Source of the DNA: Caballeronia turbans
GTDB lineage: Bacteria; Pseudomonadota; Gammaproteobacteria; Burkholderiales; Burkholderiaceae
Assembly: GCA_001544655.2 (NCBI GenBank)
Contig: FCOD02000007.1
Coordinates: forward strand, 62,001 to 126,000
Reading direction: 5' to 3'
DNA: 64,000 bases
Position 1 is the first letter of the stretch. Each line of letters opens with the position of its first letter. Positions 1 to 64,000 of the stretch are shown here, in pieces. The notes under the pieces are model-generated. The model had not been told where the DNA came from. It made no database searches and saw only the letters and a program-made list of their open reading frames with translations. A program made the position numbers and the translations under genes.

Positions 1-34
1 CGCGCCGAGATCGCGCGCTGCATCGAGCGTCCCC

Positions 35-1282
35 CTACGAAACGCTGCCTAGCCGGTTTCGTGTATTGCCCGATTCGACGATCAGTTCGTTTAACTGAGT
101 GATGCTGGCGGGCTTGACCAGGTGATGATCGAAGCCCGCCTGTCTCGCGCGCTCGAAATGCTCCTCCCCCGCGTATCCACTATGCGCGATCAGCATGGTG
201 TCTGCAAAATCGGGCGTCGCGCGCAGCCGGCGAGCCACTTCGTAGCCGTCCATGTCCGGCAACCCGATATCGAGTAGGACGATGTCAGGACGAAAGTCCT
301 TCGCGCGCAGCAAGGCAGTTGGGCCGTCCTGCACGACCTGGACTTCGTGCCCGTCCAGCTTGAGCAGCATGGCGGTGCTTTCGGCTGCGTCTGCATTGTC
401 ATCCACAATAAGGATCCGTCGAGGGCGCGTCGGTTGTGCGCGAATCGGCAGGGCGACTGCAGGGGAATGCTCCACCTCGATGTCTTCTGCGGGAAGCGCT
501 GGAAGTCGAACAACGAACTGGCTGCCGCGTCCCAGCCCTTCGCTCGAGGCGCGTACGGTTCCGTGATGCAGATGAACGAGTCGCTGCACGAGGGCAAGGC
601 CGAGACCCAGCCCGGCAGACTTACGGTCAAGCGAGCGTTCCGCCTGGACAAAGACAGTGAAGATCGTTGGCAAAAAGTCCGCCGCCATGCCGATACCGTT
701 GTCTTGGACTGTCAGCGTTGCCTGACCGTCGTCGCGCGTAAGGGACACAGCAATTTCTCCGCCAGGCAAGGTGTATTTGATCGCATTGCCAAGCAGGTTG
801 ACGACAATCTGTTCGAGCCGCATCGAGTCCCCTTCGACCATCAGTGATTCAGCCGGTAAGGCAAGTGACAGCCGGTGCCGGCGTGCGTCGCTTTCTGTGC
901 GGATGGTGGCCACGCCGTGGCGCACGATCTGCACCAGATCGACGGGCTCGACTTTGAGCTTGATGATGCCGCGTGTAATGCGCGATACGTCCAGAAGGTC
1001 GTCGACCAAGCCGATTTCGTGCTTCAACTGCCGCTTTGCAGAATCGCGGGCGCGTTGCTCAGTGTCGGCGTCGACGTCCATCCGCTCCCATATCGCAAGC
1101 CCGTTGCTGATCGCCGCGAGGGGGTTGCGCAGTTCGTGCGCCAGCATCGCAAGGAATTCGTCTTTCTGATGGTCGGCCGCTTCCAGTCGGTCAACCAACC
1201 GCTGATGTTGCGTAATGTCTTCAATGGTGAGCACGATCAGTTCATGCACTCGTCCGACCACGCGGGCAGCATTGAGCCGCAT
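35..1282 (-). CDS. Histidine kinase-receiver half of a frameshifted CheB-CheR-PAS-HK-REC protein
   Basis: Encodes the kinase and receiver output of a multidomain signalling protein. Visible are a HisKA box (AHELRNPLAAI, about residue 50, phospho-acceptor His), the HATPase N box (NLLGNAIKYT), G1 (DNGIGM) and G2 (GLGLGLALV), then a receiver domain from about residue 290 with acidic pair IVDDN, phospho-Asp in LLDIGLPDMDG and Lys in LVKPAS. There is no sensory N-terminus of its own. The first residues (MRLNAARV) continue the PAS domain of the upstream gene in another frame, and the two overlap by 46 bases. I read this as the 3' part of one gene split by a one-base deletion in the C-run at 1291-1293, not as an independent gene. 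Translation from the internal ATG is possible but unproven. Confidence 0.85.
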   Translation of the reverse strand: MRLNAARVVGRVHELIVLTIEDITQHQRLVDRLEAADHQKDEFLAMLAHELRNPLAAISNGLAIWERMDVDADTEQRARDSAKRQLKHEIGLVDDLLDVSRITRGIIKLKVEPVDLVQIVRHGVATIRTESDARRHRLSLALPAESLMVEGDSMRLEQIVVNLLGNAIKYTLPGGEIAVSLTRDDGQATLTVQDNGIGMAADFLPTIFTVFVQAERSLDRKSAGLGLGLALVQRLVHLHHGTVRASSEGLGRGSQFVVRLPALPAEDIEVEHSPAVALPIRAQPTRPRRILIVDDNADAAESTAMLLKLDGHEVQVVQDGPTALLRAKDFRPDIVLLDIGLPDMDGYEVARRLRATPDFADTMLIAHSGYAGEEHFERARQAGFDHHLVKPASITQLNELIVESGNTRNRLGSVS

Positions 1283-3837
1283 CGTGCGGACCCAATTTCC
1301 TCAAATACATGCGTAATCACGAAGTCGCGAACGATGGCTTTTCGCGGGAGAATATTTTCGAGCAACTCGCGTAGGCCCGGGATATCCCACTGTCCATTTC
1401 CCAACAAATAGAGCATCGCACCGATCGTGGTATCGGACGTCGTCCGGAAGGTTTCGTAGAACGCGCGATTAGCCCGCGTAACGCGCAGGTCTGGCTCCAG
1501 CACCAGCAGCGGGTCGGACATCGTGTCGATGATCGCGTCGGCATAGTCACGTGCTCGCACCACATCGTCGTGAGTCGTCTTGAGTTCCTGATTGCGATAG
1601 CGCAGCTCATCGTTGGTCGTCGAGAGTTCTTCGTTCAGTGACTGCAACTCCTCTTTCGCCGCTTCGAGCTCTTCATTGGTGCTCTGGAATTCTTCGTTAC
1701 TTGATAGCAGTTCTTCTTCGCTTGACTTGAGCTCTTCGCGTGCGCTTTCGTGTTCCGCGAGCATGGTTCGAAGCTGCGTTCGCATGGCGCCGACCTCGGC
1801 GTTCAGTCGGACGATCTCTTCGTCTTTCGGATCCGCGCCCTGTGAGACGACCTTGCGCCCCAGACGTTGGCGCAACGTCTGCAACATCAGGGACTTCAAC
1901 GGCTCATCCTTTTGCGTCGACAGGGTATCCGAACTCTTCAGGCTGCCTTCAAAAAACGTCAAAAACCAGCGGCCCGCCGCTTCGGCGGTCTGGACCGGAT
2001 GAACCTCGAGGCTGGCGGTCACCAACCCGCTAGTACGCGCGGTTTTCAGATCGGCCTTACGAACGACAACACCCTCCTGCCGCGCCTGCCTGATCGCGTC
2101 GTTGAGAGCAGGAAAGATTTCGGGCTTCGCCAGTCGCTGAAGATTGGTGATCGGCGGACCGCTCGGGTTGGTCAGATAGGCGGAGGTGTCCCCTCGAAAC
2201 TCGATGACGTTCAGATCATCGTCACATAGTACGGACGGCGGGACATAGCGGGCGAGAGAGAGACGATCGACTTCGGCGCGAAGTAATGATGCGTCGACGG
2301 GTTCCGACTCATCGCTGGAGACGTTAGGAGAACGGACGGCGGTCGAAGGAACCAGTCGCGGCGCAAGGCGCATCTCGGCAGGCGAACTCATGCGGGGCTT
2401 CTTGCTATACACCTTGCTGCGCTTGTTCTCGACGACGCCAAAGAGTTCGGAGAAGGCGCCGACCGTCTCGGATGGGCCCAGCATCAGTACACCATCCGGT
2501 TTTAGCGCGTAGTGAAAGAGCGGCATTACACTGCGTTGGGCGGGCGCACTCAGGTAGATCAACAAATTTCGGCAGCTGATCAGGTTCATCCGCGAAAACG
2601 GCGGGTCGCTCACCACGTCGTGGCGTGCGAACGTGCAGAGATCTCTGACAGCTTTGTCAACGCAGTAGTATTTGCCATCGCGTACAAAGAACCGCTCCAG
2701 GCGTTCGGGCGACACATTTCGCGCGATGTTCTCGATGTACCGGCCGGCGCGCGCCGTGTCCAGCGGTCCAGGGCTGATGTCGGTGCCGAAGATTTGGACT
2801 GACGGAACCTGCGCGCGCTGACTAAGGTATTCAAGTAGACAAATGGCAATGGAATAGACTTCCTCGCCGGTCGCGCACCCTGGCACCCAGATCCGCAGTG
2901 TCTTGCCTGCGTCATCACCCATGAGGCGGGGGAAAACAGTCTGGGTCAACACCTCGAACGTCTCGGGATCGCGGAAGAATTCGGTAACCTGGACCAGCAG
3001 GTCGCGTCCCAATGCGAGGGTTTCCGCAGGCTCCGATTCGAGCACGTTGACGTATTGTGCTGTGGAGGTCAGTTGCCGCAATGCCATGCGACGCGACAGC
3101 CGGCGCTGGATCGTACCGGGTTTGTAGTGCGTAAAGTCGATATTGCAGGCGTTCTGGAGCAGACGGAAAATAGCTTGGAAACTGGTTTCAGCCGATTCAA
3201 TCGCATCGGGTTTCGCGCCTGCCACTGACCCCAGGTGAGGATGTCGCGCTATGCGGATTATTTCCTTTGCGATTTCATGCGGTGCGAGCACCCGATCGAC
3301 GCATCCGAGCCCGATTGCCGCATGCGGCATACTGTTAAAAAGTGCCGACGCGTCCTGAGCGAACGTGAAACCTCCCTGAACTTGAACCGCCTGAAGACCC
3401 AGCGCACCATCCGAGCCGCTCCCGGAGAGAATCACGCCAATGGCGTTGGCGCCCTGGTCCTTGGCGAGCGATTCGAGCAGGTCGTCCACCGGCATCGGTG
3501 GTCCGAGCGACTCGTCGCGGGGTTGAAGCCGGATGCGGCGATCGACCACGAGCATTCGTTTGTTCGCGGGGATCGTGTACAGATGGTCTGCCTCGATAAT
3601 CATGTCGTCGGCGGCTTCCTGCACCCGCGTGGCCATGCGCTTGGCAAGAATTTCCGCGAGCAGGCTCTGGCGGGACGGATCGAGATGCTGCACTACGAGA
3701 AATGCCATGCCGCTCACAGCCGGAATTTCCGACATCAACTCGGAAATTGCCTCGAGACCGCCAGCAGAAGCGCCAATACCGACTACTGGAAAACCCGGCG
3801 ATGCCGGCTCGGTCCTCATCGTTGCGGGGTCGGTCAC
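1237..3837 (-). CDS. CheB-CheR-coiled coil-PAS protein, 5' part of the frameshifted signalling gene
   Basis: Chemotaxis-like methylesterase/methyltransferase fusion. The CheB-type domain (about residues 15-200) keeps the catalytic Ser (GIGASAGG), His (VVQHLDPS) and Asp (SGSGSDGALG). The CheR domain (about 215-480) has the SAM loop VPGCATGEEVYS and the CRNLLIYL motif. A long heptad-rich coiled coil rich in EEL/NEEL (about 660-750) follows, then a PAS domain cut off at residue 850 or so. The end of this frame (after FEEIG) is out-of-frame sequence; the PAS should continue into the kinase half at 35-1282. The start is GTG at 3837 with GGGA six bases upstream; an ATG at 3819 and an upstream in-frame start near 3906 are alternatives. 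Such fusions usually signal through the C-terminal kinase and receiver, so the lesion would uncouple input from output. Confidence 0.85.
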   Translation of the reverse strand: MTDPATMRTEPASPGFPVVGIGASAGGLEAISELMSEIPAVSGMAFLVVQHLDPSRQSLLAEILAKRMATRVQEAADDMIIEADHLYTIPANKRMLVVDRRIRLQPRDESLGPPMPVDDLLESLAKDQGANAIGVILSGSGSDGALGLQAVQVQGGFTFAQDASALFNSMPHAAIGLGCVDRVLAPHEIAKEIIRIARHPHLGSVAGAKPDAIESAETSFQAIFRLLQNACNIDFTHYKPGTIQRRLSRRMALRQLTSTAQYVNVLESEPAETLALGRDLLVQVTEFFRDPETFEVLTQTVFPRLMGDDAGKTLRIWVPGCATGEEVYSIAICLLEYLSQRAQVPSVQIFGTDISPGPLDTARAGRYIENIARNVSPERLERFFVRDGKYYCVDKAVRDLCTFARHDVVSDPPFSRMNLISCRNLLIYLSAPAQRSVMPLFHYALKPDGVLMLGPSETVGAFSELFGVVENKRSKVYSKKPRMSSPAEMRLAPRLVPSTAVRSPNVSSDESEPVDASLLRAEVDRLSLARYVPPSVLCDDDLNVIEFRGDTSAYLTNPSGPPITNLQRLAKPEIFPALNDAIRQARQEGVVVRKADLKTARTSGLVTASLEVHPVQTAEAAGRWFLTFFEGSLKSSDTLSTQKDEPLKSLMLQTLRQRLGRKVVSQGADPKDEEIVRLNAEVGAMRTQLRTMLAEHESAREELKSSEEELLSSNEEFQSTNEELEAAKEELQSLNEELSTTNDELRYRNQELKTTHDDVVRARDYADAIIDTMSDPLLVLEPDLRVTRANRAFYETFRTTSDTTIGAMLYLLGNGQWDIPGLRELLENILPRKAIVRDFVITHVFEEIGSARCGSMLPAWSDECMN

Positions 3838-4329
3838 ATCATCTCCCGTATGGCAAAAAACCGCCGGTCGGTCACCTGCGTCTCGACGCACCAGTAGGCC
3901 CCACATGCGCGCTTTCTAGTCGCACCTCAAGGAGGGGTCCTTGCGGCTAACCGATAGCGCCTGACGCATGCCGCTGCACCCGTCCCGCGGTCTGCTCCGC
4001 CCCGTTCATCGATCTTGCCCGGCACTCTCGAACGATTCCGACAGTCGGCAAGTCGCTCGACGTTTTGCGCTAGCAGCAATGGGCGCGGCGTAAGCACCCG
4101 GTGGTCGATTCGGTCATATCGCCGCTGCGGTCCACGTTTTCACGGTCCGTAAGGTTCAGCAAAGTCGATACCGCATCGCCGCAGCGCTTATCGTTACAAC
4201 TGCAAGGTTAGTCTAATCGAAGCGATTAATTAGCGTTGCCGGCTGTATCGACACACCGCGACGGCCGCCGCGCCCAGTGCCGACGTCAGGCGCCTTTATT
4301 GCTCTACGTATATGACTGGCGGAGGGCCC
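3838..4329. promoter_or_regulatory. Divergent intergenic region between two chemotaxis-type genes
   Basis: About 490 bases with no convincing coding sequence, between the minus-strand CheB-CheR gene and the plus-strand CheB gene. Both promoters must lie here. The segment around 4180-4230 is less GC-rich than its surroundings, but I could not assign -35/-10 boxes or an operator with confidence. Confidence 0.4.
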
Positions 4330-5360
4330 GTGAAAAAGCGTGACATTATCGTCGTGGCGACTTCGACTGGTGGGCGTGCCGCGCTTAACACGCTTGTATC
4401 GGCATGGCCAGCCGATCTTCCGGCGTCCGTATTCGTGGTGATGCACGTCGGCGCTCAGCCCAGCATCCTCCCGGAGATACTGCAAAGATCCTGCGCTCTA
4501 CGCGTTCAACACGCGGAGAACGAACAGGAGTTCCAAGATTCCGTCGTGTACGTCGCCCCGCCGGACCGCCACTTGATCGTTCAGGACGGAAAACGCTTCT
4601 TATCGCCGGTCCAAAGGAAAATTTCGCTCGTCCAGCAGCCGACCCGTTGTTTCGATCGGCTGCGGTCAACTATGGTGCACGCGTCATCGGGATCATCCTC
4701 ACGGCTCATCTGGATGACGGCGCGGCGGGCCTCAAGGCGGTGGATGCGTGCGGCGGCTTCGTTGCAGTACAGGACCCGGCAGAGTCTCCGGCGCCAGGCA
4801 TGCCGTTAAACGCACTGCGCGCGGTCAAACCCGATGTCGTTGCTTCCGTCGCGGAACTCTCCTTGTTCGTCATGACATTGCTGGACCAACCTGTCGTCGA
4901 GAAGCCCGAAGCATCGAACATTCAGCGGGTCGCCGCTATCGAAACTCAAATCGCGTCGACGGGCAGGTCGAGCGTTGACATCATCGAATCGATCGGTTCC
5001 CGCAGTCCGTTGACTTGCCCCGAATGCGGTGGCGTCGTGTGGCGCATTGGTGACAGCGCACCGCTTCGCTACAGGTGTCACACCGGCCACGCCTTTTCAG
5101 GGCGCTCGCTCGAAGAGGTCCAGCGGCAACAGACCGAGAATGCGCTGTGGTCTGTCGTTCGGGGCCTGCAGGAGCGCTTGACGCTCGCGAAGCAGCAGTT
5201 GGTCAATCTCGACGATGCTTCAGAGCAGGAAGCGATCAGCGCGCGAATCGAGAGCCTCGTTGTGGCCGAAGAGGCCGCGTACGGCTTGCTGCGCGACACC
5301 GTACATGGCGTGTGTGATCAACGTTTCACCGACAGATCGAGTCCATGCATCGGTTCTTAA
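4330..5360 (+). pseudogene. CheB-like methylesterase with C-terminal zinc ribbon, frameshifted
   Basis: CheB-type protein-glutamate methylesterase without a receiver domain. The first frame (GTG at 4330, preceded by GGAGGG) carries the catalytic Ser loop VATSTGG and the His motif VMHVG. Near 4596-4602 the homology jumps to the next frame, which continues IAGPKENFARPAADPLFR, then the Asp motif (TAHLDDGAAGLKA) and MPLNAL. The C-terminal extension holds a CPECGG...CHTGHAF zinc-ribbon-like motif and a helical tail. The span is 1031 bases, one short of 344 codons, consistent with loss of a single base. It is divergent from the CheB-CheR gene, which is broken in the same way, so sequencing error must be considered for both. 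Confidence 0.8.
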
Positions 5361-5647
5361 GTTAAAAAGTTATCCTCAGTAGACGACGGCTCTAAATAAG
5401 GAGTGGATGCCCCTGAACATATTGCGCCGCTCGGAAGGCAGCACTGACGCCCTGCACCAATCCCACTCCCTCCGATGTATCACGGCCATCCACACTGCGG
5501 TGTTGAGTTCAATCGCAGACGATACCCGTGCACCTGGCGGACTTTCTGATTCTCTCCACAGCAATGCCGACACTGGAGCGGAGGTCTTTCGACCCTCCAT
5601 GAAGGATGGCTACTTATCGAAATCGATCCACTCAAACTGGAGGTTCC
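5361..5647. other. Intergenic region without a supported gene
   Basis: A short reading frame starting near 5407 has no clear ribosome binding site and low-complexity composition; I do not support it as a gene. Nothing else was recognised. Confidence 0.3.
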
Positions 5648-6496
5648 ATGTCTGACACAGAAGCGGGTTCCAATTCGCCTCAACTTAATAAAGGTGAGCA
5701 AGAACAGGCTGCCGACCACTCGACGCCTGCCGCGCTCGTCATCCACGAAATAGTGCGGGAAGAGGGCGAGGCAGCCATGGAACGCACGGTTTCCGCGCTT
5801 ACATGGTCGGCGCTCGCGGCGGGTCTGTCGATGGGTTTTTCATTCCTGATGCAGGCGGTCCTTGATGGTGAACTGCCCGACAGTGAGTGGCGGCCGCTTG
5901 TTTCGAGCTTCGGTTACACCATCGGTTTTGTGATCGTCATTCTCGGTCGGCAACAGCTGTTTACGGAGAGCACGCTCAGCGTTGTGCTTCCAGTGCTGAC
6001 GCGCCGTGATCTGAAAACAGTCGTGAAGGCGCTTCGCCTCTGGGGGATCGTACTAACGTGGAACCTGATTGAAACAGCCTGCTTCGCGGCGATGCTCCAG
6101 TTGCCTGGTGTATTTTCCACGGACGTTCAAGCATCACTCGATCGCGTCGCCGAAGCGCCGTTCTCTGGCAGCTTCGGCGTGACCGTCGTGCGGGCAGTGC
6201 TGGCGGGCTGGCTGATCGCGCTCATGGTATGGCTATTACCCAGCGCGCGCTCAGCGCGGCTTTTGACCGTCTTGTTGATCACCTATGTGGTTGCCGCCTG
6301 CAATTTGTCCCATGTAATTGCCGGATCGGTGGAGGGCCTCTATGCCGTCTTCAGCGGCGCTGTCGGCCTCGGCGACTACTTCTTTGTCTTCCTCATTCCG
6401 ACTTTGATCGGTAATGTAATTGGAGGCATATCGCTCGTTGCGCTCATCAACCACGCAGCGATCGCGCCGGAAATTACGGGCGGTGATGCAACCTAG
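5648..6496 (+). CDS. Formate/nitrite transporter (FNT) family channel protein
   Basis: Integral membrane protein of about 282 residues, in the size range of FNT channels, which move small monovalent anions such as formate, nitrite or hydrosulfide across the inner membrane. A hydrophilic N-terminal tail (about 55 residues) precedes roughly six hydrophobic segments. FNT-like features include SALTWSALAAGLSMGFSF in the first helix and the GRQQLFTESTL loop followed by a NLIET segment, as in the YfdC-like branch. ATG at 5648 is chosen because GGAGG lies six bases upstream; an upstream in-frame start at 5606 lacks this. It stands alone between the CheB gene and the convergent methyltransferase. The substrate cannot be read from sequence. 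Confidence 0.85.
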   Translation: MSDTEAGSNSPQLNKGEQEQAADHSTPAALVIHEIVREEGEAAMERTVSALTWSALAAGLSMGFSFLMQAVLDGELPDSEWRPLVSSFGYTIGFVIVILGRQQLFTESTLSVVLPVLTRRDLKTVVKALRLWGIVLTWNLIETACFAAMLQLPGVFSTDVQASLDRVAEAPFSGSFGVTVVRAVLAGWLIALMVWLLPSARSARLLTVLLITYVVAACNLSHVIAGSVEGLYAVFSGAVGLGDYFFVFLIPTLIGNVIGGISLVALINHAAIAPEITGGDAT

Positions 6497-6608
6497 GCTG
6501 GGCAAACCTCCGCGCCATGTGTGCCGACGCAAGTGTTCTGCTAAAAAAGGCAAGAGCGATTCAACGTCAGCGCACGCAAGCGGCCGACCTTGCGACGGCC
6601 CATTGCTC

Positions 6609-7238
6609 TCAGCCCTGTACTGCCGGCGCAATACTTGCGCGCGTGGAAGGCGGTGTTCGAAGCGCGAGTGTGAGTATCCTGGCCGGAGGGAGATTCAGCC
6701 ACGTGACCTCGGACGACAACTCGACGAATTCATGGCTGAGATGTCTTGGTGGACCGTACAGCGCATAAGTGAACTGAATCAACAGCGTCCCGGTCGGAAG
6801 TACGCTGCACCAGTGCGCGACCATTGAACGCGATTCGGCGTAAGGCAACGAACGAAGTGGCACGCTGGACACGACGGCGTCGATCCGACCAGGGTCCGTC
6901 AAAAAGCTCGAGAGGTTTCGTGCATCGCCTTCGATGATTCGAAGCTGCGGGAATCGTGCCCGTAAATGGGCGGCAAGGGCCGGCGCGCGCTCGACGACAA
7001 GCAGGCGTTCTGGGCGGACACCGCGATCGAGCAAGGCCTGGGTCACTGCGCCCGTGCCGGCGCCTAGTTCCACGACAGGGCCGGTGCCGGCAAGCGGCAC
7101 CGGCCGTGCCATTGCTTCCGCGAGACGTCGTGAACTTGGAAAGATCGCGCCAGCTGACCAAGGGTGCAGTAAGGCCTCCCTGAAAAAAACCAGGTGGCGG
7201 CGCAGAAAAGTCCAGTTTGAAAAGGCAAAATTTCTCAT
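6609..7238 (-). CDS. PmtA-like SAM-dependent methyltransferase
   Basis: Rossmann-fold class I methyltransferase of 209 residues. Motif I is VVELGAGTGAVTQALL (about residue 54), the acidic end of strand 2 is LLVVERAP, and IIEGDARNL and DAVVSSVPL match the later motifs. The N-terminal stretch (FLRRHLVFFREALLHPWSAGAIFPSS) resembles phospholipid N-methyltransferases and rRNA-dimethylase-like proteins of the PmtA group, which methylate phosphatidylethanolamine. The in vivo substrate is inferred, not shown. It is convergent with the FNT gene and divergent from the membrane protein at 7567. Confidence 0.75.
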   Translation of the reverse strand: MRNFAFSNWTFLRRHLVFFREALLHPWSAGAIFPSSRRLAEAMARPVPLAGTGPVVELGAGTGAVTQALLDRGVRPERLLVVERAPALAAHLRARFPQLRIIEGDARNLSSFLTDPGRIDAVVSSVPLRSLPYAESRSMVAHWCSVLPTGTLLIQFTYALYGPPRHLSHEFVELSSEVTWLNLPPARILTLALRTPPSTRASIAPAVQG

Positions 7239-7566
7239 TCTTTGACGCCGCTATGATTGGTCGAGCCCCTTTGACGTGCGTATGTGATGTTTGTTTAACG
7301 CGAGCATATGAGGTGCCTGAGGGTTTCTGCTTGCGTTCGGTGCGTCCGACCATCGGGCAGCGTCGCGGGAATAGCGATTGCGCGCGAAGAAAATGGCGCA
7401 TGGGCAGACCTACGTCATCCGATGGAACGACGCGTGATAACGCATACGTTGCCTCTTCCGACGGTGCCGCCATGTCCAAGACGTTGGGCGACAAGAAGGA
7501 CGGTGTGTCAGGGTCGTCCTCAAACCGAAAGTCATGCAGTGTTGACAATCAAGGTCAGGTGAATCC
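7239..7566. promoter_or_regulatory. Divergent intergenic region
   Basis: About 330 bases between the methyltransferase and the plus-strand membrane protein. Overlapping reading frames here look like composition artefacts. It should contain both promoters, but no clear boxes were found. Confidence 0.3.
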
Positions 7567-8157
7567 ATGAACCCTCGTAGCGATCCCGCACGAAGTGCAC
7601 TTCTTTCCGCATCCGAGACGCGCTCGCTCGCACGCGGGCTCGGGTGGTACAGCCTGGCGTTAGGCGCCGCCGAACTGCTTGCGCCGAGAACGGTTGCGCG
7701 CGCGGCGGGACTCGAAGGCAGCAGCCGGGCGCTCGTGCGTCTCTATGGACTTCGTGAGATCGCTTGCGGAATCGGCATTTTGATGTCGCGCAATCCTGCG
7801 CCGTATGTGTGGGCGCGCGTCGGTGGCGACGTCCTTGATCTCGCCACAGTCGCCTCGCAGTCCGATGGCGTTGCGTCGGAGGGCCGGGGGCGCGCCATCG
7901 GCGCGGTCACGAATCTCCTGGCCGTGACAGCGCTCGATGTATATACGGGCGTCACACTGTCCGCCGACAGATCAGCTGATGCCGCAGAGGCGGACACCGA
8001 GCGCTATGTGACGCTATACAGTATGCGCACCGGATTCCCGCGGTCGGCCGAGGAGATGCGCGGTGCGGCGCGCGACTTCGAGGTGCCGGCCGATATGCGC
8101 ACGCCCGAGGCTCTGCGCCCATGGATAAACGGCGAGGCGGACGTGAAGTCGCGTTAG
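7567..8157 (+). CDS. Conserved membrane-associated protein, DUF4267/cyclase-dehydrase N-region-like
   Basis: Protein of 196 residues with a hydrophobic N-terminal half (RGLGWYSLALGAAELLAPRT and LYGLREIACGIGIL) and a polar C-terminal tail. The RGLGWYSLALG...LRE pattern occurs in membrane proteins often linked to cyclase/dehydrase-type proteins in Burkholderiaceae; this is recalled family resemblance only. The start has AGGTG seven bases upstream. A perfect 8-bp stem-loop follows the stop by six bases, suggesting a single-gene transcript. No function is assigned. Confidence 0.6.
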   Translation: MNPRSDPARSALLSASETRSLARGLGWYSLALGAAELLAPRTVARAAGLEGSSRALVRLYGLREIACGIGILMSRNPAPYVWARVGGDVLDLATVASQSDGVASEGRGRAIGAVTNLLAVTALDVYTGVTLSADRSADAAEADTERYVTLYSMRTGFPRSAEEMRGAARDFEVPADMRTPEALRPWINGEADVKSR

Positions 8158-8163
8158 AGGCAT

Positions 8164-8191
8164 CGGCGCCCGATGCGGATGCGGGGCGCCG
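8164..8191 (+). terminator. Stem-loop after the membrane protein gene
   Basis: CGGCGCCC (8164-8171) pairs perfectly with GGGCGCCG (8184-8191) around a 12-base loop, just after the stop codon at 8157. There is no T-run, so it is a candidate rather than a classical rho-independent terminator. Confidence 0.45.
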
Positions 8192-8274
8192 CTGCGGAAA
8201 CGGAACTATAGACTGAAACCCGGCGCTTAAAGGTCTTCCGCGATATTCGATTCAAATGCCAACCCGAGCCCGAT

Positions 8275-9678
8275 ATGAGCCGTCTGGTGGTCGTATCAAA
8301 CCGTACCGCCGATCCTCGCAAAGCTGCGGCAGGAGGCCTCGCGGTCGCCCTGCGGGAAAGCCTCGAACAAACAGGGGGACTCTGGTTCGGCTGGAGCGGC
8401 AAACTCAGCGACACTGTGGAAGGTGACGCTAACGAACAGCACGAGCTCGATGTTCATACGAGCGGCAATGTGACACTGGCGACGCTCGACCTGACCCGTG
8501 CGGATCACGACAGCTACTACTTGGGATACTCCAACGGTGTGCTTTGGCCAGTATGTCACTACCGTCTGGATCTCGCGAAGTTCGACACGCGCTTCGCGCA
8601 AGGTTATCGGCGCGTGAATCAGTTGTTCGGCCGCAAGCTGCTGACATTGTTGAAGCCAGATGACATCGTATGGGTGCATGACTATCATCTGATCCCGCTG
8701 GCCGCCGAATTACGTTCGGCCGGCTGCAAACATCGCATCGGCTTTTTCTTGCACATTCCGATGCCGCCTCCACTGATCATGGCGGCGATCCCCGAGCACG
8801 AATGGCTCATGCGTTCGCTCTTCGCGTACGATCTCGTCGGCTTCCAGGCGCAGTCCGATGTCACGCACTTTTCGCACTATGTCGAATCAGAGGCTCGGGC
8901 CGTTCGCCTGGGTCCAAACCACCTCCGTGCGTTCGATCGCACGCTACAGGTCGGGGCCTACCCGATTGGCATAGACGTCGAGGACTTTGCGCGCCTCGCC
9001 CGGGCCAGGGAAGGGCGCGAGATGTTTGCACGCATGCGTGAGGAATACTCGCGGCGGCGCTTGCTTCTCGGCGTCGATAGACTCGATTACTCGAAGGGAC
9101 TACCGCAAAGGATTCACGCTTTCCGACAACTACTGGAGCGCTATCCGGAAAATCGTGACAGCGCTACGTTGATCCAGATCGCGTCGCCGAGCCGCGAAGA
9201 TGTCGGGGCGTACGACGATCTTCGCCGTGAAATGGACAGCCTGTGCGGCGCAATCAACGGTGACTTTGGAGAACTGGACTGGATGCCGGTCAGGTACATT
9301 CATCGCAATGTGGCTCGCAAACGACTGCCGGGACTCTATCGCGCGAGTCGTGTTGCGCTGGTGACGCCGTTGCGCGACGGCATGAACCTGGTGGCGAAGG
9401 AGTTCATCGCTGCTCAGGATCCGGCTGACCCGGGCATGTTGGTGCTTTCGCGTTTCGCCGGTGCGGCCGAGCAGCTAACCGAGGCGCTGCTCGTCAACCC
9501 CTATGATACGCAGGGCACGGCAGACGCCATTCAACGGGCATTGGTCATGCCGCTCGATGAACGCATCAATCGACATGCGGCGCTTTCGAACCGAGTCCGA
9601 GAGCAGGACGTTCGCTGGTGGTCCGAGACGTTCCTGAAGGCGCTCGCCGAGACAGAGACGGCTTCAGGGAAGAGTTGA
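8275..9678 (+). CDS. otsA: Alpha,alpha-trehalose-phosphate synthase (OtsA)
   Basis: GT20 enzyme that makes trehalose-6-phosphate from UDP-glucose and glucose-6-phosphate in the cytoplasm, the first step of the OtsAB osmoprotectant pathway. Its 467 residues match the family. Visible motifs: VSNRTADP and AAGGLAVAL at the N-terminus (glucose-6-phosphate loop), WVHDYHLIPLA, FFLHIPMPP, VDRLDYSKGLPQR, and the UDP-glucose-binding end LRDGMNLVAKEF. No otsB phosphatase is adjacent, so phosphatase activity must come from elsewhere. The site before the ATG is poor, but the conserved N-terminus begins right at it. With the GH13 enzyme at 41146 it suggests substantial trehalose metabolism. Confidence 0.95.
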   Translation: MSRLVVVSNRTADPRKAAAGGLAVALRESLEQTGGLWFGWSGKLSDTVEGDANEQHELDVHTSGNVTLATLDLTRADHDSYYLGYSNGVLWPVCHYRLDLAKFDTRFAQGYRRVNQLFGRKLLTLLKPDDIVWVHDYHLIPLAAELRSAGCKHRIGFFLHIPMPPPLIMAAIPEHEWLMRSLFAYDLVGFQAQSDVTHFSHYVESEARAVRLGPNHLRAFDRTLQVGAYPIGIDVEDFARLARAREGREMFARMREEYSRRRLLLGVDRLDYSKGLPQRIHAFRQLLERYPENRDSATLIQIASPSREDVGAYDDLRREMDSLCGAINGDFGELDWMPVRYIHRNVARKRLPGLYRASRVALVTPLRDGMNLVAKEFIAAQDPADPGMLVLSRFAGAAEQLTEALLVNPYDTQGTADAIQRALVMPLDERINRHAALSNRVREQDVRWWSETFLKALAETETASGKS

Positions 9679-9825
9679 ACGAGTCGCTTCACGCCACAGT
9701 CGGAGAGGCTATCCTGTGTTATCGGATGAGGTGCGTACGGCGCTTCGCGACAACAACGAAGCTCCCACTTGACTGGTGAGTTCGTTTGTCATGTTGGAAT
9801 CCTCGACTATTGCGAAGGAGGGGTA

Positions 9826-10068
9826 ATGACAGCCCAAAACTCGACATACAAGGAATGCAATATCAGTGTGGATGTGACCGGTCCTGACGATAGCGGCGCG
9901 TACTCGGGCACGTTTGTTATCACGCGTGAGGTGGGTGACGCTGATGATGACAGGCAGTTCACGCCTGCCTGGCGGACCGCCGTATTCTCGGAAGCGGAAG
10001 CTCTCAGCCGACTCACGCGGCTGGCTAAAGACGTCATTGATGGCAAAGCGGACGGCTCGGAGATTTAA
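9826..10068 (+). CDS. Small hypothetical protein, 80 aa
   Basis: Acidic soluble protein with no signal peptide or membrane segment. ATG at 9826 has a strong AAGGAGGGG just upstream, which decides the start over an in-frame start at 9769. The composition (ISVDVTGPDDSG...FVITRE...AVFSEAEALSRL) looks like a small beta-strand/helix fold, and the good ribosome binding site supports a real gene. Family not recognised. Confidence 0.6.
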   Translation: MTAQNSTYKECNISVDVTGPDDSGAYSGTFVITREVGDADDDRQFTPAWRTAVFSEAEALSRLTRLAKDVIDGKADGSEI

Positions 10069-10352
10069 AGGTCTGACATTACACCGCGCGTTTTCCCGTA
10101 TCGATAGTCAAACCATCCGGCGGATCTGCAATCCACAAGACGCATCGGAAGTGCGTCATTCGTTTCCTGAGGTTATGGGCTTTAGGCGGTGTGTCGCGGG
10201 CGCAGGCTCGAGTGGGACGTCTTGGTGCCCTCTCGCATGGGCGGGGTGGCTTTAGCGAAATGAATGAGTCAACGACCGTGACTAAGCCACGGCCGCCAGC
10301 GAACCTGCGTATAGGTCAATCGCACGGCATAACTCGACCGCGGTAGCACGGG
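10069..10352. other. Intergenic stretch between convergent genes
   Basis: About 280 bases between the small protein and the converging transporter gene. No gene, repeat or clear terminator found. Confidence 0.3.
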
Positions 10353-11210
10353 TTATCGAAAGAGTCCCTCGCCATCAACGCTCAGGAATCGCCGTCGTCG
10401 CCATCTCAAATAGATGCTCGACACAATGAAGGCGGTGACGAAGTACGCCACGACAAGTACCAATGTTTTCACCCCGACGAACTCCGACGCGACCACCAAC
10501 GCTATACCCACGTGCCGCATTGCGCACGCGATCGCCAGCGCCGTTCGTTCATCGGCGTCTGGCCCTCCAAGAATCTGGCCGATGAACAGTGCCCCAACCA
10601 TGAGTCCTACGAGTGAGAACACGCCTTGCCAGGTGAGACCCGCCAGGTGTTCCCTATGGACAAACAGCAGAATAATGCCCGAGACGGCGAGGACAACCCA
10701 GGCGACCGTCATGACCCGGTTCGACAGCCGTTCCGATAAGACTGGAAAAATCAGGCGAAGCCCCATGCCGACCAGGATCGGCAGAAGAATAGTTTTGGCA
10801 ATGTCCGTCACGACAGTACGTACGGTCAGCGTTACTTCCACGTCGAAGTAGGCGCTCAGTAACGCGGTCCACACAGGTACGGCGGCAATTGCGACGAGCG
10901 AGGATGTGATCAGCAGGCTAAAGATGTATTGCGCGCTATGCAGTGTCTTTAATCTTTTTGGAAGCAGCGGGGCGCCCGCAGACACAGCGAGCGCGAGCAT
11001 CGCCGCCTTGACCCCTCGCTCGATCGGCATAATCAGCACAAGGCCGAAGGCGACCAGAGGGACGAGAAGGTACATCGCTGCAAGAGAGCGGAGCAATAGA
11101 CCGGGACGTCGCCATACGTAGGTCAGTTCGGAAAACGAAGTTCCAGCACCGACACAGGCGATCAACACGCCGATAGAGAGCTTGAGCACGACTATCAGGG
11201 TTTCAGTCAC
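10353..11210 (-). CDS. Bile acid:sodium symporter (BASS)-like membrane transporter
   Basis: Integral membrane protein of 285 residues with about nine to ten hydrophobic helices, starting with a short periplasmic N-terminus (MTETLIVVLKLSIGVLIACVGAG). Length, helix spacing and the GAPLLPKRL and CAMRHVGIALVVA segments fit the bile acid:sodium symporter superfamily (MFS-unrelated, 10-TM fold). The substrate is unknown; bacterial members move organic anions. The start codon is GTG at 11210 with AAAGGTGG seven bases upstream. A DUF202 gene lies about 90 bases upstream on the same strand, so the two may be co-transcribed. Confidence 0.7.
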   Translation of the reverse strand: MTETLIVVLKLSIGVLIACVGAGTSFSELTYVWRRPGLLLRSLAAMYLLVPLVAFGLVLIMPIERGVKAAMLALAVSAGAPLLPKRLKTLHSAQYIFSLLITSSLVAIAAVPVWTALLSAYFDVEVTLTVRTVVTDIAKTILLPILVGMGLRLIFPVLSERLSNRVMTVAWVVLAVSGIILLFVHREHLAGLTWQGVFSLVGLMVGALFIGQILGGPDADERTALAIACAMRHVGIALVVASEFVGVKTLVLVVAYFVTAFIVSSIYLRWRRRRFLSVDGEGLFR

Positions 11211-11299
11211 GACACTGCCACCTTTGAATAGGTACAGCGACCATTCGATCCCGAACGAGGTCGGCGAAAAGGCTGCCGCATGCCGCGCCTCGCGTGCGC

Positions 11300-11701
11300 C
11301 TAGAGCAACCTTATGATGATGCTCATAAAGAGGAAACTACCCGAAAAGGCCATGACTAACGCGACAAAAAATGTCGGCCGGCAAATACTGACGGCATGAT
11401 ATTCGCGCAAACTGACGATCAATCGCCAGTACTCAATCGTTCCGAGCACCATCGACACGGTGCCCATTCCCGTGAGAAAGAGGCCGATGGTTCTCGGGCT
11501 GTGCGGATGCGCCAGATGAACGCCCGCTTCCCTGAATCCTTCGAGCAGCTTATAGATCGTAAAGCCGAAGCTGATCATCGAGAGCGCAGTACGCGTCCAT
11601 GCCATCAACGTGCGATCGGCTGCCATCAGCGTGCGCGTCGTTGCGAGGTCGGTTCGTTCTTCGGCGAGTTGATTCGCCGAGCGCGCTTGCACGTTAACCA
11701 C
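11300..11701 (-). CDS. DUF202 (YidH-like) inner-membrane protein
   Basis: Small membrane protein with the DUF202 signature: a polar N-terminus (ERTDLATTRTLMAADRTLMAWTRTALS) running into three hydrophobic segments (SMISFGFTIYKLL; TIGLFLTGMGTVSMVLG; FFVALVMAFSGSFLFMSII). GTG at 11701 is preferred because GGAGG lies five bases upstream; an ATG at 11746 would add 15 residues without a good site. Molecular role unknown for the family. Confidence 0.8.
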   Translation of the reverse strand: MVNVQARSANQLAEERTDLATTRTLMAADRTLMAWTRTALSMISFGFTIYKLLEGFREAGVHLAHPHSPRTIGLFLTGMGTVSMVLGTIEYWRLIVSLREYHAVSICRPTFFVALVMAFSGSFLFMSIIIRLL

Positions 11702-12156
11702 ACCAGCCTCCGCAAGAATTTGTAGGACCGAGTTGCGGCGACGCATTCATTTCTGTCACGAACCGTTAAAGCCGCTCCCGAGCGTCAACGTAAATCTAGT
11801 TCATGGGACGCGCGATTGCGAGAAGCGTCCACTTCAAAGACGCGGCGAATGGCAGGGGTTTCTCATGTATCTACTCCCATATCGCTGGTTGCGGCACGGC
11901 ACCAACAACTCCTCGGGGCATTGCGTGCCTCGAGTGACGTACGAGTGACCCTCGCGCGAGACGGTCGTTCTCGCCAATACGTTTTATTCGCAAACCGTGA
12001 AATTGAATTTGCTTTCGCCTTGCAAGCTGTCTTAAATACGTATCACGTCTTTGCCAGGACTTTCTGCTTCAATTCCAACCCCGCCGAATCTTGAGGCGCC
12101 CGGTCCGCGGTCTCGGGCAATCATCGGCACTTTGACAGCTGAGGAGTGTACGGCGA
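11702..12156. promoter_or_regulatory. Upstream region of the sulfatase maturase genes
   Basis: About 450 bases. The part from roughly 11975 to 12080 is AT-richer than the surroundings and is the best place for the promoter of the plus-strand genes that follow. A reading frame at 11816-12094 was judged not to be coding. Confidence 0.35.
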
Positions 12157-13593
12157 ATGGAGGCCACGTTGCAGTCACGCGCTTCGTCATCGAGCATTGC
12201 AAATCCCCAACTGGCTGAGAGCCGGCCGCCGGATGCGCCGCCGCGTTTTCATTTGCTGGCCAAGCCGAGCGGCTCGACCTGCAACATCGATTGCAAATAC
12301 TGCTTTTTCTTGTCGAAAGAGGCGCTGTATCCGAATGAAAAGCATCGGATGTCTCAGGCGACGCTCGAAACCTATATTCGCCAATTGCTGGAATCGCATC
12401 GCACGCCAGAGGTCACCGTGGCCTGGCAAGGCGGCGAACCGACACTCATGAGGGTCGAGTTCTTCCGGCACGCGGTCGAATACGTCGAAAAGTACCGCAA
12501 GCCTGGACAGGTGGTTAATCATACTTTTCAGACCAACGGCATTCTTCTTGATGACGAATGGTGCGAATTCTTCAAAGAGCATCACTTTCTCGTGGGCCTG
12601 AGTGTCGATGGTCCGCGTGAAATCCATGACACGTTTCGTGTCGATCGCCGCGCGCAGGGCACTTTCGAACTGGTCATGAAGGGTTGGAACCAACTGCGCA
12701 GGCACGGCGTCGAGTTCAACATCCTGTGCACGGTCCATTCCGCCAATGAACGGCATGGCCGCTCGGTTTATCGCTTCTTTCGCGATGAACTCGGCGCAAA
12801 GTGGATTCAATTCATCCCTATCATCGAGCGCGCAACTGAACAGACGATTCAACTCGCGAACCGCGGCTGGAGCGAGCGGGCGGGCCACAAGCGCGTGCTG
12901 TACACGCAGACCGGCAATCTCGTCACCGATCGTTCGGTCGGCGCGAAACAGTACGGGCTCTTCCTCATGGATGTATTCGAAGAGTGGGTACGCCGGGACG
13001 TCGGACGCGTCTTCGTGCAATTGTTCGATGTGACGCTCGAGGCCTTCTTCGGCCGTCATTTGCTGTGCATTCACGCTCCGACTTGCGGCCTCGGCCCTGC
13101 GCTCGAATACAACGGAGATCTGTATTCCTGCGATCACTTCGTCGAGCCCGGATATCGGTTGGGCAATATCCACGAAACGCATATGCTCGAACTCATTGCG
13201 TCGGCCGAACAACGCAGGTTTGGATTGGACAAACGCAGTTCGCTCACGGCCCAGTGCAGAAGCTGCGCGGTGAGGACGTTGTGCAACGGCGGATGTCCGA
13301 AGGACCGTTTCGCGCTTTCACGGGACGGTGAAGCAGGGCATAACTATTTGTGCCCCGGTCTCGAGTTGTTCTTTACGCAGTCGCGCCATGCAATGGAGAC
13401 GATGGCGAAACTCCTGCACGATGGCCGGCCGCCGTCCGATGTGATGGCGATAACCGCCATCGAAGATAAACGGCGCGGACCTTATGCGCCTTGTCCATGC
13501 GGCAGTGGCAGGAAGTTCAAATTCTGCCACGGCGACAACGCGCCGCGTCGTTCGTTCAACTCAGGGAGCAGTGAAGAGCGGCGCACCTCATGA
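12157..13593 (+). CDS. Anaerobic-type sulfatase-maturating radical SAM enzyme with SEC-C tail
   Basis: Oxygen-independent formylglycine-generating enzyme that converts the active-site Cys (or Ser) of a sulfatase to formylglycine using SAM and iron-sulfur clusters. The radical SAM motif CNIDCKYC (CX3CX2C, about residue 46) is followed by the AWQGGEPTLM motif. The SPASM/auxiliary-cluster cysteines appear as CIHAPTCG, YSCDHF and CRSCAVRTLCNGGCPKDRF. A C-terminal SEC-C zinc motif (CPCGSGRKFKFCHG, about residues 447-460) is an extra not usual for the core family. The start ATG has GGAG upstream. The next gene is a Cys-type sulfatase, its probable substrate, which supports the assignment strongly. 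Confidence 0.92.
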   Translation: MEATLQSRASSSSIANPQLAESRPPDAPPRFHLLAKPSGSTCNIDCKYCFFLSKEALYPNEKHRMSQATLETYIRQLLESHRTPEVTVAWQGGEPTLMRVEFFRHAVEYVEKYRKPGQVVNHTFQTNGILLDDEWCEFFKEHHFLVGLSVDGPREIHDTFRVDRRAQGTFELVMKGWNQLRRHGVEFNILCTVHSANERHGRSVYRFFRDELGAKWIQFIPIIERATEQTIQLANRGWSERAGHKRVLYTQTGNLVTDRSVGAKQYGLFLMDVFEEWVRRDVGRVFVQLFDVTLEAFFGRHLLCIHAPTCGLGPALEYNGDLYSCDHFVEPGYRLGNIHETHMLELIASAEQRRFGLDKRSSLTAQCRSCAVRTLCNGGCPKDRFALSRDGEAGHNYLCPGLELFFTQSRHAMETMAKLLHDGRPPSDVMAITAIEDKRRGPYAPCPCGSGRKFKFCHGDNAPRRSFNSGSSEERRTS

Positions 13594-13748
13594 TGGGTCA
13601 GGTGGTGCCCAATGACGTCGGTGGCCGTTACGAGCTCACAGAGCAGGGGCCGGCGAGCGGCATTCTGGCTCGGTTCGGTGATTGATGCATCCTTCGCCCG
13701 GCTGCGCAAAGCTCAGCGGGCGCTATCTGAAAAGGAGTGGAAGTAATC

Positions 13749-15239
13749 ATGGCGACAAAGCAGCCGAATATTCTGATTCTTTGGGGCGATGATATCGGAT
13801 GGTGGAATATCAGCTTCAACAGCCGCGGGCAGATGGGTTATCGCACGCCCAATATCGATCGCATTGCCAATGAGGGCGTGGCATTTACAGACTACTACGC
13901 TCAGCAAAGTTGCACGGCTGGCCGCGCAGCATTCATTACCGGACAGAATCCGATCCGCACGGGACTGACCAAGGTCGGCATGCCGGGTGCGGATGTCGGT
14001 TTGTCAGCGGAGGACCCGACCATTGCGCAGATGCTCAAGCCGCTGGGTTACGTCACCGGGCAGTTCGGCAAGAATCATCTGGGCGACAAGGATGAATTTC
14101 TGCCCACCATGCATGGATTCGACGAGTTCTTCGGCAATCTCTATCACCTGAATGCGGAAGAGGAGCCCGAAGATCCGGATTATCCAAAGGATCCTGCGTT
14201 CAGGAAACGCTTCGGTCCGAGAGGTGTGCTCCACTGCCACGCTGATGGAAAGGGCGGTCAGAGAATCGAGGACACCGGTGCGCTGACCAAAAAGCGCATG
14301 GAGACGATCGACGAAGAAACGACGACACTCGCGTGCGCATTCATCGACAAGGCGCACAACGAAGGCAAACCATTCTTCGTCTGGTACAACACGACGGCCA
14401 TGCATTTCCGCACTCACTGTGCGGAGAAGCACAAGGGCAAGAGCGGACAGGGCGACTATAACGACGTCATGGTTGCGCACGACGAGAACATCGGCAAGAT
14501 GCTTGCGAAGCTCGACGAGTTGGGCATTGCCGACGATACCATCGTGATGTACTCGACCGATAATGGCCCTCACTTCAATAGCTGGCCGGACGCGGGCATC
14601 ACGCCCTTCCGGTCCGAAAAGAATACCAACTGGGAAGGCGGCTGGCGTGTTCCGGCGTTCGTTCGATGGCCGGGGAAAATCCCTGCCGGCACGGTTCTCA
14701 ACGGCATAGTCACGCACCAGGACTGGATGACGACCTTGCTCGCGGCGGCTGGCGAGCCGGAGGTAAAAGAAAAGCTGCTTCAGGGATACAACGTCGGCGA
14801 GAAAACGTACAAGGTCCATCTGGACGGTTTCAACATGCTTCCTTATCTGATGGGCGAAGTGAAGGAAAGCCCGCGCGATTCGTTCTTCTATATCAGCGAC
14901 GACGGCGACGTAATGGCCATCCGCGTGCGTGACTGGAAAATGGTGCTGCTGGAGCAGCGCGCCAAACAGTTGGCATGCTGGGCGGAACCTTTCGTCCGGC
15001 TGCGGATTCCGAAGATGTTCAATCTTCGGCGCGATCCATTCGAGCGTGCGGATGAGAGTTCGAACACGTACTACGACTGGATGATCTCCCACGCCTATCT
15101 GGTGTATGCGATGCAGGCGGTCGTCGCCTCGCAGATCGAAAACTTCAAGGCGTTTCCTCCGCGTCAGAAGCCTGCGTCATTCAACCTCGACGCGGTGCTG
15201 CGCCAACTCGACGATGCGGGTGGGGGCGCTCATCACTGA
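13749..15239 (+). CDS. Arylsulfatase, Cys-type
   Basis: Type I sulfatase that hydrolyses sulfate esters using calcium and a formylglycine made from the Cys of CTAGRAAFITG (about residue 54; C-x-A-x-R signature). The N-terminal metal-binding Asp pair is in LILWGDDIGW; TDNGPH and the later FRSEKNTNWEGGWRVPAFVRWPG match the conserved central motifs. ATG at 13749 follows AAAGGAG at 13731-13737. No signal peptide is seen, so the enzyme is probably cytoplasmic, consistent with maturation by the radical SAM enzyme encoded 155 bases upstream. The natural substrate (sulfated sugar or aryl sulfate) is not identifiable. Confidence 0.92.
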   Translation: MATKQPNILILWGDDIGWWNISFNSRGQMGYRTPNIDRIANEGVAFTDYYAQQSCTAGRAAFITGQNPIRTGLTKVGMPGADVGLSAEDPTIAQMLKPLGYVTGQFGKNHLGDKDEFLPTMHGFDEFFGNLYHLNAEEEPEDPDYPKDPAFRKRFGPRGVLHCHADGKGGQRIEDTGALTKKRMETIDEETTTLACAFIDKAHNEGKPFFVWYNTTAMHFRTHCAEKHKGKSGQGDYNDVMVAHDENIGKMLAKLDELGIADDTIVMYSTDNGPHFNSWPDAGITPFRSEKNTNWEGGWRVPAFVRWPGKIPAGTVLNGIVTHQDWMTTLLAAAGEPEVKEKLLQGYNVGEKTYKVHLDGFNMLPYLMGEVKESPRDSFFYISDDGDVMAIRVRDWKMVLLEQRAKQLACWAEPFVRLRIPKMFNLRRDPFERADESSNTYYDWMISHAYLVYAMQAVVASQIENFKAFPPRQKPASFNLDAVLRQLDDAGGGAHH

Positions 15240-15276
15240 GCGGGCATAAGCGTCGCCCGATGGCATCCATCCCGGC

Positions 15277-15295
15277 CCCGGCTGAAACAGCCGGG
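15277..15295 (+). terminator. Short perfect hairpin between sulfatase and glucosidase genes
   Basis: CCCGGCTG (15277-15284) pairs with CAGCCGGG (15288-15295) around an AAA loop. It lies 37 bases after the sulfatase stop and 26 before the next start. Without a T-run it may be an attenuator, RNA-processing or stability element. Confidence 0.4.
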
Positions 15296-15321
15296 CGTTG
15301 CGCAGTGGAAGGAGGTGTCAA

Positions 15322-18081
15322 GTGACTGCAGAGCATGACCGGCTCGTTGAAGCCCGAAGCGGCGTCACACCGTGGAAGAAATGGGGACCCTATCTGTCTG
15401 AACGACAGTGGGGCACGGTGCGCGAGGACTATAGCGAATCCGGCGACGCCTGGAACTATTTCAATCACGATCAGGCGCGCTCGCGGGCGTACCGATGGGG
15501 TGAAGACGGACTGGCCGGCATCTCCGACGATGAGCAGCTTCTGTGCTTCGCCGTGAGCCTATGGAACGGTCACGATCCGATATTGAAAGAAAGGATGTTC
15601 GGCCTGACAAATGGCGAAGGAAACCGCGGAGAGGATGTCAAGGAGTATTACTTTTACCTCGACTCGACGCCGACTCATTCCTACATGAAGTATCTGTACA
15701 AGTATCCGCAGGCCGCGTATCCCTATGACGACCTCGTGAAGACGAATCGTCAGCGAAGCCGGCAGGAACTCGAGTACGAACTGATCGATACGGGCGTATT
15801 CGACGAAGACCGCTATTTCGATGTCTTTGTCGAGTACGCCAAGGCCTCAGCGGAAGACATTCTGATTCGGATCACCGCGATCAATCGGGGTCCGGACGCG
15901 GCCGCACTACATGTCCTGCCGACACTCTGGTTCCGAGACATCTGGTCATGGGCCGAAAACGTGGCTCGGCCATCGCTTCGCCAGGCGTGGGCAAGCAACA
16001 CGGATAGCGTCATCGCTGTCTCTCACCCCGATCTCGGCGCCTGGCGGCTCTATTGCGAAGGCGCCGCTTCGCTTCTCTTCACGGAAAACGAAACCAATAC
16101 CGAGCGCCTTTATGGCACTGCAAACCGGACGCCGTACGTCAAGGATGGCATCGACCGCTACGTCGTTCACGGACAAGAAGCGGCGGTGAATCCGGAGAAG
16201 CGCGGGACGAAGGCCGCCGCACACTATTCGATGACGGTCGGCTCGGGCGAGTCGCTCGCCGTCCGTATGCGCCTTGTCCGCGATACGCCAGAGCACCAGA
16301 CCTCGGCAGATGACGGCTTCAGCAAGGCGTTCGGTAGCGCTTACGACGAAGTGATGAAAGCGCGCCACCGCGAAGCCGACGAGTTCTACGCGAAGGTCAT
16401 TCCCGCCTCGCTGGATGCGGACGCCACGAATGTGATGCGCCAGGCGCTTGCCGGCATGATGTGGTCAAAGCAGTTCTATTACTACGACGTCGACAAATGG
16501 CTGACCGAACGCGGCTCGGACCCGTTCGATCCCAAGCGGCGGGCGCCACGCAACGATCACTGGCATCACATGTACAACGCGGACATCGTCTCGATGCCCG
16601 ACAAATGGGAATACCCGTGGTATGCAGCGTGGGATCTCGCTTTCCACGTTCTCGCGCTGACTCTCGTGGACGAAGATTTCGGCAAGCAGCAACTCGACCT
16701 GATGCTGCGAGAGCGTTATCTGCATCCGAGCGGGCAGCTTCCGGCGTACGAGTGGAACTTCGGCGACGTCAATCCACCGGTGCACGCCTGGGCGACGATC
16801 TTTGCCTATCGCCTCGAGCAATACCGCTATGGGCGCGGAGATCTTCTTTGGCTCGAGCGGTCGTTCCACAAACTGCTGATGAACTTCACGTGGTGGGTGA
16901 ACCGCAAGGATCGTACGGGCAACAATGTGTTCGAAGGCGGCTTTCTCGGCCTCGACAACATCGGTGTCTTCGACCGAAGCGCACCGCTGCCTACGGGCGG
17001 ATATCTGGAACAGGCGGACGGCACCGCATGGATGGCGCTCTTCTGCCAGAACATGCTCGAGATCGCGGTGCAGCTTGCCTTGAACAACCCTGCTTACGTC
17101 GACATGTGCGTGAAGTTCGTATCTCACTTCCTGTGGATTGCATCGTCGATGCTGCGCACCGGAGAGAGCGGCGGCATGTGGGATGAAGAACACGGGTTCT
17201 TCTACGATGTGCTGCGGTTGCCCGATGGCCGCTCCGAGCGGCTGACAGTGCGCTCCATGGTGGGGCTGCTGCCGCTATGCGCCGTCACCTCGTTCGATGG
17301 AGCGCTGGTGGAGAAATATCCCCATGCTTTCGAGAATCTCAAGCGGTTTCTCGCGGCGCGTCCTGAGATCATGGCTTCGATCCACGACCTGACGGCTAAG
17401 GGAGTCGCCGACCGCCGCATGGCTTCGATTCTCAACGAAGCGAACCTGCGACGCGTCCTGTCGAAGATGCTGGACGAGAACGAATTTCTGAGTCCGTACG
17501 GCATCCGATCGCTGTCCCGATACCACGCGGAGCATCCCTACGTCTACCGCACGGGTGAGCAGGAATACCGGGTTTCATACTTGGCGGCAGAATCCGACAC
17601 CGGCATGTTCGGCGGCAATTCCAACTGGCGCGGTCCTATCTGGATGCCGGTGAACGGGCTCATTATCCGCGCGCTGCTGCAGTATTTCAGCTACTACGGC
17701 AACGATTTCAAAGTGGAATGCCCGACCGGCTCCGGGCGTCACATGACGCTCTACGAAGTCGCCGAGGAGATCACCCGAAGGCTGGCGAGCATCTTCCTGC
17801 GCGGCAGCGACGGCCGCCGGCCGGTTCATGGCGGCACTCGGAAGTTTCAGGAGGATCCGCACTGGCGTGATTGCCTGCTGTTCTATGAGTACTTCCACGG
17901 TGACAACGGAGCCGGGCTCGGCGCCAGCCACCAGACGGGCTGGACGGGCATCATCAGCCGGGCGATGCATCTGTTCGAAACTACGACGCCGGACCAGTTT
18001 CTGCAGGCGGGAAGAGCCGCGGCTTTCGTCGAAGTACCGGTGACGGGCGCAAACACCGCAGACGTTCGAACGAGCAGTTGA
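15322..18081 (+). CDS. Large GH63-like glucosidase
   Basis: Cytoplasmic protein of about 919 residues resembling the glycoside hydrolase family 63/MGH1 group of (alpha/alpha)6-barrel glucosidases. Family-like signatures include [18 protein letters not shown] near the N-terminus, [12 protein letters not shown] in the central barrel (candidate catalytic Asp), [16 protein letters not shown] and [15 protein letters not shown] toward the C-terminus. GTG at 15322 follows GGAGG by six bases and decides the start. It may act on glucosylglycerate-, glycogen- or trehalose-type alpha-glucosides; the substrate is not resolved. It lies about 80 bases after the sulfatase gene on the same strand. Confidence 0.85.
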
Positions 18082-18102
18082 GCATGCGAGCGGCTATGGG
18101 GC

Positions 18103-18237
18103 ATGAGTGCCGAGGCCGTTGCGCAAGCCCTGACGAGGGCGGCTAGCGACTGCGACGAGGTTGAAGAACTACTAGAACGATATCGCCCGCATGCCCCGCG
18201 GTTCAATCTGCACTCGATGCTCACAACTCCACGATGA
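18103..18237 (+). CDS. Possible 44-aa small protein
   Basis: Short frame beginning MSAEAVAQALTRAASDCDE and ending MLTTPR. It starts 21 bases after the glucosidase stop and ends nine bases before the next gene. The composition resembles an amphipathic helix followed by a basic tail. The upstream site (GGGG) is weak, so this is tentative. Confidence 0.3.
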   Translation: MSAEAVAQALTRAASDCDEVEELLERYRPHAPRFNLHSMLTTPR

Positions 18238-18246
18238 GGTGGTCAC

Positions 18247-19035
18247 ATGCATTGCGAATCGTCGAACGTGAACGCGATGTGGATCTCCGGCGTGTTAATG
18301 CTTTCCTTTGGAATAACGTGCAACGCACAGCAGCGATCCGCGCCTCAGGAACACGACGGTTGGCAGTTTTCGGTTACGCCCTATCTTTGGATGGCGGGAC
18401 AAAGCGGCACGATTCGTGTGGGGAATGTCATCCCGGCGCAGAACGTGAATGTTCACTTCTCCAACGTCCTGAGCAATCTGGATTTTGGCGTGATGGGCAC
18501 CTTCGAAGCACGCAAGCAACGCTGGTCGATTATTTTCGACGGGTTCTACATCAGCATGGGCAGGGATTCGGATCCGATTCTGGGTGGCGCGCTGGGCACG
18601 GCAAGGCTGAAACTCGAAAACAGTGTCGTACAGCTTGCCGGCGGATACCGCATCTTGCAAAGCGAAACGATGCCGGTAGATCTATACGCTGGCCTCCGAT
18701 ACACGAATCTCAACGCGGACCTGACCTTTTCAACGAGTCGCCTGTTGCCGGCGGGCGCCGCGCGAGGCACGAATGTCGATTGGGTCGATGGGCTGTTCGG
18801 TGTGCGGGCCGCCTACCAGTTATCGGACAGATGGTCTGTATGGGGCTCCGCCGACGTCGGCGCGGGAGGCAGCAACTACTCCTGGCAACTCATTGCAACG
18901 ATTCTCTGGGATGCAACAAAAACGGTCAGCGCGAGTGGTGGTTTCCGCATACTCGCACAGGATTACAACACGTCTTCCTTTTACTACAACGTACGGACTG
19001 CCGGTCCATTTATAGGCGCGCGCATTCGGTTCTAA
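18247..19035 (+). CDS. Outer-membrane beta-barrel protein
   Basis: Exported protein of 262 residues with an N-terminal hydrophobic segment (MWISGVLMLSFGITCNAQQ) as a signal peptide. Alternating beta-strands rich in aromatic and small residues follow (FSVTPYLWMAGQSGTI, WSIIFDGFYISMG, LYAGLRYTNLNADL, WSVWGSADVGAGGSNYSW), and the chain ends in Phe, as expected for BAM-assembled barrels. ATG at 18247 has GAGGTGG upstream. It could be a porin-like or adhesion barrel; position after the sulfatase and glucosidase genes hints at a role in taking up their substrate, which is inference. Confidence 0.75.
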   Translation: MHCESSNVNAMWISGVLMLSFGITCNAQQRSAPQEHDGWQFSVTPYLWMAGQSGTIRVGNVIPAQNVNVHFSNVLSNLDFGVMGTFEARKQRWSIIFDGFYISMGRDSDPILGGALGTARLKLENSVVQLAGGYRILQSETMPVDLYAGLRYTNLNADLTFSTSRLLPAGAARGTNVDWVDGLFGVRAAYQLSDRWSVWGSADVGAGGSNYSWQLIATILWDATKTVSASGGFRILAQDYNTSSFYYNVRTAGPFIGARIRF

Positions 19036-19329
19036 GGCCTGCCATCGACAATGCACCGTATCGATTGCCAAAAGAGACAGCCAGGCACAAGGCGCAAATA
19101 CGGTAAGACTCATGCGGTACGCGCGTCAGACGCTCGACCAATAGACTTCCCTGATTGAAAGAGCGCATTGATAGATTTAAAAAACTATCGAATCAGTGTT
19201 TTAGCATTATCCCTTCAAGGACTTGATGCTTCACGTTCGCATTAAGCACTCGTAGCCGTATGACGCTTCATCGCTCACGGAGTCGATGCCCGGAGCGCTG
19301 ACCAGGAGAAAGCAAGGCGCAGTCGAAAC
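19036..19329. other. Intergenic region with an AT-rich patch
   Basis: About 290 bases with no gene. The patch 19160-19215 is AT-rich and contains GATAG...CTATC arms. A promoter for the downstream genes is possible but not proven. Confidence 0.3.
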
Positions 19330-19729
19330 GTGCGCGGGTTGATGATCAGAGGCACAGGCGTCTCACTGCCGACGTCGACACGGGTGCTGATCGCATCGCT
19401 CATCCTTGGGAAGTCCGTTCGGGTCGCAGACATGCTTGCGTTCAACAATCGCTTTGCCGACAAACCGCTCGCATGGAAGGCGCTGATATACGCACTCCTC
19501 GCGCTTATCGTCCGTTATGTCGAACGGGTCTATGAAGTCTGGAAGGAGGCGCCCGGCCCGCACGCAGCCAGTCAGCAGACCGGGCCGTTGCCAACTAGCC
19601 GCTTCCTGGCCGTGCAGATCCTTCTAGTGATGTTGATCTTCATGCGTCATCGCCGAGCTGTCGCGAGTATTCTGCCGCGGAAAAATCAAGGCAATTTTCC
19701 TTGGCCCCTTGCCCGCGCGGCTCGAATAA
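19330..19729 (+). pseudogene. Frameshifted, N-terminally truncated membrane protein
   Basis: Remnant of a small membrane protein of the type found in Burkholderiaceae with two to four helices. The first frame gives LIASLILGKSVRVADML, KALIYALLALIVRYVERVYEVWKE and RFLAVQILLVMLIFM. At about 19641-19646 the homology-like sequence moves one frame and continues CVIAELSRVF...IFLGPLPARLE to a TAA at 19727-19729. The span of 400 bases is not a multiple of three. The N-terminus also seems to lack a first membrane helix that relatives would have. Identification of relatives is from memory of the pattern, so the family is not named. Confidence 0.55.
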
Positions 19730-19766
19730 GGCCGCTTCCACTTAACCTGCGTCACAGGGGCAGCGA

Positions 19767-20531
19767 ATGACTGCGTTCGTCGATCACCCGGAGGTGTTGT
19801 TCGTCGTGCTTCTCGTGCTGTTCATCGGCGCGGTGGCCTTCGGTGCGTACGCGCTGCGGCGCATCGCCGTGCTGCCAGCGGAAGATCGCGAAGACTTAAA
19901 CCTCATCCAGACATCCACTTTGACGCTGCTCGCGCTGCTGGTCGGGTTCAGCCTTTCAATGGCGGTGAATCGCTACGACCTGCGCAAGACGCTGGAGGAA
20001 AGCGAAGCCAATGCCATTGGCACAGAATATTCGCGCGCGGATCTTGCCGGAGCGGCCGCCGGCGCGAAGATCAAGTCGGCACTGCTCCATTACACGAAGC
20101 TGAGACTGGCAAACTACCGGACGCGCTCGCCCGAGGAGCTCGCGAAAAACGTCCGCGATACGGCAAATGTCGAAACGGAACTGTGGCAGCTCGTGACACA
20201 AGTTGCGAAAGAGCAGCCGACACCGATCGGCGCGCTTGTCGTTGCTGGCATGAACGACGTCCTGAACTCGCAGGACTACGCCGAGGCCGCGCGCATCAAT
20301 CACATTCCCCTGGGCGCGTGGTATCTGATGATCATCATCGCGCTGCTCGGTTGCGTGGTGCAAGGTTATGGCGCGAAGGGCAACCTGCGCAAAGGGCTGC
20401 TCATTACGATTCTTCCGGTGACGGTCGCGCTGTCGCTCGCGCTCATCGCGGACATTGACAGCCCGAAAGGCGGACTCATCCACGTCGAGCCGCGGGATCT
20501 CGCGCGCCTGATGCAGTCGCTCGAGCAGTAA
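19767..20531 (+). CDS. DUF4239-like membrane protein
   Basis: Membrane protein of 254 residues: one N-terminal helix (LFVVLLVLFIGAVAFGAYAL), a second (TLTLLALLVGFSLSMAV) followed by NRYDLRKTLEESEANAIGTEYSR, a long soluble helical region, then two C-terminal helices (WYLMIIIALLGCVVQGYG; LLITILPVTVALSLALIADID). The order GFSLSMAVNRYDLRK...EANAIGT is typical of DUF4239 (bestrophin-like) proteins. Function is unknown. ATG at 19767 is adopted. Confidence 0.75.
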   Translation: MTAFVDHPEVLFVVLLVLFIGAVAFGAYALRRIAVLPAEDREDLNLIQTSTLTLLALLVGFSLSMAVNRYDLRKTLEESEANAIGTEYSRADLAGAAAGAKIKSALLHYTKLRLANYRTRSPEELAKNVRDTANVETELWQLVTQVAKEQPTPIGALVVAGMNDVLNSQDYAEAARINHIPLGAWYLMIIIALLGCVVQGYGAKGNLRKGLLITILPVTVALSLALIADIDSPKGGLIHVEPRDLARLMQSLEQ

Positions 20532-20867
20532 CTCGCTTCCGACCTGGAGACGCTGCACACAACTCCGCAAACGCAAGACGCGATCTGGCGCTGCCTTGAG
20601 GTGGCACCGGACCCTGGAAGTTCTGGAACTTGGGCGCTCTTTCGTGTTGGGCGCGGCGCGGGGGCCTGCGGGCGGCGCGGTCGGCTGAATTCAGACGGGC
20701 AGGATTTGGGTGGCTTGCGATAGGCTACGATAGCGCAAACGACGTTGGCGACTTGGCCGGACCGGAGAGGAATAATCCGACCGCGGCCCGGGCGCCCTCG
20801 GCCCAGTTTGCTCCGTCGGCATGACGGCAACCGCGACACGGCATCGCACTTCTGATTTGGAGAATCA
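20532..20867. promoter_or_regulatory. Intergenic region upstream of the sensor kinase
   Basis: About 335 bases, very GC-rich in the middle, with no supported gene. Control elements for the kinase gene are expected near the right end; no specific box identified. Confidence 0.3.
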
Positions 20868-21986
20868 ATGAGCCTCGCCAACTTCATTGAAGCCGATCTT
20901 TCCGGGCTGATTGACGACTGGACCGGCTACGCCCTTGCACTCAGCCAAGAGGGCAGCCAGCTCTCTGAAACGCAACTGCGTGATTCGGCCGCCGAGATAT
21001 TGAGCGCGATTGCCGCCGACATGCGCGACACCCAGAGCCCAGCGCAGCAGCAGAGCAAGTCGCGGGGCGAACAGCAGGAACGGGAAACGAGCTTCGATCG
21101 CGTCGCGCAGCAGCACGCAGAGGCTCGTCTCTCGCATGGTTTCGGTATCAACGATGTCGTGGCAGAGTTTCGTGCGCTGCGGGCCACGGTGTTGCGACGC
21201 TGGCAGAAGACCTCACCAGACGGTGCTATAGCGTTTCAGGAAATGATTCGTTTCAATGAGGCAATCGATCAAGTGCTCGCGGAATCGGTACGACACTACG
21301 CGTATCGGACGGCGCGCATCCGGGACCTGTTTGCCGGCGTGCTTGCACACGACCTGCGCTCCCCGCTTGGCGCGATACTTAACTCGAGCGAAGTGCTTCT
21401 GCACGACGAAAGCCTGTCTTCAGCCAGTGTGAGAGCGGTCGCATTCGTACAGCGCGGAGCAATGCGCATGAAACAGATGATCGACGACTTGCTCATCTTC
21501 ACACGCACCCGTCTGGGTGACGCAATGCCGGTCAGCTTTACGTCGCAGGATATGGGGCGTATCTGTGCCGACGCGGCGGACGAAGTGCGCGCGTCATACC
21601 CAAATGCGCACATCGACCTGCGTCTTGGGGGCACACTGCAAGGCCGATGGGATGCGAGCCGGCTCGGACAGTTGATGGTCAATTTGCTGACCAATGCCGT
21701 GCGATATGGCTCGGGTCCGATTGTCGTCGAAGCTAAGGGTCAAGACGAACAGGTGACCGTGATCGTTTCGAACGCAGGCGATCCGATACCGGAGGCCGCG
21801 CTTCCTACGCTTTTCGATCCGCTGACAAGGGCGGTTTCTCCTAACCACAGTGGGACCGCAGCCGGTGTGGGCCTGGGCCTTTACATCTGCCGCTGCATTG
21901 CCCTCGCGCACCAGGGCAGGATAAGCGTCGAATCGACGGAACGCGGGACTCGATTCATCGTGCACATGCCACGTTCACCGGCCTAA
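20868..21986 (+). CDS. Sensor histidine kinase with RsbRD-type N-terminal domain
   Basis: Soluble two-component kinase of 372 residues. The helical N-terminal domain (residues 1-130, with LIDDWTGYAL and the helix AEARLSHGFGINDVVAEFRALR) resembles the RsbRD/globin-like sensor N-domain of stress regulators. It is followed by HisKA with AHDLRSPLGAIL (about residue 160) and a HATPase with NLLTNAVRYG, an N-G-D variant at the G1 box (VSNAGDPIP) and GVGLGLYICR. No membrane segment is present. No response regulator is adjacent, so it is an orphan. The ATG has GGAGAATCA upstream. Confidence 0.85.
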   Translation: MSLANFIEADLSGLIDDWTGYALALSQEGSQLSETQLRDSAAEILSAIAADMRDTQSPAQQQSKSRGEQQERETSFDRVAQQHAEARLSHGFGINDVVAEFRALRATVLRRWQKTSPDGAIAFQEMIRFNEAIDQVLAESVRHYAYRTARIRDLFAGVLAHDLRSPLGAILNSSEVLLHDESLSSASVRAVAFVQRGAMRMKQMIDDLLIFTRTRLGDAMPVSFTSQDMGRICADAADEVRASYPNAHIDLRLGGTLQGRWDASRLGQLMVNLLTNAVRYGSGPIVVEAKGQDEQVTVIVSNAGDPIPEAALPTLFDPLTRAVSPNHSGTAAGVGLGLYICRCIALAHQGRISVESTERGTRFIVHMPRSPA

Positions 21987-22322
21987 TGGGATGGGAGCGG
22001 TCATGAGTAACTAGATCCAATGAAAGGCGACCGACACTTACGAACCTGGAGGCCCTTTCGTGCTAGCGGCCGACTTCCTTAGGTTCATCAATGCCGCCGA
22101 AAACGAACTAATACCCCGGTTGTCGTTTGTGCCATTTCAAGTTATCCAGAACATGTCAAAGGACCAACAGGTCTATGCACGTGGTCTCTGCCCAACCGCA
22201 CTGCTAGCACTGCGTCGGAAGGATCAGGCGCTGGTACCGCAGCGGAAGGTTCTTCTTCACGCATAACTCCTTCTCATCAGCACGTCTCCCGGATCCGGGT
22301 CGCAAGCCACAGCACCGTTCCC
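21987..22322. other. Intergenic region with a weak 68-aa reading frame
   Basis: About 335 bases between convergent genes. A frame at 22060-22266 starts with GTG seven bases after GGAGG, which is a good site, but the product (FLRFINAAENELIPRLSF...) matches nothing I know. Left unassigned. Confidence 0.3.
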
Positions 22323-23039
22323 TCATGCACGACCGTCTCTTGGCACTGCACGGTTGCGCCCCGGTGACGGATCAACGCCAGTTGCTGTGCCGGCGCTTTC
22401 TTCAAACGGCGGCTGGTGGCGAAAGCCGGCGCCGCCAGAGACGATTGCGATGATCGCGCCCACGACAAGCGCGGCAAAGGAGAACCAGCTCGCACGCGCC
22501 ACGCCCCGAGCAGCTGTATCGGCCGTCTCACGCGCCGTTTGCTCGGCCTGCGGACCTGACGCGGCCGATGCTGCCGAGGCGACTGCCGCTTGTACTTGCT
22601 GTTTCGCGGTATCAACCATCGACGTGTTGGTGCCCGCCTGGTTTCCGGCAGTCGCGCCTACCTGCGCCGTCGTTGCGGCGACACTGCCGGCAGTACTGAC
22701 CGCGCCGGTGATCAGCGACGTCATGCCGTACACAATAAGCAGCGTCATCACCGCCCAGGACAATAGGCCGTGCAGCCACCCCAGCACCGGTGCGCAGCGG
22801 CCTGCGTAGTAGGAGCCAACAAAGACTGCCAGTACCGTGGTGACGATGACCCAAACCCCGGACCCAAAGCCAAACCCGTGCAACGGATCGGGCTTCGACA
22901 TTGGCGACAGCAGCGATGCCCCAATGGCCGTACCGAGAACGCTCATGATGAGGTAGACGACCATCGAAAGGATGACGCCAGCGATTATTGAGGCCCATGA
23001 CAGCCGGGGCAGTCCATCTCGAGTGGTTAGAAGTTTCAT
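22323..23039 (-). CDS. Conserved membrane protein of unknown function
   Basis: About 238 residues with four to five hydrophobic helices: WASIIAGVILSMVVYLIMSVLG, WVIVTTVLAVFVGSYYAGR, LLSWAVMTLLIVYGMTSLIT and a last helix FAALVVGAIIAIVSGGAG, separated by a long Ala/Thr/Gln-rich loop predicted as coiled coil or periplasmic linker. Proteins with a WASIIAGV-type first helix and an Ala-rich loop are common in Burkholderiaceae and rhizobia, with unknown role. ATG at 23039 has GGATGA upstream; a TTG at 23051 would add four residues. Confidence 0.65.
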   Translation of the reverse strand: MKLLTTRDGLPRLSWASIIAGVILSMVVYLIMSVLGTAIGASLLSPMSKPDPLHGFGFGSGVWVIVTTVLAVFVGSYYAGRCAPVLGWLHGLLSWAVMTLLIVYGMTSLITGAVSTAGSVAATTAQVGATAGNQAGTNTSMVDTAKQQVQAAVASAASAASGPQAEQTARETADTAARGVARASWFSFAALVVGAIIAIVSGGAGFRHQPPFEESAGTATGVDPSPGRNRAVPRDGRA

Positions 23040-23349
23040 GGGATCATCCAAATAGTAAGTGAACGCGTAAAGCCCGCTTTCAGCCGCGGCCTTTCAAGCA
23101 GCGCAAGCGTCGTGCCCATCAAATGTCGTCGGTGGCGCTGGACGCACGCTTGGGTGCCGATCTACAGACATTCGCCATTCCTAATTGAAATTCACGTCGA
23201 CGCGAGCAAGTCCTTCGTCATACTATGAAACGATGATCGCGGCCGCGGGAAGGACCCGGAAGTGGCTCTTCCTGCCCTCCACCGCGCGCGTTTCATCGGC
23301 GCGCATGTGGCGACGCAATGTGGTGAACCCGTTCTGGAAGGTGGCGGAA

Positions 23350-23493
23350 ATGTTAACGACGACGGTGGTTCTGTTGCTCCTTGGCGCGGCACTCGCCGTT
23401 TATCTCAACGACAAGAACGGCGAGAGCAGTAGTCTATGGGCGCAATGGGAGCGCGAACTAAAGACAACCAGAAAGACGCATGAAGATGCATGA
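23350..23493 (+). CDS. Possible small single-helix membrane protein
   Basis: Frame beginning MLTTTVVLLLLGAALAVYLN, a clear transmembrane helix, followed by a polar tail ending RKTHEDA (about 47 residues). A frame open from 23185 could extend it. The helix is convincing, but the site before the ATG is weak and no family is recognised. Confidence 0.35.
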   Translation: MLTTTVVLLLLGAALAVYLNDKNGESSSLWAQWERELKTTRKTHEDA

Positions 23494-23689
23494 GCTCGAG
23501 TTCAATGCATTTATCGCCGCGCAGACTCTATCGGAGAGGAAGAAATGATCGCTATCGCCGCAAAGCCTTATCGAGGCATCGCCGGATGCGGCGCTTTCCG
23601 GCAGCTCCAGGCTGAACATGAGCCCGTGCGGTGTTAAGGACCGGCATTTGCTGGACACGGTTGAACAGCCTGAAGCGCGAGGAGCCTTG

Positions 23690-23983
23690 ATGGGTGCAAC
23701 CGGTAGACGCCCTAAAATCGTTCTCTTCCAGTCGAAATCTGTGCCTGCGATGCCTGGTCACTCTCAAAGCGACTTCCAAATATATGCCTCTTATCGCGGA
23801 TCGCTTTCGAGTGGGTTCTACGGAACCTTGAAGGTGGTGCGCAAGACTGACGGCCGACTGCTTTATCCGTTTGATGGCGCCCCAGACATCGGCCCGTTTA
23901 GTACGAGTACGGGCGCCGTAGCGGCGGCGCAGCAGCGCGGCATTGCGATTGTCGACGGGGATCTCGCGCGGCCGGAGCTTTAG
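23690..23983 (+). CDS. DUF6723-like small protein
   Basis: Soluble protein of about 97 residues with the motif FQIYASYRGSLSSGFYGTLK and then VVRKTDGRLLYPFDG and AQQRGIAIVDGDLARPEL, a pattern I recall from small Burkholderia proteins assigned to DUF6723. Start is uncertain: ATG at 23690 is preferred; an earlier in-frame ATG at 23618 or a later one at the MPGHSQS segment are possible. Function unknown. Confidence 0.6.
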   Translation: MGATGRRPKIVLFQSKSVPAMPGHSQSDFQIYASYRGSLSSGFYGTLKVVRKTDGRLLYPFDGAPDIGPFSTSTGAVAAAQQRGIAIVDGDLARPEL

Positions 23984-24385
23984 AATGAACACAACCCATC
24001 GCCCAGCCCGCTGAGCCGCTGAGTTCATCGCGCGACGAACATCAAACGTGGCGAGGCGCCGGCAAAGGGCGGGCCAGATTGCAAGGTGAGCTCCGTTACG
24101 TCAAATCAACTCAATGTGGCGACGCTTGGCCCGTTTTACCTCCTTTTGGGATTGTCCTGGACAGCCTTGTGCCCGACATAGAATTTGGATGATCCGGGAG
24201 CCGTTAGCAGGCCGGGCGGTCATCTGGAATCCCGCCAACGACCTTATCCGGCTGGGATGGTCGCTTGCGACGGCACGCTCAATCCATGCCTATATGCGGG
24301 GCAATACAGTGAATTTCTACGCTTTTCCTGGGCCTTCGCTTGCCGCCGTCAATTGCCCATCGTGAAGCTGGACGAGCGCCCGTAC
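23984..24385. other. Unassigned DNA before the nadE fragment
   Basis: About 400 bases. Open frames run through it (for example one from 24114 ending near 24365), but none shows recognisable homology or a strong start. It may be rearranged debris linked to the nadE fragment that follows. Confidence 0.3.
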
Positions 24386-24670
24386 GACGTACTGCCGCTT
24401 TCTGGCCTGACGAAGCGTCGCGTCCGTGCGCTGGCCCGGTCGCTGGGCGCCGAGGATCGTTTGGTCATGAAAGTGCCCACCGCGGATCTGGAATTGCTGA
24501 CCCTTCAGCGTCCCGACGAAGATAGCTACGGTATCAGCTACAAAAATATCGACGACTTTCTCGAAGGCAAGGAAGTCACTGCCGAAATCACCTCTAACAT
24601 CAAATGCTTTTACGAGGCGACGTGGCAAAAACGCTCGCTGCCGGTGGCAATACTGCCCGATGGAAACTAA
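24386..24670 (+). pseudogene. nadE: 3' fragment of a second NAD+ synthetase gene
   Basis: About 94 codons match the C-terminal third of NH3-dependent NAD+ synthetase: LPLSGLTKRRVRALARSLGA, VMKVPTADLE, LQRPDEDSYGISYKNIDDFL, EGKEV and KRSLPVA. The complete nadE of this window (50986-51846) has the same blocks with scattered substitutions (ARSMGA, QRPDEESYGIT). The N-terminal ATP-binding half, including SGGVDSS, is absent. The frame stays open about 200 bases upstream, but that part does not resemble NadE. The fragment is too diverged to be a recent duplication; it is more likely an old truncated paralogue or foreign copy. Confidence 0.8.
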
Positions 24671-24921
24671 TACGATGCACTCGGGCTGCGTTGCTCGACA
24701 CAGTCGGTACGCTGCAACGTGACGGAAGTAACGCCGGGCAGCATCATTGCCCGCGACGCGAATCGGCGAAACGCCGAGGCTTCGCCATAGCAGTTAAATT
24801 CGAGACGCCGCTGACCCAGCTGGTGACTGCAAACAAGCCCCTCGTCAGCCATGAGTGCGAGCACACGGGATGGGTCGATCGGCGGGGCGCCGCATCCAAG
24901 GAGTGTTATGGTCGCACGCAT
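24667..24921 (-). CDS. Small hypothetical protein, 84 aa
   Basis: Start ATG at 24921 is supported by GGAGG four bases upstream. The product (MRATITLLGCGAPPIDPSR..., with LMADEGLVCSHQL and LEFNCYGEASAFRRF) reads like a small alpha/beta, possibly ferredoxin-like, fold. No family assigned. It is convergent with the nadE fragment and overlaps it by four bases. Confidence 0.55.
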   Translation of the reverse strand: MRATITLLGCGAPPIDPSRVLALMADEGLVCSHQLGQRRLEFNCYGEASAFRRFASRAMMLPGVTSVTLQRTDCVEQRSPSASY

Positions 24922-24969
24922 GTCGCCTCCGGTCTGTCGGTCCTGCAATTCGTTGCCGCGAACCTGAAT

Positions 24970-25182
24970 TTATGATCCATACGTCGCTACCGACCGATGG
25001 CAGCGGATTTTGGTCCCGCTGGGTCCGTCGTACGACAACGGTGGCGCGTCCGCGCCGACGTAACCTCTCACCATGACTTCTAGATCGGCCCGGTCGGTCT
25101 CGGTCGCAGGCGTCTCAGGAGGCGTCTTCGCCTGAATATCCCTCGGTTGCGACTGAGTGAGGTTGGATTCGGCGTTGTTCAT
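24970..25182 (-). CDS. Possible small hypothetical protein, 70 aa
   Basis: Hydrophilic product rich in Pro, Thr and Glu at its N-terminus (QPRDIQAKTPPETPATETDR), with no motif recognised. The start site is weak. Kept as tentative because of its position in line with the neighbouring minus-strand small gene. Confidence 0.35.
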   Translation of the reverse strand: MNNAESNLTQSQPRDIQAKTPPETPATETDRADLEVMVRGYVGADAPPLSYDGPSGTKIRCHRSVATYGS

Positions 25183-25374
25183 TAGCAGGCCTGTCTGGTT
25201 TTAGTCGCCGATAAGAAGGAAACTTCCCATTCGCATTTCCTGCAACTACCTTCAGCATCGACCATGCCTCAGCCGCGACCTGGCAACGCACGCACTCGGC
25301 GGACAAGAAGGCCGAGGCCTCGGCACAGCAGTTGCTCATTCTTAAGCCCGACATTTCAATCCAGGGAGCATCCC

Positions 25375-25917
25375 GTGAAAACAAATATGGCTATCCGCGC
25401 AACGACAATCGTCGCGCTACTTGGCGCTTTCTCGCCAGCCTTCGCTCAAACACAAGCTGCGAGTACGACACAAGCCAACGACCTCTCTCCAGTCGACAAA
25501 GCGTTCGTGCAGGCCGCATCCGAATCAAGTTCGACCGAGATCGACACGGCAAAGCTCGCCACGAAGCAGTCCCAGGACAAGGACGTTAAAGACTTCGCCC
25601 ATCAGATGATGATTGACCACACCAAGCTGACGGTTCAGCTCAAGATGGCGGCGCCGCACGGCGTCGTAGTTCCCAAAGATAATTCGGATCCCGCAGTGCT
25701 CGACGCGCTCAAACCGTTGAAAGGGAAGGCGTTCGACGCTGCCTATATCAAGACCGTTGGTGTCGAAGGACACCAAAAGGCGGTCGCAGCCTTTCAGAAA
25801 GAAGCTCAAGAGGGACAGAATGCAGATCTGAAAAAAGCTGCCGCAAAGGCGCTGCCGACTATCCAGCATCATCTCGAGATGGCGCAAGCGCTGGCGGCAA
25901 AGAAGGGGGTGAAGTAA
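25375..25917 (+). CDS. DUF4142 exported ferritin-like protein
   Basis: Periplasmic protein of 180 residues with a signal peptide (MKTNMAIRATTIVALLGAFSPAFAQ) and a four-helix DUF4142 domain: FVQAASESSSTEIDTAKLA, VKDFAHQMMIDHTKL, FDAAYIKTVGVEGHQKAV and QHHLEMAQAL. The conserved His positions (HQMMIDH, GHQ, HHLEM) fit the ferritin-like fold. GTG at 25375 is chosen because GGGAG is six bases upstream; an ATG four codons downstream is the alternative. Such genes often sit with DUF892 and catalase genes in stress islands, as here. Confidence 0.85.
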   Translation: MKTNMAIRATTIVALLGAFSPAFAQTQAASTTQANDLSPVDKAFVQAASESSSTEIDTAKLATKQSQDKDVKDFAHQMMIDHTKLTVQLKMAAPHGVVVPKDNSDPAVLDALKPLKGKAFDAAYIKTVGVEGHQKAVAAFQKEAQEGQNADLKKAAAKALPTIQHHLEMAQALAAKKGVK

Positions 25918-26139
25918 CGACCGCGTGATGGGTGTATACCCGACTTACGCTATCGCGCGCTCTGGGACGCGGCATATCCATTGCTGAACAAGCACTGCTT
26001 CCAATACCGCGGTTACACCGGACCATGTCTAGGCGCGGGAGACGTAGTCCGGTGCTTTCGGCGAGAGGAATAAAGGGTCCTTTGATGCATGGGTGCGTCC
26101 GCTGAAAAGCGGGCCGCTACAAACCAACCGGAGAAATTC

Positions 26140-26670
26140 ATGGCTGCAAAAACCTTAAACGACTTGTTCGTGCATGCGCTGTCGGACGTCTATAGTGCCG
26201 AGAAACAGCTGACTAAGGCGCTTCCCAAGCTCGCCCGAGCTGCGACCAATCCTGAGCTTGCCGCCGCCTTCAAGACCCATCTTGAAGAAACACAGGGGCA
26301 GATCGAGCGAATTGACCAGGTGGTCGAAAACACGGACATCAAGCTCAAGCGCGTAAAGTGCGTTGCAATGGAGGGGCTCGTTGAGGAGGGGCAGGAGCAG
26401 ATTGAAGAAATCGAGCAGGGGCCCATTCTCGACGCGGCCTTGATTGCAGCTGCGCAGAAAGTCGAGCACTACGAAATCGCGACCTATGGGACGTTAGCGG
26501 CGCTCGCAAAAAAGCTAGGCTACACCGACGCGATGAATCTGCTGCTTGAAACGCTAAAAGAAGAAAAGGCAACGGACGAAAAACTGACGTTGTTGGCCGA
26601 GCAACAAGTGTCCGAAGAAGAGGCTGGAACGCCGGCCGTGAAGCAAGCTGGAAAGCGAAGCGTGAATTAA
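26140..26670 (+). CDS. DUF892 (YciF-like) ferritin-like stress protein
   Basis: Cytoplasmic four-helix protein of 176 residues. The start MAAKTLNDLFVHALSDVYSAEKQLTKALPK is the typical DUF892 N-terminus, and HLEETQGQIERIDQV, CVAMEGLVEEGQ, VEHYEIATYGTL and LLLETLKEEKATDEKLT follow in order, with metal-binding-type Glu/His positions. Start ATG at 26140 has GGAG six bases upstream. Family members are induced by osmotic or oxidative stress and adopt a ferritin-like dimetal fold. A strong stem-loop lies 12 bases after the stop. Confidence 0.9.
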   Translation: MAAKTLNDLFVHALSDVYSAEKQLTKALPKLARAATNPELAAAFKTHLEETQGQIERIDQVVENTDIKLKRVKCVAMEGLVEEGQEQIEEIEQGPILDAALIAAAQKVEHYEIATYGTLAALAKKLGYTDAMNLLLETLKEEKATDEKLTLLAEQQVSEEEAGTPAVKQAGKRSVN

Positions 26671-26682
26671 CGACACCTGCCG

Positions 26683-26723
26683 GGGCGCAGCTATGGGCCG
26701 CGGCGCGCCCGATAGCTGCGCCC
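26683..26723 (+). terminator. 12-bp perfect stem-loop downstream of the DUF892 gene
   Basis: GGGCGCAGCTAT (26683-26694) is the exact reverse complement of ATAGCTGCGCCC (26712-26723). The loop contains a nested GGGC/GCCC pair. No T-run follows. Likely a transcription end or RNA-stability element for the DUF892 gene. Confidence 0.55.
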
Positions 26724-27104
26724 GCCGCGGAATGAAATTGCCGGAGAGCGCGGACGACGTTGTAGCTGAGGGTGGCGAAACGCGGCAAGATGATGCGCGC
26801 ATCGGTGCTCCTGACGCCGTTCCGTGTCCCTCGTGCGCAGCGATTCGACGGCAGACTGTGACGACGCACGACAAACGGCACCGAACGCGGCCATCGCCGC
26901 CCGAGGGTGCAACAGGGCGAGGTCTGCGCTGTCGTTCGACGCGGCCCCAACTGAGCGCCGAAGGTACTACTGCCGTTGCGATCTAATCAATCGGCTCCCG
27001 ATGAACTGGCAAGTCCGTTCTGATGTAACAGTGGGCATATAAAGTCGATTATGGGTCGGACCGCGCCCAAGCGCGGTCCATGCGTCAGACGCTCTCTGCT
27101 GCAC
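26724..27104. other. Intergenic region between convergent genes
   Basis: About 380 bases between the stem-loop and the converging catalase gene. No gene supported; several overlapping frames here are composition artefacts. Confidence 0.3.
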
Positions 27105-27974
27105 TCAGACAGCTTTACCCGAGCCAAGGTCCGCGCCGGTGGTCGGGTCGGTGGTTGGATCGGATGCGGTGCGCGAGGCCATCGACTGAAGCACCTGCAC
27201 GTCTTCTTCAGACACCGTAACGGTTGCCGTTCCGTCGCCACCGTCGACAGCCGGCTGTGGGTCCTCCACAAATTCCCAGTCGCCGGCTTCGTTCCACGGA
27301 CCGCGAGCGTCGCCCCCTTTGGACATGTTGAAGTACACGCTTGTGAATTCCGGGTTACCTGGCAACTTGCCTTGCGGGAAGTTCGGCTGAATGGAATGCA
27401 GCGCTTTTTCGAACGACTTCTGGTGCGCGATCTCACGCGTCATCAGAAAGCCCAGTGCGTCCTTGATGCCAGGGTCTTCAGTGACGTTGATAAGCCGTTC
27501 ATAGATGATCTTCGCGCGGGCTTCGGCGGCGATATTCGAACGCAAGTCGGCAGTGGGCTCACCGATCGTGTCGATGTACGCTGCAGTCCAAGGTACGCCT
27601 GCCGAGTTGGTCAGCGACGGGCCGCCGCCGTACAGAATCGAGGTGATATGCGAGTCATTGCCGGCGCCGGTGAGCGACCTGTAAAGCTCCGCCTCCTGCT
27701 CGACGCCCTCGGCCAGTTGACCTTTCGCCCCTTTGTTGAGCATTGCCACAATCGAACCGATGACTTCGAGGTGGCTGAGTTCCTCAGTAGCAATGTCGAA
27801 CAACAGATCCTTCCGGCCAGGATCGTCTTCACCGACCGCCTAGGTGAAGTAGCGGCACGCAGCGGCTAGTTCGCCTTGCGGCCCGCCGAATTGCTCCAGT
27901 AGTAGATTAGCCAGACCGGGGTTCGGCGTCGCAACGCGGACGGTGTATTGCAAGCGTTTGTTATGGACGAACAT
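27105..27974 (-). pseudogene. Manganese catalase with an in-frame amber codon
   Basis: Non-haem dimanganese catalase (hydrogen peroxide to water and oxygen), about 289 residues if read through. The gene starts at ATG 27974 (AAAGGAG upstream) with MFVHNKRLQYTVRV and NLLLEQFGGPQGELAAACRYFT, then meets TAG at 27842-27840. The same frame continues AVGEDDPGRKDLLFDIATEELSHLEV, with metal-ligand Glu/His residues (EELSHLE, and later MTREIAHQKSFEKAL). The stop replaces a position expected to be Gln (CAG to TAG). Nothing else is damaged, so the mutation is recent, an assembly error, or suppressed. Translation from a downstream start would lack the first metal-binding helix. Confidence 0.85.
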
Positions 27975-28475
27975 ATCAACGGCTCCTTTCAGTGGGCACA
28001 TACGCAGCCCGTCCCGGCACCGCGTACACAATGATTATGAGAAGTCACCTTGGAGCGACCGAGCGGAGCGACTAAGCGTCACTGTTGTCCTTCGCCTCAA
28101 AGTCTCAGCGCATCGAATGTGCACTGGGCGTGTTGCGGCACCTGCCGCGTGACGAACGGGGCCGCTTCGCGCTTCGAAACGCATTCACGGCCCACCGTAG
28201 TCGCGCAATCCTTATGCCATCCTCTTGACTGACCGTCCCCTCGACGGTAATCGCGGAACGTCGATAAGTGACCCGCTGATCTGCGCTCGTTAACCGCTTA
28301 AACCGGTCGATTCAGGTCTGTGTCTTGTGGATCGAAACAAGATGTTCGATTGGCCGTCGTTGCGAATTACTGCTTCGACGAACGAGGTGTGTCGATCCAC
28401 TTGAGCCGCTCTCTGACAGTGCCAAACACGGAACAGAGATGTTCGAACGACCGGCCGGATCTGTTACCGTCGGAC
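27975..28475. other. Intergenic region without a supported gene
   Basis: About 500 bases between two minus-strand genes. It must hold the catalase promoter (near 27990-28060), but no clear boxes or repeats were identified. Confidence 0.3.
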
Positions 28476-30857
28476 CTAGATAGAGCCTTTTGGCACAGAT
28501 GTCGGATGCGGTGCGATCGCGGCTCGTATCGCGGCCTCCAATTGACCAAGAGTGAAAGGCTTCGGAAGCTCGGACCATGCGAAGCTGGGTTGCATTTGCG
28601 GCGGGATGGTGCTCCCTGAGGCAAAGATCACTCCAAGGCCTGGACACATCGCTTTCGCTTGCTTCGCTAACTCCAGGCCCGACATGTCGGGCAAGTTGAT
28701 ATCGGTGAGCAGCACATCGAACCGGCGCTGGTCCAGCGCTGTCAGCGCTCCCGAAGCGTGCGCCGTGGCAGACACCCGATGGCCCAGCAGTTCGATCAGC
28801 TCGCACACGGCTTCGCAGGCCAAAGGGTCGTCCTCGACCACCAGGATGTTCTGAGCCGGCGTTTGTGCGGCCTGCAGTTCGCTCGCCCTGGCATTGTCCT
28901 TCGCGAGCGTCTCACCGGGAGAACCGAGCACGTGTCGAATCTTGAACGCCAAGTCTTCGCGACTATAGGGCTTGCTCAGAAGCTCTACGCCTTCATCGAG
29001 ACGCCCCGCGTGGACGATGGCGTTTTGCGTGTAGCCCGATGTGAAGAGCACGCGTAAGTCAGGCTGTAGCCGCCTTGCCTGCCGAGCCATCTCGGGGCTC
29101 TTGAGCGTTCCTGGCATAACCACATCAGTGAAAAGAAGATCGACATGCATGCCACTGCTCACGACAGCGAGGGCCTGCTCTGCGTTGTCCGCTTTCAGCA
29201 CACCATAACCGAGTTCCTTCAGCATCTCGATGACCGTCGCCTGAACCTTGTGGTCGTCTTCCACGACGAGGACGATCTCGTTTCCACCGGGTGTCGGGCC
29301 GGTCGTACGGCGCACCGGCTCGTAAGCCTGCGCCGTCGACCTGGGGAGATAGATGCGGATTGTCGTGCCGTGTCCCGGTTCGCTGTAAATGCGGATATGG
29401 CCGCCGCTCTGCTTGACGAATCCATAGGCCATACTCAAGCCCAGCCCGCTGCCTTCTCCTTCAGGCTTTGTCGTAAAGAACGGATCGAAGGCGCGTTCAA
29501 GGATTTCCTGCGTCATCCCATTGCCAGTATCGGTGACGGCCAACATCACGTAGTGACCGGCTGGCACATCGGAAAGCGAGCGAACATATCGATCGTCGAG
29601 CATGGCATTGGCAAGCTCGAGCGTCAATTTCCCGCCGTCCGGCATCGCGTCACGGGCATTGATCGCCAGGTTCAGGACGACGTTTTCCAGTTGATGCCAG
29701 TCCACCATTGCGTTCCACAGGCCACCGGCCACGACCGTTTCCACCTCGATGGTTTCCCCGATCGCGCGGCGCAGCAAATCGTCCATGCCGCGGATCATGG
29801 TGGCGAGATTCACCGAGACCGGCCGAAGCGCCTGACGGCGGCCAAAGGCCAACAGCTGCGAGGCGAGCTTGGCACCGCGCTCGACCGCATCGAGCGCGTT
29901 GGCGAGACGCGCGATTGACCATTCGTCACACGAGGCGCGGCTCAGTAGCAGGTCGAGATTGCCGCGCAGCACTTGCAATACGTTGTTGAAGTCGTGGGCC
30001 ACGCCCCCGGTGAGCTTGCCGATTGCTTCCATCTTCTGCGCCTGGAAAAGCGCCGCCTGAGTCTGCTCGAGCGTTTGTTGGGCCTCGTATTTCTCGGTGA
30101 CGTCACGCGTGATCTTTGCAAAGCCGATCAAGGTGCCCGACTCATCCCGTATCGCGTCTATGACCACGTGTGCCCGAAAACGGGTACCGTCGCGGCGGAC
30201 ACGCCATCCCTCGGCTTCGAAACGCCCTTCTCTGGCGGCCGTGGTGAGCGCCCGGTGGGGCACGCCAGCCTCGATGTCTTCAGATGTGTAGAAGCGGGAA
30301 AAGTGCGACCCAACGATCTCTTCCGTCGCATACCCCTTGATACGTTGCGCGCCCTGATTCCAGTTAGTCACGTGTCCGTCGGGCGAGAGCATGAAAATCG
30401 CATAATCGGTCACACCCTGCACGAGCAGCCTGAAGCGCCGCTCGCTCTCGATGACGGCGTCATGGGCGCGACGTTTCTCGCTCTCGTCGCGGACGACCTT
30501 CACGAACCCGCGAACATGCCCATCCGGCTTTATGAGGGCAGTGGTGACCACGCTTGCCCAGAACACCGAACCGTCCTTTCGCCTTCGCCACCCTTCGGTC
30601 GTGTGGCTGCCGTGCTCGCGGGCGTCGCGTAGTTCGGCTTCGTAAGTCTCGGCCGAGCGCGCATCGGAGGCGAACAGGACGGAGTAGTGCCGCCCGACGA
30701 TCTCAGATGCGTCGTAGCCGTAGATCGATGCGGCGCCAGGATTCCACGAGGCGACGAACCCCTGCGGGGTCAACGCAAACAGGGCAAGGTCGATTGTGGA
30801 CTGCGTCCAAAGTTGCACCCACTCCGATAGTTCGACGCGCTCTTCACTACTTTCCAT
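28476..30857 (-). CDS. Hybrid sensor histidine kinase, PAS-PAS-HK-REC-REC
   Basis: Cytoplasmic two-component hybrid kinase of about 793 residues, with no membrane segments. Two PAS domains (about 10-125, ASWNPGAASIYGYDASEIVG; and 135-250, NWNQGAQRIKGYATEEIVG) precede HisKA (LTGGVAHDFNNVLQVL, phospho-His about 285), HATPase (NLAINARDAMPDGG, DTGNGM, GSGLGLSMAYG) and two receivers: one with VVEDDH, TDVVMPG and SKPY, the other with VVEDDP, TDINLPDMSG and PKPF. Both receiver Asp residues are intact, suggesting a phosphorelay or competing phosphate sink. Start ATG 30857 is preferred; an in-frame GTG at 30899 would add 14 residues. Ligands and output partner are unknown. Confidence 0.9.
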   Translation of the reverse strand: MESSEERVELSEWVQLWTQSTIDLALFALTPQGFVASWNPGAASIYGYDASEIVGRHYSVLFASDARSAETYEAELRDAREHGSHTTEGWRRRKDGSVFWASVVTTALIKPDGHVRGFVKVVRDESEKRRAHDAVIESERRFRLLVQGVTDYAIFMLSPDGHVTNWNQGAQRIKGYATEEIVGSHFSRFYTSEDIEAGVPHRALTTAAREGRFEAEGWRVRRDGTRFRAHVVIDAIRDESGTLIGFAKITRDVTEKYEAQQTLEQTQAALFQAQKMEAIGKLTGGVAHDFNNVLQVLRGNLDLLLSRASCDEWSIARLANALDAVERGAKLASQLLAFGRRQALRPVSVNLATMIRGMDDLLRRAIGETIEVETVVAGGLWNAMVDWHQLENVVLNLAINARDAMPDGGKLTLELANAMLDDRYVRSLSDVPAGHYVMLAVTDTGNGMTQEILERAFDPFFTTKPEGEGSGLGLSMAYGFVKQSGGHIRIYSEPGHGTTIRIYLPRSTAQAYEPVRRTTGPTPGGNEIVLVVEDDHKVQATVIEMLKELGYGVLKADNAEQALAVVSSGMHVDLLFTDVVMPGTLKSPEMARQARRLQPDLRVLFTSGYTQNAIVHAGRLDEGVELLSKPYSREDLAFKIRHVLGSPGETLAKDNARASELQAAQTPAQNILVVEDDPLACEAVCELIELLGHRVSATAHASGALTALDQRRFDVLLTDINLPDMSGLELAKQAKAMCPGLGVIFASGSTIPPQMQPSFAWSELPKPFTLGQLEAAIRAAIAPHPTSVPKGSI

Positions 30858-31488
30858 GTGTGTCACTGCCTTGCTTTGTTGCTTCGTGTGCGCCGACACT
30901 CGGACGCTCGAGTCCGCGGCCGTTTGCGTCGTCTGAATTTACCTGATCCAGCACGCGCGCTCCGCATACCAGGAGGAGAGGTGCTCGCTGCATGTTTTGA
31001 AAAAAGGGAAATTCGACACCAATGGAAGCAGAGTCTTCCGGGACCCTCGAACCACCTCATCCACCGAACGACATCGACAGATCTTCGTAGATCCTCCCCT
31101 GATGGTGTGGCGGTAAGAGGTCTACGGGCATAGTTCCTCTTCGCGCAAGCCAAGGATGGACGAAATGCCTTTCTCGCCGGAAAAAAGACCACCCTCGGGC
31201 GGTGGTTAGGAAGTTGGGGCATGCGGAACGCCTGCAACGGGTGGACTAACCCCAACACGCAGGATAAAACCTGTAGCAATCCACGTTCCACAGCGATGTT
31301 GCCATCGGCGGACTTCCGTACGAGCGCTTGTTGTGACCATCTCATTAGATTCGCTTCGCGCCTATCACGAGCGCACTCGCGCCAACCTCGTCGTTTTTCC
31401 ATCAATGGCGCGGATCAGCGCTTCTGCCTCGCATGGGCGCTATCACTTAGACGCCGTGCTTTGCCCGTGCCCGTTCCACAGAGCGGCC
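30858..31488. other. Long non-coding stretch with a minus-strand terminator
   Basis: About 630 bases between two minus-strand genes. It contains the promoter of the hybrid kinase at its left end and a rho-independent-like terminator at 31181-31207. The remaining sequence has open frames but no support for a gene. Confidence 0.4.
31181..31207 (-). terminator. Rho-independent-type terminator, minus strand
   Basis: Read on the minus strand, ACCACC (31206-31201) and GGTGGT (31193-31188) form a GC-rich stem around a short loop, followed almost at once by TTTTTT (31186-31181). It points away from the GlxA-type gene, whose stop lies about 280 bases upstream on that strand. Confidence 0.6.
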
Positions 31489-32445
31489 TCAGTTGCCTCT
31501 GGCCGGTTCCCGCCGGGCGCTTCTGCGCAGGACATCGGCGGGCACGCCGAATGTTCGGAGGAACGCGCGGCGCATACGTTCCCGGTCCGCGAAACCCGTT
31601 TCCTGGGCCACCACGTTGATCGTGTGGCGGCCTTGCTCAATCATGAATCTGGCTGCTTCCAGGCGAAGCTGTTCCACAGCCTTGGCGGGCGACTGGCCGG
31701 TTTCGGCCAGAAAGGCACGGCTGAACTGACGAGGACTGAGGTTCGCCACTTCAGCAAGCTCCTCGATGGTGAGCGGATTGCGAAGGTTGCGGCGAATGTG
31801 CGTGAGGACCGATTCGATCCGGTCGGACTTGGGCGTCATATCGAGCAGCGCGGAGTGTTGCATCTGCCCACCGAGACGACGCTGATTCATGACGAGGAGC
31901 CGCGCGACCATTTTCGCGGCGTCGGCGCCCAGGTCGTTGTCGAGCAGTGCCAGCGCAAGGTCGATACCGGCCGTCATTCCGGCCGAAGTCCAGATTGGGC
32001 CGTCGTTGACGAAGATCCGGTCTTCCTCCGTGATGACGTTCGGGAAGCGCGCCCTGAATTCCGACGCATGCGCCCAATGCATGGTCGCGCGCCTTCCCTC
32101 CAGCAGCCCGGCCTCGGCCAGAACGAATGCACCGCTGCATATCGACGTAATCCGTCTCGATACCCTGGCTGCCTCTTTCACGAAAGCCACCACGGCAGCG
32201 TCGGGCGACGGGATCTTCATTTCCGTGATCGAGCCTACGATGACCGTGTCGAATGCGGGATCGCCAAATGCCTCGGTCTCCAGCTTCATGCCGCCCGAAG
32301 ACTCGACGGGACCACCGTGTTCAGACAACACATGAACGTCGTAGCTCTTGCGTCCATCGGGCAGGTTCGCAATCTCGAACACCGTCAGGGCGGCGAGGCT
32401 CATCATCTGAAATCTTCTCGGCACTATGAAGCCAATCCGGTGCAT
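31489..32445 (-). CDS. GlxA-family transcriptional regulator (DJ-1/PfpI + AraC HTH)
   Basis: Two-domain regulator of 318 residues. The N-terminal DJ-1/PfpI-like domain (about 1-190) has VSRRITSICSGAFVLAEAGLLEGRRATMHW, where the nucleophile-elbow-type Cys is in SICSGA. The C-terminal AraC domain (about 215-310) shows IEELAEVANLSPRQFSRAFLAETGQSP and the second helix-turn-helix INVVAQETGFADRERMRRAFLRTFG. ATG at 32445 follows AGGA by six bases; longer in-frame starts lack support. It is divergent from the nitrilase gene across about 217 bases and probably regulates it. Confidence 0.9.
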   Translation of the reverse strand: MHRIGFIVPRRFQMMSLAALTVFEIANLPDGRKSYDVHVLSEHGGPVESSGGMKLETEAFGDPAFDTVIVGSITEMKIPSPDAAVVAFVKEAARVSRRITSICSGAFVLAEAGLLEGRRATMHWAHASEFRARFPNVITEEDRIFVNDGPIWTSAGMTAGIDLALALLDNDLGADAAKMVARLLVMNQRRLGGQMQHSALLDMTPKSDRIESVLTHIRRNLRNPLTIEELAEVANLSPRQFSRAFLAETGQSPAKAVEQLRLEAARFMIEQGRHTINVVAQETGFADRERMRRAFLRTFGVPADVLRRSARREPARGN

Positions 32446-32662
32446 ATCTGATCCTGCCGTTCGCAAAGGGAACGTGATGTGAATGTGCGCTGCCCGGGCT
32501 GCAGTCCCGGAATGAAGCCTCTTGATCCGAGACAGCGCGCAGTCCGCGCTCGAGCGAGGAGTGTCATGAATGGTGGCAACAACGACATGGATCGTAATGG
32601 CTCGCGACGTTAAGGTACAAGCACTTCTCTCACCGCTTCGCAGCAACGAAAGGAACACCATC

Positions 32663-33649
32663 ATGTCGAAAATCATCCGGGCCGCAGCCGTTCAGATCGC
32701 GCCTGTTCTCTATAGCCGGGAAGGCACTGTCGATAAAGTCGTCAGAAAGATTCTGGCGCTCGGCAAGCAAGGCGTCCAGTTCGCGACGTTCCCCGAGACC
32801 GTCGTTCCCTACTATCCGTACTTCTCGTTCATCGAATCGCCGTTCGCGATGGGCGCCGAGCACTACAAACTGCTCGAGCAGGCGGTGACAGTACCGTCGG
32901 ACACGACTCGGGCAATCGGCGAAGCGGCACGACAGGCCGGAATGGTGGTGTCGATCGGCGTCAATGAACGCGACGGCGGGACGATCTACAACACGCAACT
33001 GCTATTCGATGCCGATGGCACGCTCGTGCAGCGGCGCCGGAAGCTCTCGCCGACTTACCACGAGCGAATGGTCTGGGGAATGGGCGATGGTTCCGGCTTG
33101 CGCGCGGTCGATACTGCCGTGGGACGGGTCGGGCAACTGGCCTGCTGGGAGCACTACAACCCGCTCGCACGGTACGCGCTGATGGCAGATGGTGAAGAAA
33201 TCCATTCGGCCATGTACCCGGGTTCGTTCGCCGGTGATCTTTTCTCCGAGCAGATCTCCGTGAACATCCGCCAGCACGCGCTGGAGGCGGGCGCCTTCGT
33301 GGTCAATGCGACCGCCTGGCTGACTCCCGAGCAGCAACAGCAGATTCTGCGGGATACCAACACAACCCAGCTCGGCCCGATTTCCAGCGGCTGTTTCACC
33401 GCGATCGTGTCGCCGGAAGGCGAGTACATGGGTGGCGCGCCGCTGCGTGAAGGGGAGGGCGAGATCATCGCCGATCTGGATTTCTGGCAGATCGACAAGC
33501 GCAAACGCATGATGGACTCGCGTGGTCATTACAGCCGTCCCGATGTGCTCGGGCTTGTGATCGACCGCACGCCGAAGCTGCACGTCATCGAGCGGTCGGT
33601 GCGCGCACCGGTTGAAGAGCCCGCGAGCGATCTCGAAGAGCTCGCCTGA
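32663..33649 (+). CDS. Nitrilase (Nit1-type aliphatic/aromatic nitrilase)
   Basis: Carbon-nitrogen hydrolase of 328 residues that converts nitriles to carboxylic acid and ammonia. The catalytic triad is visible: Glu in [12 protein letters not shown] (about 47), Lys in [11 protein letters not shown] (about 133) and Cys in [15 protein letters not shown] (about 167). The C-W-E-H context is that of true nitrilases rather than amidases; the [14 protein letters not shown] pattern resembles the Nit6803-type group. ATG at 32663 follows AAAGGAA by seven bases. It forms a likely unit with the carbonic-anhydrase-like gene downstream and is divergent from its probable GlxA-type regulator. Confidence 0.9.
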
Positions 33650-33686
33650 GCCTGCGTGTGTAATCAGCGATACCGTCGTCGAGTGC

Positions 33687-33706
33687 GCATCGCGCGAGTG
33701 CGATGC
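33687..33706 (+). terminator. Stem-loop after the nitrilase gene
   Basis: GCATCGC (33687-33693) pairs perfectly with GCGATGC (33700-33706) around a six-base loop. No T-run. It may partly separate the nitrilase and carbonic-anhydrase-like genes. Confidence 0.35.
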
Positions 33707-33764
33707 GACAAACGCATGAAATTCAACCAGGCTGCTTCGAGCCGATTCCGAACGAGCAAGCAAA

Positions 33765-34307
33765 ATGGACTTCAACGATGTCATGCTGGAACGCAATGCC
33801 GACTTCGCAAACACCGCGTTCGCCCCTGAACTGAAGATGATGCCGTCGACGGGGACGGTCGTCGTCGGCTGCGTCGATCCTCGCGTCGATCCCGCTAGCG
33901 TGCTCGGCCTGAAGCAGGGTGAGGCGGCCGTCATTCGCAACGTCGGTGGCCGGATCAACAAGCCGTTGCTGGAAACGCTGGCGGTGCTGAGCGTCGTAGC
34001 GAAAGCAGCAGGACGCCCCGATGGTGCGCGCAATCTCGTCCTGCTTCAGCACACGGATTGCGGGATCATCGGCTGCCACAAGCATGCACCCGCGTTGCTC
34101 GCGAGGCATCTTGGTGTCGACACGGACACGCTTGATGAACTCGCCATCACCGAACCATACGAGGCAGTGGCGCTCGACGTCGCAGCACTCCGGGCGAACA
34201 ACAACCTTCCCGATGACCTGATCGTGTCGGGACTGGTTTACGACGTCAGAACGGGCCTCGTCGAGACCGTCGTTCCTCCCGCGCCTTTACGGGAAGCTGC
34301 AGGCTGA
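33765..34307 (+). CDS. Beta-carbonic anhydrase-like protein
   Basis: Protein of 180 residues with the zinc-site pattern of beta-carbonic anhydrases: Cys-Asp-Arg in GCVDPRVDP (about 36-41) and His-x2-Cys in LLQHTDCGIIG (about 95-98), plus AAVIRNVGGRI. These enzymes interconvert CO2 and bicarbonate. The C-terminal SGLVYDVRTGLVETV also fits. The start site is poor. It lies about 115 bases after the nitrilase, so a shared role such as handling CO2/bicarbonate or a cyanide/cyanate-related by-product is possible, but this is inference. Confidence 0.8.
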   Translation: MDFNDVMLERNADFANTAFAPELKMMPSTGTVVVGCVDPRVDPASVLGLKQGEAAVIRNVGGRINKPLLETLAVLSVVAKAAGRPDGARNLVLLQHTDCGIIGCHKHAPALLARHLGVDTDTLDELAITEPYEAVALDVAALRANNNLPDDLIVSGLVYDVRTGLVETVVPPAPLREAAG

Positions 34308-34318
34308 GACCGGCTGGC

Positions 34319-34349
34319 GGAAAGGACCGGCAGCGTGTCGGGTCTTTCC
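34319..34349 (+). terminator. Hairpin after the carbonic-anhydrase-like gene
   Basis: GGAAAG (34319-34324) pairs with CTTTCC (34344-34349), with further C/G pairs inside after one wobble and one mismatch. It starts 12 bases after the stop codon at 34307. Confidence 0.45.
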
Positions 34350-34592
34350 TGAATGACTGCCGCTGTCGCACATGACGGAGAGCCGCGGTCCGCTTCGAAA
34401 AACGTTTGGACAGCGGCGCAAGCGCGAATGAATTTCAGCTGGCTCAGACGTCGCTCATCAAGACTGCGGAAACGCAAGGTCGCGTCATGCTTGTTGCGCT
34501 CGGGACGCTGCCTACAAGTCCGCATGGCGGCAGCGGGCCTTGCGAAGCCCGCATGATCCGCGAGCTTCGCACCACCTCTTTCCGACGACGCG

Positions 34593-37211
34593 TTAATTCG
34601 CCGGCTCGAGCAAGCCGAGCATCGTCGGTTCCAGTCGCCAGTCCGGCGTGTGCAAGAGCGGCCATGCACCCGGCGAATCCGGCGAGTTGAAGTAGACGAT
34701 GGCCGTGAGCGCCGGCATGTGCGGCAGCACGTCGCGCAAGGCCGTCAGTACCGCATGCTGGCGCTCGGGCGTGCCTTCCACGCCCAGTTCCGCGACGATC
34801 ACCGGCAAGCCGTACTTCTGAACGCGCGCGTACTTCTCTTGCAGGATCGCCCGCGCCGATGGTGCGCCTTCCTTCGCACCCAGCGCGCACGTCGGGCAAT
34901 CGAAGACCGACAGGCCCACTTCGTCGGCATAGCCGCGTCCCGGAAAATACGCGGGCAACGACGTATCGCCGCGCGGCGACCAGACGAAACTCAGGAGCTT
35001 CGAGCCAGCGCGGCAGCGGTCGACGAAATGCCGGTAAGCGGCGATATAACCCGCTGGATCGTTCGCGGCCCACGGATAGCGGCCGGTCGCGGTTTCCATT
35101 TCCTGTGCCCAGCGCACCTGCACGTGCGATTCGAGCGAGCGCAGCGCGCTGCACACGCCGTCGATCTCCGCGTCGTAGGCGCCGAGCGTCACGTCGCGCA
35201 GAAGCGTATGCGAATTGCGCGATGGGGCCGTCCACGGTTCGACCGTCACCATCAGGCTGCGCTTGCGCAGGCTCGCGTAGTTGCCGGCTTCGCGGATCGC
35301 AGCGGGCGCGCCGGGGTCGGACCAGGACACGAAGATATGCTCGACGTCGAGCGTATCGGCGAGTGCATAGGCGTGGTCCGGATCGTAAGCGCCGATCTTC
35401 GGCGGCTTTGCGGCTACCGCGGGCGTGATCGCTTCGCTGCGCCACATCAGCGCTTCGACGCCCTGACCGAGCCGCAGATAGCCGCCCGCGAGCAATACGA
35501 GCGCTGCCGTGATGAACAGGCCGCGCCGCGCCAGCGGACCTTCGGCGAAGAGCAGTCCGAGCGTCGATCTGCGATGCCCGCTTTCGCGCGCATGCGCCAC
35601 CACGATCACGATCGCGATGCCAAGGTACACGAAGGCGTTGAGTATCGACATCACGTAAAAGCCGCGAGCGTTGTCGGCATCATCGACGAGCAGGACCGGC
35701 AGCGCGCAGATCAGCACGAGCCAGAGATAGGGCGCAACGACGCGCATGGGCGCGACCGGATCGGCGGCCGCGGTCTTCGGCGTCACGCGAAACGCGAACT
35801 CGCGTCCTCGCACGCAGTCGAGCGCCGCCGACACGACGCCGAGCAGCGACCAGGGCCAGCGCGCGAATAGAAACGCAAGCCCTTCCCACGACACGACCTT
35901 CGCGCTGTGCGGGCGCAGACAGCCCGTGGTTTTCACCCAGGCCATCAGCAACAGAATACTCGCCGTCACCGGAACCGCGTGCAGCAGGTAATCCGTGTAG
36001 GGCACGTCCGCCCAGACGCGATGCGTGAGGAGCGCGATGACCGGCATCGCGACACTCGCCGCCATCGTCAGCGAGCAGAGCGGATACCAGAGCTGCGCGA
36101 ACAGAAACTGCCCCTTCAAGCGCAGCGGCAGGCGGCCGAAGTACCTCGACGTATAGCGGAACAGAAGTACCGCGAGGCTCTTCGACCACTGGAACTCCTG
36201 CGTGACCATGTCCGCGAACGTGCGGGGACCGTCGCCGCTCGCGATTGCGTCGAGTGCGTGCACGCCGTTCCAGCCGTGAGCGTTCATCATCAGCGTGGTC
36301 GAGTGGTCCTCCGCGAGTTCCGGGCCGAGACCGCCGATATCCCGCAGCGCGCGCGTGCGCACGGCATAGTGCGAGCCGATGCAAAGCGGCGCCAGCCCGC
36401 CGTTATGCCCCGCCTGCAGTGCGCCGTGCAGCGCCGCTTCCGCGTGCAGCCGGCCGCGCGCCGCCCAGCTTTCGGGCGCGTTGCTGTCGCAGATGCTCGG
36501 CGCCGACACATAACCGACGTTCGGATCGGAGAACGGACGCAGCATCGCTTCGAGGTAGCCCGGCTGCGGCACGTGGTCCGCGTCGAGCTGCGCGACGAAA
36601 TCATAGTTCGCATAGCCGAAGTGGTCGTAGAAGTAGGCGAGATTGCCCTCCTTGCAGCGCGTGCGCCGGGGCCACGACGCATTGTGGTAATCGGCCACGT
36701 CCTTGCGCGTCGAGAGATGCACGCCGTGGCGCGCGCACCAGTCGATCGTCTCGTCGGAGGGATCTTCATCGGCGAGCCAGGTGTCGTGCGGATAGGACTG
36801 CGCAAGCATGGCGAGCAGCGTCGTCTGCACGATCGCGAAGGGTTCCGACGGCGCCTTCGTCACCACCATCGCCACACGAAGACCTGCGGGAACCGCCCGC
36901 GCGCGATTCGGCACGCGGGCGCGCGAGAACACCAGCACGAAGTAGCCTGGGATGACCGTGGTCCAGAAGAGCACCGCGCAGTTCACCGGGTAGCGAAATG
37001 CATCGACGTTGTGTTGCGGCTGCAGCCACCACGCCCAGAACCCGAGGAGGCTCAGCAGCCAGCATGCCGCCAGCACGGTGAAAGAGATGCGTTGCCTTCC
37101 GGACAGCAAGGGCACGAGGTAGGGCGCGGCGAGATTCGGCGTGTCCGCCTCGCTCGCCGGGCGGCCACGCTCCGCCTCCAGTTGCTCGGGACGGGTGACC
37201 GGCGTGCTCAT
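34593..37211 (-). CDS. Cellulose-synthase-like GT2 fused to a GH26-like domain
   Basis: Inner-membrane polysaccharide synthase of 872 residues. Two N-terminal helices (about 43-65, 78-98) precede a GT2 domain with a DEDPSDET loop, the UDP-sugar DAD motif (QLDADHVP), the acceptor-region AEDHS, and QEFQWSKSL in place of the usual QxxRW: the Arg is Gln here. Several helices (about 385-600) follow, then a cytoplasmic or periplasmic domain (about 620-872) resembling GH26-type glycanases, with Glu in VRWAQEMET (acid/base-like) and VIVAELGVEG (nucleophile-like). ATG overlaps the ugd stop by four bases. It is the last gene of the minus-strand exopolysaccharide operon and may both polymerise and trim the chain. 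Confidence 0.85.
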   Translation of the reverse strand: MSTPVTRPEQLEAERGRPASEADTPNLAAPYLVPLLSGRQRISFTVLAACWLLSLLGFWAWWLQPQHNVDAFRYPVNCAVLFWTTVIPGYFVLVFSRARVPNRARAVPAGLRVAMVVTKAPSEPFAIVQTTLLAMLAQSYPHDTWLADEDPSDETIDWCARHGVHLSTRKDVADYHNASWPRRTRCKEGNLAYFYDHFGYANYDFVAQLDADHVPQPGYLEAMLRPFSDPNVGYVSAPSICDSNAPESWAARGRLHAEAALHGALQAGHNGGLAPLCIGSHYAVRTRALRDIGGLGPELAEDHSTTLMMNAHGWNGVHALDAIASGDGPRTFADMVTQEFQWSKSLAVLLFRYTSRYFGRLPLRLKGQFLFAQLWYPLCSLTMAASVAMPVIALLTHRVWADVPYTDYLLHAVPVTASILLLMAWVKTTGCLRPHSAKVVSWEGLAFLFARWPWSLLGVVSAALDCVRGREFAFRVTPKTAAADPVAPMRVVAPYLWLVLICALPVLLVDDADNARGFYVMSILNAFVYLGIAIVIVVAHARESGHRRSTLGLLFAEGPLARRGLFITAALVLLAGGYLRLGQGVEALMWRSEAITPAVAAKPPKIGAYDPDHAYALADTLDVEHIFVSWSDPGAPAAIREAGNYASLRKRSLMVTVEPWTAPSRNSHTLLRDVTLGAYDAEIDGVCSALRSLESHVQVRWAQEMETATGRYPWAANDPAGYIAAYRHFVDRCRAGSKLLSFVWSPRGDTSLPAYFPGRGYADEVGLSVFDCPTCALGAKEGAPSARAILQEKYARVQKYGLPVIVAELGVEGTPERQHAVLTALRDVLPHMPALTAIVYFNSPDSPGAWPLLHTPDWRLEPTMLGLLEPAN

Positions 37212-38662
37212 ACGGCCTCGCTTGCTTCGACAGCGACAAGAACGTCCCCGCGCGCTTCGTGATGCGCAGGTTTTGCCGGCACGACGAACGGAGCAGGCGT
37301 GCGCCGGGCGCGCCGTTCGGTGGCGGGCGCGCGTCGCCTGCTCACGGACTTGCGCCCGATGCGCACGTACTGACGAAAGCCGCTCTCGCGCACGGCGTCT
37401 TCATCGAACAGATTGCGCAGGTCGACCATCACCGGGTCGGCCATATAGTCGGCCAGCTCGCCCAGATCGCACTCGGTGAAGTCTTTCCAGTCCGTCAGGA
37501 TCACGAGCGCGTCCGCGCTGCGCGCCGCGCCGACCGGCGTCGCCGCCACGCCGATGTTCGGCAGCATGCGCGCGGCTTCGACCGGGCGGGACGGATCGTA
37601 CGCACGAACCTTCGCGCCGCGCTCTTCGAGCATCTGGATGAGGCCAACGCTCGGGCTTTCGCGCATGTCGTCCGTCTGGCCCTTGAAGGTGAGGCCGAAC
37701 ACGGCGAGCCGCTTGCCCGCGACCGAACCGCCGCACGCCGCTTCGATCTTGTCGAACATGACCGTCTTGCGGCGCGAGTTCGCTTCGATCGCTGCCTCGA
37801 CGATGCGCATCGGCACGATATGTTCGGACGCTGTCGCCTTGAGCGCGCGCGTGTCCTTCGGGAAGCACGAGCCGCCCCAGCCCGGACCGGCCTTCAGAAA
37901 CGCCGCGCCGATACGCCGGTCCAGACCGATGCCCGCCGCGACGCGATCGACGTCCGCGCCGACGACCTCGCACAGATCCGCGATCTCGTTGATGTAGCTG
38001 ATCTTCACGGCGAGGAACGCGTTGGCCGCGTATTTGATGACCTCGGCTGTTTCGATTTCGGTGGCGAGCACTTCATAGCCGTTCTGCGCGAGCGGCGCGT
38101 AGATGCGGCGCATGATGGCGGCGGCGGCTTCGCTGTCGGTGCCGAACACGACGCGATCCGGATGCATGAAGTCCTCGATCGCCGAGCCTTCACGCAGGAA
38201 CTCGGGGTTGGACGCGACCGCGAACGATTGTCCCGGCGCGAGGCAGCGCTCGGCCACGCGCTGCACTTCGCGATTCGTGCCGACGGGCACCGTCGACTTG
38301 GTCACGAGCACCGTGAACTGGTCGATGTTCGGCGCGACTTGCTCGGCCACCGCCATCACATAGCTCAGGTCCGCGCGGTCCGTGCCCGGATGCGAGGGCG
38401 TGCCGACCGCGATGAACACCGCTTCGCGCCCCTTCACGCTCGCCGCTAGGTCGAGGCTGAAGCGAAGGTTGCCGCGCTCGGCGTTGCGGCCGACGAGTTC
38501 GTCGAGGCCCGGTTCGTAGATCGGAATGCGGCCGTTGTTCAATGCATCGATCTTGGACGGATCGTTGTCGATGCAGATCACGTCATGTCCCAGTTCGGCC
38601 AGGCACGCGCCACTCACAAGTCCGACGTAGCCGGTCCCCACGATTGCAATACGTACGCTCAT
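37208..38662 (-). CDS. ugd: UDP-glucose 6-dehydrogenase with a basic C-terminal tail
   Basis: Oxidises UDP-glucose to UDP-glucuronate with two NAD+. The Rossmann NAD motif is GTGYVGLVSGACLAELGHDV at the N-terminus; TKSTVPVGT, SNPEFLREG, FLAVKISYINEI, the catalytic Cys loop GGSCFPKDT (about residue 265) and GLTFKGQTDDMRESPS complete the family pattern. Beyond about residue 435 there is an extra 45-50 residue tail rich in Arg, Ala and Pro, not part of the enzyme fold. It supplies UDP-glucuronate for the decarboxylase encoded in the same operon. The stop overlaps the next ATG. Confidence 0.95.
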   Translation of the reverse strand: MSVRIAIVGTGYVGLVSGACLAELGHDVICIDNDPSKIDALNNGRIPIYEPGLDELVGRNAERGNLRFSLDLAASVKGREAVFIAVGTPSHPGTDRADLSYVMAVAEQVAPNIDQFTVLVTKSTVPVGTNREVQRVAERCLAPGQSFAVASNPEFLREGSAIEDFMHPDRVVFGTDSEAAAAIMRRIYAPLAQNGYEVLATEIETAEVIKYAANAFLAVKISYINEIADLCEVVGADVDRVAAGIGLDRRIGAAFLKAGPGWGGSCFPKDTRALKATASEHIVPMRIVEAAIEANSRRKTVMFDKIEAACGGSVAGKRLAVFGLTFKGQTDDMRESPSVGLIQMLEERGAKVRAYDPSRPVEAARMLPNIGVAATPVGAARSADALVILTDWKDFTECDLGELADYMADPVMVDLRNLFDEDAVRESGFRQYVRIGRKSVSRRRAPATERRARRTPAPFVVPAKPAHHEARGDVLVAVEASEAV

Positions 38663-38739
38663 TTTGTTGCTCCCCGATTCGATTGATCGATTGCTTCTGG
38701 TCTGTGTTGGTCTTCTTCTGCCCGTTGTGCGTCGCGCGT

Positions 38740-39726
38740 TCAGGCGGCGACCGGGCTATCTGTTTCGATGAACCATTTCGCCGCTGTTTCGACCATCGGT
38801 CCGATGTCCGTGTACTGCGGCTTCCATCCGAGCACGCGCTGCGCTTTGTCCGCCTGCGCCCAGAGCGCGGGCGGGTCGCCCGCACGGCGCGGCGCGTGCA
38901 TCGCGTTCACGGGCTTGCCGGTTGCGGCGTGCACCGCGTCGAGCAATTCGAGCACCGATGTGCCGCGTCCCGTCGCAAGGTTGAATGCGCCGCTGTCGCC
39001 GCCTTTGAGCAGGTGAGCCATCGCGCGCAGATGGGCATCCGCGAGATCGTTGACGTGCACGTAGTCGCGCACGGCGGAGCCATCGGGCGTCGGGTAGTCG
39101 GTGCCCATCACCTTGAAGGCGGGAGCCGTGCCGAGCGCGGCGCCGATCGCGAGCGGAATCGCGTGCGTTTCCGGATCGTGACGCTCGCCGAGCTCGCCTT
39201 CGGGATCGGCGCCCGCCGCGTTGAAGTAGCGCAGTGCGATCCAGCGCAGGCCGTATGCGTGTTCATAGTCGGCGGCCATGCGTTCCGTGATGAGCTTCGT
39301 GAAGCCATACGGGTTCACCGGTTGTTGCGGCGTGTCCTCGGTGATGGGCAACACGGCGGGAATGCCGTAGGTCGCGCAACTCGACGACAGCACGATGCGC
39401 GATACATCGTGACGGCGCATCGCGTCGAGCAGCGATTGCGTGCCGCCGACATTCACGCGGTAATAGCTCGCCGGGTGCTGCATCGACACGCCCACATAGG
39501 CGAGCGCGGCGAAGTGAATCACGATGTCCGGGTGATGCGTCTCGAATGCGGCGTCGAGCGCATCGGCATCGAGCAGATCGCCGATACACAGCGGGCCCCA
39601 CTTGACCGCGTCCGCGTGACCTGTCGAGAGATTGTCGAAAACGATGGGCGTATGACCTGCACGCGCCAGCATCTTGCACGTATGGCTGCCGATATACCCG
39701 GCGCCGCCGGTAACGAGTGCTTTCAT
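38740..39726 (-). CDS. galE: UDP-glucose 4-epimerase
   Basis: NAD-dependent extended SDR epimerase of 328 residues interconverting UDP-glucose and UDP-galactose. Visible are GGAGYIGSHTCKML (NAD loop), the Ser in LSSSCATYG, the Tyr-Lys pair NPYGFTKLI (about 147-151), LRYFNAAGADPEGELGE and the C-terminal ATGRGTSVLELL, HAPRRAGDPP. ATG at 39726 is the conserved N-terminus; upstream extension of the frame is antisense-like and not coding. It begins two bases after the preceding gene's stop, indicating translational coupling in the exopolysaccharide operon. Confidence 0.95.
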   Translation of the reverse strand: MKALVTGGAGYIGSHTCKMLARAGHTPIVFDNLSTGHADAVKWGPLCIGDLLDADALDAAFETHHPDIVIHFAALAYVGVSMQHPASYYRVNVGGTQSLLDAMRRHDVSRIVLSSSCATYGIPAVLPITEDTPQQPVNPYGFTKLITERMAADYEHAYGLRWIALRYFNAAGADPEGELGERHDPETHAIPLAIGAALGTAPAFKVMGTDYPTPDGSAVRDYVHVNDLADAHLRAMAHLLKGGDSGAFNLATGRGTSVLELLDAVHAATGKPVNAMHAPRRAGDPPALWAQADKAQRVLGWKPQYTDIGPMVETAAKWFIETDSPVAA

Positions 39727-39728
39727 GA

Positions 39729-40724
39729 TCAGCATTCCTCCGCGAGCGGCGTGAGCCAGAGCTCGGCGCTGAAGTAGGCAATCGTCGACGAGAGTCCTTC
39801 GCGCAGCGGAATCTGCGGCTTCCAGCCGAGCAGCGATTGCGCGATGCCGATATCGGGACGGCGTTGCTTCGGATCGTCCACAGGAAGCGGTTTGTTCGTG
39901 AGCGTCGACGAAGTGCCCGTGATGCCGATCACCAGCTCCGCCAGTTCGCGCATCGTGAATTCGCCGGGATTGCCGAGATTGACCGGACCTTGCGGCGCTT
40001 CGGGTGCGCGCATGATGCGGAAGAATCCTTCGACGAGGTCGTCGACGAAACAGAACGAACGCGTTTGCGAACCGTCGCCATAGATCTCGAGCGGATCGCC
40101 GCGCAGTGCCTGCACGACGAAGTTCGAGACGACGCGTCCGTCCTGAGGGTCCATGCGCGGACCGTAGGTATTGAAGATGCGCGCGACACGCACGTCGGTG
40201 CCGTACATGCGGCGATAGTCGAAGCACAGCGTTTCGGCGGCGCGCTTGCCTTCGTCATAGCATGCGCGCGGACCGACCGGATTCACCTTCCCGCGATACG
40301 ACTCCACTTGCGGATGCACTTCCGGGTCGCCATACACTTCGCTCGTCGATGCCTGAAAGACGCGTGCGCCGGTATCGTAGGCGAGATCGAGGCAGTTCTT
40401 CATGCCCATCACGTTGGTGAGCATCGTGTGGACGGGATCGACCTGATAGGTCGGCGGCGAGGCGGGGCAGGCCAGGTTCCAGATCTCCGACACGTCGATC
40501 TGCGGCAACGACACGGAGATATCGGCTTCGATCAACGTGAAGTGGGGCGATGCTCGCAAGTGCGCCACATTGGCGCGTCGGCCCGTCATGAAATTATCGA
40601 CACAGACCACCTGCTTTCCTTCCCGCACGAGGCGGTCGCACACGTGACTGCCCAGGAATCCCGCGCCCCCCGTTACCATTACAAATGGCCGGTCGTTCGT
40701 TTTACTAATTAATGTATTAGTCAT
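39729..40724 (-). CDS. UDP-glucuronate decarboxylase-like SDR (UDP-xylose synthase type)
   Basis: Extended SDR of about 331 residues. NAD motif [15 protein letters not shown], the CPASPPTYQ loop, TSEVYG, catalytic Tyr-Lys in RACYDEGKR, and [17 protein letters not shown] are the signature of UDP-glucuronate decarboxylases (UXS), which turn UDP-glucuronate into UDP-xylose. An in-frame upstream start (40769) is less likely than ATG 40724. It is the first gene of the minus-strand exopolysaccharide operon (uxs-like, galE, ugd, GT2-GH26). A second UXS-like gene, 57850-56870, sits in the other glycan cluster. Confidence 0.9.
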
Positions 40725-41145
40725 TGTGGTCTTTTGATTTTTGATTTCTTGTTCAGGTATTCGGTCCATCTAAACGATGACCATCGACCGCTTTCCCTGT
40801 CTTCGGTTTGCTCATGCCGCAGACGAATATTCGACGTACAAATGTGGGGCCTCTGTTGTGCCACGCACAAATTGCCGCTGTTTGAATGACGAAAACGTTT
40901 GGCGGAAAAAAATTCTTGGCAAACGTTTGCGTTTCCGCCCGGGAAATGCGATCTAAAACGCGCTGCCCCGACCTGGCAGCCGGATCAGTTGCAACTGGAT
41001 TCTGTCGAAGGCAATCCGCTACGAGATTTCCCGGAATGGGCGTCGGCACGACGATGAGGGAACCGGCGCACGAGCACGTCGATAACGCAGGCCGTGCGTC
41101 CCCAGGGCGCTACCGTCCGGACGCATGCGTTGACCACGCCACGCG
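40725..41145 (-). promoter_or_regulatory. Exopolysaccharide operon control region with AAACGTTTG repeats
   Basis: About 420 bases. Two identical AAACGTTTG boxes (40893-40901 and 40921-40929) are spaced 28 bases apart, each containing the palindrome AAACGTTT. Overlapping them is an inverted repeat GGCGGAAA (40901-40908)/TTTCCGCC (40932-40939). The block lies about 170-215 bases upstream of the first gene and is much AT-richer than its surroundings. It looks like a regulator-binding site; the regulator is unknown. Confidence 0.5.
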
Positions 41146-42810
41146 TCACACTTCACTGCGCTTCAGGAGGTAATCCAGACCGCCAGCCCGGTACCATCGG
41201 TACCCGTACGGTTCCAGCACGACGGTGTGATGTCCTTTCGAATTGCCCTGGCTGTGATCGTCCGAGAGCAAGTTGACGAGCATGGCGTTCTCGCCGGCTC
41301 CTGAGCCGACCCGGAACTTCACCGTGCACGCGGCCGGGCTGAAGTTGTGCAAGCAGACCACTGAGTTGTTGCGCCAGTCGTACCGCAGCGCGAGCACATC
41401 TTCACGCGAGGCCGGCAGAATCGCGAAATCGCCCCAACTGATTTCAGGCACTTCCTTGCGCATGCGAAGCATGCGTTCGGTCCAGTTCAACAGCGAGTTC
41501 GGATCCCGACGTTGGCTCGCGACATTCACGCGTTCATACCCGTACGGTCCGTCCGAGATGACCGGACAGACCGGGCGCGGATGCTTCGTGAAGCCGGCGT
41601 GCGGCTCGCTCGACCATTGCATCGGCGTGCGCACGCTTTCGCGATCGGGAAGACGCAGATCGTCGCCCATGCCGATTTCATCGCCGTAACGCACGACGGG
41701 CGTTCCCGGCAACGTCAACATCAGGCTGTACGCGAGCTCTAGCCGGCGCCGGTCGCCATCGAGCATGGGCGCGAGACGCCGACGAATGCCGCGTTCGTAG
41801 AGCTGCATGGCCGGATCGGGGCCGAACGCAGCGAAAACGGCTTCACCCTCCTGACGTGACAGCCGGCCGAGATCGAGCTCGTCATGGTTTCGCAGAAACA
41901 CGCCCCACTGAGCCGCTGCCGCGCGCGATTTCGTCGACTCGAGCGCATTCTTCAGAGGGCCGGTATCCGCGGTCGCGAGCGCATAGAACGTGTTCTGATT
42001 CACCTGGAAGTTGAACATCATTTGCAGCCGCTCGCCGGCGTCGCCGAAGTACTGCATGTCCGTGTCGGGCAGCACGTTCGCCTCCGCGAGAATGATCGCG
42101 TCGCCTTGGCGCCATTGCAGAAACTCGCGAAACGTACGCAGCATGTCGTACTGTTCGACGGGCCTCTTCACCTGCGCTCCCTTCGTGGCGATGACGAATG
42201 GCACGGCGTCCATGCGAAACCCCGAGACGCCGAGCTGGATCCAGAACCCCATGATCTTGAGCAACTCCGCCTGCACATAGGGGTTGGCGGTGTTGAGATC
42301 GGGCTGGAACTCGTAGAAGCGATGGAAATACCACATGGCCGCTTCCTTGTCATAGGTCCACGTCGACCTTTGCACGCCGGGAAAGACCACGCCGTCTTTC
42401 GCGTGCGCCGGCCGCTTCTTCGACCAGACATACCAGTCGCGATACTTCGACTCCGGGTCGCGCCGTGCGTCCCTGAACCACGGATGCTGGTCCGACGTGT
42501 GATTCACGACGAGATCGATCATTACACGCAGGCCGCGTTGACGGCATGCGTGTGTGAACTCTGTGAAGTCGCCAAGCGAGCCGTAGCGCGGATCGACGTT
42601 GTAGTAGTCGGTGATGTCATAGCCATTGTCGCGACCCGGCGATGGCTGGAACGGCATCAGCCAGATGGTGGTGATGCCGAGCCCCTGCAGATAGTCGAGC
42701 CGCCGCAGCAGGCCCTGGAAGTCGCCGACGCCATCCGCGTTCGCGTCCATGAACGTACCGACCGACAAGCAGTAGATGATCGCGTTCTTGTACCAGAGGT
42801 CGTTGACCAT
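41146..42810 (-). CDS. GH13 alpha-amylase / trehalose synthase-type enzyme
   Basis: Cytoplasmic TIM-barrel glycoside hydrolase of about 554 residues, probably a maltose-trehalose isomerase or related alpha-glucanotransferase. Conserved GH13 regions: DLVVNHTSDQHPWF (region I), GFRMDAVPF (region II, nucleophile Asp), ILAEANVLPD (region III, Glu) and FLRNHDEL (region IV, Asp). The opening LWYKNAIIYCLSVGTFMDANADGVGDF is like trehalose synthases. ATG 42810 is the family-typical start; an in-frame start at 42894 would add 28 residues, and neither has a strong site. The usual maltokinase partner is not adjacent. Confidence 0.85.
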   Translation of the reverse strand: MVNDLWYKNAIIYCLSVGTFMDANADGVGDFQGLLRRLDYLQGLGITTIWLMPFQPSPGRDNGYDITDYYNVDPRYGSLGDFTEFTHACRQRGLRVMIDLVVNHTSDQHPWFRDARRDPESKYRDWYVWSKKRPAHAKDGVVFPGVQRSTWTYDKEAAMWYFHRFYEFQPDLNTANPYVQAELLKIMGFWIQLGVSGFRMDAVPFVIATKGAQVKRPVEQYDMLRTFREFLQWRQGDAIILAEANVLPDTDMQYFGDAGERLQMMFNFQVNQNTFYALATADTGPLKNALESTKSRAAAAQWGVFLRNHDELDLGRLSRQEGEAVFAAFGPDPAMQLYERGIRRRLAPMLDGDRRRLELAYSLMLTLPGTPVVRYGDEIGMGDDLRLPDRESVRTPMQWSSEPHAGFTKHPRPVCPVISDGPYGYERVNVASQRRDPNSLLNWTERMLRMRKEVPEISWGDFAILPASREDVLALRYDWRNNSVVCLHNFSPAACTVKFRVGSGAGENAMLVNLLSDDHSQGNSKGHHTVVLEPYGYRWYRAGGLDYLLKRSEV

Positions 42811-43005
42811 ATGCTTTGCAGGAGGTCCGGTTCGTGGTCGGATGGCTCGCGCTGGCGACTCGCGCGGCAGGGCATGTCCGATTGTAATGGCCATCGTTCA
42901 GACCCGGCAACTCGATACAACCCTCGGCATTCACGTGTGCATGGGCGGCGCCGGGATAACGGCTCGCGATGGTCCGCGGCCTTCTTGTTCTGACGCGATC
43001 TCGAA

Positions 43006-43082
43006 CTATCCGACAGCCGAAACGGTATCCCGATCGCGCACGATCCAGTCGCTGAAGAGCTTGACCTTCGGTTGATGCGCAA
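43006..43082 (-). pseudogene. C-terminal fragment of a LysR-type regulator
   Basis: About 25 codons ending VAHQPKVKLFSDWIVRDRDT then AVG and a stop, which resembles the extreme C-terminus of GcvA-like LysR regulators (a Pro-Lys-Val-x-x-Phe-x-x-Trp pattern). It abuts directly on the TPP-enzyme fragment. Short, so the assignment is tentative. Confidence 0.4.
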
Positions 43083-43260
43083 CGCGTCGTAGAGGAAGTT
43101 GCCCGCATGGACCGGGCTCGTCGAATCGCCCGCGATGATGCAGTCGCGTCGACAGGGCGCTCAACGCCTCGCGCGCGTCGCCGACGATAGCCACGTCCGG
43201 ATGAACGTCGCGCATGACCTGGTGTGCGTCGATGTCGATGCGGATGAGTTGTCCGGCGAC
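43080..43260 (-). pseudogene. Fragment of a thiamine-diphosphate enzyme (acetolactate-synthase-like)
   Basis: Two blocks in different frames match the middle domain of IlvB-type TPP enzymes: AGQLIRIDIDAHQVMRDV with HPDVAIVGDAREAL, then after a frameshift CIIAGDSTSPVHAGN and FLYDALRINR. Neither start nor catalytic domains are present. The fragment ends where LysR-like sequence begins, marking an old rearrangement junction near 43080. Confidence 0.55.
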
Positions 43261-43616
43261 CGCGAATCGGCGCCGGCGGCGGGGGCGAAATCATTCTCGA
43301 CGCGGCTGCGTCGCGACGACAATCGAAAAGATTTCATGAGGCGCATTACCTTCCTGCATGAGCGGGAAGTCACGCCTGGGCAAGAGCGATGGGGAGGATG
43401 GCACGTCGACGACTGTCGTGCCTTCGAATGGATGCGTGGTCGCTCGACGCGTACGCCTCGCGCCTGGAGCATCTGCGGGTGACGCACGCCCGAAGCGGTC
43501 CGCAAGCCGGTGGGACTTCGCGGTCGTTGCTCCACTATGAGTCGCGTAGAACAGGCGACTCGAGCCGCAGTTCGGAATAGAACCCGGGGCAGGTCAAGGT
43601 GAGGATGCGATCCGTG
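43261..43616. other. Decayed DNA without a supported gene
   Basis: Continues the debris region. Many short frames, none with recognisable homology, consistent with eroded coding sequence. Confidence 0.3.
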
Positions 43617-43877
43617 CTAGGCACATTGCAATTCGTTTCCCTTGGGAAGGCCGAGCATCGTGGCTGGCGAGCCTGACGGAGGCGCCTGTTCGCGGGTCGT
43701 TGTGCCAAGAAGATCAAGCAGGACGGTCAAGCGATGACGATCGCGGGCCGATAGTCCTGGAAGCACGAGAAGTTTTTCTGTCTGGGCTGCCCAGTATTCA
43801 CGGCGGATCAGCGTCGGTCGACAAATCAACGTATTGATCGACCGTTCAAGCTGCTTAATGTCGCTTTCAAGATTCAC
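43617..43877 (-). CDS. Small hypothetical protein, 86 aa
   Basis: Predominantly helical soluble product (ESDIKQLERSINTLICRPT, AAQTEKLLVLPGLSARDRHRL). GTG at 43877 is preferred since AAGGAG lies six bases upstream; an ATG two codons earlier touches the site. No family recognised. It stands next to gene debris, so expression is uncertain. Confidence 0.5.
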   Translation of the reverse strand: MNLESDIKQLERSINTLICRPTLIRREYWAAQTEKLLVLPGLSARDRHRLTVLLDLLGTTTREQAPPSGSPATMLGLPKGNELQCA

Positions 43878-44557
43878 ACTCATCTCCTTCTGCCGGGCAC
43901 CCCGCGCATCGATGCGGACTTGCTTCTGCGATCACACGTCGCGGAGTGTGACGTTCAGACATGCCGTTCACGGCGGGCCTCAAAGTCCAGTCTTGCGCAA
44001 ACGTTAGCTTCTCCGCGTGCTGTTACCACTTGTAGCTTGTTGGGGATAACGGCATCCGCTCAACGGGACTTGATGGGGGTTTACGCGTATTTCCGACACG
44101 GATGATCCGCGCGTCCAAGAGCAGTCTGTAGGTCGGCTAACACCGCCCCGTGGCTCCAAGGTCCGATGCAAAACCTCTGTCTGCGCCCCGGGTTCGCGTT
44201 GCCAGGCTTCCGTGTCCGAGCGTCGAGAAGCTTGGCAGGACCGGCCTTGACCGCTTCCCCATAACGCTTCTCGACCAAATGCTCCGGCTAGCCCGAGGAG
44301 AATCGAAACCGGCGAATCATCGACGCGCTTTTTTGACGTGCGCCAACGCACCATGATGATGCTGCAGGCGAACTTCCATGTCTTCGTCGGGTGCACCTTC
44401 GCGCACGTGCGACAATCGAATACCCCAGCTCCGGTGTGATCGGCGATACCGCAGCCAATATCGATCACTTCGACCAATACGCGGGGCGCGTCTTGCCGAA
44501 GCCGCACAGAACTCTGGCCACCCCTTCTGATATTTGAAAGGAAAAAGGAGAGCACCG
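43878..44557. other. Non-coding stretch upstream of the Nudix gene
   Basis: About 680 bases. A minus-strand frame around 44317-44625 ends DMEVRLQHHHGALAHVKKARR-like sequence but has no convincing start or family. I see no supported gene; the region is probably an extension of the debris at 43.0-43.6 kb. Confidence 0.3.
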
Positions 44558-45034
44558 ATGCCGAGCGTTGAACGAGCGCGACCGGCCACGCTTATCGACT
44601 CTGTATGGCGCATGCTGCTTCGCACGGGATATCAGCTCGCTCGCGTGTGGTGGCACCTTCGACGGCCTCACCATGAAGGCGCGCTCGTGGCGATCTACGT
44701 CGGACGAACGCTCTTGCTCGTGAAGTCATCGTATAGGCCCGAATGGAATTTGCCCGGCGGCAGTGTGAGCGCTGGTGAGACGCCTTATGAGGCAGCATTG
44801 CGCGAACTGGACGAGGAGATCGGCTTCTCGTCACACGCGCTGATTCCGGCGGGCAGCGCCTGCGGTGTCTGGGATGGACGAAGAGACACCGTGCATTTCT
44901 TCGAACTGCACCTCGATTCCATGCCCGAACTACGGCTCGATAACCGTGAGATCATCGATGTGCATTTCGCATCGCCCGAGGAACTACGCGGCATCGCTCT
45001 GACGGAGGCGGCCGCTGCATATTGCTTCGCATGA
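44558..45034 (+). CDS. Nudix hydrolase
   Basis: Hydrolyses nucleoside diphosphate-linked compounds. The Nudix box is intact: GGSVSAGETPYEAALRELDE followed by EIGF (Gly-x5-Glu-x7-Arg-Glu-x2-Glu-Glu-x-Gly, about residues 67-90). An N-terminal basic helix (SVWRMLLRTGYQLARVWWHLRR) may contact membranes. Start ATG 44558 follows AAGGAG by seven bases. 158 residues, a single gene with no clear partner. The substrate is not predictable. Confidence 0.9.
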   Translation: MPSVERARPATLIDSVWRMLLRTGYQLARVWWHLRRPHHEGALVAIYVGRTLLLVKSSYRPEWNLPGGSVSAGETPYEAALRELDEEIGFSSHALIPAGSACGVWDGRRDTVHFFELHLDSMPELRLDNREIIDVHFASPEELRGIALTEAAAAYCFA

Positions 45035-45076
45035 GAATTCGAAAGATCGGCAAACGCGTGAGGCTTGCAATCAGCA

Positions 45077-45355
45077 ATGACCATAACGGATCTCGACATC
45101 GAACGTTGCGTGCTGGATCTGCTCGGCCGGCGCGCTGAAACAAGCTCGATTTGTCCATCGGACGTTGCGCGCACGCTTCTTTGCGATGAAGAGGAATGGC
45201 GCGCACTCATGCCCTCGGTACGGAAAGTGGCTGCACATCTGGCTTGTGACGGAAGAATCGTCATCGCACAAGGCCGGGCGACGCTGAACCCCGAACTGAC
45301 TATTCGTGGTCCGATTCGTTTGCGGCGTGGACCGACATTCGCCGCATCGGAATAG
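45077..45355 (+). CDS. DUF3253 protein
   Basis: Small winged-helix-like protein of 92 residues with the DUF3253 pattern: CVLDLLGRRAETSSICPSDVAR, WRALMPSVRKVAAHLACDGRI and the basic end RGPIRLRRG. Start ATG 45077; a TTG four codons upstream is an alternative. Function of the family is unknown, possibly nucleic-acid binding. It follows the Nudix gene by 42 bases. Confidence 0.85.
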   Translation: MTITDLDIERCVLDLLGRRAETSSICPSDVARTLLCDEEEWRALMPSVRKVAAHLACDGRIVIAQGRATLNPELTIRGPIRLRRGPTFAASE

Positions 45356-45524
45356 CGTTACGCGTCGCCCGACGCGGCGATTAACCGTCCAACGGAAATA
45401 TTCGGCACGCACGGTCTAATTCGTCTCATTCCTGCCAGATATGGCAATCCCGACCAGACGGAACGCACATTGCTAGGCAAGACAACGGACATTACCTTCC
45501 GGTTCCGTTTAAGCAGAGGCAAGC

Positions 45525-46040
45525 ATGACCGACTTCGAAACCATCTATATCGGCAGCGAAGAGCCGGATTCGCTCGACGCACGCATGTTATGCGATGAAC
45601 GCTCGGCCTACCTCGCGGCGATGACGGGGAAGAGCGCACAGCAGAGCATTGCATATGGCGACCTGCGGAGCATCCGCGCCCGTTTCGTGCTGGCGAGAAA
45701 CTCGATGGGCGAAGCGATGGGATGCGGAGCGATCCGACGGCAAAGCTACAACGTCGCCGAAGTGAGGCTTTTATATGTTCGTCTGCAATATCGCGGTCTC
45801 GAAGCGACCTTGCTGTCACATCTCGAAGGACAAGCACGCTTGCTGGGCTATCACGTGCTGCGGCTCTGCGTTACGCCGGCCGAGCGGGGTGCATCGCGGG
45901 CCTGCGAAGCTCGTGGGTACCGTCGCATGTCGGTCGAGCCCGGCAATCGTTCGGCGGACAGGTCTGTGTGGTTCGAAAAAGCACTGGGCGACTTCGATAC
46001 CGCTATCACGCCCGCCGCAACAGGACTGTCATCCCGCTGA
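45525..46040 (+). CDS. GNAT-family N-acetyltransferase
   Basis: 171 residues with a GNAT fold: EAMGCGAIRR (strand 4 region), VAEVRLLYVRLQYRGLEATLLSHLEGQAR (acetyl-CoA motif A, degenerate Q/R-x-x-G at QYRGLE) and LRLCVTPAERGASRACEARGYRRM (motif B). The substrate is unknown. A clear AAGC-type site precedes the ATG but is weak. Confidence 0.8.
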   Translation: MTDFETIYIGSEEPDSLDARMLCDERSAYLAAMTGKSAQQSIAYGDLRSIRARFVLARNSMGEAMGCGAIRRQSYNVAEVRLLYVRLQYRGLEATLLSHLEGQARLLGYHVLRLCVTPAERGASRACEARGYRRMSVEPGNRSADRSVWFEKALGDFDTAITPAATGLSSR

Positions 46041-46129
46041 ATTGCAACGAACCTTGAATGAAGCGCGAACAGCTTTCGCGATGATCGAATCAACAGAATC
46101 GCAGGGCTAACGACACCAAAGGTGGTGTG

Positions 46130-46660
46130 ATGGCCAACGGCATGGCGGACCTCTTCCGGCGCCTGACCACAGGCGTCCATGTAATCGGCGTCGCGCACGG
46201 CAATCTGCGAAATGCGTTCACTGCGAGTTCGGTCTCAATGGTCTCCTATCGCCCGCTGCTCGTCGCGCTCAGCATCAATCCGGAACACGCGTCCTATGCG
46301 ATTCTGAAGAGCGGGCGGGTCTTCTCGATCAATGTGCTGCGAGCGGACCAGCAGGCATCGGCCGAGCACTTCGGAACGCAATCGGGCCGCGCGGTCGACA
46401 AACTATCGTCGGTGCAGTGGCGTGCAGGTCGTACGGGGGCGCCGCTATTGCCCGACGCGCTTGCTTATTTCGACTGTCAGACGGTCACCGACATCGAGGC
46501 CGGCGATCATCGCCTGGTGGTGGGCCAGGTCGTCGACGGCGCGGTGCTCGATCCGGATGGGCAGCCGTTGCTCTACGCAGCGACTGGAAACCTGGACGGG
46601 AGTGCCGATCTGTACCCGACGGATTTCCGCGGACTGGAACAGGTTCGATGCCGGCCTTGA
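46130..46660 (+). CDS. Flavin reductase-like FMN-binding protein
   Basis: Split-barrel FMN-binding protein of 176 residues of the flavin:NAD(P)H reductase type that supplies reduced flavin to monooxygenases. Typical features: FRRLTTGVHVIG at the N-terminus, NAFTASSVSMVSYRPLLVALSINPEHASY (flavin-binding) and FSINVLRADQQ, then DHRLVVGQV. ATG 46130 follows AAAGGTGG. No oxygenase partner is nearby. Confidence 0.88.
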   Translation: MANGMADLFRRLTTGVHVIGVAHGNLRNAFTASSVSMVSYRPLLVALSINPEHASYAILKSGRVFSINVLRADQQASAEHFGTQSGRAVDKLSSVQWRAGRTGAPLLPDALAYFDCQTVTDIEAGDHRLVVGQVVDGAVLDPDGQPLLYAATGNLDGSADLYPTDFRGLEQVRCRP

Positions 46661-46863
46661 AAGGCCGAGTCCGGTGAAAGATTCATGGCGAGCGTTGCAT
46701 GTCCCGCTGAAACTGCTGGCGCGTTGGCCTAATATAGCGCCCGATGAGCCGGTCTCCGTGAGCGGCATTGGCGCGGGCAGAAGCGAGAAAAACGGCGCCC
46801 GTATGTCCTTCGAAAGGTCCGGTTGATAAATTTCTGGCTCGAACTACTTCTGCGGCCCCGAAT

Positions 46864-47409
46864 ATGAGTCGACAAAACCCACTGCCCGATGCAGAGCCGA
46901 TGCACACCGTGCCCACGACGTCGAGTCCGGGCTACGCGAAAGCCAATCCGATCACGCGGGCGTTCGACGCGTTCGCGAGTGCCGTCACGCGATGGGCGGG
47001 CTCGCCTGTGGCATTCGGGCTCGCCGTCATCTCGGTCGTGATATGGCTCGTGTCCGGACCGATGTTTCGCTTTTCCGAAGGCTGGCAATTGGTCATCAAT
47101 ACAGGCACGACGATCGTCACGTTCCTGATGGTCTTTCTCATTCAGCAGAGCGCAAACAAGGACAGCGTCGCGCTTCATCTGAAGCTCAACGAGTTGCTGG
47201 CGTCCCATCGCCTGGCGAGCAATCAGTTGATCGGCATTGAAGACGCGACCGAGGACGAGTTGCGCAAGCTCGCCGCCGCCTATCTGAAACTCGCATCGGA
47301 AGGCGACGGAGGCCCTCTGAACATCGCGGATGACGACGGGGCGGCCGCCGAAATCGCGCGGCGGCTCGCGAGGGCGCAAGACAAGACTGCGGGCAGGCGC
47401 ACAGCCTGA
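46864..47409 (+). CDS. Low-affinity iron permease family membrane protein
   Basis: 181 residues with two to three central helices: FASAVTRWAGSPVAFGLAVISVVIWLVSG, then WQLVINTGTTIVTFLMVFLIQQSANKDSVALHLKLNEL, the characteristic low-affinity iron permease (Fet4-like) block TTIVTFLMVFLIQ-x-(S/T)-x-N. A charged helical C-terminus follows. Substrate specificity in bacteria is not established. It ends five bases before the convergent GGDEF-EAL gene. Confidence 0.85.
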   Translation: MSRQNPLPDAEPMHTVPTTSSPGYAKANPITRAFDAFASAVTRWAGSPVAFGLAVISVVIWLVSGPMFRFSEGWQLVINTGTTIVTFLMVFLIQQSANKDSVALHLKLNELLASHRLASNQLIGIEDATEDELRKLAAAYLKLASEGDGGPLNIADDDGAAAEIARRLARAQDKTAGRRTA

Positions 47410-47414
47410 ATCGG

Positions 47415-49787
47415 TCACTCGCTTTCGAGAACGGCAGACGGAAACGCATTCACGCCGAGGATCTCCTCTGCCGGGAGCGGCCGACTCAGAAAATAGCCTT
47501 GCACGAAGTCGCAACGCGCCTCGAGCAACGCGTCGAGTTGCGTGACGTGCTCGACGCCCTCGGCGATGACACGCACGCCCAGACCGTGCGATATGTCGAT
47601 CATCCCGCGCACGATCATCTCGATGGAGTCGTCGGTCGCCATGCGCCCGATAAACGACCGGTCGAGCTTCAGCATGTCGGGCGCGAAGTCGGCAAGGTAG
47701 CGCAGGCTCGAATAACCGGTGCCGAAATCGTCGATCGCCACGCCCACGCCGAGTCGCCTGAGCGCTCTGAGCGTCTCCTGCGCGAGCGCGGGATCGTCCA
47801 TTAGCGCGCTTTCGGTGATTTCGATGTGCAGGCTGGAAGGCGACACGTCATGACGGCTCAACGCGTCGTGGATGACATCGACGATGCGGCGGCCGCCGAA
47901 CTGCCGCGCAGACACGTTGATCGAGACACCGAGCGGCGTGGCCGTCTTTTGCCGCCATCGGGCGAGCTGGCTCAGCGCCTGTTCGATGACCCAATCGCCG
48001 ACCGGAACGATGAAGCCGCTCTCCTCCAGAATCGGGATGAACGCGCCTGGAGGAATCAGGCCTCGCGTCGGGTGACGCCAGCGTATGAGCGCCTCGACGC
48101 TATGAACGCCGAGCGAGCGGGCGTCGTAAATCGGCTGATAGTGAAGGACGAACTGGTTTTCTGCGAGCGCCGCAGGCAGGTCCCGTTCGAGTTCGAATTC
48201 GACGATGCGCTTCATGGCGTCTTTCGCGGCGAAGCAAAAGCCGTTGCGTCCGGCCTTTTTCGCGGCGTACATGGCGATGTCGGCACTCGTCAGCAGCGCT
48301 TCGTGATCCACGCCGTCGTCCGGAAACACGGAAACGCCGATCGATGCCGTCACACACGCGCCGCTGCGGCTCGCCTGTCCGCTTTCGGCTATTCCCCGCA
48401 GCACGGCCTCTACCTCGCGCGACAGAGCGTCCTTGTCGGCCGGGGCGGCGACGAGCGCCGCGAACTCGTCGCCTCCCAGACGGGCGACATAGGCATCTGG
48501 CGGCAGCACAGCCTTGATGGTGTGACCGACCTCCCGCAGCAGCCGGTCTGCAGCGGTGTGGCCGAGGGTATCGTTGAGCACCTTGAAGCGGTCCAGGTCG
48601 ATGAACATCAGCCCGAACGGCAGCCCGGCAGCGCATAGCGCCTCGATGCGACGCACGAGCGCGCAGCGGTTCGCGAGGCCCGTGAGCGCGTCGGAGTAGG
48701 CGAGACGGTCGAGCTCGGCCAGATGCTCGTGCTCGACGGTCACGTCCTCGCTGATGCCGACGATATGCGTCACGGCACCCGTTTCGCTGCGCATGGGAAA
48801 GCCGGTGCTGCGTATCCAGCGAACCTGCCCGTTCGCGCGTCGAATACGGTACTGGATGCGGCCTTCAGCCGACTCCGCGACGATCCGGTGCATCTCCGCC
48901 TGCAACGCGGGAAGGTCTTCCGGCAGGACGAGATCGAGCCAGGCGGCGGGATGGGCGTGAAGCACCGCCGGCTCGATGCCGAACACGGTCCGGGCGCCCG
49001 CACTCACATGATGAAAGTAGGTGAAGTCCGCGCTATAGGAGTAGAACACCATGCTGACGTGCGCTTCCATCTCCGACATCAGCTGCTCCTTGGCGCGCAG
49101 GTCGATGCTGAGCGTCCGTTCGAGCGTGACATCGGTGGAGGCGCAGAGCAGCGCGAGCACGCGGTGCTTGCGCGCATCCATGATGGGGATGAGGCGCGAA
49201 TGCCACCATTTCGGCTGTCCCTGCGTCGTCGCGCACGCGCCTGTGAACGCGGTCCGGGCGCCACGCAATGCGCCGTCGAACGCAACACGGGCGGCGCTGG
49301 CGTCTTCGCCGGACCAGAAGCCGAGCCAGTTTGCGCCCGCCAGCGCCTCGGGCGACGGGGCCTGCATCAGCTCGGCGCCGAACTCCGAAATGCGCAGCAT
49401 GTGGCCGTTCACATCGAGGAGCTTCATGCACTCGCGATTGGCGTCGAGCAGCGCGCTCGCGAGGGCGTGCGCGGCGACCGCACGCGCCTCTTCACCTCGC
49501 AGGTATCGCCAGCCGAGCGCGAGGACGCCGGCGCCGGCGCCCGCAGCAAGCAACAGCCGCACGCCAGGCGACAGGTCGCCGAGCATCTGAAAGATTATCG
49601 ACGCGACGCCGCAGCCCGCCATCGCGATGAGCATGAGACCGGGAACGCGCGGCGACACGCCCCGGGCGTGGCGCGCAAGGACGAAAGACAGGAATTGCTG
49701 ATTCTGCGGGACAGCGCTCGGCGCCGCGGCTCTGTCCGTGGCACTCGCACCGCTCTCATCCGGCATCGGGCGGAATGCGTCGTTCAT
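47415..49787 (-). CDS. GGDEF-EAL cyclic-di-GMP protein with N-terminal membrane and PAS regions
   Basis: Membrane-associated c-di-GMP enzyme of about 790 residues. Two hydrophobic segments (GLMLIAMAGCGVASIIFQML and GVRLLLAAGAGAGVLALGW, about 45-100), two PAS-like regions (about 120-380), GGDEF domain with intact RLGGDEF (about 480) and EAL domain with intact SVEALIRWRHP (about 600) and downstream ESALMDD, IDDFGTGYSSLRYL and KLDRSFIG. Both catalytic motifs look functional, so it could make and break c-di-GMP. Start ATG 49787 is tentative, as no strong site is seen; an in-frame frame runs to 49934. It is convergent with the iron-permease-like gene. Confidence 0.88.
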   Translation of the reverse strand: MNDAFRPMPDESGASATDRAAAPSAVPQNQQFLSFVLARHARGVSPRVPGLMLIAMAGCGVASIIFQMLGDLSPGVRLLLAAGAGAGVLALGWRYLRGEEARAVAAHALASALLDANRECMKLLDVNGHMLRISEFGAELMQAPSPEALAGANWLGFWSGEDASAARVAFDGALRGARTAFTGACATTQGQPKWWHSRLIPIMDARKHRVLALLCASTDVTLERTLSIDLRAKEQLMSEMEAHVSMVFYSYSADFTYFHHVSAGARTVFGIEPAVLHAHPAAWLDLVLPEDLPALQAEMHRIVAESAEGRIQYRIRRANGQVRWIRSTGFPMRSETGAVTHIVGISEDVTVEHEHLAELDRLAYSDALTGLANRCALVRRIEALCAAGLPFGLMFIDLDRFKVLNDTLGHTAADRLLREVGHTIKAVLPPDAYVARLGGDEFAALVAAPADKDALSREVEAVLRGIAESGQASRSGACVTASIGVSVFPDDGVDHEALLTSADIAMYAAKKAGRNGFCFAAKDAMKRIVEFELERDLPAALAENQFVLHYQPIYDARSLGVHSVEALIRWRHPTRGLIPPGAFIPILEESGFIVPVGDWVIEQALSQLARWRQKTATPLGVSINVSARQFGGRRIVDVIHDALSRHDVSPSSLHIEITESALMDDPALAQETLRALRRLGVGVAIDDFGTGYSSLRYLADFAPDMLKLDRSFIGRMATDDSIEMIVRGMIDISHGLGVRVIAEGVEHVTQLDALLEARCDFVQGYFLSRPLPAEEILGVNAFPSAVLESE

Positions 49788-50080
49788 TCGTGGGACGGGG
49801 TCTCTGTAATAGTGCGTCGGTTCGATCGGGCGAACCGCACGGTTCAACGTATCTGCGTTAACGTCAACAACGCCGGAAATCTTGCGGGCTGATCGCCGCG
49901 AAATGTTCAGCGTCACGATCGAAGCGGGAAGCAATTACCGACAACGGCGTGCCGATTGGCAGAGGCCCGATGAGTTGCCGGTCTCGTAGTGCATCGAATG
50001 ACCGCGGCACGATGGTTGCGTCAGCAGCGTGCAAGCTTCGCAATCCGGCGGCGGCGATGCCGCATAACAGGAGAAAGGTC
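49788..50080. promoter_or_regulatory. Divergent intergenic region
   Basis: About 290 bases between the GGDEF-EAL gene and the DUF2934 gene. If translation of the former starts further upstream, part of this is its coding sequence. No clear boxes found. Confidence 0.3.
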
Positions 50081-50293
50081 ATGGATGATCAGAAAGAGCA
50101 AGACCGCATTCGTCGTCGCGCCTATGAGATTTGGGAGCGCGAGGGCTCGCCTGACGGACGCGCCGAGGAATTCTGGCAGCAGGCGATAGCATCCATCGAA
50201 GCCGAGGATGCGCAAGGCGCTACGAGCGGCCAGAACACGAACGGTGACGCTGCGCAGGAAGCCGGGGAACAAGCCCGAGCGACCGGACGGTAA
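50081..50293 (+). CDS. DUF2934 small protein
   Basis: 70-residue hydrophilic protein with the DUF2934 motif RIRRRAYEIWEREGSPDGRAEEFWQQA at its N-terminus followed by a Gly/Gln/Ala-rich tail. The start is supported by AGGAGAAAGG upstream. Members are common in Rhizobiales and Burkholderiales; role unknown. Confidence 0.85.
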   Translation: MDDQKEQDRIRRRAYEIWEREGSPDGRAEEFWQQAIASIEAEDAQGATSGQNTNGDAAQEAGEQARATGR

Positions 50294-50459
50294 ACGCCTC
50301 TCCTGATTCATCAGAAGAAAAGGCGTGGCGTCGCTTGTTATGGCACACGCTGCTTCGAAAACGCGGCGCCGACAAGGCGGTCCAGTGTTCCGTTTTGGTC
50401 TACGGATTGCTGATCCGTTGCGTCGGCCGGTAGTCGCCAACGAGAACGGAGAAGACAGA

Positions 50460-50963
50460 GTGGACATCCCGAGACAGGTCGTGTCGTTTCTCAGCTCTCG
50501 CGGCCTGATGCTCGCGACGGCCGAGTCGTGCACTGCGGGCCTTATCGCTTCGCTGATCTCATCGGTGCCGGGAAGCGGAGCTTGCCTCGATGTTGGCTTC
50601 GTGACTTATTCGCCGACTGGCAAGGCGGGCTTCCTCGGCGTACGTGAAGAAACGATGAAGCAGCACGGACTGACAAGCGAGGCGGTCGCGCGAGAAATGG
50701 CCGAGGGCGCGCTGGCTCAAGAGGCGTGCTGTGCGGATGTTGCCGTGTCGAATACGGGCGTCGCCGATGCGCCTCCCGGAAACGACGGCCCGCCGGCCGG
50801 CACGCAATGCTTTGCCTGGTCTTACAAGCTGCGCGACGGTCGCATCCAGACTTTCAGTGAGACCAAGGTCTTCGAGGGTGAACGCAACGAAGTCCGAAAA
50901 GCTGCCGCGCTGTATGCGTTATCGCGCATCGAACACCATTTCAACGAGATGCGGCAAGGCTGA
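50460..50963 (+). CDS. CinA/PncC-type nicotinamide-nucleotide amidohydrolase
   Basis: 167 residues, a stand-alone CinA C-terminal domain that deamidates nicotinamide mononucleotide to nicotinate mononucleotide. Signatures: LATAESCTAGLIASLISSVPGSG (catalytic Ser context) and VGFVTYSPTGKAGFLGV, then VAVSNTGVADAPPGNDGPPAGTQCFAW. GTG at 50460 has GGAG upstream. It lies directly before nadE, with 22 bases between stop and start, a sensible NAD-salvage pairing. Confidence 0.9.
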   Translation: MDIPRQVVSFLSSRGLMLATAESCTAGLIASLISSVPGSGACLDVGFVTYSPTGKAGFLGVREETMKQHGLTSEAVAREMAEGALAQEACCADVAVSNTGVADAPPGNDGPPAGTQCFAWSYKLRDGRIQTFSETKVFEGERNEVRKAAALYALSRIEHHFNEMRQG

Positions 50964-50985
50964 GCGAACGAACAGGGAGGCGAGC

Positions 50986-51846
50986 ATGCACGAAAGCAGG
51001 AGTGAATGGCAACAATGGCAGCAACAGGTCATCCGCGAACTCGGCATCGCCGGCGATTTCGATGTGGATGCAGAGCGCGAGCGTCGCATCTCCTTTCTCG
51101 CCGACTACCTGTTTTCACAGGGACTCAAGACGTACGTGCTCGGTATCAGCGGCGGCGTCGATTCTTCGACGGCGGGACGTCTTGCGCAACTGAGCGTCGA
51201 GCGGCTTCGTGCACGCGGCTATGAGGCTCACTTCGTCGCTGTCAGACTGCCCTATGGCGCGCAGCGCGACGAGAAAGACGCGCAGCTCGCGCTTCAGTTC
51301 GTGCGTCCCGACGAGACGCTGACCGTCAACGTGAAGGGGCCATCGGACGAAATGTTGTCATCGTTAAAGCAGGGCGGCGCACAGTACACCGATGACTTCC
51401 AGGAAGACTTCGTGCTGGGAAACATAAAGGCACGCGAGCGGATGATCGCGCAATACGCGATAGCGGGCGCGCGGCGCGGCGTCGTCATCGGCACGGATCA
51501 CGCGGCGGAGTCCCTCATGGGCTTCTTCACGAAGTACGGCGATGGCGGCGCGGACGTGCTGCCCCTGTCGGGACTCACGAAGCGTCGCGTGCGCGCGCTT
51601 GCGCGTTCGATGGGTGCGGCAGACTCACTCGTCATGAAGGTTCCGACCGCCGATCTCGAGACGCTCACGCCGCAACGACCCGATGAGGAGAGCTACGGCA
51701 TTACCTACGAGGACATCGACGATTTTCTCGAGGGAAAGGAAGTAAGCGAGGAGGTGCTTCTCACGATTCGGCGCTTCCATACCGCAACGGAGCATAAGCG
51801 TTCGCTTCCCGTCGAGGTGCCGTCAGGCGGCGCGGCGGGCGTTTGA
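50986..51846 (+). CDS. nadE: NH3-dependent NAD+ synthetase
   Basis: 286 residues. Adenylates and amidates deamido-NAD+ to NAD+ with ammonia. ATP-binding P-loop LGISGGVDSSTAGRLAQL (about 45-62), VIGTDHAAESLMGFFTKYGDGG and LPLSGLTKRRVRALA, then QRPDEESYGITYEDIDDFL complete the family pattern. No glutaminase domain is fused, so free ammonia is used. ATG 50986 follows GGGAGG. It follows the PncC-like amidase, linking NMN deamidation to NAD synthesis. A truncated paralogue is at 24386. Confidence 0.95.
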   Translation: MHESRSEWQQWQQQVIRELGIAGDFDVDAERERRISFLADYLFSQGLKTYVLGISGGVDSSTAGRLAQLSVERLRARGYEAHFVAVRLPYGAQRDEKDAQLALQFVRPDETLTVNVKGPSDEMLSSLKQGGAQYTDDFQEDFVLGNIKARERMIAQYAIAGARRGVVIGTDHAAESLMGFFTKYGDGGADVLPLSGLTKRRVRALARSMGAADSLVMKVPTADLETLTPQRPDEESYGITYEDIDDFLEGKEVSEEVLLTIRRFHTATEHKRSLPVEVPSGGAAGV

Positions 51847-51947
51847 CAAAGTGCCGAAGCGACCGCTTCGGCCGACGTCCCTGTAGACAACGGAGCAAGC
51901 GTTGAACCGCGAGCGGATCAAACGCATGCTCCGAACGATGGAATCTT

Positions 51948-53753
51948 ATGCCTTCGACCGTAGAACGCACGCGCAAGCCGCTCGACCGACAACTGGAAAA
52001 TGCGCTGCGTAGAGTATTCGGCTTTCCGCATCTGCGGACCGGACAAGAAGACGTCATCCGCAGCGTGATGGACGGGCACGATACCCTTGCTGTCATGCCC
52101 ACCGGCGCGGGGAAGTCGCTGTGTTACCAGTTGCCCGCACTGCAATTCGAAGGCATGACGCTCATCGTCTCGCCGTTGATTTCGCTGATGCGCGATCAGG
52201 CGACGAAGTTGACGCAAGCCGGCATTGCGACCGCCGTCCTGAACAGCGCACTCTCCGCGAGCGAAGCGCGCGACGCAATGGATGCCCTCTCCAAAAACGC
52301 GTTGCGCATGCTGTTCGTCACGCCGGAGCGTCTGGTCAGCACGGAGTTCCTCGACGAACTCAAGACGCCGGGCTTCCCCGGGATCGCGCTCGTCGTGATC
52401 GACGAGGCGCACTGCATTTCGCAGTGGGGACACGACTTTCGTCCCGCGTATGTCGAGCTCACGCAGGCGCTCGCGCTGCTGGGCCGCCCGCCGGTACTCG
52501 CACTCACGGCGACGGCGACGCCCGCTGTCATCGTCGATATCGTGCGCGAGCTCGCGATGCGCAAGGCCAATATCATTCATACGGGTGTCTATCGCGACAA
52601 CCTGCGCTTCGCCGTCGAGCAGATGACGAACTCCGAGGACAAGCGCAAGCGCGTCGTCGAACTTGCGTGCAGCGAGAAGGGCAGCGGCATCATCTATTGC
52701 GCGACAGTCGCGGAATGCGACGCGCTTCATGCGGCTTTGGTCGAAGCGGGCGTGATGGCGCAGCGGTATCACGGCAAGCTCGCGGCGAACGCGCGGTCCG
52801 CGTCACAGGACGCGTTCATGGAAGACCGGGCGCGTGTGATGGTCGCCACCAACGCATTCGGCATGGGCATCGACAAGTCCGATATCCGCTTCGTCATCCA
52901 TGCGCAGATGCCGGGCAGTCTCGATGCGTACTATCAGGAAGCAGGCCGTGCGGGACGCGACGGCAAACCGGCAAACTGCACGCTGCTGTTCGAACTGAAG
53001 GACAAGCAGGTGCAGCAGTTCTTCCTGAGCGGCCGCTATCCGAGCGCGCAGACGATCGAACGCGTCGCGCGCACGGTGCGTGAGCTCGCCAACGAGAACA
53101 GCGGCAAGACGCTCGAGAAGCCGCTTGCGCGCCTGCGTGAAGCGTTGCCCGACGTGGGCGCGAACAAGCTCCGCGTCGCGGCGACGTTGCTCAACGACAT
53201 CGGCATGACGCGACGCACGCGTCACGGCGGCATGAAGCTGATCGATGAGGACGGCAGCAAGGCCGCCGCGAGACTCGACGAAGCATCGAATGCTTATGTG
53301 GCGCGAGCGGAGCGCGACCGCGCGGTGCTGGAAAGCATGATCGGCTATGCGCAAAGCGCCCGGTGTCGATGGCGCATCCTGCTCGATTATTTCGCGCACG
53401 ACACGGATGAAGCACGCGCGTGCGAAACGGTCTCCGCCTCTGGCGCGCATTACGTCATGCCCGGCGACGAACTCGAGGGAAAGACCTGTGGGGAGTGCGA
53501 CAACTGCCTGCATCCGCCCGAGGTCATCGAAAGCCCGCGCGAGCTTGTCGAACAGGCCCGGTTGAAAGGCGGGGCAAGACCGAAGCGGACGGTGCCCGCA
53601 TTCGAGCGGGGCGAGCGCGTCCTCGTGCGGCGCTATGGCGAAGGTGTCGTGGAAATGGTCAGCGGCGAAAGCGTGGCCGTGCGTTTTCCTCACGATGTGA
53701 CGCGCACGTTCATCGCGCGGTATCTGAAGCGAAGTGGCGCTGCGTCATCCTGA
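51948..53753 (+). CDS. recQ: ATP-dependent DNA helicase RecQ
   Basis: Superfamily 2 helicase of 601 residues that unwinds recombination and stalled-fork structures. Helicase motifs: Walker A PTGAGKSLCYQ (about 48), DEAHCISQWGHDFRPAY (about 150), LALTATATP, CATVAECDAL, then VMVATNAFGMGIDK and HAQMPGSLDAYYQEAGRAGRDG. The zinc-binding RQC region has CRWRILLDYF and CGECDNC. There is no recognisable HRDC domain at the end, so it is at the short end of the family. The start at ATG 51948 is the conserved N-terminus. Confidence 0.93.
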   Translation: MPSTVERTRKPLDRQLENALRRVFGFPHLRTGQEDVIRSVMDGHDTLAVMPTGAGKSLCYQLPALQFEGMTLIVSPLISLMRDQATKLTQAGIATAVLNSALSASEARDAMDALSKNALRMLFVTPERLVSTEFLDELKTPGFPGIALVVIDEAHCISQWGHDFRPAYVELTQALALLGRPPVLALTATATPAVIVDIVRELAMRKANIIHTGVYRDNLRFAVEQMTNSEDKRKRVVELACSEKGSGIIYCATVAECDALHAALVEAGVMAQRYHGKLAANARSASQDAFMEDRARVMVATNAFGMGIDKSDIRFVIHAQMPGSLDAYYQEAGRAGRDGKPANCTLLFELKDKQVQQFFLSGRYPSAQTIERVARTVRELANENSGKTLEKPLARLREALPDVGANKLRVAATLLNDIGMTRRTRHGGMKLIDEDGSKAAARLDEASNAYVARAERDRAVLESMIGYAQSARCRWRILLDYFAHDTDEARACETVSASGAHYVMPGDELEGKTCGECDNCLHPPEVIESPRELVEQARLKGGARPKRTVPAFERGERVLVRRYGEGVVEMVSGESVAVRFPHDVTRTFIARYLKRSGAASS

Positions 53754-53931
53754 AGCCCCCAATAGCACGAAGAAATCGACCGCGCGATGGGCAAACCCGT
53801 CTAACATGCAACGAAGCCGCTCCGGTTCGACGCGTCGCGCATTCTGGCGCGTGCATTGCTATGAACGACTATCGAAACACTCGTGCGAACCGCGTCTGCA
53901 TGTGCAGTGTTCGCGCAAACGGAAGGTGCAG

Positions 53932-54219
53932 ATGAACCGCAAATTTCGCCTTGTAACGATTGTCACGCTCGCGTGCGCCTGCATGTGGGGTGGCGCCAAT
54001 GCATGGGCCCAGCAAAACGGGGGGCCGCCGGGCAATGCGTCAACGCGCGGCGAGTCCGGGAAGTCCGCCGGCGTGGAGGGCGGCGCGGGTGCGGCGGGCC
54101 AGTCGGGAACGGACCCCGCCACGTTGAGCCGCACCGAAGAACAGCGCGTTCAGAACAAGAACGCGCAGGGCGCATCGGCTTCTTCCGACACCCGCAAGCG
54201 CAAGGACTGGAAGGAGTGA
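53932..54219 (+). CDS. Small secreted protein, 95 aa
   Basis: Signal peptide (RLVTIVTLACACMWGGANAWAQ, cleavage after Ala) followed by a Gly/Ala/Ser/Asn-rich, disordered mature part ending RKRKDWKE. Start ATG 53932 follows GGAAGG. Its stop overlaps the GTG start of the ABC-receiver gene (TGA at 54217-54219), which implies translational coupling and a possible joint function with that exporter. No family recognised. Confidence 0.7.
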   Translation: MNRKFRLVTIVTLACACMWGGANAWAQQNGGPPGNASTRGESGKSAGVEGGAGAAGQSGTDPATLSRTEEQRVQNKNAQGASASSDTRKRKDWKE

Positions 54220-56873
54220 CGCCGGGCGTATCGACCGATGCAGCGCGTACCCAGGTGCGCCGCCGCATCGTTGCCGACCTGTGGCGCGCGGTGTGGGCGT
54301 GGCGTTATCAGACCGCCGCCGCCATCGTCCTGATGATCGGCGCGCGGCTCGCGGTCGTAGCCGTGCCGTTGATGCTCAAGCGCGTCATCGACGAGTTCAG
54401 TCATCCTGCATCGGCCGTCGTCTTTCCTGTCTTTCTCGTGCTCGCCTACGTTCTGTTGCGCTATCTCGGCGACGTGCTGAACGAGGCACGCGACGTGGTG
54501 TTCAGCATCGTCACGCAGCGCACCGTGGCGTCCTTTGCAGAGCGAACGTTCGCTCATCTTCATGCCCTGGGCGCGCGCTTTCATGCGCAGCGCGAAACCG
54601 GCGCTGTCGTGCGGGACGTGCAAAAGGGCGCGGACGGCGTCGGATTTCTGCTCGGCACCGCATTCTTCACGATCGTGCCGGTGGTGATCGAAATCGGCAC
54701 GGTCGTCGCCGTGATGATGAGCAGTTATGCTATCGAATTCATTTCGATCATCGCCGCGACGTTCGTGCTGTATTCCGTATGGACCCTCATCTTCACGCGC
54801 TATCGCATGCGCTTCCAGCGCGCGGTCAACAAGCTCGAGGCCCAGTCCGACAGCCGGCTCGTCGATAGCCTGCTCAACTATGAAACCGTGAAGTTCTTCG
54901 CGAGCGAGCGCATCGAAACGAACCGGCTCACGAGCGTGCTGGACGATTGGGTGCATGCGCGTGTCGCCAATCAACGCGCGCTGACGCTGCTGCACGTGGG
55001 GCAGAGCACGATCATCGCCGTCGGCATCGCGGCGGTGATGCTGCGCGCCGCGCAACAGGTCGTCGCGGGCACGATGAGCGTCGGCGACCTCGTGCTGGTG
55101 AACGCGTATATCGTGCAAGTCTGCAACCCGCTCAACACGCTCGGCTTCGTGTTTCGCGAGACCAACGACGCGTTCGTGAACGTCGAGCGCATGTTCAACA
55201 TTCTTCTGTCGCGCGGCCGCGTGCGCGAGGATGTGGACGAGGCAGGGGCGCAACCGCTCGTCGTGACGGCGGGTGAAATCGAGTTCGATCATGTCGAGTT
55301 CGGCTACGATCCGGCGCGGCAGATTTTGCGCGACGTCGATTTTCGCGCGCATCCAGGCAAGAAGCTCGCCGTAGTCGGAGGCAGCGGCTCAGGCAAGTCG
55401 ACGCTCGTGAAGCTGTTGTTCAGGCTTTATGAGCCGACCGCGGGCGCGATACGGATCGACGGACAGGACCTCGCGCACGTCACGCAGAACAGCCTGCGCG
55501 AGACTATCGGCATCGTGCCGCAGGACACGGTGCTCTTCAACGATACGATCGCCTACAACATCGGCTATGGCCGTCCCGAGGCCACGCGCGCGGATATCGT
55601 GCACGCCGCGCGCGCCGCACAACTCGATGGCTTCATCGAGCGCCTGCCGGATCACTACGAGACCCGTGTCGGCGAGCGCGGCGTGCGGCTCTCGGGCGGC
55701 GAACGTCAGCGCATCGCGATCGCGCGCGCGATACTGAAGAATCCGCGCATCATCGTGTTCGACGAGGCGACCTCCGCGCTCGATACGCGTTCTGAACGCG
55801 CGATCCAGAACGAGCTGGATCGTCTCGCGAAGGGACGCACGTCAATCGTCATCGCGCATCGGCTCTCGACCGTGGTCGATGCGGACTGGATACTCGTGAT
55901 GGAGCACGGGCGTATCGTCGAGCAGGGACAGCACCATGAGCTGCTCGCACGCGACGGCGTGTATGCGCGCATGTGGTCGCTGCAGTGGCAGCAGGGCGAG
56001 CTGGAGCACGCGCAACGAAAGGTCTCGGCGCAGGCGGTCGGGCTCGACGCGATCGTCGCGGGCGTCGTCGATGCGCTGCACGAAGAGATCGCGGCGCGCG
56101 GCGTGAATCTATATACCGTCATCACCGAGCCGGGCTTGCGCGTATCCGGCGATGCGAGTGTGCTGCAGCAGATCGTCGCCGAGTTGTGCCGCGCGCAGAT
56201 GGGCGCCGCGATGCGCGGTGAGCGCATCGAGTTGCGCGTGTTCCGCGAAGGCAATCACGCGAGCCTCACAGTGATGGGACAACGCCCGAATCCCGCGGAT
56301 CTGTCGCAGCAACAGGTGCGGCGTCTCGAGAACGCATTGACGGAGTCAGGCGGCAGCCTGGCTGTGCGCTATATCGACAAGCACGTCGCCTATGTCGCGA
56401 CGATGCCCTTGCGCCCGGTGCTCGACGATACGGCCACCGCCGAAGCCGCGCACGACGATGCGCTCGCCGGCGTCACGGTGATGGTGCTCGACGATCAGGA
56501 GGAAGCACGCGATGCGCTGGAGGGTGTGCTCGAATCGGTCGGTGCGCATGTGGTGTTGTGCGCATCGGGCGATGAGGCACTCGCGAAACTGCGAGCGCTG
56601 CCGGGCGCGCAATGGCCCGACGTGTTGCTCTGCGATATCGTGCTCGGCGGCGAGCAGGACGGCTATGAAGTCCTGCGACGCGTTCGTGAGGAAGAGGCGA
56701 GCCGTGGGGCGTCGCTCGGCGAACGCATGCCCGCGATCGCGCTGACGGGACATACGCAGGCCGAAGCGCGCTCACGCGCGCAAGCGGCGGGCTTTCAGGC
56801 GCATCTCACGAAGCCCGTGCCTGCGCCGAAGCTGATCGGGACGATCGGTGCGGTGACGGCGCGCACGGACTAA
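54216..56873 (+). CDS. ABC exporter half-transporter fused to a degenerate kinase-like ATPase and a receiver domain
   Basis: Membrane protein of 885 residues. The N-terminal ABC exporter domain (about 25-330, six helices, ATM1/ABCB-like) is followed by an ABC ATPase with Walker [15 protein letters not shown] (about 385), Q-loop PQDTVLF, signature [15 protein letters not shown] and Walker [13 protein letters not shown], then switch HRLSTV. After about residue 600 there is a region resembling a HATPase domain without the N box and G1 motif, then a full receiver (about 750-880) with [20 protein letters not shown] (phospho-Asp), ALTGH and LTKPV. The start is GTG 54216, overlapping the preceding gene; a longer in-frame extension to 53883 is antisense-like. 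The phosphorylation control of transport is inference. Confidence 0.9.
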
Positions 56874-57850
56874 ATGTGCTGCGCCGCGCGCGACTCCGAC
56901 GCTTCGATGATCTGCCGGAAATGTTGCGCCGTGCGCTGCAGCCCTTCGTCGAGCGGCGTCGTCGGCGACCAGCCGAGCGCCTCGCGCGCGAGCGCAATAT
57001 CCGGCTGTCGATGCCATGGATCATCCATCGGCAAAGGCTTGAACACAATCTCCGACGACGAGCCCGTCAACGCGATGATGCGCCGCGCGACCTCGAGCAT
57101 CGTCAGTTCGTGCGGATTACCGAGATTCACCGGGCCCGTCAGTTCGTCGGGCGTATTCATGAGGCGGATGAACGCATCGACCATATCATCGACATAACAG
57201 AACGAGCGCGTTTGCGTGCCTTCGCCATACACCGTAATCGGCTGGCCCGATAACGCCTGCATCATGAAGTTCGAAATCACGCGCCCGTCCGACGGATGCA
57301 TGCGCGGCCCATACGTATTGAAGATGCGCGCGATCTTGATCGACAGCCCATGCTGCCGCCGGTAATCCATGAAGAGCGTTTCGGCGCAGCGCTTGCCTTC
57401 GTCGTAACACGAACGCGGCCCGATGGGATTCACATTGCCCCAGTACGCTTCCTGTTGCGGATGCACGTGCGCGTCGCCATAGACTTCGCTCGTCGACGCC
57501 TGGAAGATCTTCGCGTGGACGCGCTTGGCGAGCCCGAGCATGTTGATCGCGCCGTGCACGCTCGTCTTCGTCGTCTGCACCGGGTCGTGCTGGTAATGGA
57601 TCGGCGAAGCGGGGCACGCGAGGTTATAGATTTCGTCCACCTCCACATAGAGCGGAAAGGTGACGTCATGGCGCATCAGCTCGAAGTTAGGGCTGTCGAA
57701 CAGATGCGCGATATTGTCCTTCGTGCCGGTGTAGAAGTTATCGACGCATAACACGTCATGACCTTGTGCCACGAGTCGCTCGCACAGATGCGAGCCGAGA
57801 AAGCCTGCGCCGCCCGTCACCAGAATGCGCTTTCTATAAGCTTCTTTCAT
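56870..57850 (-). CDS. UDP-glucuronate decarboxylase (second copy)
   Basis: Extended SDR of about 326 residues making UDP-xylose from UDP-glucuronate. NAD loop [15 protein letters not shown], then [25 protein letters not shown] (Tyr-Lys) and [17 protein letters not shown]. It differs from the 39729-40724 enzyme in many positions, so it is a paralogue. The last codon overlaps the convergent ABC-receiver gene by four bases. Start ATG 57850 is preferred; TTG at 57856 has GGGA five bases upstream. It is downstream of a GT1-like gene, with a gap of about 27 bases. Confidence 0.93.
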
Positions 57851-57877
57851 GTTCAAATGTTCCCGTGATGATGCGTG

Positions 57878-58837
57878 CTAGCTGCATACGTGGCGTAGCG
57901 CTTCGTCCCAGTCGCGGGCGAAGCGGGCGATGTGAAAGCGTTCGAGCGCAGTCCGTCGAGCGCCTTCGCCGAGACGCCGTGCTTCAGCGGGATCGCGCAG
58001 CATCTGCTGCATGGCGTCGATGAGCGCATGCGTATCCGTATGGACGAAGCCGTTCTCACCGTTGCGGATCACGGTGGCGAGTTCGGTCGTCGCGAGTCCG
58101 ACGATCGGCATGCCGATCGTCATCGCCTCGACGATCGCAAGCCCGAGACTCGTCCAGCGAATCGGGTTGAAGAAGAAGCGATATCTGGCGCTGAACGCCG
58201 CAAGCTCCAGGTTGCCGATCTCGCCGACCCCGCCCGCCGATTGCGCGTCCATGCCAACGAGATCGAGCGGCACGCACGCGGCGGCCTGCGCATAGACATC
58301 GTTCCCGAGTCGCCTGCCGCGCTGACGCAGATGGTTGATCACCGCGATGCCGCGCTCCAGCTCACCGCTGTAGCGCACGTGTTCCGGCACCACCACGCCA
58401 TGTTCGATGACGCGCGTCGGGGTGTCGCCGCTGTCCCACATCAGCCGGTTGAAGTGCGTGACATGCACGAGCAGCGTGTCGCGCTCCTGCACCCAGTGCT
58501 TCTGCTCGAAGGGATTTTCCTGCGGCGGATCGTGTTCGATATAGACACGCGGCAGGCGCCGTTGCGCGTCGGTGAGAAGGTTGAGACGGTCATCGTCCCA
58601 TTGTCGTTTGTGCTGAAAGAGGACGACGTCGAATGACTGCGACGGCACCTCGCTCGCCGGCATTTCATGCACGTTCGCCCCGAAGGGCAACGCGCCCGCC
58701 GTGCCCGCGTATCCGGGCGGATAGCCGGGGCGCGTGACGAGATAGAAGTCGTGCGGCGCCTGGCTCAGGTAATACAGGTAATTGCCGTGGATATGCCATG
58801 TGAGCACTCGCAGGCGCCGTGAACTAGTCGTGGGCAT
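57878..58837 (-). CDS. Glycosyltransferase, GT1/GT4-like
   Basis: About 319 residues with two Rossmann-like halves. The C-terminal donor-binding region shows RFFFNPIRWTSLGLAIVEAMTIGMPIVGLATTE, a pattern of GT4-type glycosyltransferases (E-x7-E-like motif around LAIVEAMTIGMP). The N-terminal half has VLTWHIHGNYLYYL and VYIEHDPPQENPFEQ. ATG 58837 follows GGAGG. It overlaps the upstream gene's end (58824), typical of a tight operon. Sugar and acceptor are unknown. Confidence 0.8.
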   Translation of the reverse strand: MPTTSSRRLRVLTWHIHGNYLYYLSQAPHDFYLVTRPGYPPGYAGTAGALPFGANVHEMPASEVPSQSFDVVLFQHKRQWDDDRLNLLTDAQRRLPRVYIEHDPPQENPFEQKHWVQERDTLLVHVTHFNRLMWDSGDTPTRVIEHGVVVPEHVRYSGELERGIAVINHLRQRGRRLGNDVYAQAAACVPLDLVGMDAQSAGGVGEIGNLELAAFSARYRFFFNPIRWTSLGLAIVEAMTIGMPIVGLATTELATVIRNGENGFVHTDTHALIDAMQQMLRDPAEARRLGEGARRTALERFHIARFARDWDEALRHVCS

Positions 58838-59882
58838 GAAAAACCGCCTCCTGCAGATGTGCGAATGCGACATCGAGCACGCTTTGCACGCTTACGTTCA
58901 GCGCGCATTCGTGGTGGTAAGGGCATTCGCGGAAGGCACAGGGCCGACATGCGGGCCAGTCTGCGAGCACACGATGACGCGTGTGATCGAGTGGTGCCCA
59001 GCGCCGCGTATCGCTGCCCGATGCAATCACGACGCTCGGCGTGCGCATCGCCGCGGCGACATGCGAGAGCCCTGTGTCATTGCAGACGATGAGCCTTGCC
59101 CGCGCGACTAGCGCGGCCAGCGCTCCGAGCGACGTCCGCCCGGCGAGATCGATGGCATGCGCGCCGGCGTCGCGTGTCACGCATGCGGTGAGATGCGCTT
59201 CGCCCGCGCTGCCGGTGATGGCAACCTGCCAGCCCGCGTCCGATAGCGCGCGCGCCACTTCGCCGAAGCGTTCGACGGGCCATCGGCGCGAAGGCAACTG
59301 CGCGCCCGGATGCACGACGATGAGCTTGTCCTGGTCTATCGCACAGGCATCGACGAGCGCATTGCATTCGCGTTCGTCGTCATCGGTCAGCGGGATCTCG
59401 AGATCGAGCGTGCGAACGTCGATGCCGAGACGTTCCATCAAGGCGGTGTATCGCGCGGGCTCGGGCAAGTCATCGGGCCACGGCATGAAAACGCCTTCGC
59501 GCATGGCTTCATCGGGCTTCAGAAAGCCCGCGTTCAGATGTGCACCCATGCCCTCGACGATGTCGTTCGCGACGCCGCCGCTGCCGTGCAACTGAATCGC
59601 GAGATCGAAGCGCCGCTCACGCAGCGCGTGCAGAAACGCGGGAAGATGCGCATCGGTCTCTTCCTGTTCGGGAAAGCCGATGGCACCGGGAAACACGATC
59701 AGCTCATCGAGCAGATGCCCGTACCGCTCGACGAAACGCGCGGCCCAGGGCAAGCCGGCCAGTGCGATACGAGCATGCGGAAACGCCTGCCGCAACGCGC
59801 GCAACGCGGGCACGGCGCACAGCATGTCGCCGAGTTGCAGCGCGCGAAAAACGACGATGCGTTCGACCGGCTCGATGTTCAT
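58824..59882 (-). CDS. Glycosyltransferase family 9 (heptosyltransferase-like)
   Basis: 352 residues with the GT9 pattern: FRALQLGDMLCAVPALRALRQAFPHARI at the N-terminus, LIVVHPGAQLPSRRWPVERF (phosphate/heptose-binding) and CNDTGLSHVAAAMRTPSVVIASGSD near the end. Transfers heptose or a related sugar, generally to LPS core or another glycan. Start ATG 59882. Its stop region overlaps the downstream gene's start, and its start overlaps the upstream GT2 stop by four bases. Confidence 0.88.
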   Translation of the reverse strand: MNIEPVERIVVFRALQLGDMLCAVPALRALRQAFPHARIALAGLPWAARFVERYGHLLDELIVFPGAIGFPEQEETDAHLPAFLHALRERRFDLAIQLHGSGGVANDIVEGMGAHLNAGFLKPDEAMREGVFMPWPDDLPEPARYTALMERLGIDVRTLDLEIPLTDDDERECNALVDACAIDQDKLIVVHPGAQLPSRRWPVERFGEVARALSDAGWQVAITGSAGEAHLTACVTRDAGAHAIDLAGRTSLGALAALVARARLIVCNDTGLSHVAAAMRTPSVVIASGSDTRRWAPLDHTRHRVLADWPACRPCAFRECPYHHECALNVSVQSVLDVAFAHLQEAVFHAHD

Positions 59883-60931
59883 AAAAAGAACACCCTGAAC
59901 TTGAACGCGCCGCGAATGCGCCAGTAGATCGACAGAAACGGAATGATCGCCGACGTGCAAAACATCTCCGCGATGTGCGCTGGCGTGCGCGCGGTAGTCC
60001 TGAGGCGTTGCATGCAGAACCAGATCGTCATCGCGATCCATGCGAGCGCCGCGACGATTGCAACTTGCGATGCGCCCGCCGCCAGCGATACGACCGCCGC
60101 CACGAGTGCCGCGAGCATCGCATAGTAGAGAAGCGGCGGATGGCGCCGTATCCGCTCGCGAAACAGCGTGCGATGTTTCTTGTAGAGCAATGCGTCGAAC
60201 TGACTCTTCTTCTGCTGCGACAGGCTCACGCCCCAGCGCGCGGGCCGCACGGGATGCAGCACCATCGCATCGTCGGCGCGTGCGATGACGAGTCCCGCTC
60301 GCATCAACGCGAAGTGCAGATCGGAGTCTTCACGCCATGCGGACGTGTAGCGCGCATCGAATCCGCCCGTGCGTTCGAGTGCGGCGCGTGTTGCGAACGC
60401 ATTGGCGGTCGCGAACTCCGCGTTCGCGAGTCCGGCCGCGTCGAGTTCGTAGTCGGTCGGGCGCTTCGGCAGCGGCACGACGATACGCCCTGAGACGGCG
60501 TCCGCGCCGGCATCGAGCGCGCGCATGCCGTTCGTGAGCCATTGCGGATCGGGGATGGTGTCGTCGTCGGTGAACGCGATGCGTCTTGCAAGCGATGCGC
60601 GCCAGCCCGCGTTGCGTGCGCCCGCCGGGCCTTGCGTCGCCGTCACCGGTACATAGCGGATTTTCGGCCCGCTTGGCGCATGCAAGGCGGCAAGACGCTG
60701 CACGCATGCCTTCGTTGCTTCGTCGGGTCCGTCGTCGCATACGATGATCTCGTAGCGCGACGCATCGTATGTTTGCGCGGCAATGGCGCACACGCAGCGC
60801 TCGAGCATCGCGGGACGGCGATAGGTCGGCACGATCACCGACACGTCGGGGATGAAACCGTCGCGTGATGGAACGGGCGCCGCCGTCGCGTTCATCTCCG
60901 CGTTTTCGAACAGACCGGCATACGTGCTCAT
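59879..60931 (-). CDS. Glycosyltransferase family 2
   Basis: 350 residues. The GT-A domain (about 25-240) has VSVIVPTYRRPAMLERCV, IIVCDDGPDEAT, the DXD-like IAFTDDDTIPDPQW and TSAWREDSDLHFALM; one or two hydrophobic helices (about 265-300) near the C-terminus suggest membrane association. ATG 60931 overlaps the carbamoyltransferase stop by four bases. It probably adds a sugar in the same surface glycan built by its neighbours. Confidence 0.9.
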   Translation of the reverse strand: MSTYAGLFENAEMNATAAPVPSRDGFIPDVSVIVPTYRRPAMLERCVCAIAAQTYDASRYEIIVCDDGPDEATKACVQRLAALHAPSGPKIRYVPVTATQGPAGARNAGWRASLARRIAFTDDDTIPDPQWLTNGMRALDAGADAVSGRIVVPLPKRPTDYELDAAGLANAEFATANAFATRAALERTGGFDARYTSAWREDSDLHFALMRAGLVIARADDAMVLHPVRPARWGVSLSQQKKSQFDALLYKKHRTLFRERIRRHPPLLYYAMLAALVAAVVSLAAGASQVAIVAALAWIAMTIWFCMQRLRTTARTPAHIAEMFCTSAIIPFLSIYWRIRGAFKFRVFFL

Positions 60932-62673
60932 GCGCGCGCCCCCGGCTTCTCGATGAGAAATGAACCGATCACGAGCGCATCGAGCGGTGACGTCCAGAAC
61001 GATTCGAGCGCATCGCGCGGTGTGTTTACCATCGGCTCGCCGCGCGTATTGAACGACGTGTTGACGAGGACCGGCACGCCGGTGCGCGCCTTGAACGCGG
61101 CGATCAGGTCGTAATAGAGCGCATGCTGCGCACGATTGACGGTCTGCACACGGGCCGTGCCGTCGATATGCGTGACGGCCGGTATGCGTGCTTTCATCTC
61201 GTCACGCACGTCGAACACGAACAGCATGAACGGTGCGACGCGCGCATCGACGAACCAGTCGGCCGCATGCTCTTCCATTACGACGGGCGCCACCGGACGA
61301 AAATCCTCGCGGTCCTTGATTTCATTGAGACGCGCCTGCATCGACGCGTCGAGCGGCGAGGCGAGAATCGAGCGCGCGCCGAGCGCCCGCGGCCCGAACT
61401 CCGTGCGACCCTGATACCAGCCGATCACGCGGTTCTGCGCGAGAATGTCGGCGGTTTCTTCAGCGATGTTCGTGAGCTTGCGATAAGGTGCGCGCGTCCA
61501 TTTCAGGAACGCTTCGATCTCTTCATCGCCGTATTCGGGGCCGAGATAAGCGTGGTCCATGCGCCACTTGCGGCTGACATCGCCCGCTTTGGCACGCTCG
61601 CGATAGTCGGTCCACAACGCGGCGCCGAGTGCCGTGCCGGCGTCGCCGGCGGCGGGTTGTACCCAGATTTCCTCGAAGGGTCCGCGATCGCGCAGCCGCG
61701 CGTTCATCACGCAGTTGAGCGCGACGCCGCCCGCCATCGCGAGATTCGGCAAACCGGTGCGCTCATGAAGCCACTTCGCGAGTTCGAGCGCGGTTTCTTC
61801 GAGCACCACTTGCAGCGAATGCGCGATATCGAAATGATGCTGTGTGAGCGGGCCGCCACGTTCGCGCGGAGGACCGAATCGTTCGACGAGACGCGGTGCA
61901 TCCACGGTATAGCTGCCATCGTGCCGATACTTCACGATTTCCCGAAACTGGTCGACGTAAGCGGGCTTGCCGAACGACGCGAGCGCCATTACCTTGTATT
62001 CGTCGGACGAGTGAAGAAAGCCGAGATAGCCCGTCACGGCTTCATAAAGCAAGCCGAGCGAATGCGGCAGCTCCACTTGCTTCAGCCGCCGATACTCGCC
62101 GTTCACGAATTGGCCGAGGCTCGTCGTGACGCCTTCGCCGCGTCCGTCCATCGTGAGGACGGCGGTGTCGTCGAAGGGCGCCGCGAGGAACGCGCTGGCT
62201 TCATGACAGAGATGATGATCGACGTGGTGCCATGCAAAGCGCGGCGCGCGTCCGCCGCTTGCAAAGCGCCGTTTCAGATGATGCGGCGCGCCGTCGAGCA
62301 ACTGCGCCTTCGCGTTGACGATATAGCTGAGAAACAAGGGGTCCCACGGCGATTCAGAAGGATTGTTGCTGGGCTGAGCCGACGGCATCATCGGTAACGC
62401 GATGCTCGCTTTCACCTCCTTCGGCATGCCCGAAAACAGTTGCGGATCGTATGAATACGCGACGTGATCGACATCGGCCAGTTCGATGCCCGCTTCCTTC
62501 AGGCAATAGTCGATTGCATCGAATGGAAGCTGCCACGTCGAGAACGGCACGGGGCGCTTGGCATGCTTGACGTGCGTGAAGCGTTCGTCCTCGGCCGCCG
62601 CGACGACGACGCCGTCCTTGACGAGCGCAGCCGCACTGTCGTGATAAACGGCATTGATTCCAAGTGTGTACAT
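60928..62673 (-). CDS. Carbamoyltransferase (NodU/CmcH family)
   Basis: 581 residues. Transfers a carbamoyl group from carbamoyl phosphate to a sugar or other hydroxyl acceptor. The N-terminal part has LGINAVYHDSAAALVKDG and the conserved metal/ATP-type HHLCHEASAFLAAPFDD; AVLTMDGRGEG, MAGGVALNCVMN and GRTEFGPRALGARSILASP, then NTSFNTRGEPMVNTP follow in order. Start ATG 62673. It lies between a GT9 and a GT2 gene, implying a carbamoylated glycan, as in Nod factors and some O-antigens. Confidence 0.95.
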   Translation of the reverse strand: MYTLGINAVYHDSAAALVKDGVVVAAAEDERFTHVKHAKRPVPFSTWQLPFDAIDYCLKEAGIELADVDHVAYSYDPQLFSGMPKEVKASIALPMMPSAQPSNNPSESPWDPLFLSYIVNAKAQLLDGAPHHLKRRFASGGRAPRFAWHHVDHHLCHEASAFLAAPFDDTAVLTMDGRGEGVTTSLGQFVNGEYRRLKQVELPHSLGLLYEAVTGYLGFLHSSDEYKVMALASFGKPAYVDQFREIVKYRHDGSYTVDAPRLVERFGPPRERGGPLTQHHFDIAHSLQVVLEETALELAKWLHERTGLPNLAMAGGVALNCVMNARLRDRGPFEEIWVQPAAGDAGTALGAALWTDYRERAKAGDVSRKWRMDHAYLGPEYGDEEIEAFLKWTRAPYRKLTNIAEETADILAQNRVIGWYQGRTEFGPRALGARSILASPLDASMQARLNEIKDREDFRPVAPVVMEEHAADWFVDARVAPFMLFVFDVRDEMKARIPAVTHIDGTARVQTVNRAQHALYYDLIAAFKARTGVPVLVNTSFNTRGEPMVNTPRDALESFWTSPLDALVIGSFLIEKPGARA

Positions 62674-62675
62674 GG

Positions 62676-63851
62676 TTAGCCGGTCCGTATTGACGAGTTG
62701 ATATGCAAGGGATGTGTTTCGATCAGTTCGAGCACCGCCGACACGACTTCATCCACGCCGACGCCTGCGAGGCACGCGTGATGTCCTTCGGGGCACACGC
62801 TGCGATAGCACCAGCGGCAAGGCACGTCGTGATAGAGCACGCGATGCGGCGTTTGCCACGGCATGTGCTGCGGATTCGTGAGCGCATACAGATCGACGAC
62901 GGGCGTGCCGAGCGCCGACGCAAGATGCACCGGGCCGCTGTTATTCGATACGAGCACGCGCGCGCGTTGAATCAATGCGGCGAGTTCGCCGAGTTCTAGC
63001 GCGCCCGACAGGTCTATCGCGCCTGGATTTGCAGCGCATGCATCGCGGCACAGCGCGCCTTCGCTGCGTGAGCCGGTGACGAGCACCGGCCATTGAAGCT
63101 GCGTGCGCAATCGCTCGATCACTTGCGCGAAACGCTCGACCGGATATCGACGGGATGCAGCGCTTGCGCCCGGATGCACCACGACGAATGGCGCATGGAG
63201 ATCGACATCACGCGCGCGCAGCTTTTGTGCAAGCGACATCGCATCCTCGGGCCGCACGTTGAAGCGCATGCGCGTATCCGACGTGCGCGCGCCGACTCGT
63301 TCGACGAGCGCGAGCTGACGTTCGACTTCATGCCGCGTGCCTTGCTGCGGCTCGGTCTCGGGCACCCAGTCGGTCAGAAGTCCATAGGGGTTCTCGCGAC
63401 AATGCGCGAGCCGCAGCGCAATGCCGGCGAGATGGCACAGCATCGCGGCGGGCAGCGGGTTCTGGCTGTATACGCTGAAGATCACGGCTGCATCGAAATG
63501 CGCCGCGTTGAGACGCGCGCGCATCGCGAGATCCACAAGGGCGTCGATAGGCGCATCCTGCTTGACCCACGGCGCGTCGTATTCGATCACGTCGTCGATC
63601 GCATCGATGAAGGGCGCTGCCGCCTTGCCCGCGCGCGATGCGAGCAAGGTCAGATGGCGCCCGGGCTGCGCCGTGCGCAAGGCGTGCAGCGCGGGCGTGG
63701 TCATCAGCACATCGCCGAGGTTGTCGAGCCGGATGCAAAGAATGCGCTTCACGTCCGCGCCCCAGTCACGCGCCTGATTCGCCGCGCTTTTGCGCGCATG
63801 CGCCGCGACGACCGGAGGCAACGTCGATGAATTTACCGGGTCGCGCTTCAT
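62676..63851 (-). CDS. Glycosyltransferase family 9 (second copy)
   Basis: About 391 residues. GT9 signatures: RILCIRLDNLGDVLMTTPALHALRTAQPGRHL, APFVVVHPGASAASRRYPVERFAQV and VLVSNNSGPVHLASALGTPVVDLYAL. A Cys-rich segment (CRWCYRSVCPEGHHACL) follows, as in some lipopolysaccharide heptosyltransferase-like enzymes. ATG 63851 follows GGAG by eight bases and overlaps the stop of the upstream HAD gene. Two GT9 enzymes in one cluster suggest successive heptose-like additions. Confidence 0.88.
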   Translation of the reverse strand: MKRDPVNSSTLPPVVAAHARKSAANQARDWGADVKRILCIRLDNLGDVLMTTPALHALRTAQPGRHLTLLASRAGKAAAPFIDAIDDVIEYDAPWVKQDAPIDALVDLAMRARLNAAHFDAAVIFSVYSQNPLPAAMLCHLAGIALRLAHCRENPYGLLTDWVPETEPQQGTRHEVERQLALVERVGARTSDTRMRFNVRPEDAMSLAQKLRARDVDLHAPFVVVHPGASAASRRYPVERFAQVIERLRTQLQWPVLVTGSRSEGALCRDACAANPGAIDLSGALELGELAALIQRARVLVSNNSGPVHLASALGTPVVDLYALTNPQHMPWQTPHRVLYHDVPCRWCYRSVCPEGHHACLAGVGVDEVVSAVLELIETHPLHINSSIRTG

Positions 63852-64000
63852 GCCGGACACTCCGCGTTGACGATGGCTATCGCAGCTTCGTGCATGTCCC
63901 TCACGACGATATCCGGCTCGCGTCCCGGGCCGCGCAGCCATTCGGTCTCGTTGCCGTTATCGATGAGCACGCTGCGGCAGCCCGCGCGCCTGCCCGCTTC
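63848..64000 (-). CDS. HAD-family phosphatase, C-terminal end (GmhB-like), partial
   Basis: Only 50 codons before the window end are seen. They read GRRAGCRSVLIDNGNETEWL and then PDIVVRDMHEAAIAIVNAEC before the stop, the usual end of HAD-IIIA phosphatases such as heptose bisphosphate phosphatases, with the A-G-C-R-x-V-L-I pattern. It overlaps the GT9 start by four bases. It continues past position 64000. Confidence 0.7.
   Translation of the reverse strand, partial: EAGRRAGCRSVLIDNGNETEWLRGPGREPDIVVRDMHEAAIAIVNAECPA

Follow-up and report, generated by a model that had tools for sequence, protein, structure and literature searches.

What is an ABC exporter doing with a two-component receiver at its carboxyl end? 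The gene that raises this question lies on a stretch of 64,000 nucleotides from Caballeronia turbans (contig FCOD02000007.1, positions 62,001 to 126,000), called the window here in its whole length, and an earlier note had described it as one frame in which the membrane domain of an exporter and a complete ABC ATPase are followed by a histidine-kinase-like ATPase lacking its N box and G1 motif, and then by a receiver with all its key residues. The answer that I favor, at a probability of roughly one half, is that the gene encodes an Atm1/ABCB7-like exporter that is tied to a glycan cluster and is controlled, through the receiver, by a two-component kinase. The frame translates to 885 residues with zero internal stops from a GTG start at 54216, the open frame reaching further upstream, to 53865, and the domain search that had been proposed for this protein matched ABC_membrane (E 2.2e-28), ABC_tran (E 1.5e-33) and Response_reg (E 5.3e-16) directly, and HATPase_c only by way of a family profile. 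Translation, Pfam and motif alignment therefore all bear out the single frame with its exporter membrane domain and complete ABC ATPase (Table 1).

Table 1. The fused gene, its neighbors, and the kinases and exporter pieces discussed in the text; coordinates are those of the window unless residues or another locus are named.
Feature	Coordinates	Strand	Basis or remark
Whole fused gene: ABC exporter, degenerate CA and receiver (885 aa, GTG start)	54216..56873	+	translation, Pfam
Transmembrane domain, residues 35-306, PF00664	54318..55133	+	Pfam
Nucleotide-binding domain (NBD), residues 345-592, Pfam match 371-520	55248..55991	+	Pfam, alignment
NBD motifs Walker A; Q-loop; LSGGE	residues 388-396; 435-437; 492-496
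NBD motifs Walker B and D-loop; H-loop	residues 512-523; 546-549
Predicted degenerate histidine-kinase CA (HATPase), residues 600-738	56013..56429	+	family profile, alignment
Receiver domain, residues 755-875; D759, D760, D807, T844, K866	56478..56840	+	Pfam, alignment
Codon of predicted phospho-acceptor Asp807	56634..56636	+	alignment
UDP-glucuronate decarboxylase-like epimerase (UXS), convergent, 4-base overlap	56870..57856	-	Pfam; so named in annotated relative
GT4 glycosyltransferase	57878..58873	-	Pfam
GT9 glycosyltransferase	58824..60041	-	Pfam
GT2 glycosyltransferase	59879..60931	-	Pfam
Carbamoyltransferase, PF02543 and PF16861, cluster marker	60928..62673	-	domain and genome searches
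Second GT9 glycosyltransferase	62676..63941	-
Kinase, HisKA-HATPase-REC	38-1282
Kinase, RsbRD_N-HisKA-HATPase	20868-21983
Kinase, PAS-HATPase and two receiver stretches	28479-30899
Sigma-54 regulators and PAS-HisKA kinase of L178	L178:24731-30628		candidate regulators, candidate donor
Exporter pieces of G071	L185:4408-4656; L197:7424-8143, 11908-12156

A survey of this architecture in relatives had also been called for; it found the fusion conserved, and only within a narrow group. Among the best 80 of 100 confirmed matches of a contig search, at least 41 loci are full length, and these belong to Caballeronia, Paraburkholderia, Burkholderia-named strains and one Pigmentiphaga, the closest gene among the matches listed being 94% identical (C. 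jiangsuensis and Caballeronia sp. INDeC2). The full-length fused gene occurs in 21/58 genomes of the same genus, and the family yields a fused gene in 42/150 genomes, counted from match rows as 35 unbroken and 7 whose two pieces share a frame. Among the matches listed at full length for the order there are three of 300 genomes, of which G288 belongs to another family; the class adds nothing to the host genome among 369 searched at E up to 1e-190, and among 398 searched in the phylum the host genome is joined by two others from its own family, the thresholds for class and phylum being such that very distant full-length forms would be missed. When the ABC core is placed in a tree of 70 chosen rows (36 fused, 3 receiver-less and 31 plain), the fused and receiver-less rows make up one side of a branch with support 96/91, two tail-less genes from other families branch next with weak support (81/37), and L137, L138 and L142 are flagged as long branches. 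The receiver-less genes (L125, L126, L127 and L189) all come from one genus, g10, and consist of the exporter and the dead CA without a receiver, so the exporter can evidently live without the switch; to account for this pattern, the history of the tail would need one gain and one loss of the receiver.

What the earlier note missed is the link between the fused gene and a glycan cluster, which continues past the window end with a HAD phosphatase, GT4, GT2 and PIG-L, and this linkage is conserved. At least one cluster gene lies within about 5 kb of the gene in 40/44 contig-search loci, none being found within that distance at L011, L016, L017 and L040 (4/44), and where flanks of about 7 kb were taken at ten diverse loci, the cluster adjoins the gene in nine, the exception being L162, in whose genome the carbamoyltransferase sits on another contig. 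Across the 150 family genomes the carbamoyltransferase is present in 42/42 that have the fused gene (41 within 15 kb, median 6.0 kb) and in 11 of the other 108, a co-occurrence with a Fisher p of 2.5e-27 on counts that include shared ancestry; within the genus, all 21 fused-gene genomes have a carbamoyltransferase match, one of them partial. The linkage persists across many genera, in which the cluster changes side and strand, it extends to the receiver-less genus, where the cluster adjoins the exporter in both wide-flank loci (L160, for the gene of L125, and L189), and the same kind of cluster accompanies both tail-less sister genes (L166 and L170), as against 0/9 other near Atm1-like loci.

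In these samples, then, the gene accompanies the cluster, yet the cluster can do without the gene. Four of the 11 carbamoyltransferase genomes without the fused gene have the receiver-less exporter (G101, G109, G133 and G092), and when eight cluster loci from genomes without a detected fused gene were looked at, L189 held the receiver-less exporter and the fetched stretches of the other seven held no full copy of the ABC gene, that of L186 breaking off with its contig shortly beyond the cluster. Beside the cluster of G071 (L185/L197) are two pieces, separated by about 3.8 kb, which are 42-43% identical to residues 62-139 and 155-402; no match to the remaining gene accompanies them, and with the rest missing they look like a decayed exporter gene. 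The proposal that the ABC gene is the only, necessary exporter of the cluster was rejected because in 7/8 of these loci the cluster stands with no full copy of it nearby, and for the same reason the fused protein is no obligatory exporter. The PLSDB table of Caballeronia zhejiangensis, which is incomplete, lists no other glycan exporter in the cluster, and a search of the open-licence literature found no papers on this glycan cluster.

If the neighborhood points to glycans, what does the exporter itself say? It has the ABC_membrane and ABC_tran domains and all motifs of an ABCB-like half transporter in one chain, and is therefore presumably a homodimer, with the key residues of the ABC motifs present in 70/70 aligned rows (69 distinct). 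Among solved structures, the best that cover the ABC part in a single match are those of the Atm1-type exporters AtAtm3 (7n58) and NaAtm1 (4mrn); two plant ABCB19 entries score slightly above them and match in pieces. MsbA exports a glycolipid, and glycolipid export may apply to the fused exporter too, MsbA (TIGR02203) being its best NCBIfam match; however, at 405.4 bits against a cut-off of 602 the fused exporter is not an MsbA member by that test. The likeness to Atm1/ABCB7 runs through the ABC core end to end and includes intact NBD motifs and six of eight pocket residues, whereas the two replaced pocket residues, the CA and receiver tail and the glycan-cluster location set the fused clade apart. 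The pocket positions come from AtAtm3, for which the available portion of the source gives T317, R324, R328, N387, Q390, L433, G437 and R441 as conserved glutathione-pocket residues (PMC9000953), and they were transferred through the structure-relative alignment in AtAtm3 numbering. Six are kept in the fused clade, which accordingly lacks the full Atm1/ABCB7 set of eight, and in 36/36 fused members examined R328 has become Q (residue 201) and N387 has become H (residue 260). Both changes recur in 3/3 receiver-less and 2/2 tail-less cluster genes; among 26 other Atm1-like genes the N is kept in 26 and the R in 23. The host genome, which has one full-length match to the fused gene among the matches listed, carries a separate Atm1-like gene (48% identity) that retains both R and N. 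Judged from the alignment, R to Q and N to H amount to a pocket change of the clade, one that does not name the substrate.

A different reading of the same exporter is that its substrate is still a glutathione-derived or metal-thiol compound, as for Atm1-type pumps, and that the glycan linkage is merely positional. The Atm1-type structures as best one-piece relatives, the six pocket residues kept and the occurrence of the cluster without a full ABC gene all give this reading some substance, and I nevertheless think it unlikely, because a separate Atm1-like gene is available in the same genome, because two pocket residues are replaced in every clade member examined, and because the cluster linkage has been kept over many genera while side and strand changed. 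Under the favored explanation the exporter would instead serve the adjoining glycan cluster, its substrate being the cluster product or an intermediate.

The tail poses the second half of the question. In the window protein Pfam gives no HATPase_c match, whether the limit is E 0.01 or E 1; of 33 members scanned one by one with the latter limit, 8 match it (best 0.026), and of ten diverse tails five do so at E up to 0.1, each match covering about the first half of the model and falling short of the curated cut-off. A profile of residues 590-752 built from 33 members is more telling (profile A1 holds the window protein and 32/41 full contig-search loci, profile A2 the window protein and 30/41): searched against the PDB it matched 18 sequences at E up to 10, with 3a0t best at 2.5e-7 and RetS and DivL among them, and since all 18 bear sensor-kinase or bacteriophytochrome names, the middle part is taken to be a real, decayed CA domain. 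With the N-box and G1 columns assigned via the profile-to-PDB alignment, the first, catalytic N-box Asn is N in 0/69 distinct members, the second is still N in 31/69, and the G1 Asp is D in 4/69, which upholds the first description of an ATPase without N box and G1. HisKA likewise gave no match in the window protein (Pfam, E up to 0.01). What is found is thus a CA homologue without the DHp and N-box/G1 residues of an active histidine kinase, and the middle domain is best read as a CA that lost catalysis and stands without a DHp.

Where could such a tail come from? Of three kinases tested, it is collinear with the CA and REC end of two hybrid ones, beginning just after the DHp: the tail matches the kinase of B. 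multivorans L178 at E 1e-15 and the window kinase at 38-1282 at E 3e-13, and the window kinase at 28479-30899 gives no match to the window tail and a weak one to the tail of L137. Unlike these hybrid kinases, the fused protein has no DHp/HisKA, has lost the CA catalytic residues and carries an ABC exporter in front. The tail may therefore be pictured as the rear portion of a hybrid histidine kinase, with CA and receiver, that would act as a regulatory module.

The receiver has fared quite differently from the CA. D759, D760 and D807 are invariant in 69/69 distinct members, position 844 holds T in 52 of them and S in the other 17, and K866 is present in 68; when each 90% identity group is represented by a single member, the three Asp and the Thr/Ser position stand at 36/36 and the Lys at 35/36. 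The window protein thus has the acidic pair, acceptor Asp, Thr/Ser and Lys of a receiver, and the key residues first reported in it recur in 68-69 of 69 members per site. As these acceptor residues are kept while the CA Asn is at 0/69, selection maintains the acceptor and not the kinase, and the receiver is, by its conserved residues, kept fit for phosphorylation.

With no histidine domain in the chain, any phosphate must come from outside it. A cis route through a linker His was rejected for want of a conserved donor, none being found in residues 585-620, where the best, H598, occurs in 46/69 members. Kinases of the window had been put forward as donors, and at least three are indeed present there, but nothing ties any of them to the fused gene. 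The kinase neighbors of the gene vary between relatives, and kinase and regulator probes found no conserved kinase beside it in 37 loci. Among 106 loci probed, sigma-54 regulators lie near the exporter or cluster in five (L178, L188, L189, L038 and L170), three of which also have a PAS-HisKA kinase (L178, L188 and L189); in the host genome the closest sigma-54 regulator (61%) sits on a different contig, and the 19.9 kb around it gave no match to the L178-type kinase. With these probes neither a neighbor kinase nor the L178 set of sigma-54 regulators and kinase proved conserved across loci, and a conserved neighboring donor is accordingly not claimed. In the Pigmentiphaga locus a sensor kinase and an HTH_8 response regulator (L040:604-2605), a RegB/RegA-like pair, are encoded some 2.4 kb upstream of the fused gene.

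How, then, might the switch work? In the mechanism that I favor, a histidine kinase or phosphotransfer protein would phosphorylate Asp807 in trans, the receiver would then alter the packing of the two tails under the NBD dimer, and the altered packing would switch ATP hydrolysis and transport, the dead CA perhaps serving as a spacer or as a docking surface for the histidine domain (DHp) of the donor. RetS and DivL are precedents of kinase-like regulators. A bolder version, which I put forward tentatively and with rather more doubt than conviction, would have a class of ABC exporters gated directly by a fused receiver under two-component phosphorylation, with a pseudokinase CA recruiting the donor kinase, and dedicated to releasing a carbamoylated glycan in Burkholderiaceae; the pump would then be the output of a response regulator.

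Information might also flow the other way, from pump to kinase, the receiver being a phosphate sink or sensor partner and pump turnover draining or tuning the kinase; BceAB-like logic is a model for this. A fully conserved receiver with no further output domain after it (Pfam) suits such a scheme, as do the sigma-54 regulators in five loci and the kinase in three, and I still rate it as improbable, given that no kinase is consistently adjacent and that a fusion at the NBD end fits pump control at least as well. To a similarly small degree I credit the view that the tail is a structural or localization module, for dimerization or docking, whose receiver goes unphosphorylated. Between the window gene and seven Caballeronia genes, dN/dS is 0.07-0.15 for the membrane domain, 0.04-0.10 for the NBD, 0.07-0.20 for the CA and 0.07-0.17 for the receiver, and by these low values in every domain all parts, the dead CA included, are maintained by selection. 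A CA that is dead yet under purifying selection, and that the receiver-less branch retains, speaks for a structural part; against it, the five acceptor-site residues stand at 68-69/69 in a receiver whose mean majority frequency per column is 0.65 (70 rows; NBD 0.87, membrane domain 0.74, CA 0.58).

Two known arrangements come close to a switchable pump of the kind preferred here. SLC5/STAC kinases (CbrA, CrbS and RpuS), according to the available part of PMC9100948, are symporters fused to a histidine kinase, some with a C-terminal REC, and so likewise join a transporter domain to two-component domains; however, theirs is a symporter with the transporter at the sensor side, whereas the fused exporter has a dead kinase, and its likely output is the pump. 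Rv1747, in the available parts of its sources, is an FHA-domain ABC exporter with phosphorylation-linked regulation, proposed for glycolipids (PMC5549992), whose partner is the Ser/Thr kinase PknF (PMC3908365); it shares with the fused gene the phosphorylation-linked regulation of an ABC exporter, but its FHA domains read phosphothreonine and the fused exporter has a receiver Asp. As far as these texts go, neither is a receiver-gated ABC exporter, and a search of the open-licence literature by title and abstract start found no fusion of an ABC exporter with a receiver or a kinase.

Most outputs of two-component systems are domains for transcription, enzyme activity or protein binding. If the favored explanation is true, a receiver wired directly to an exporter would let signaling control glycan export without transcription. 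The glycan cluster would gain a candidate regulated exporter, and the natural full, receiver-less and tail-less forms make the effect of the receiver testable.

An assembly join or frameshift between transporter and kinase genes, or absence of the fusion in relatives, would have spoken for an artefact in the terms of the earlier note, and all three are excluded to the point that this reading has practically no standing: nothing in the window gene speaks for it, broken frames do occur in a few relatives (L017, L049, L071 and L081), and 69 distinct aligned members have the same domain order in one open frame, with purifying selection acting before and after the joint.

The alignment behind these counts has 70 rows, of which L026 and L096 do not differ wherever both have sequence, leaving 69 distinct members; exact duplicates were dropped by script, the partial duplicates L087-L095, L017 and the split L133 were omitted, as were L156, L158, L162 and L164 (repeats of genomes already fetched), and rows L096-L106 are without about the first 79 residues. 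L049, from a record titled as a symbiont, L071 (Candidatus Burkholderia pumila) and L081 match in several frames, broken or badly sequenced, and were not usable in the alignment because they have no single full-length frame. L017 and G163:C130 are copies at 92% identity with a match ending at residue 808-810: the G163 match contains one TAG and stops at residue 810, the L017 open frame begins only at residue 81, and the G163 genome, whose fused copy is defective, gave no carbamoyltransferase match. In L133 and L134 (g8) the exporter and receiver matches fall in separate open frames, by a real split or a sequencing frameshift. Caballeronia temeraria carries the fused gene twice in a single genome (L011 and L016), and neither copy has cluster genes within 5 kb. 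In L116-L118, all of one genus (g24), a long proline-/alanine-rich insert falls at roughly the place expected for the CA's ATP lid. Elsewhere in the window, at 1237-3906, a single frame of 889 residues joins CheB methylesterase and CheR methyltransferase domains.
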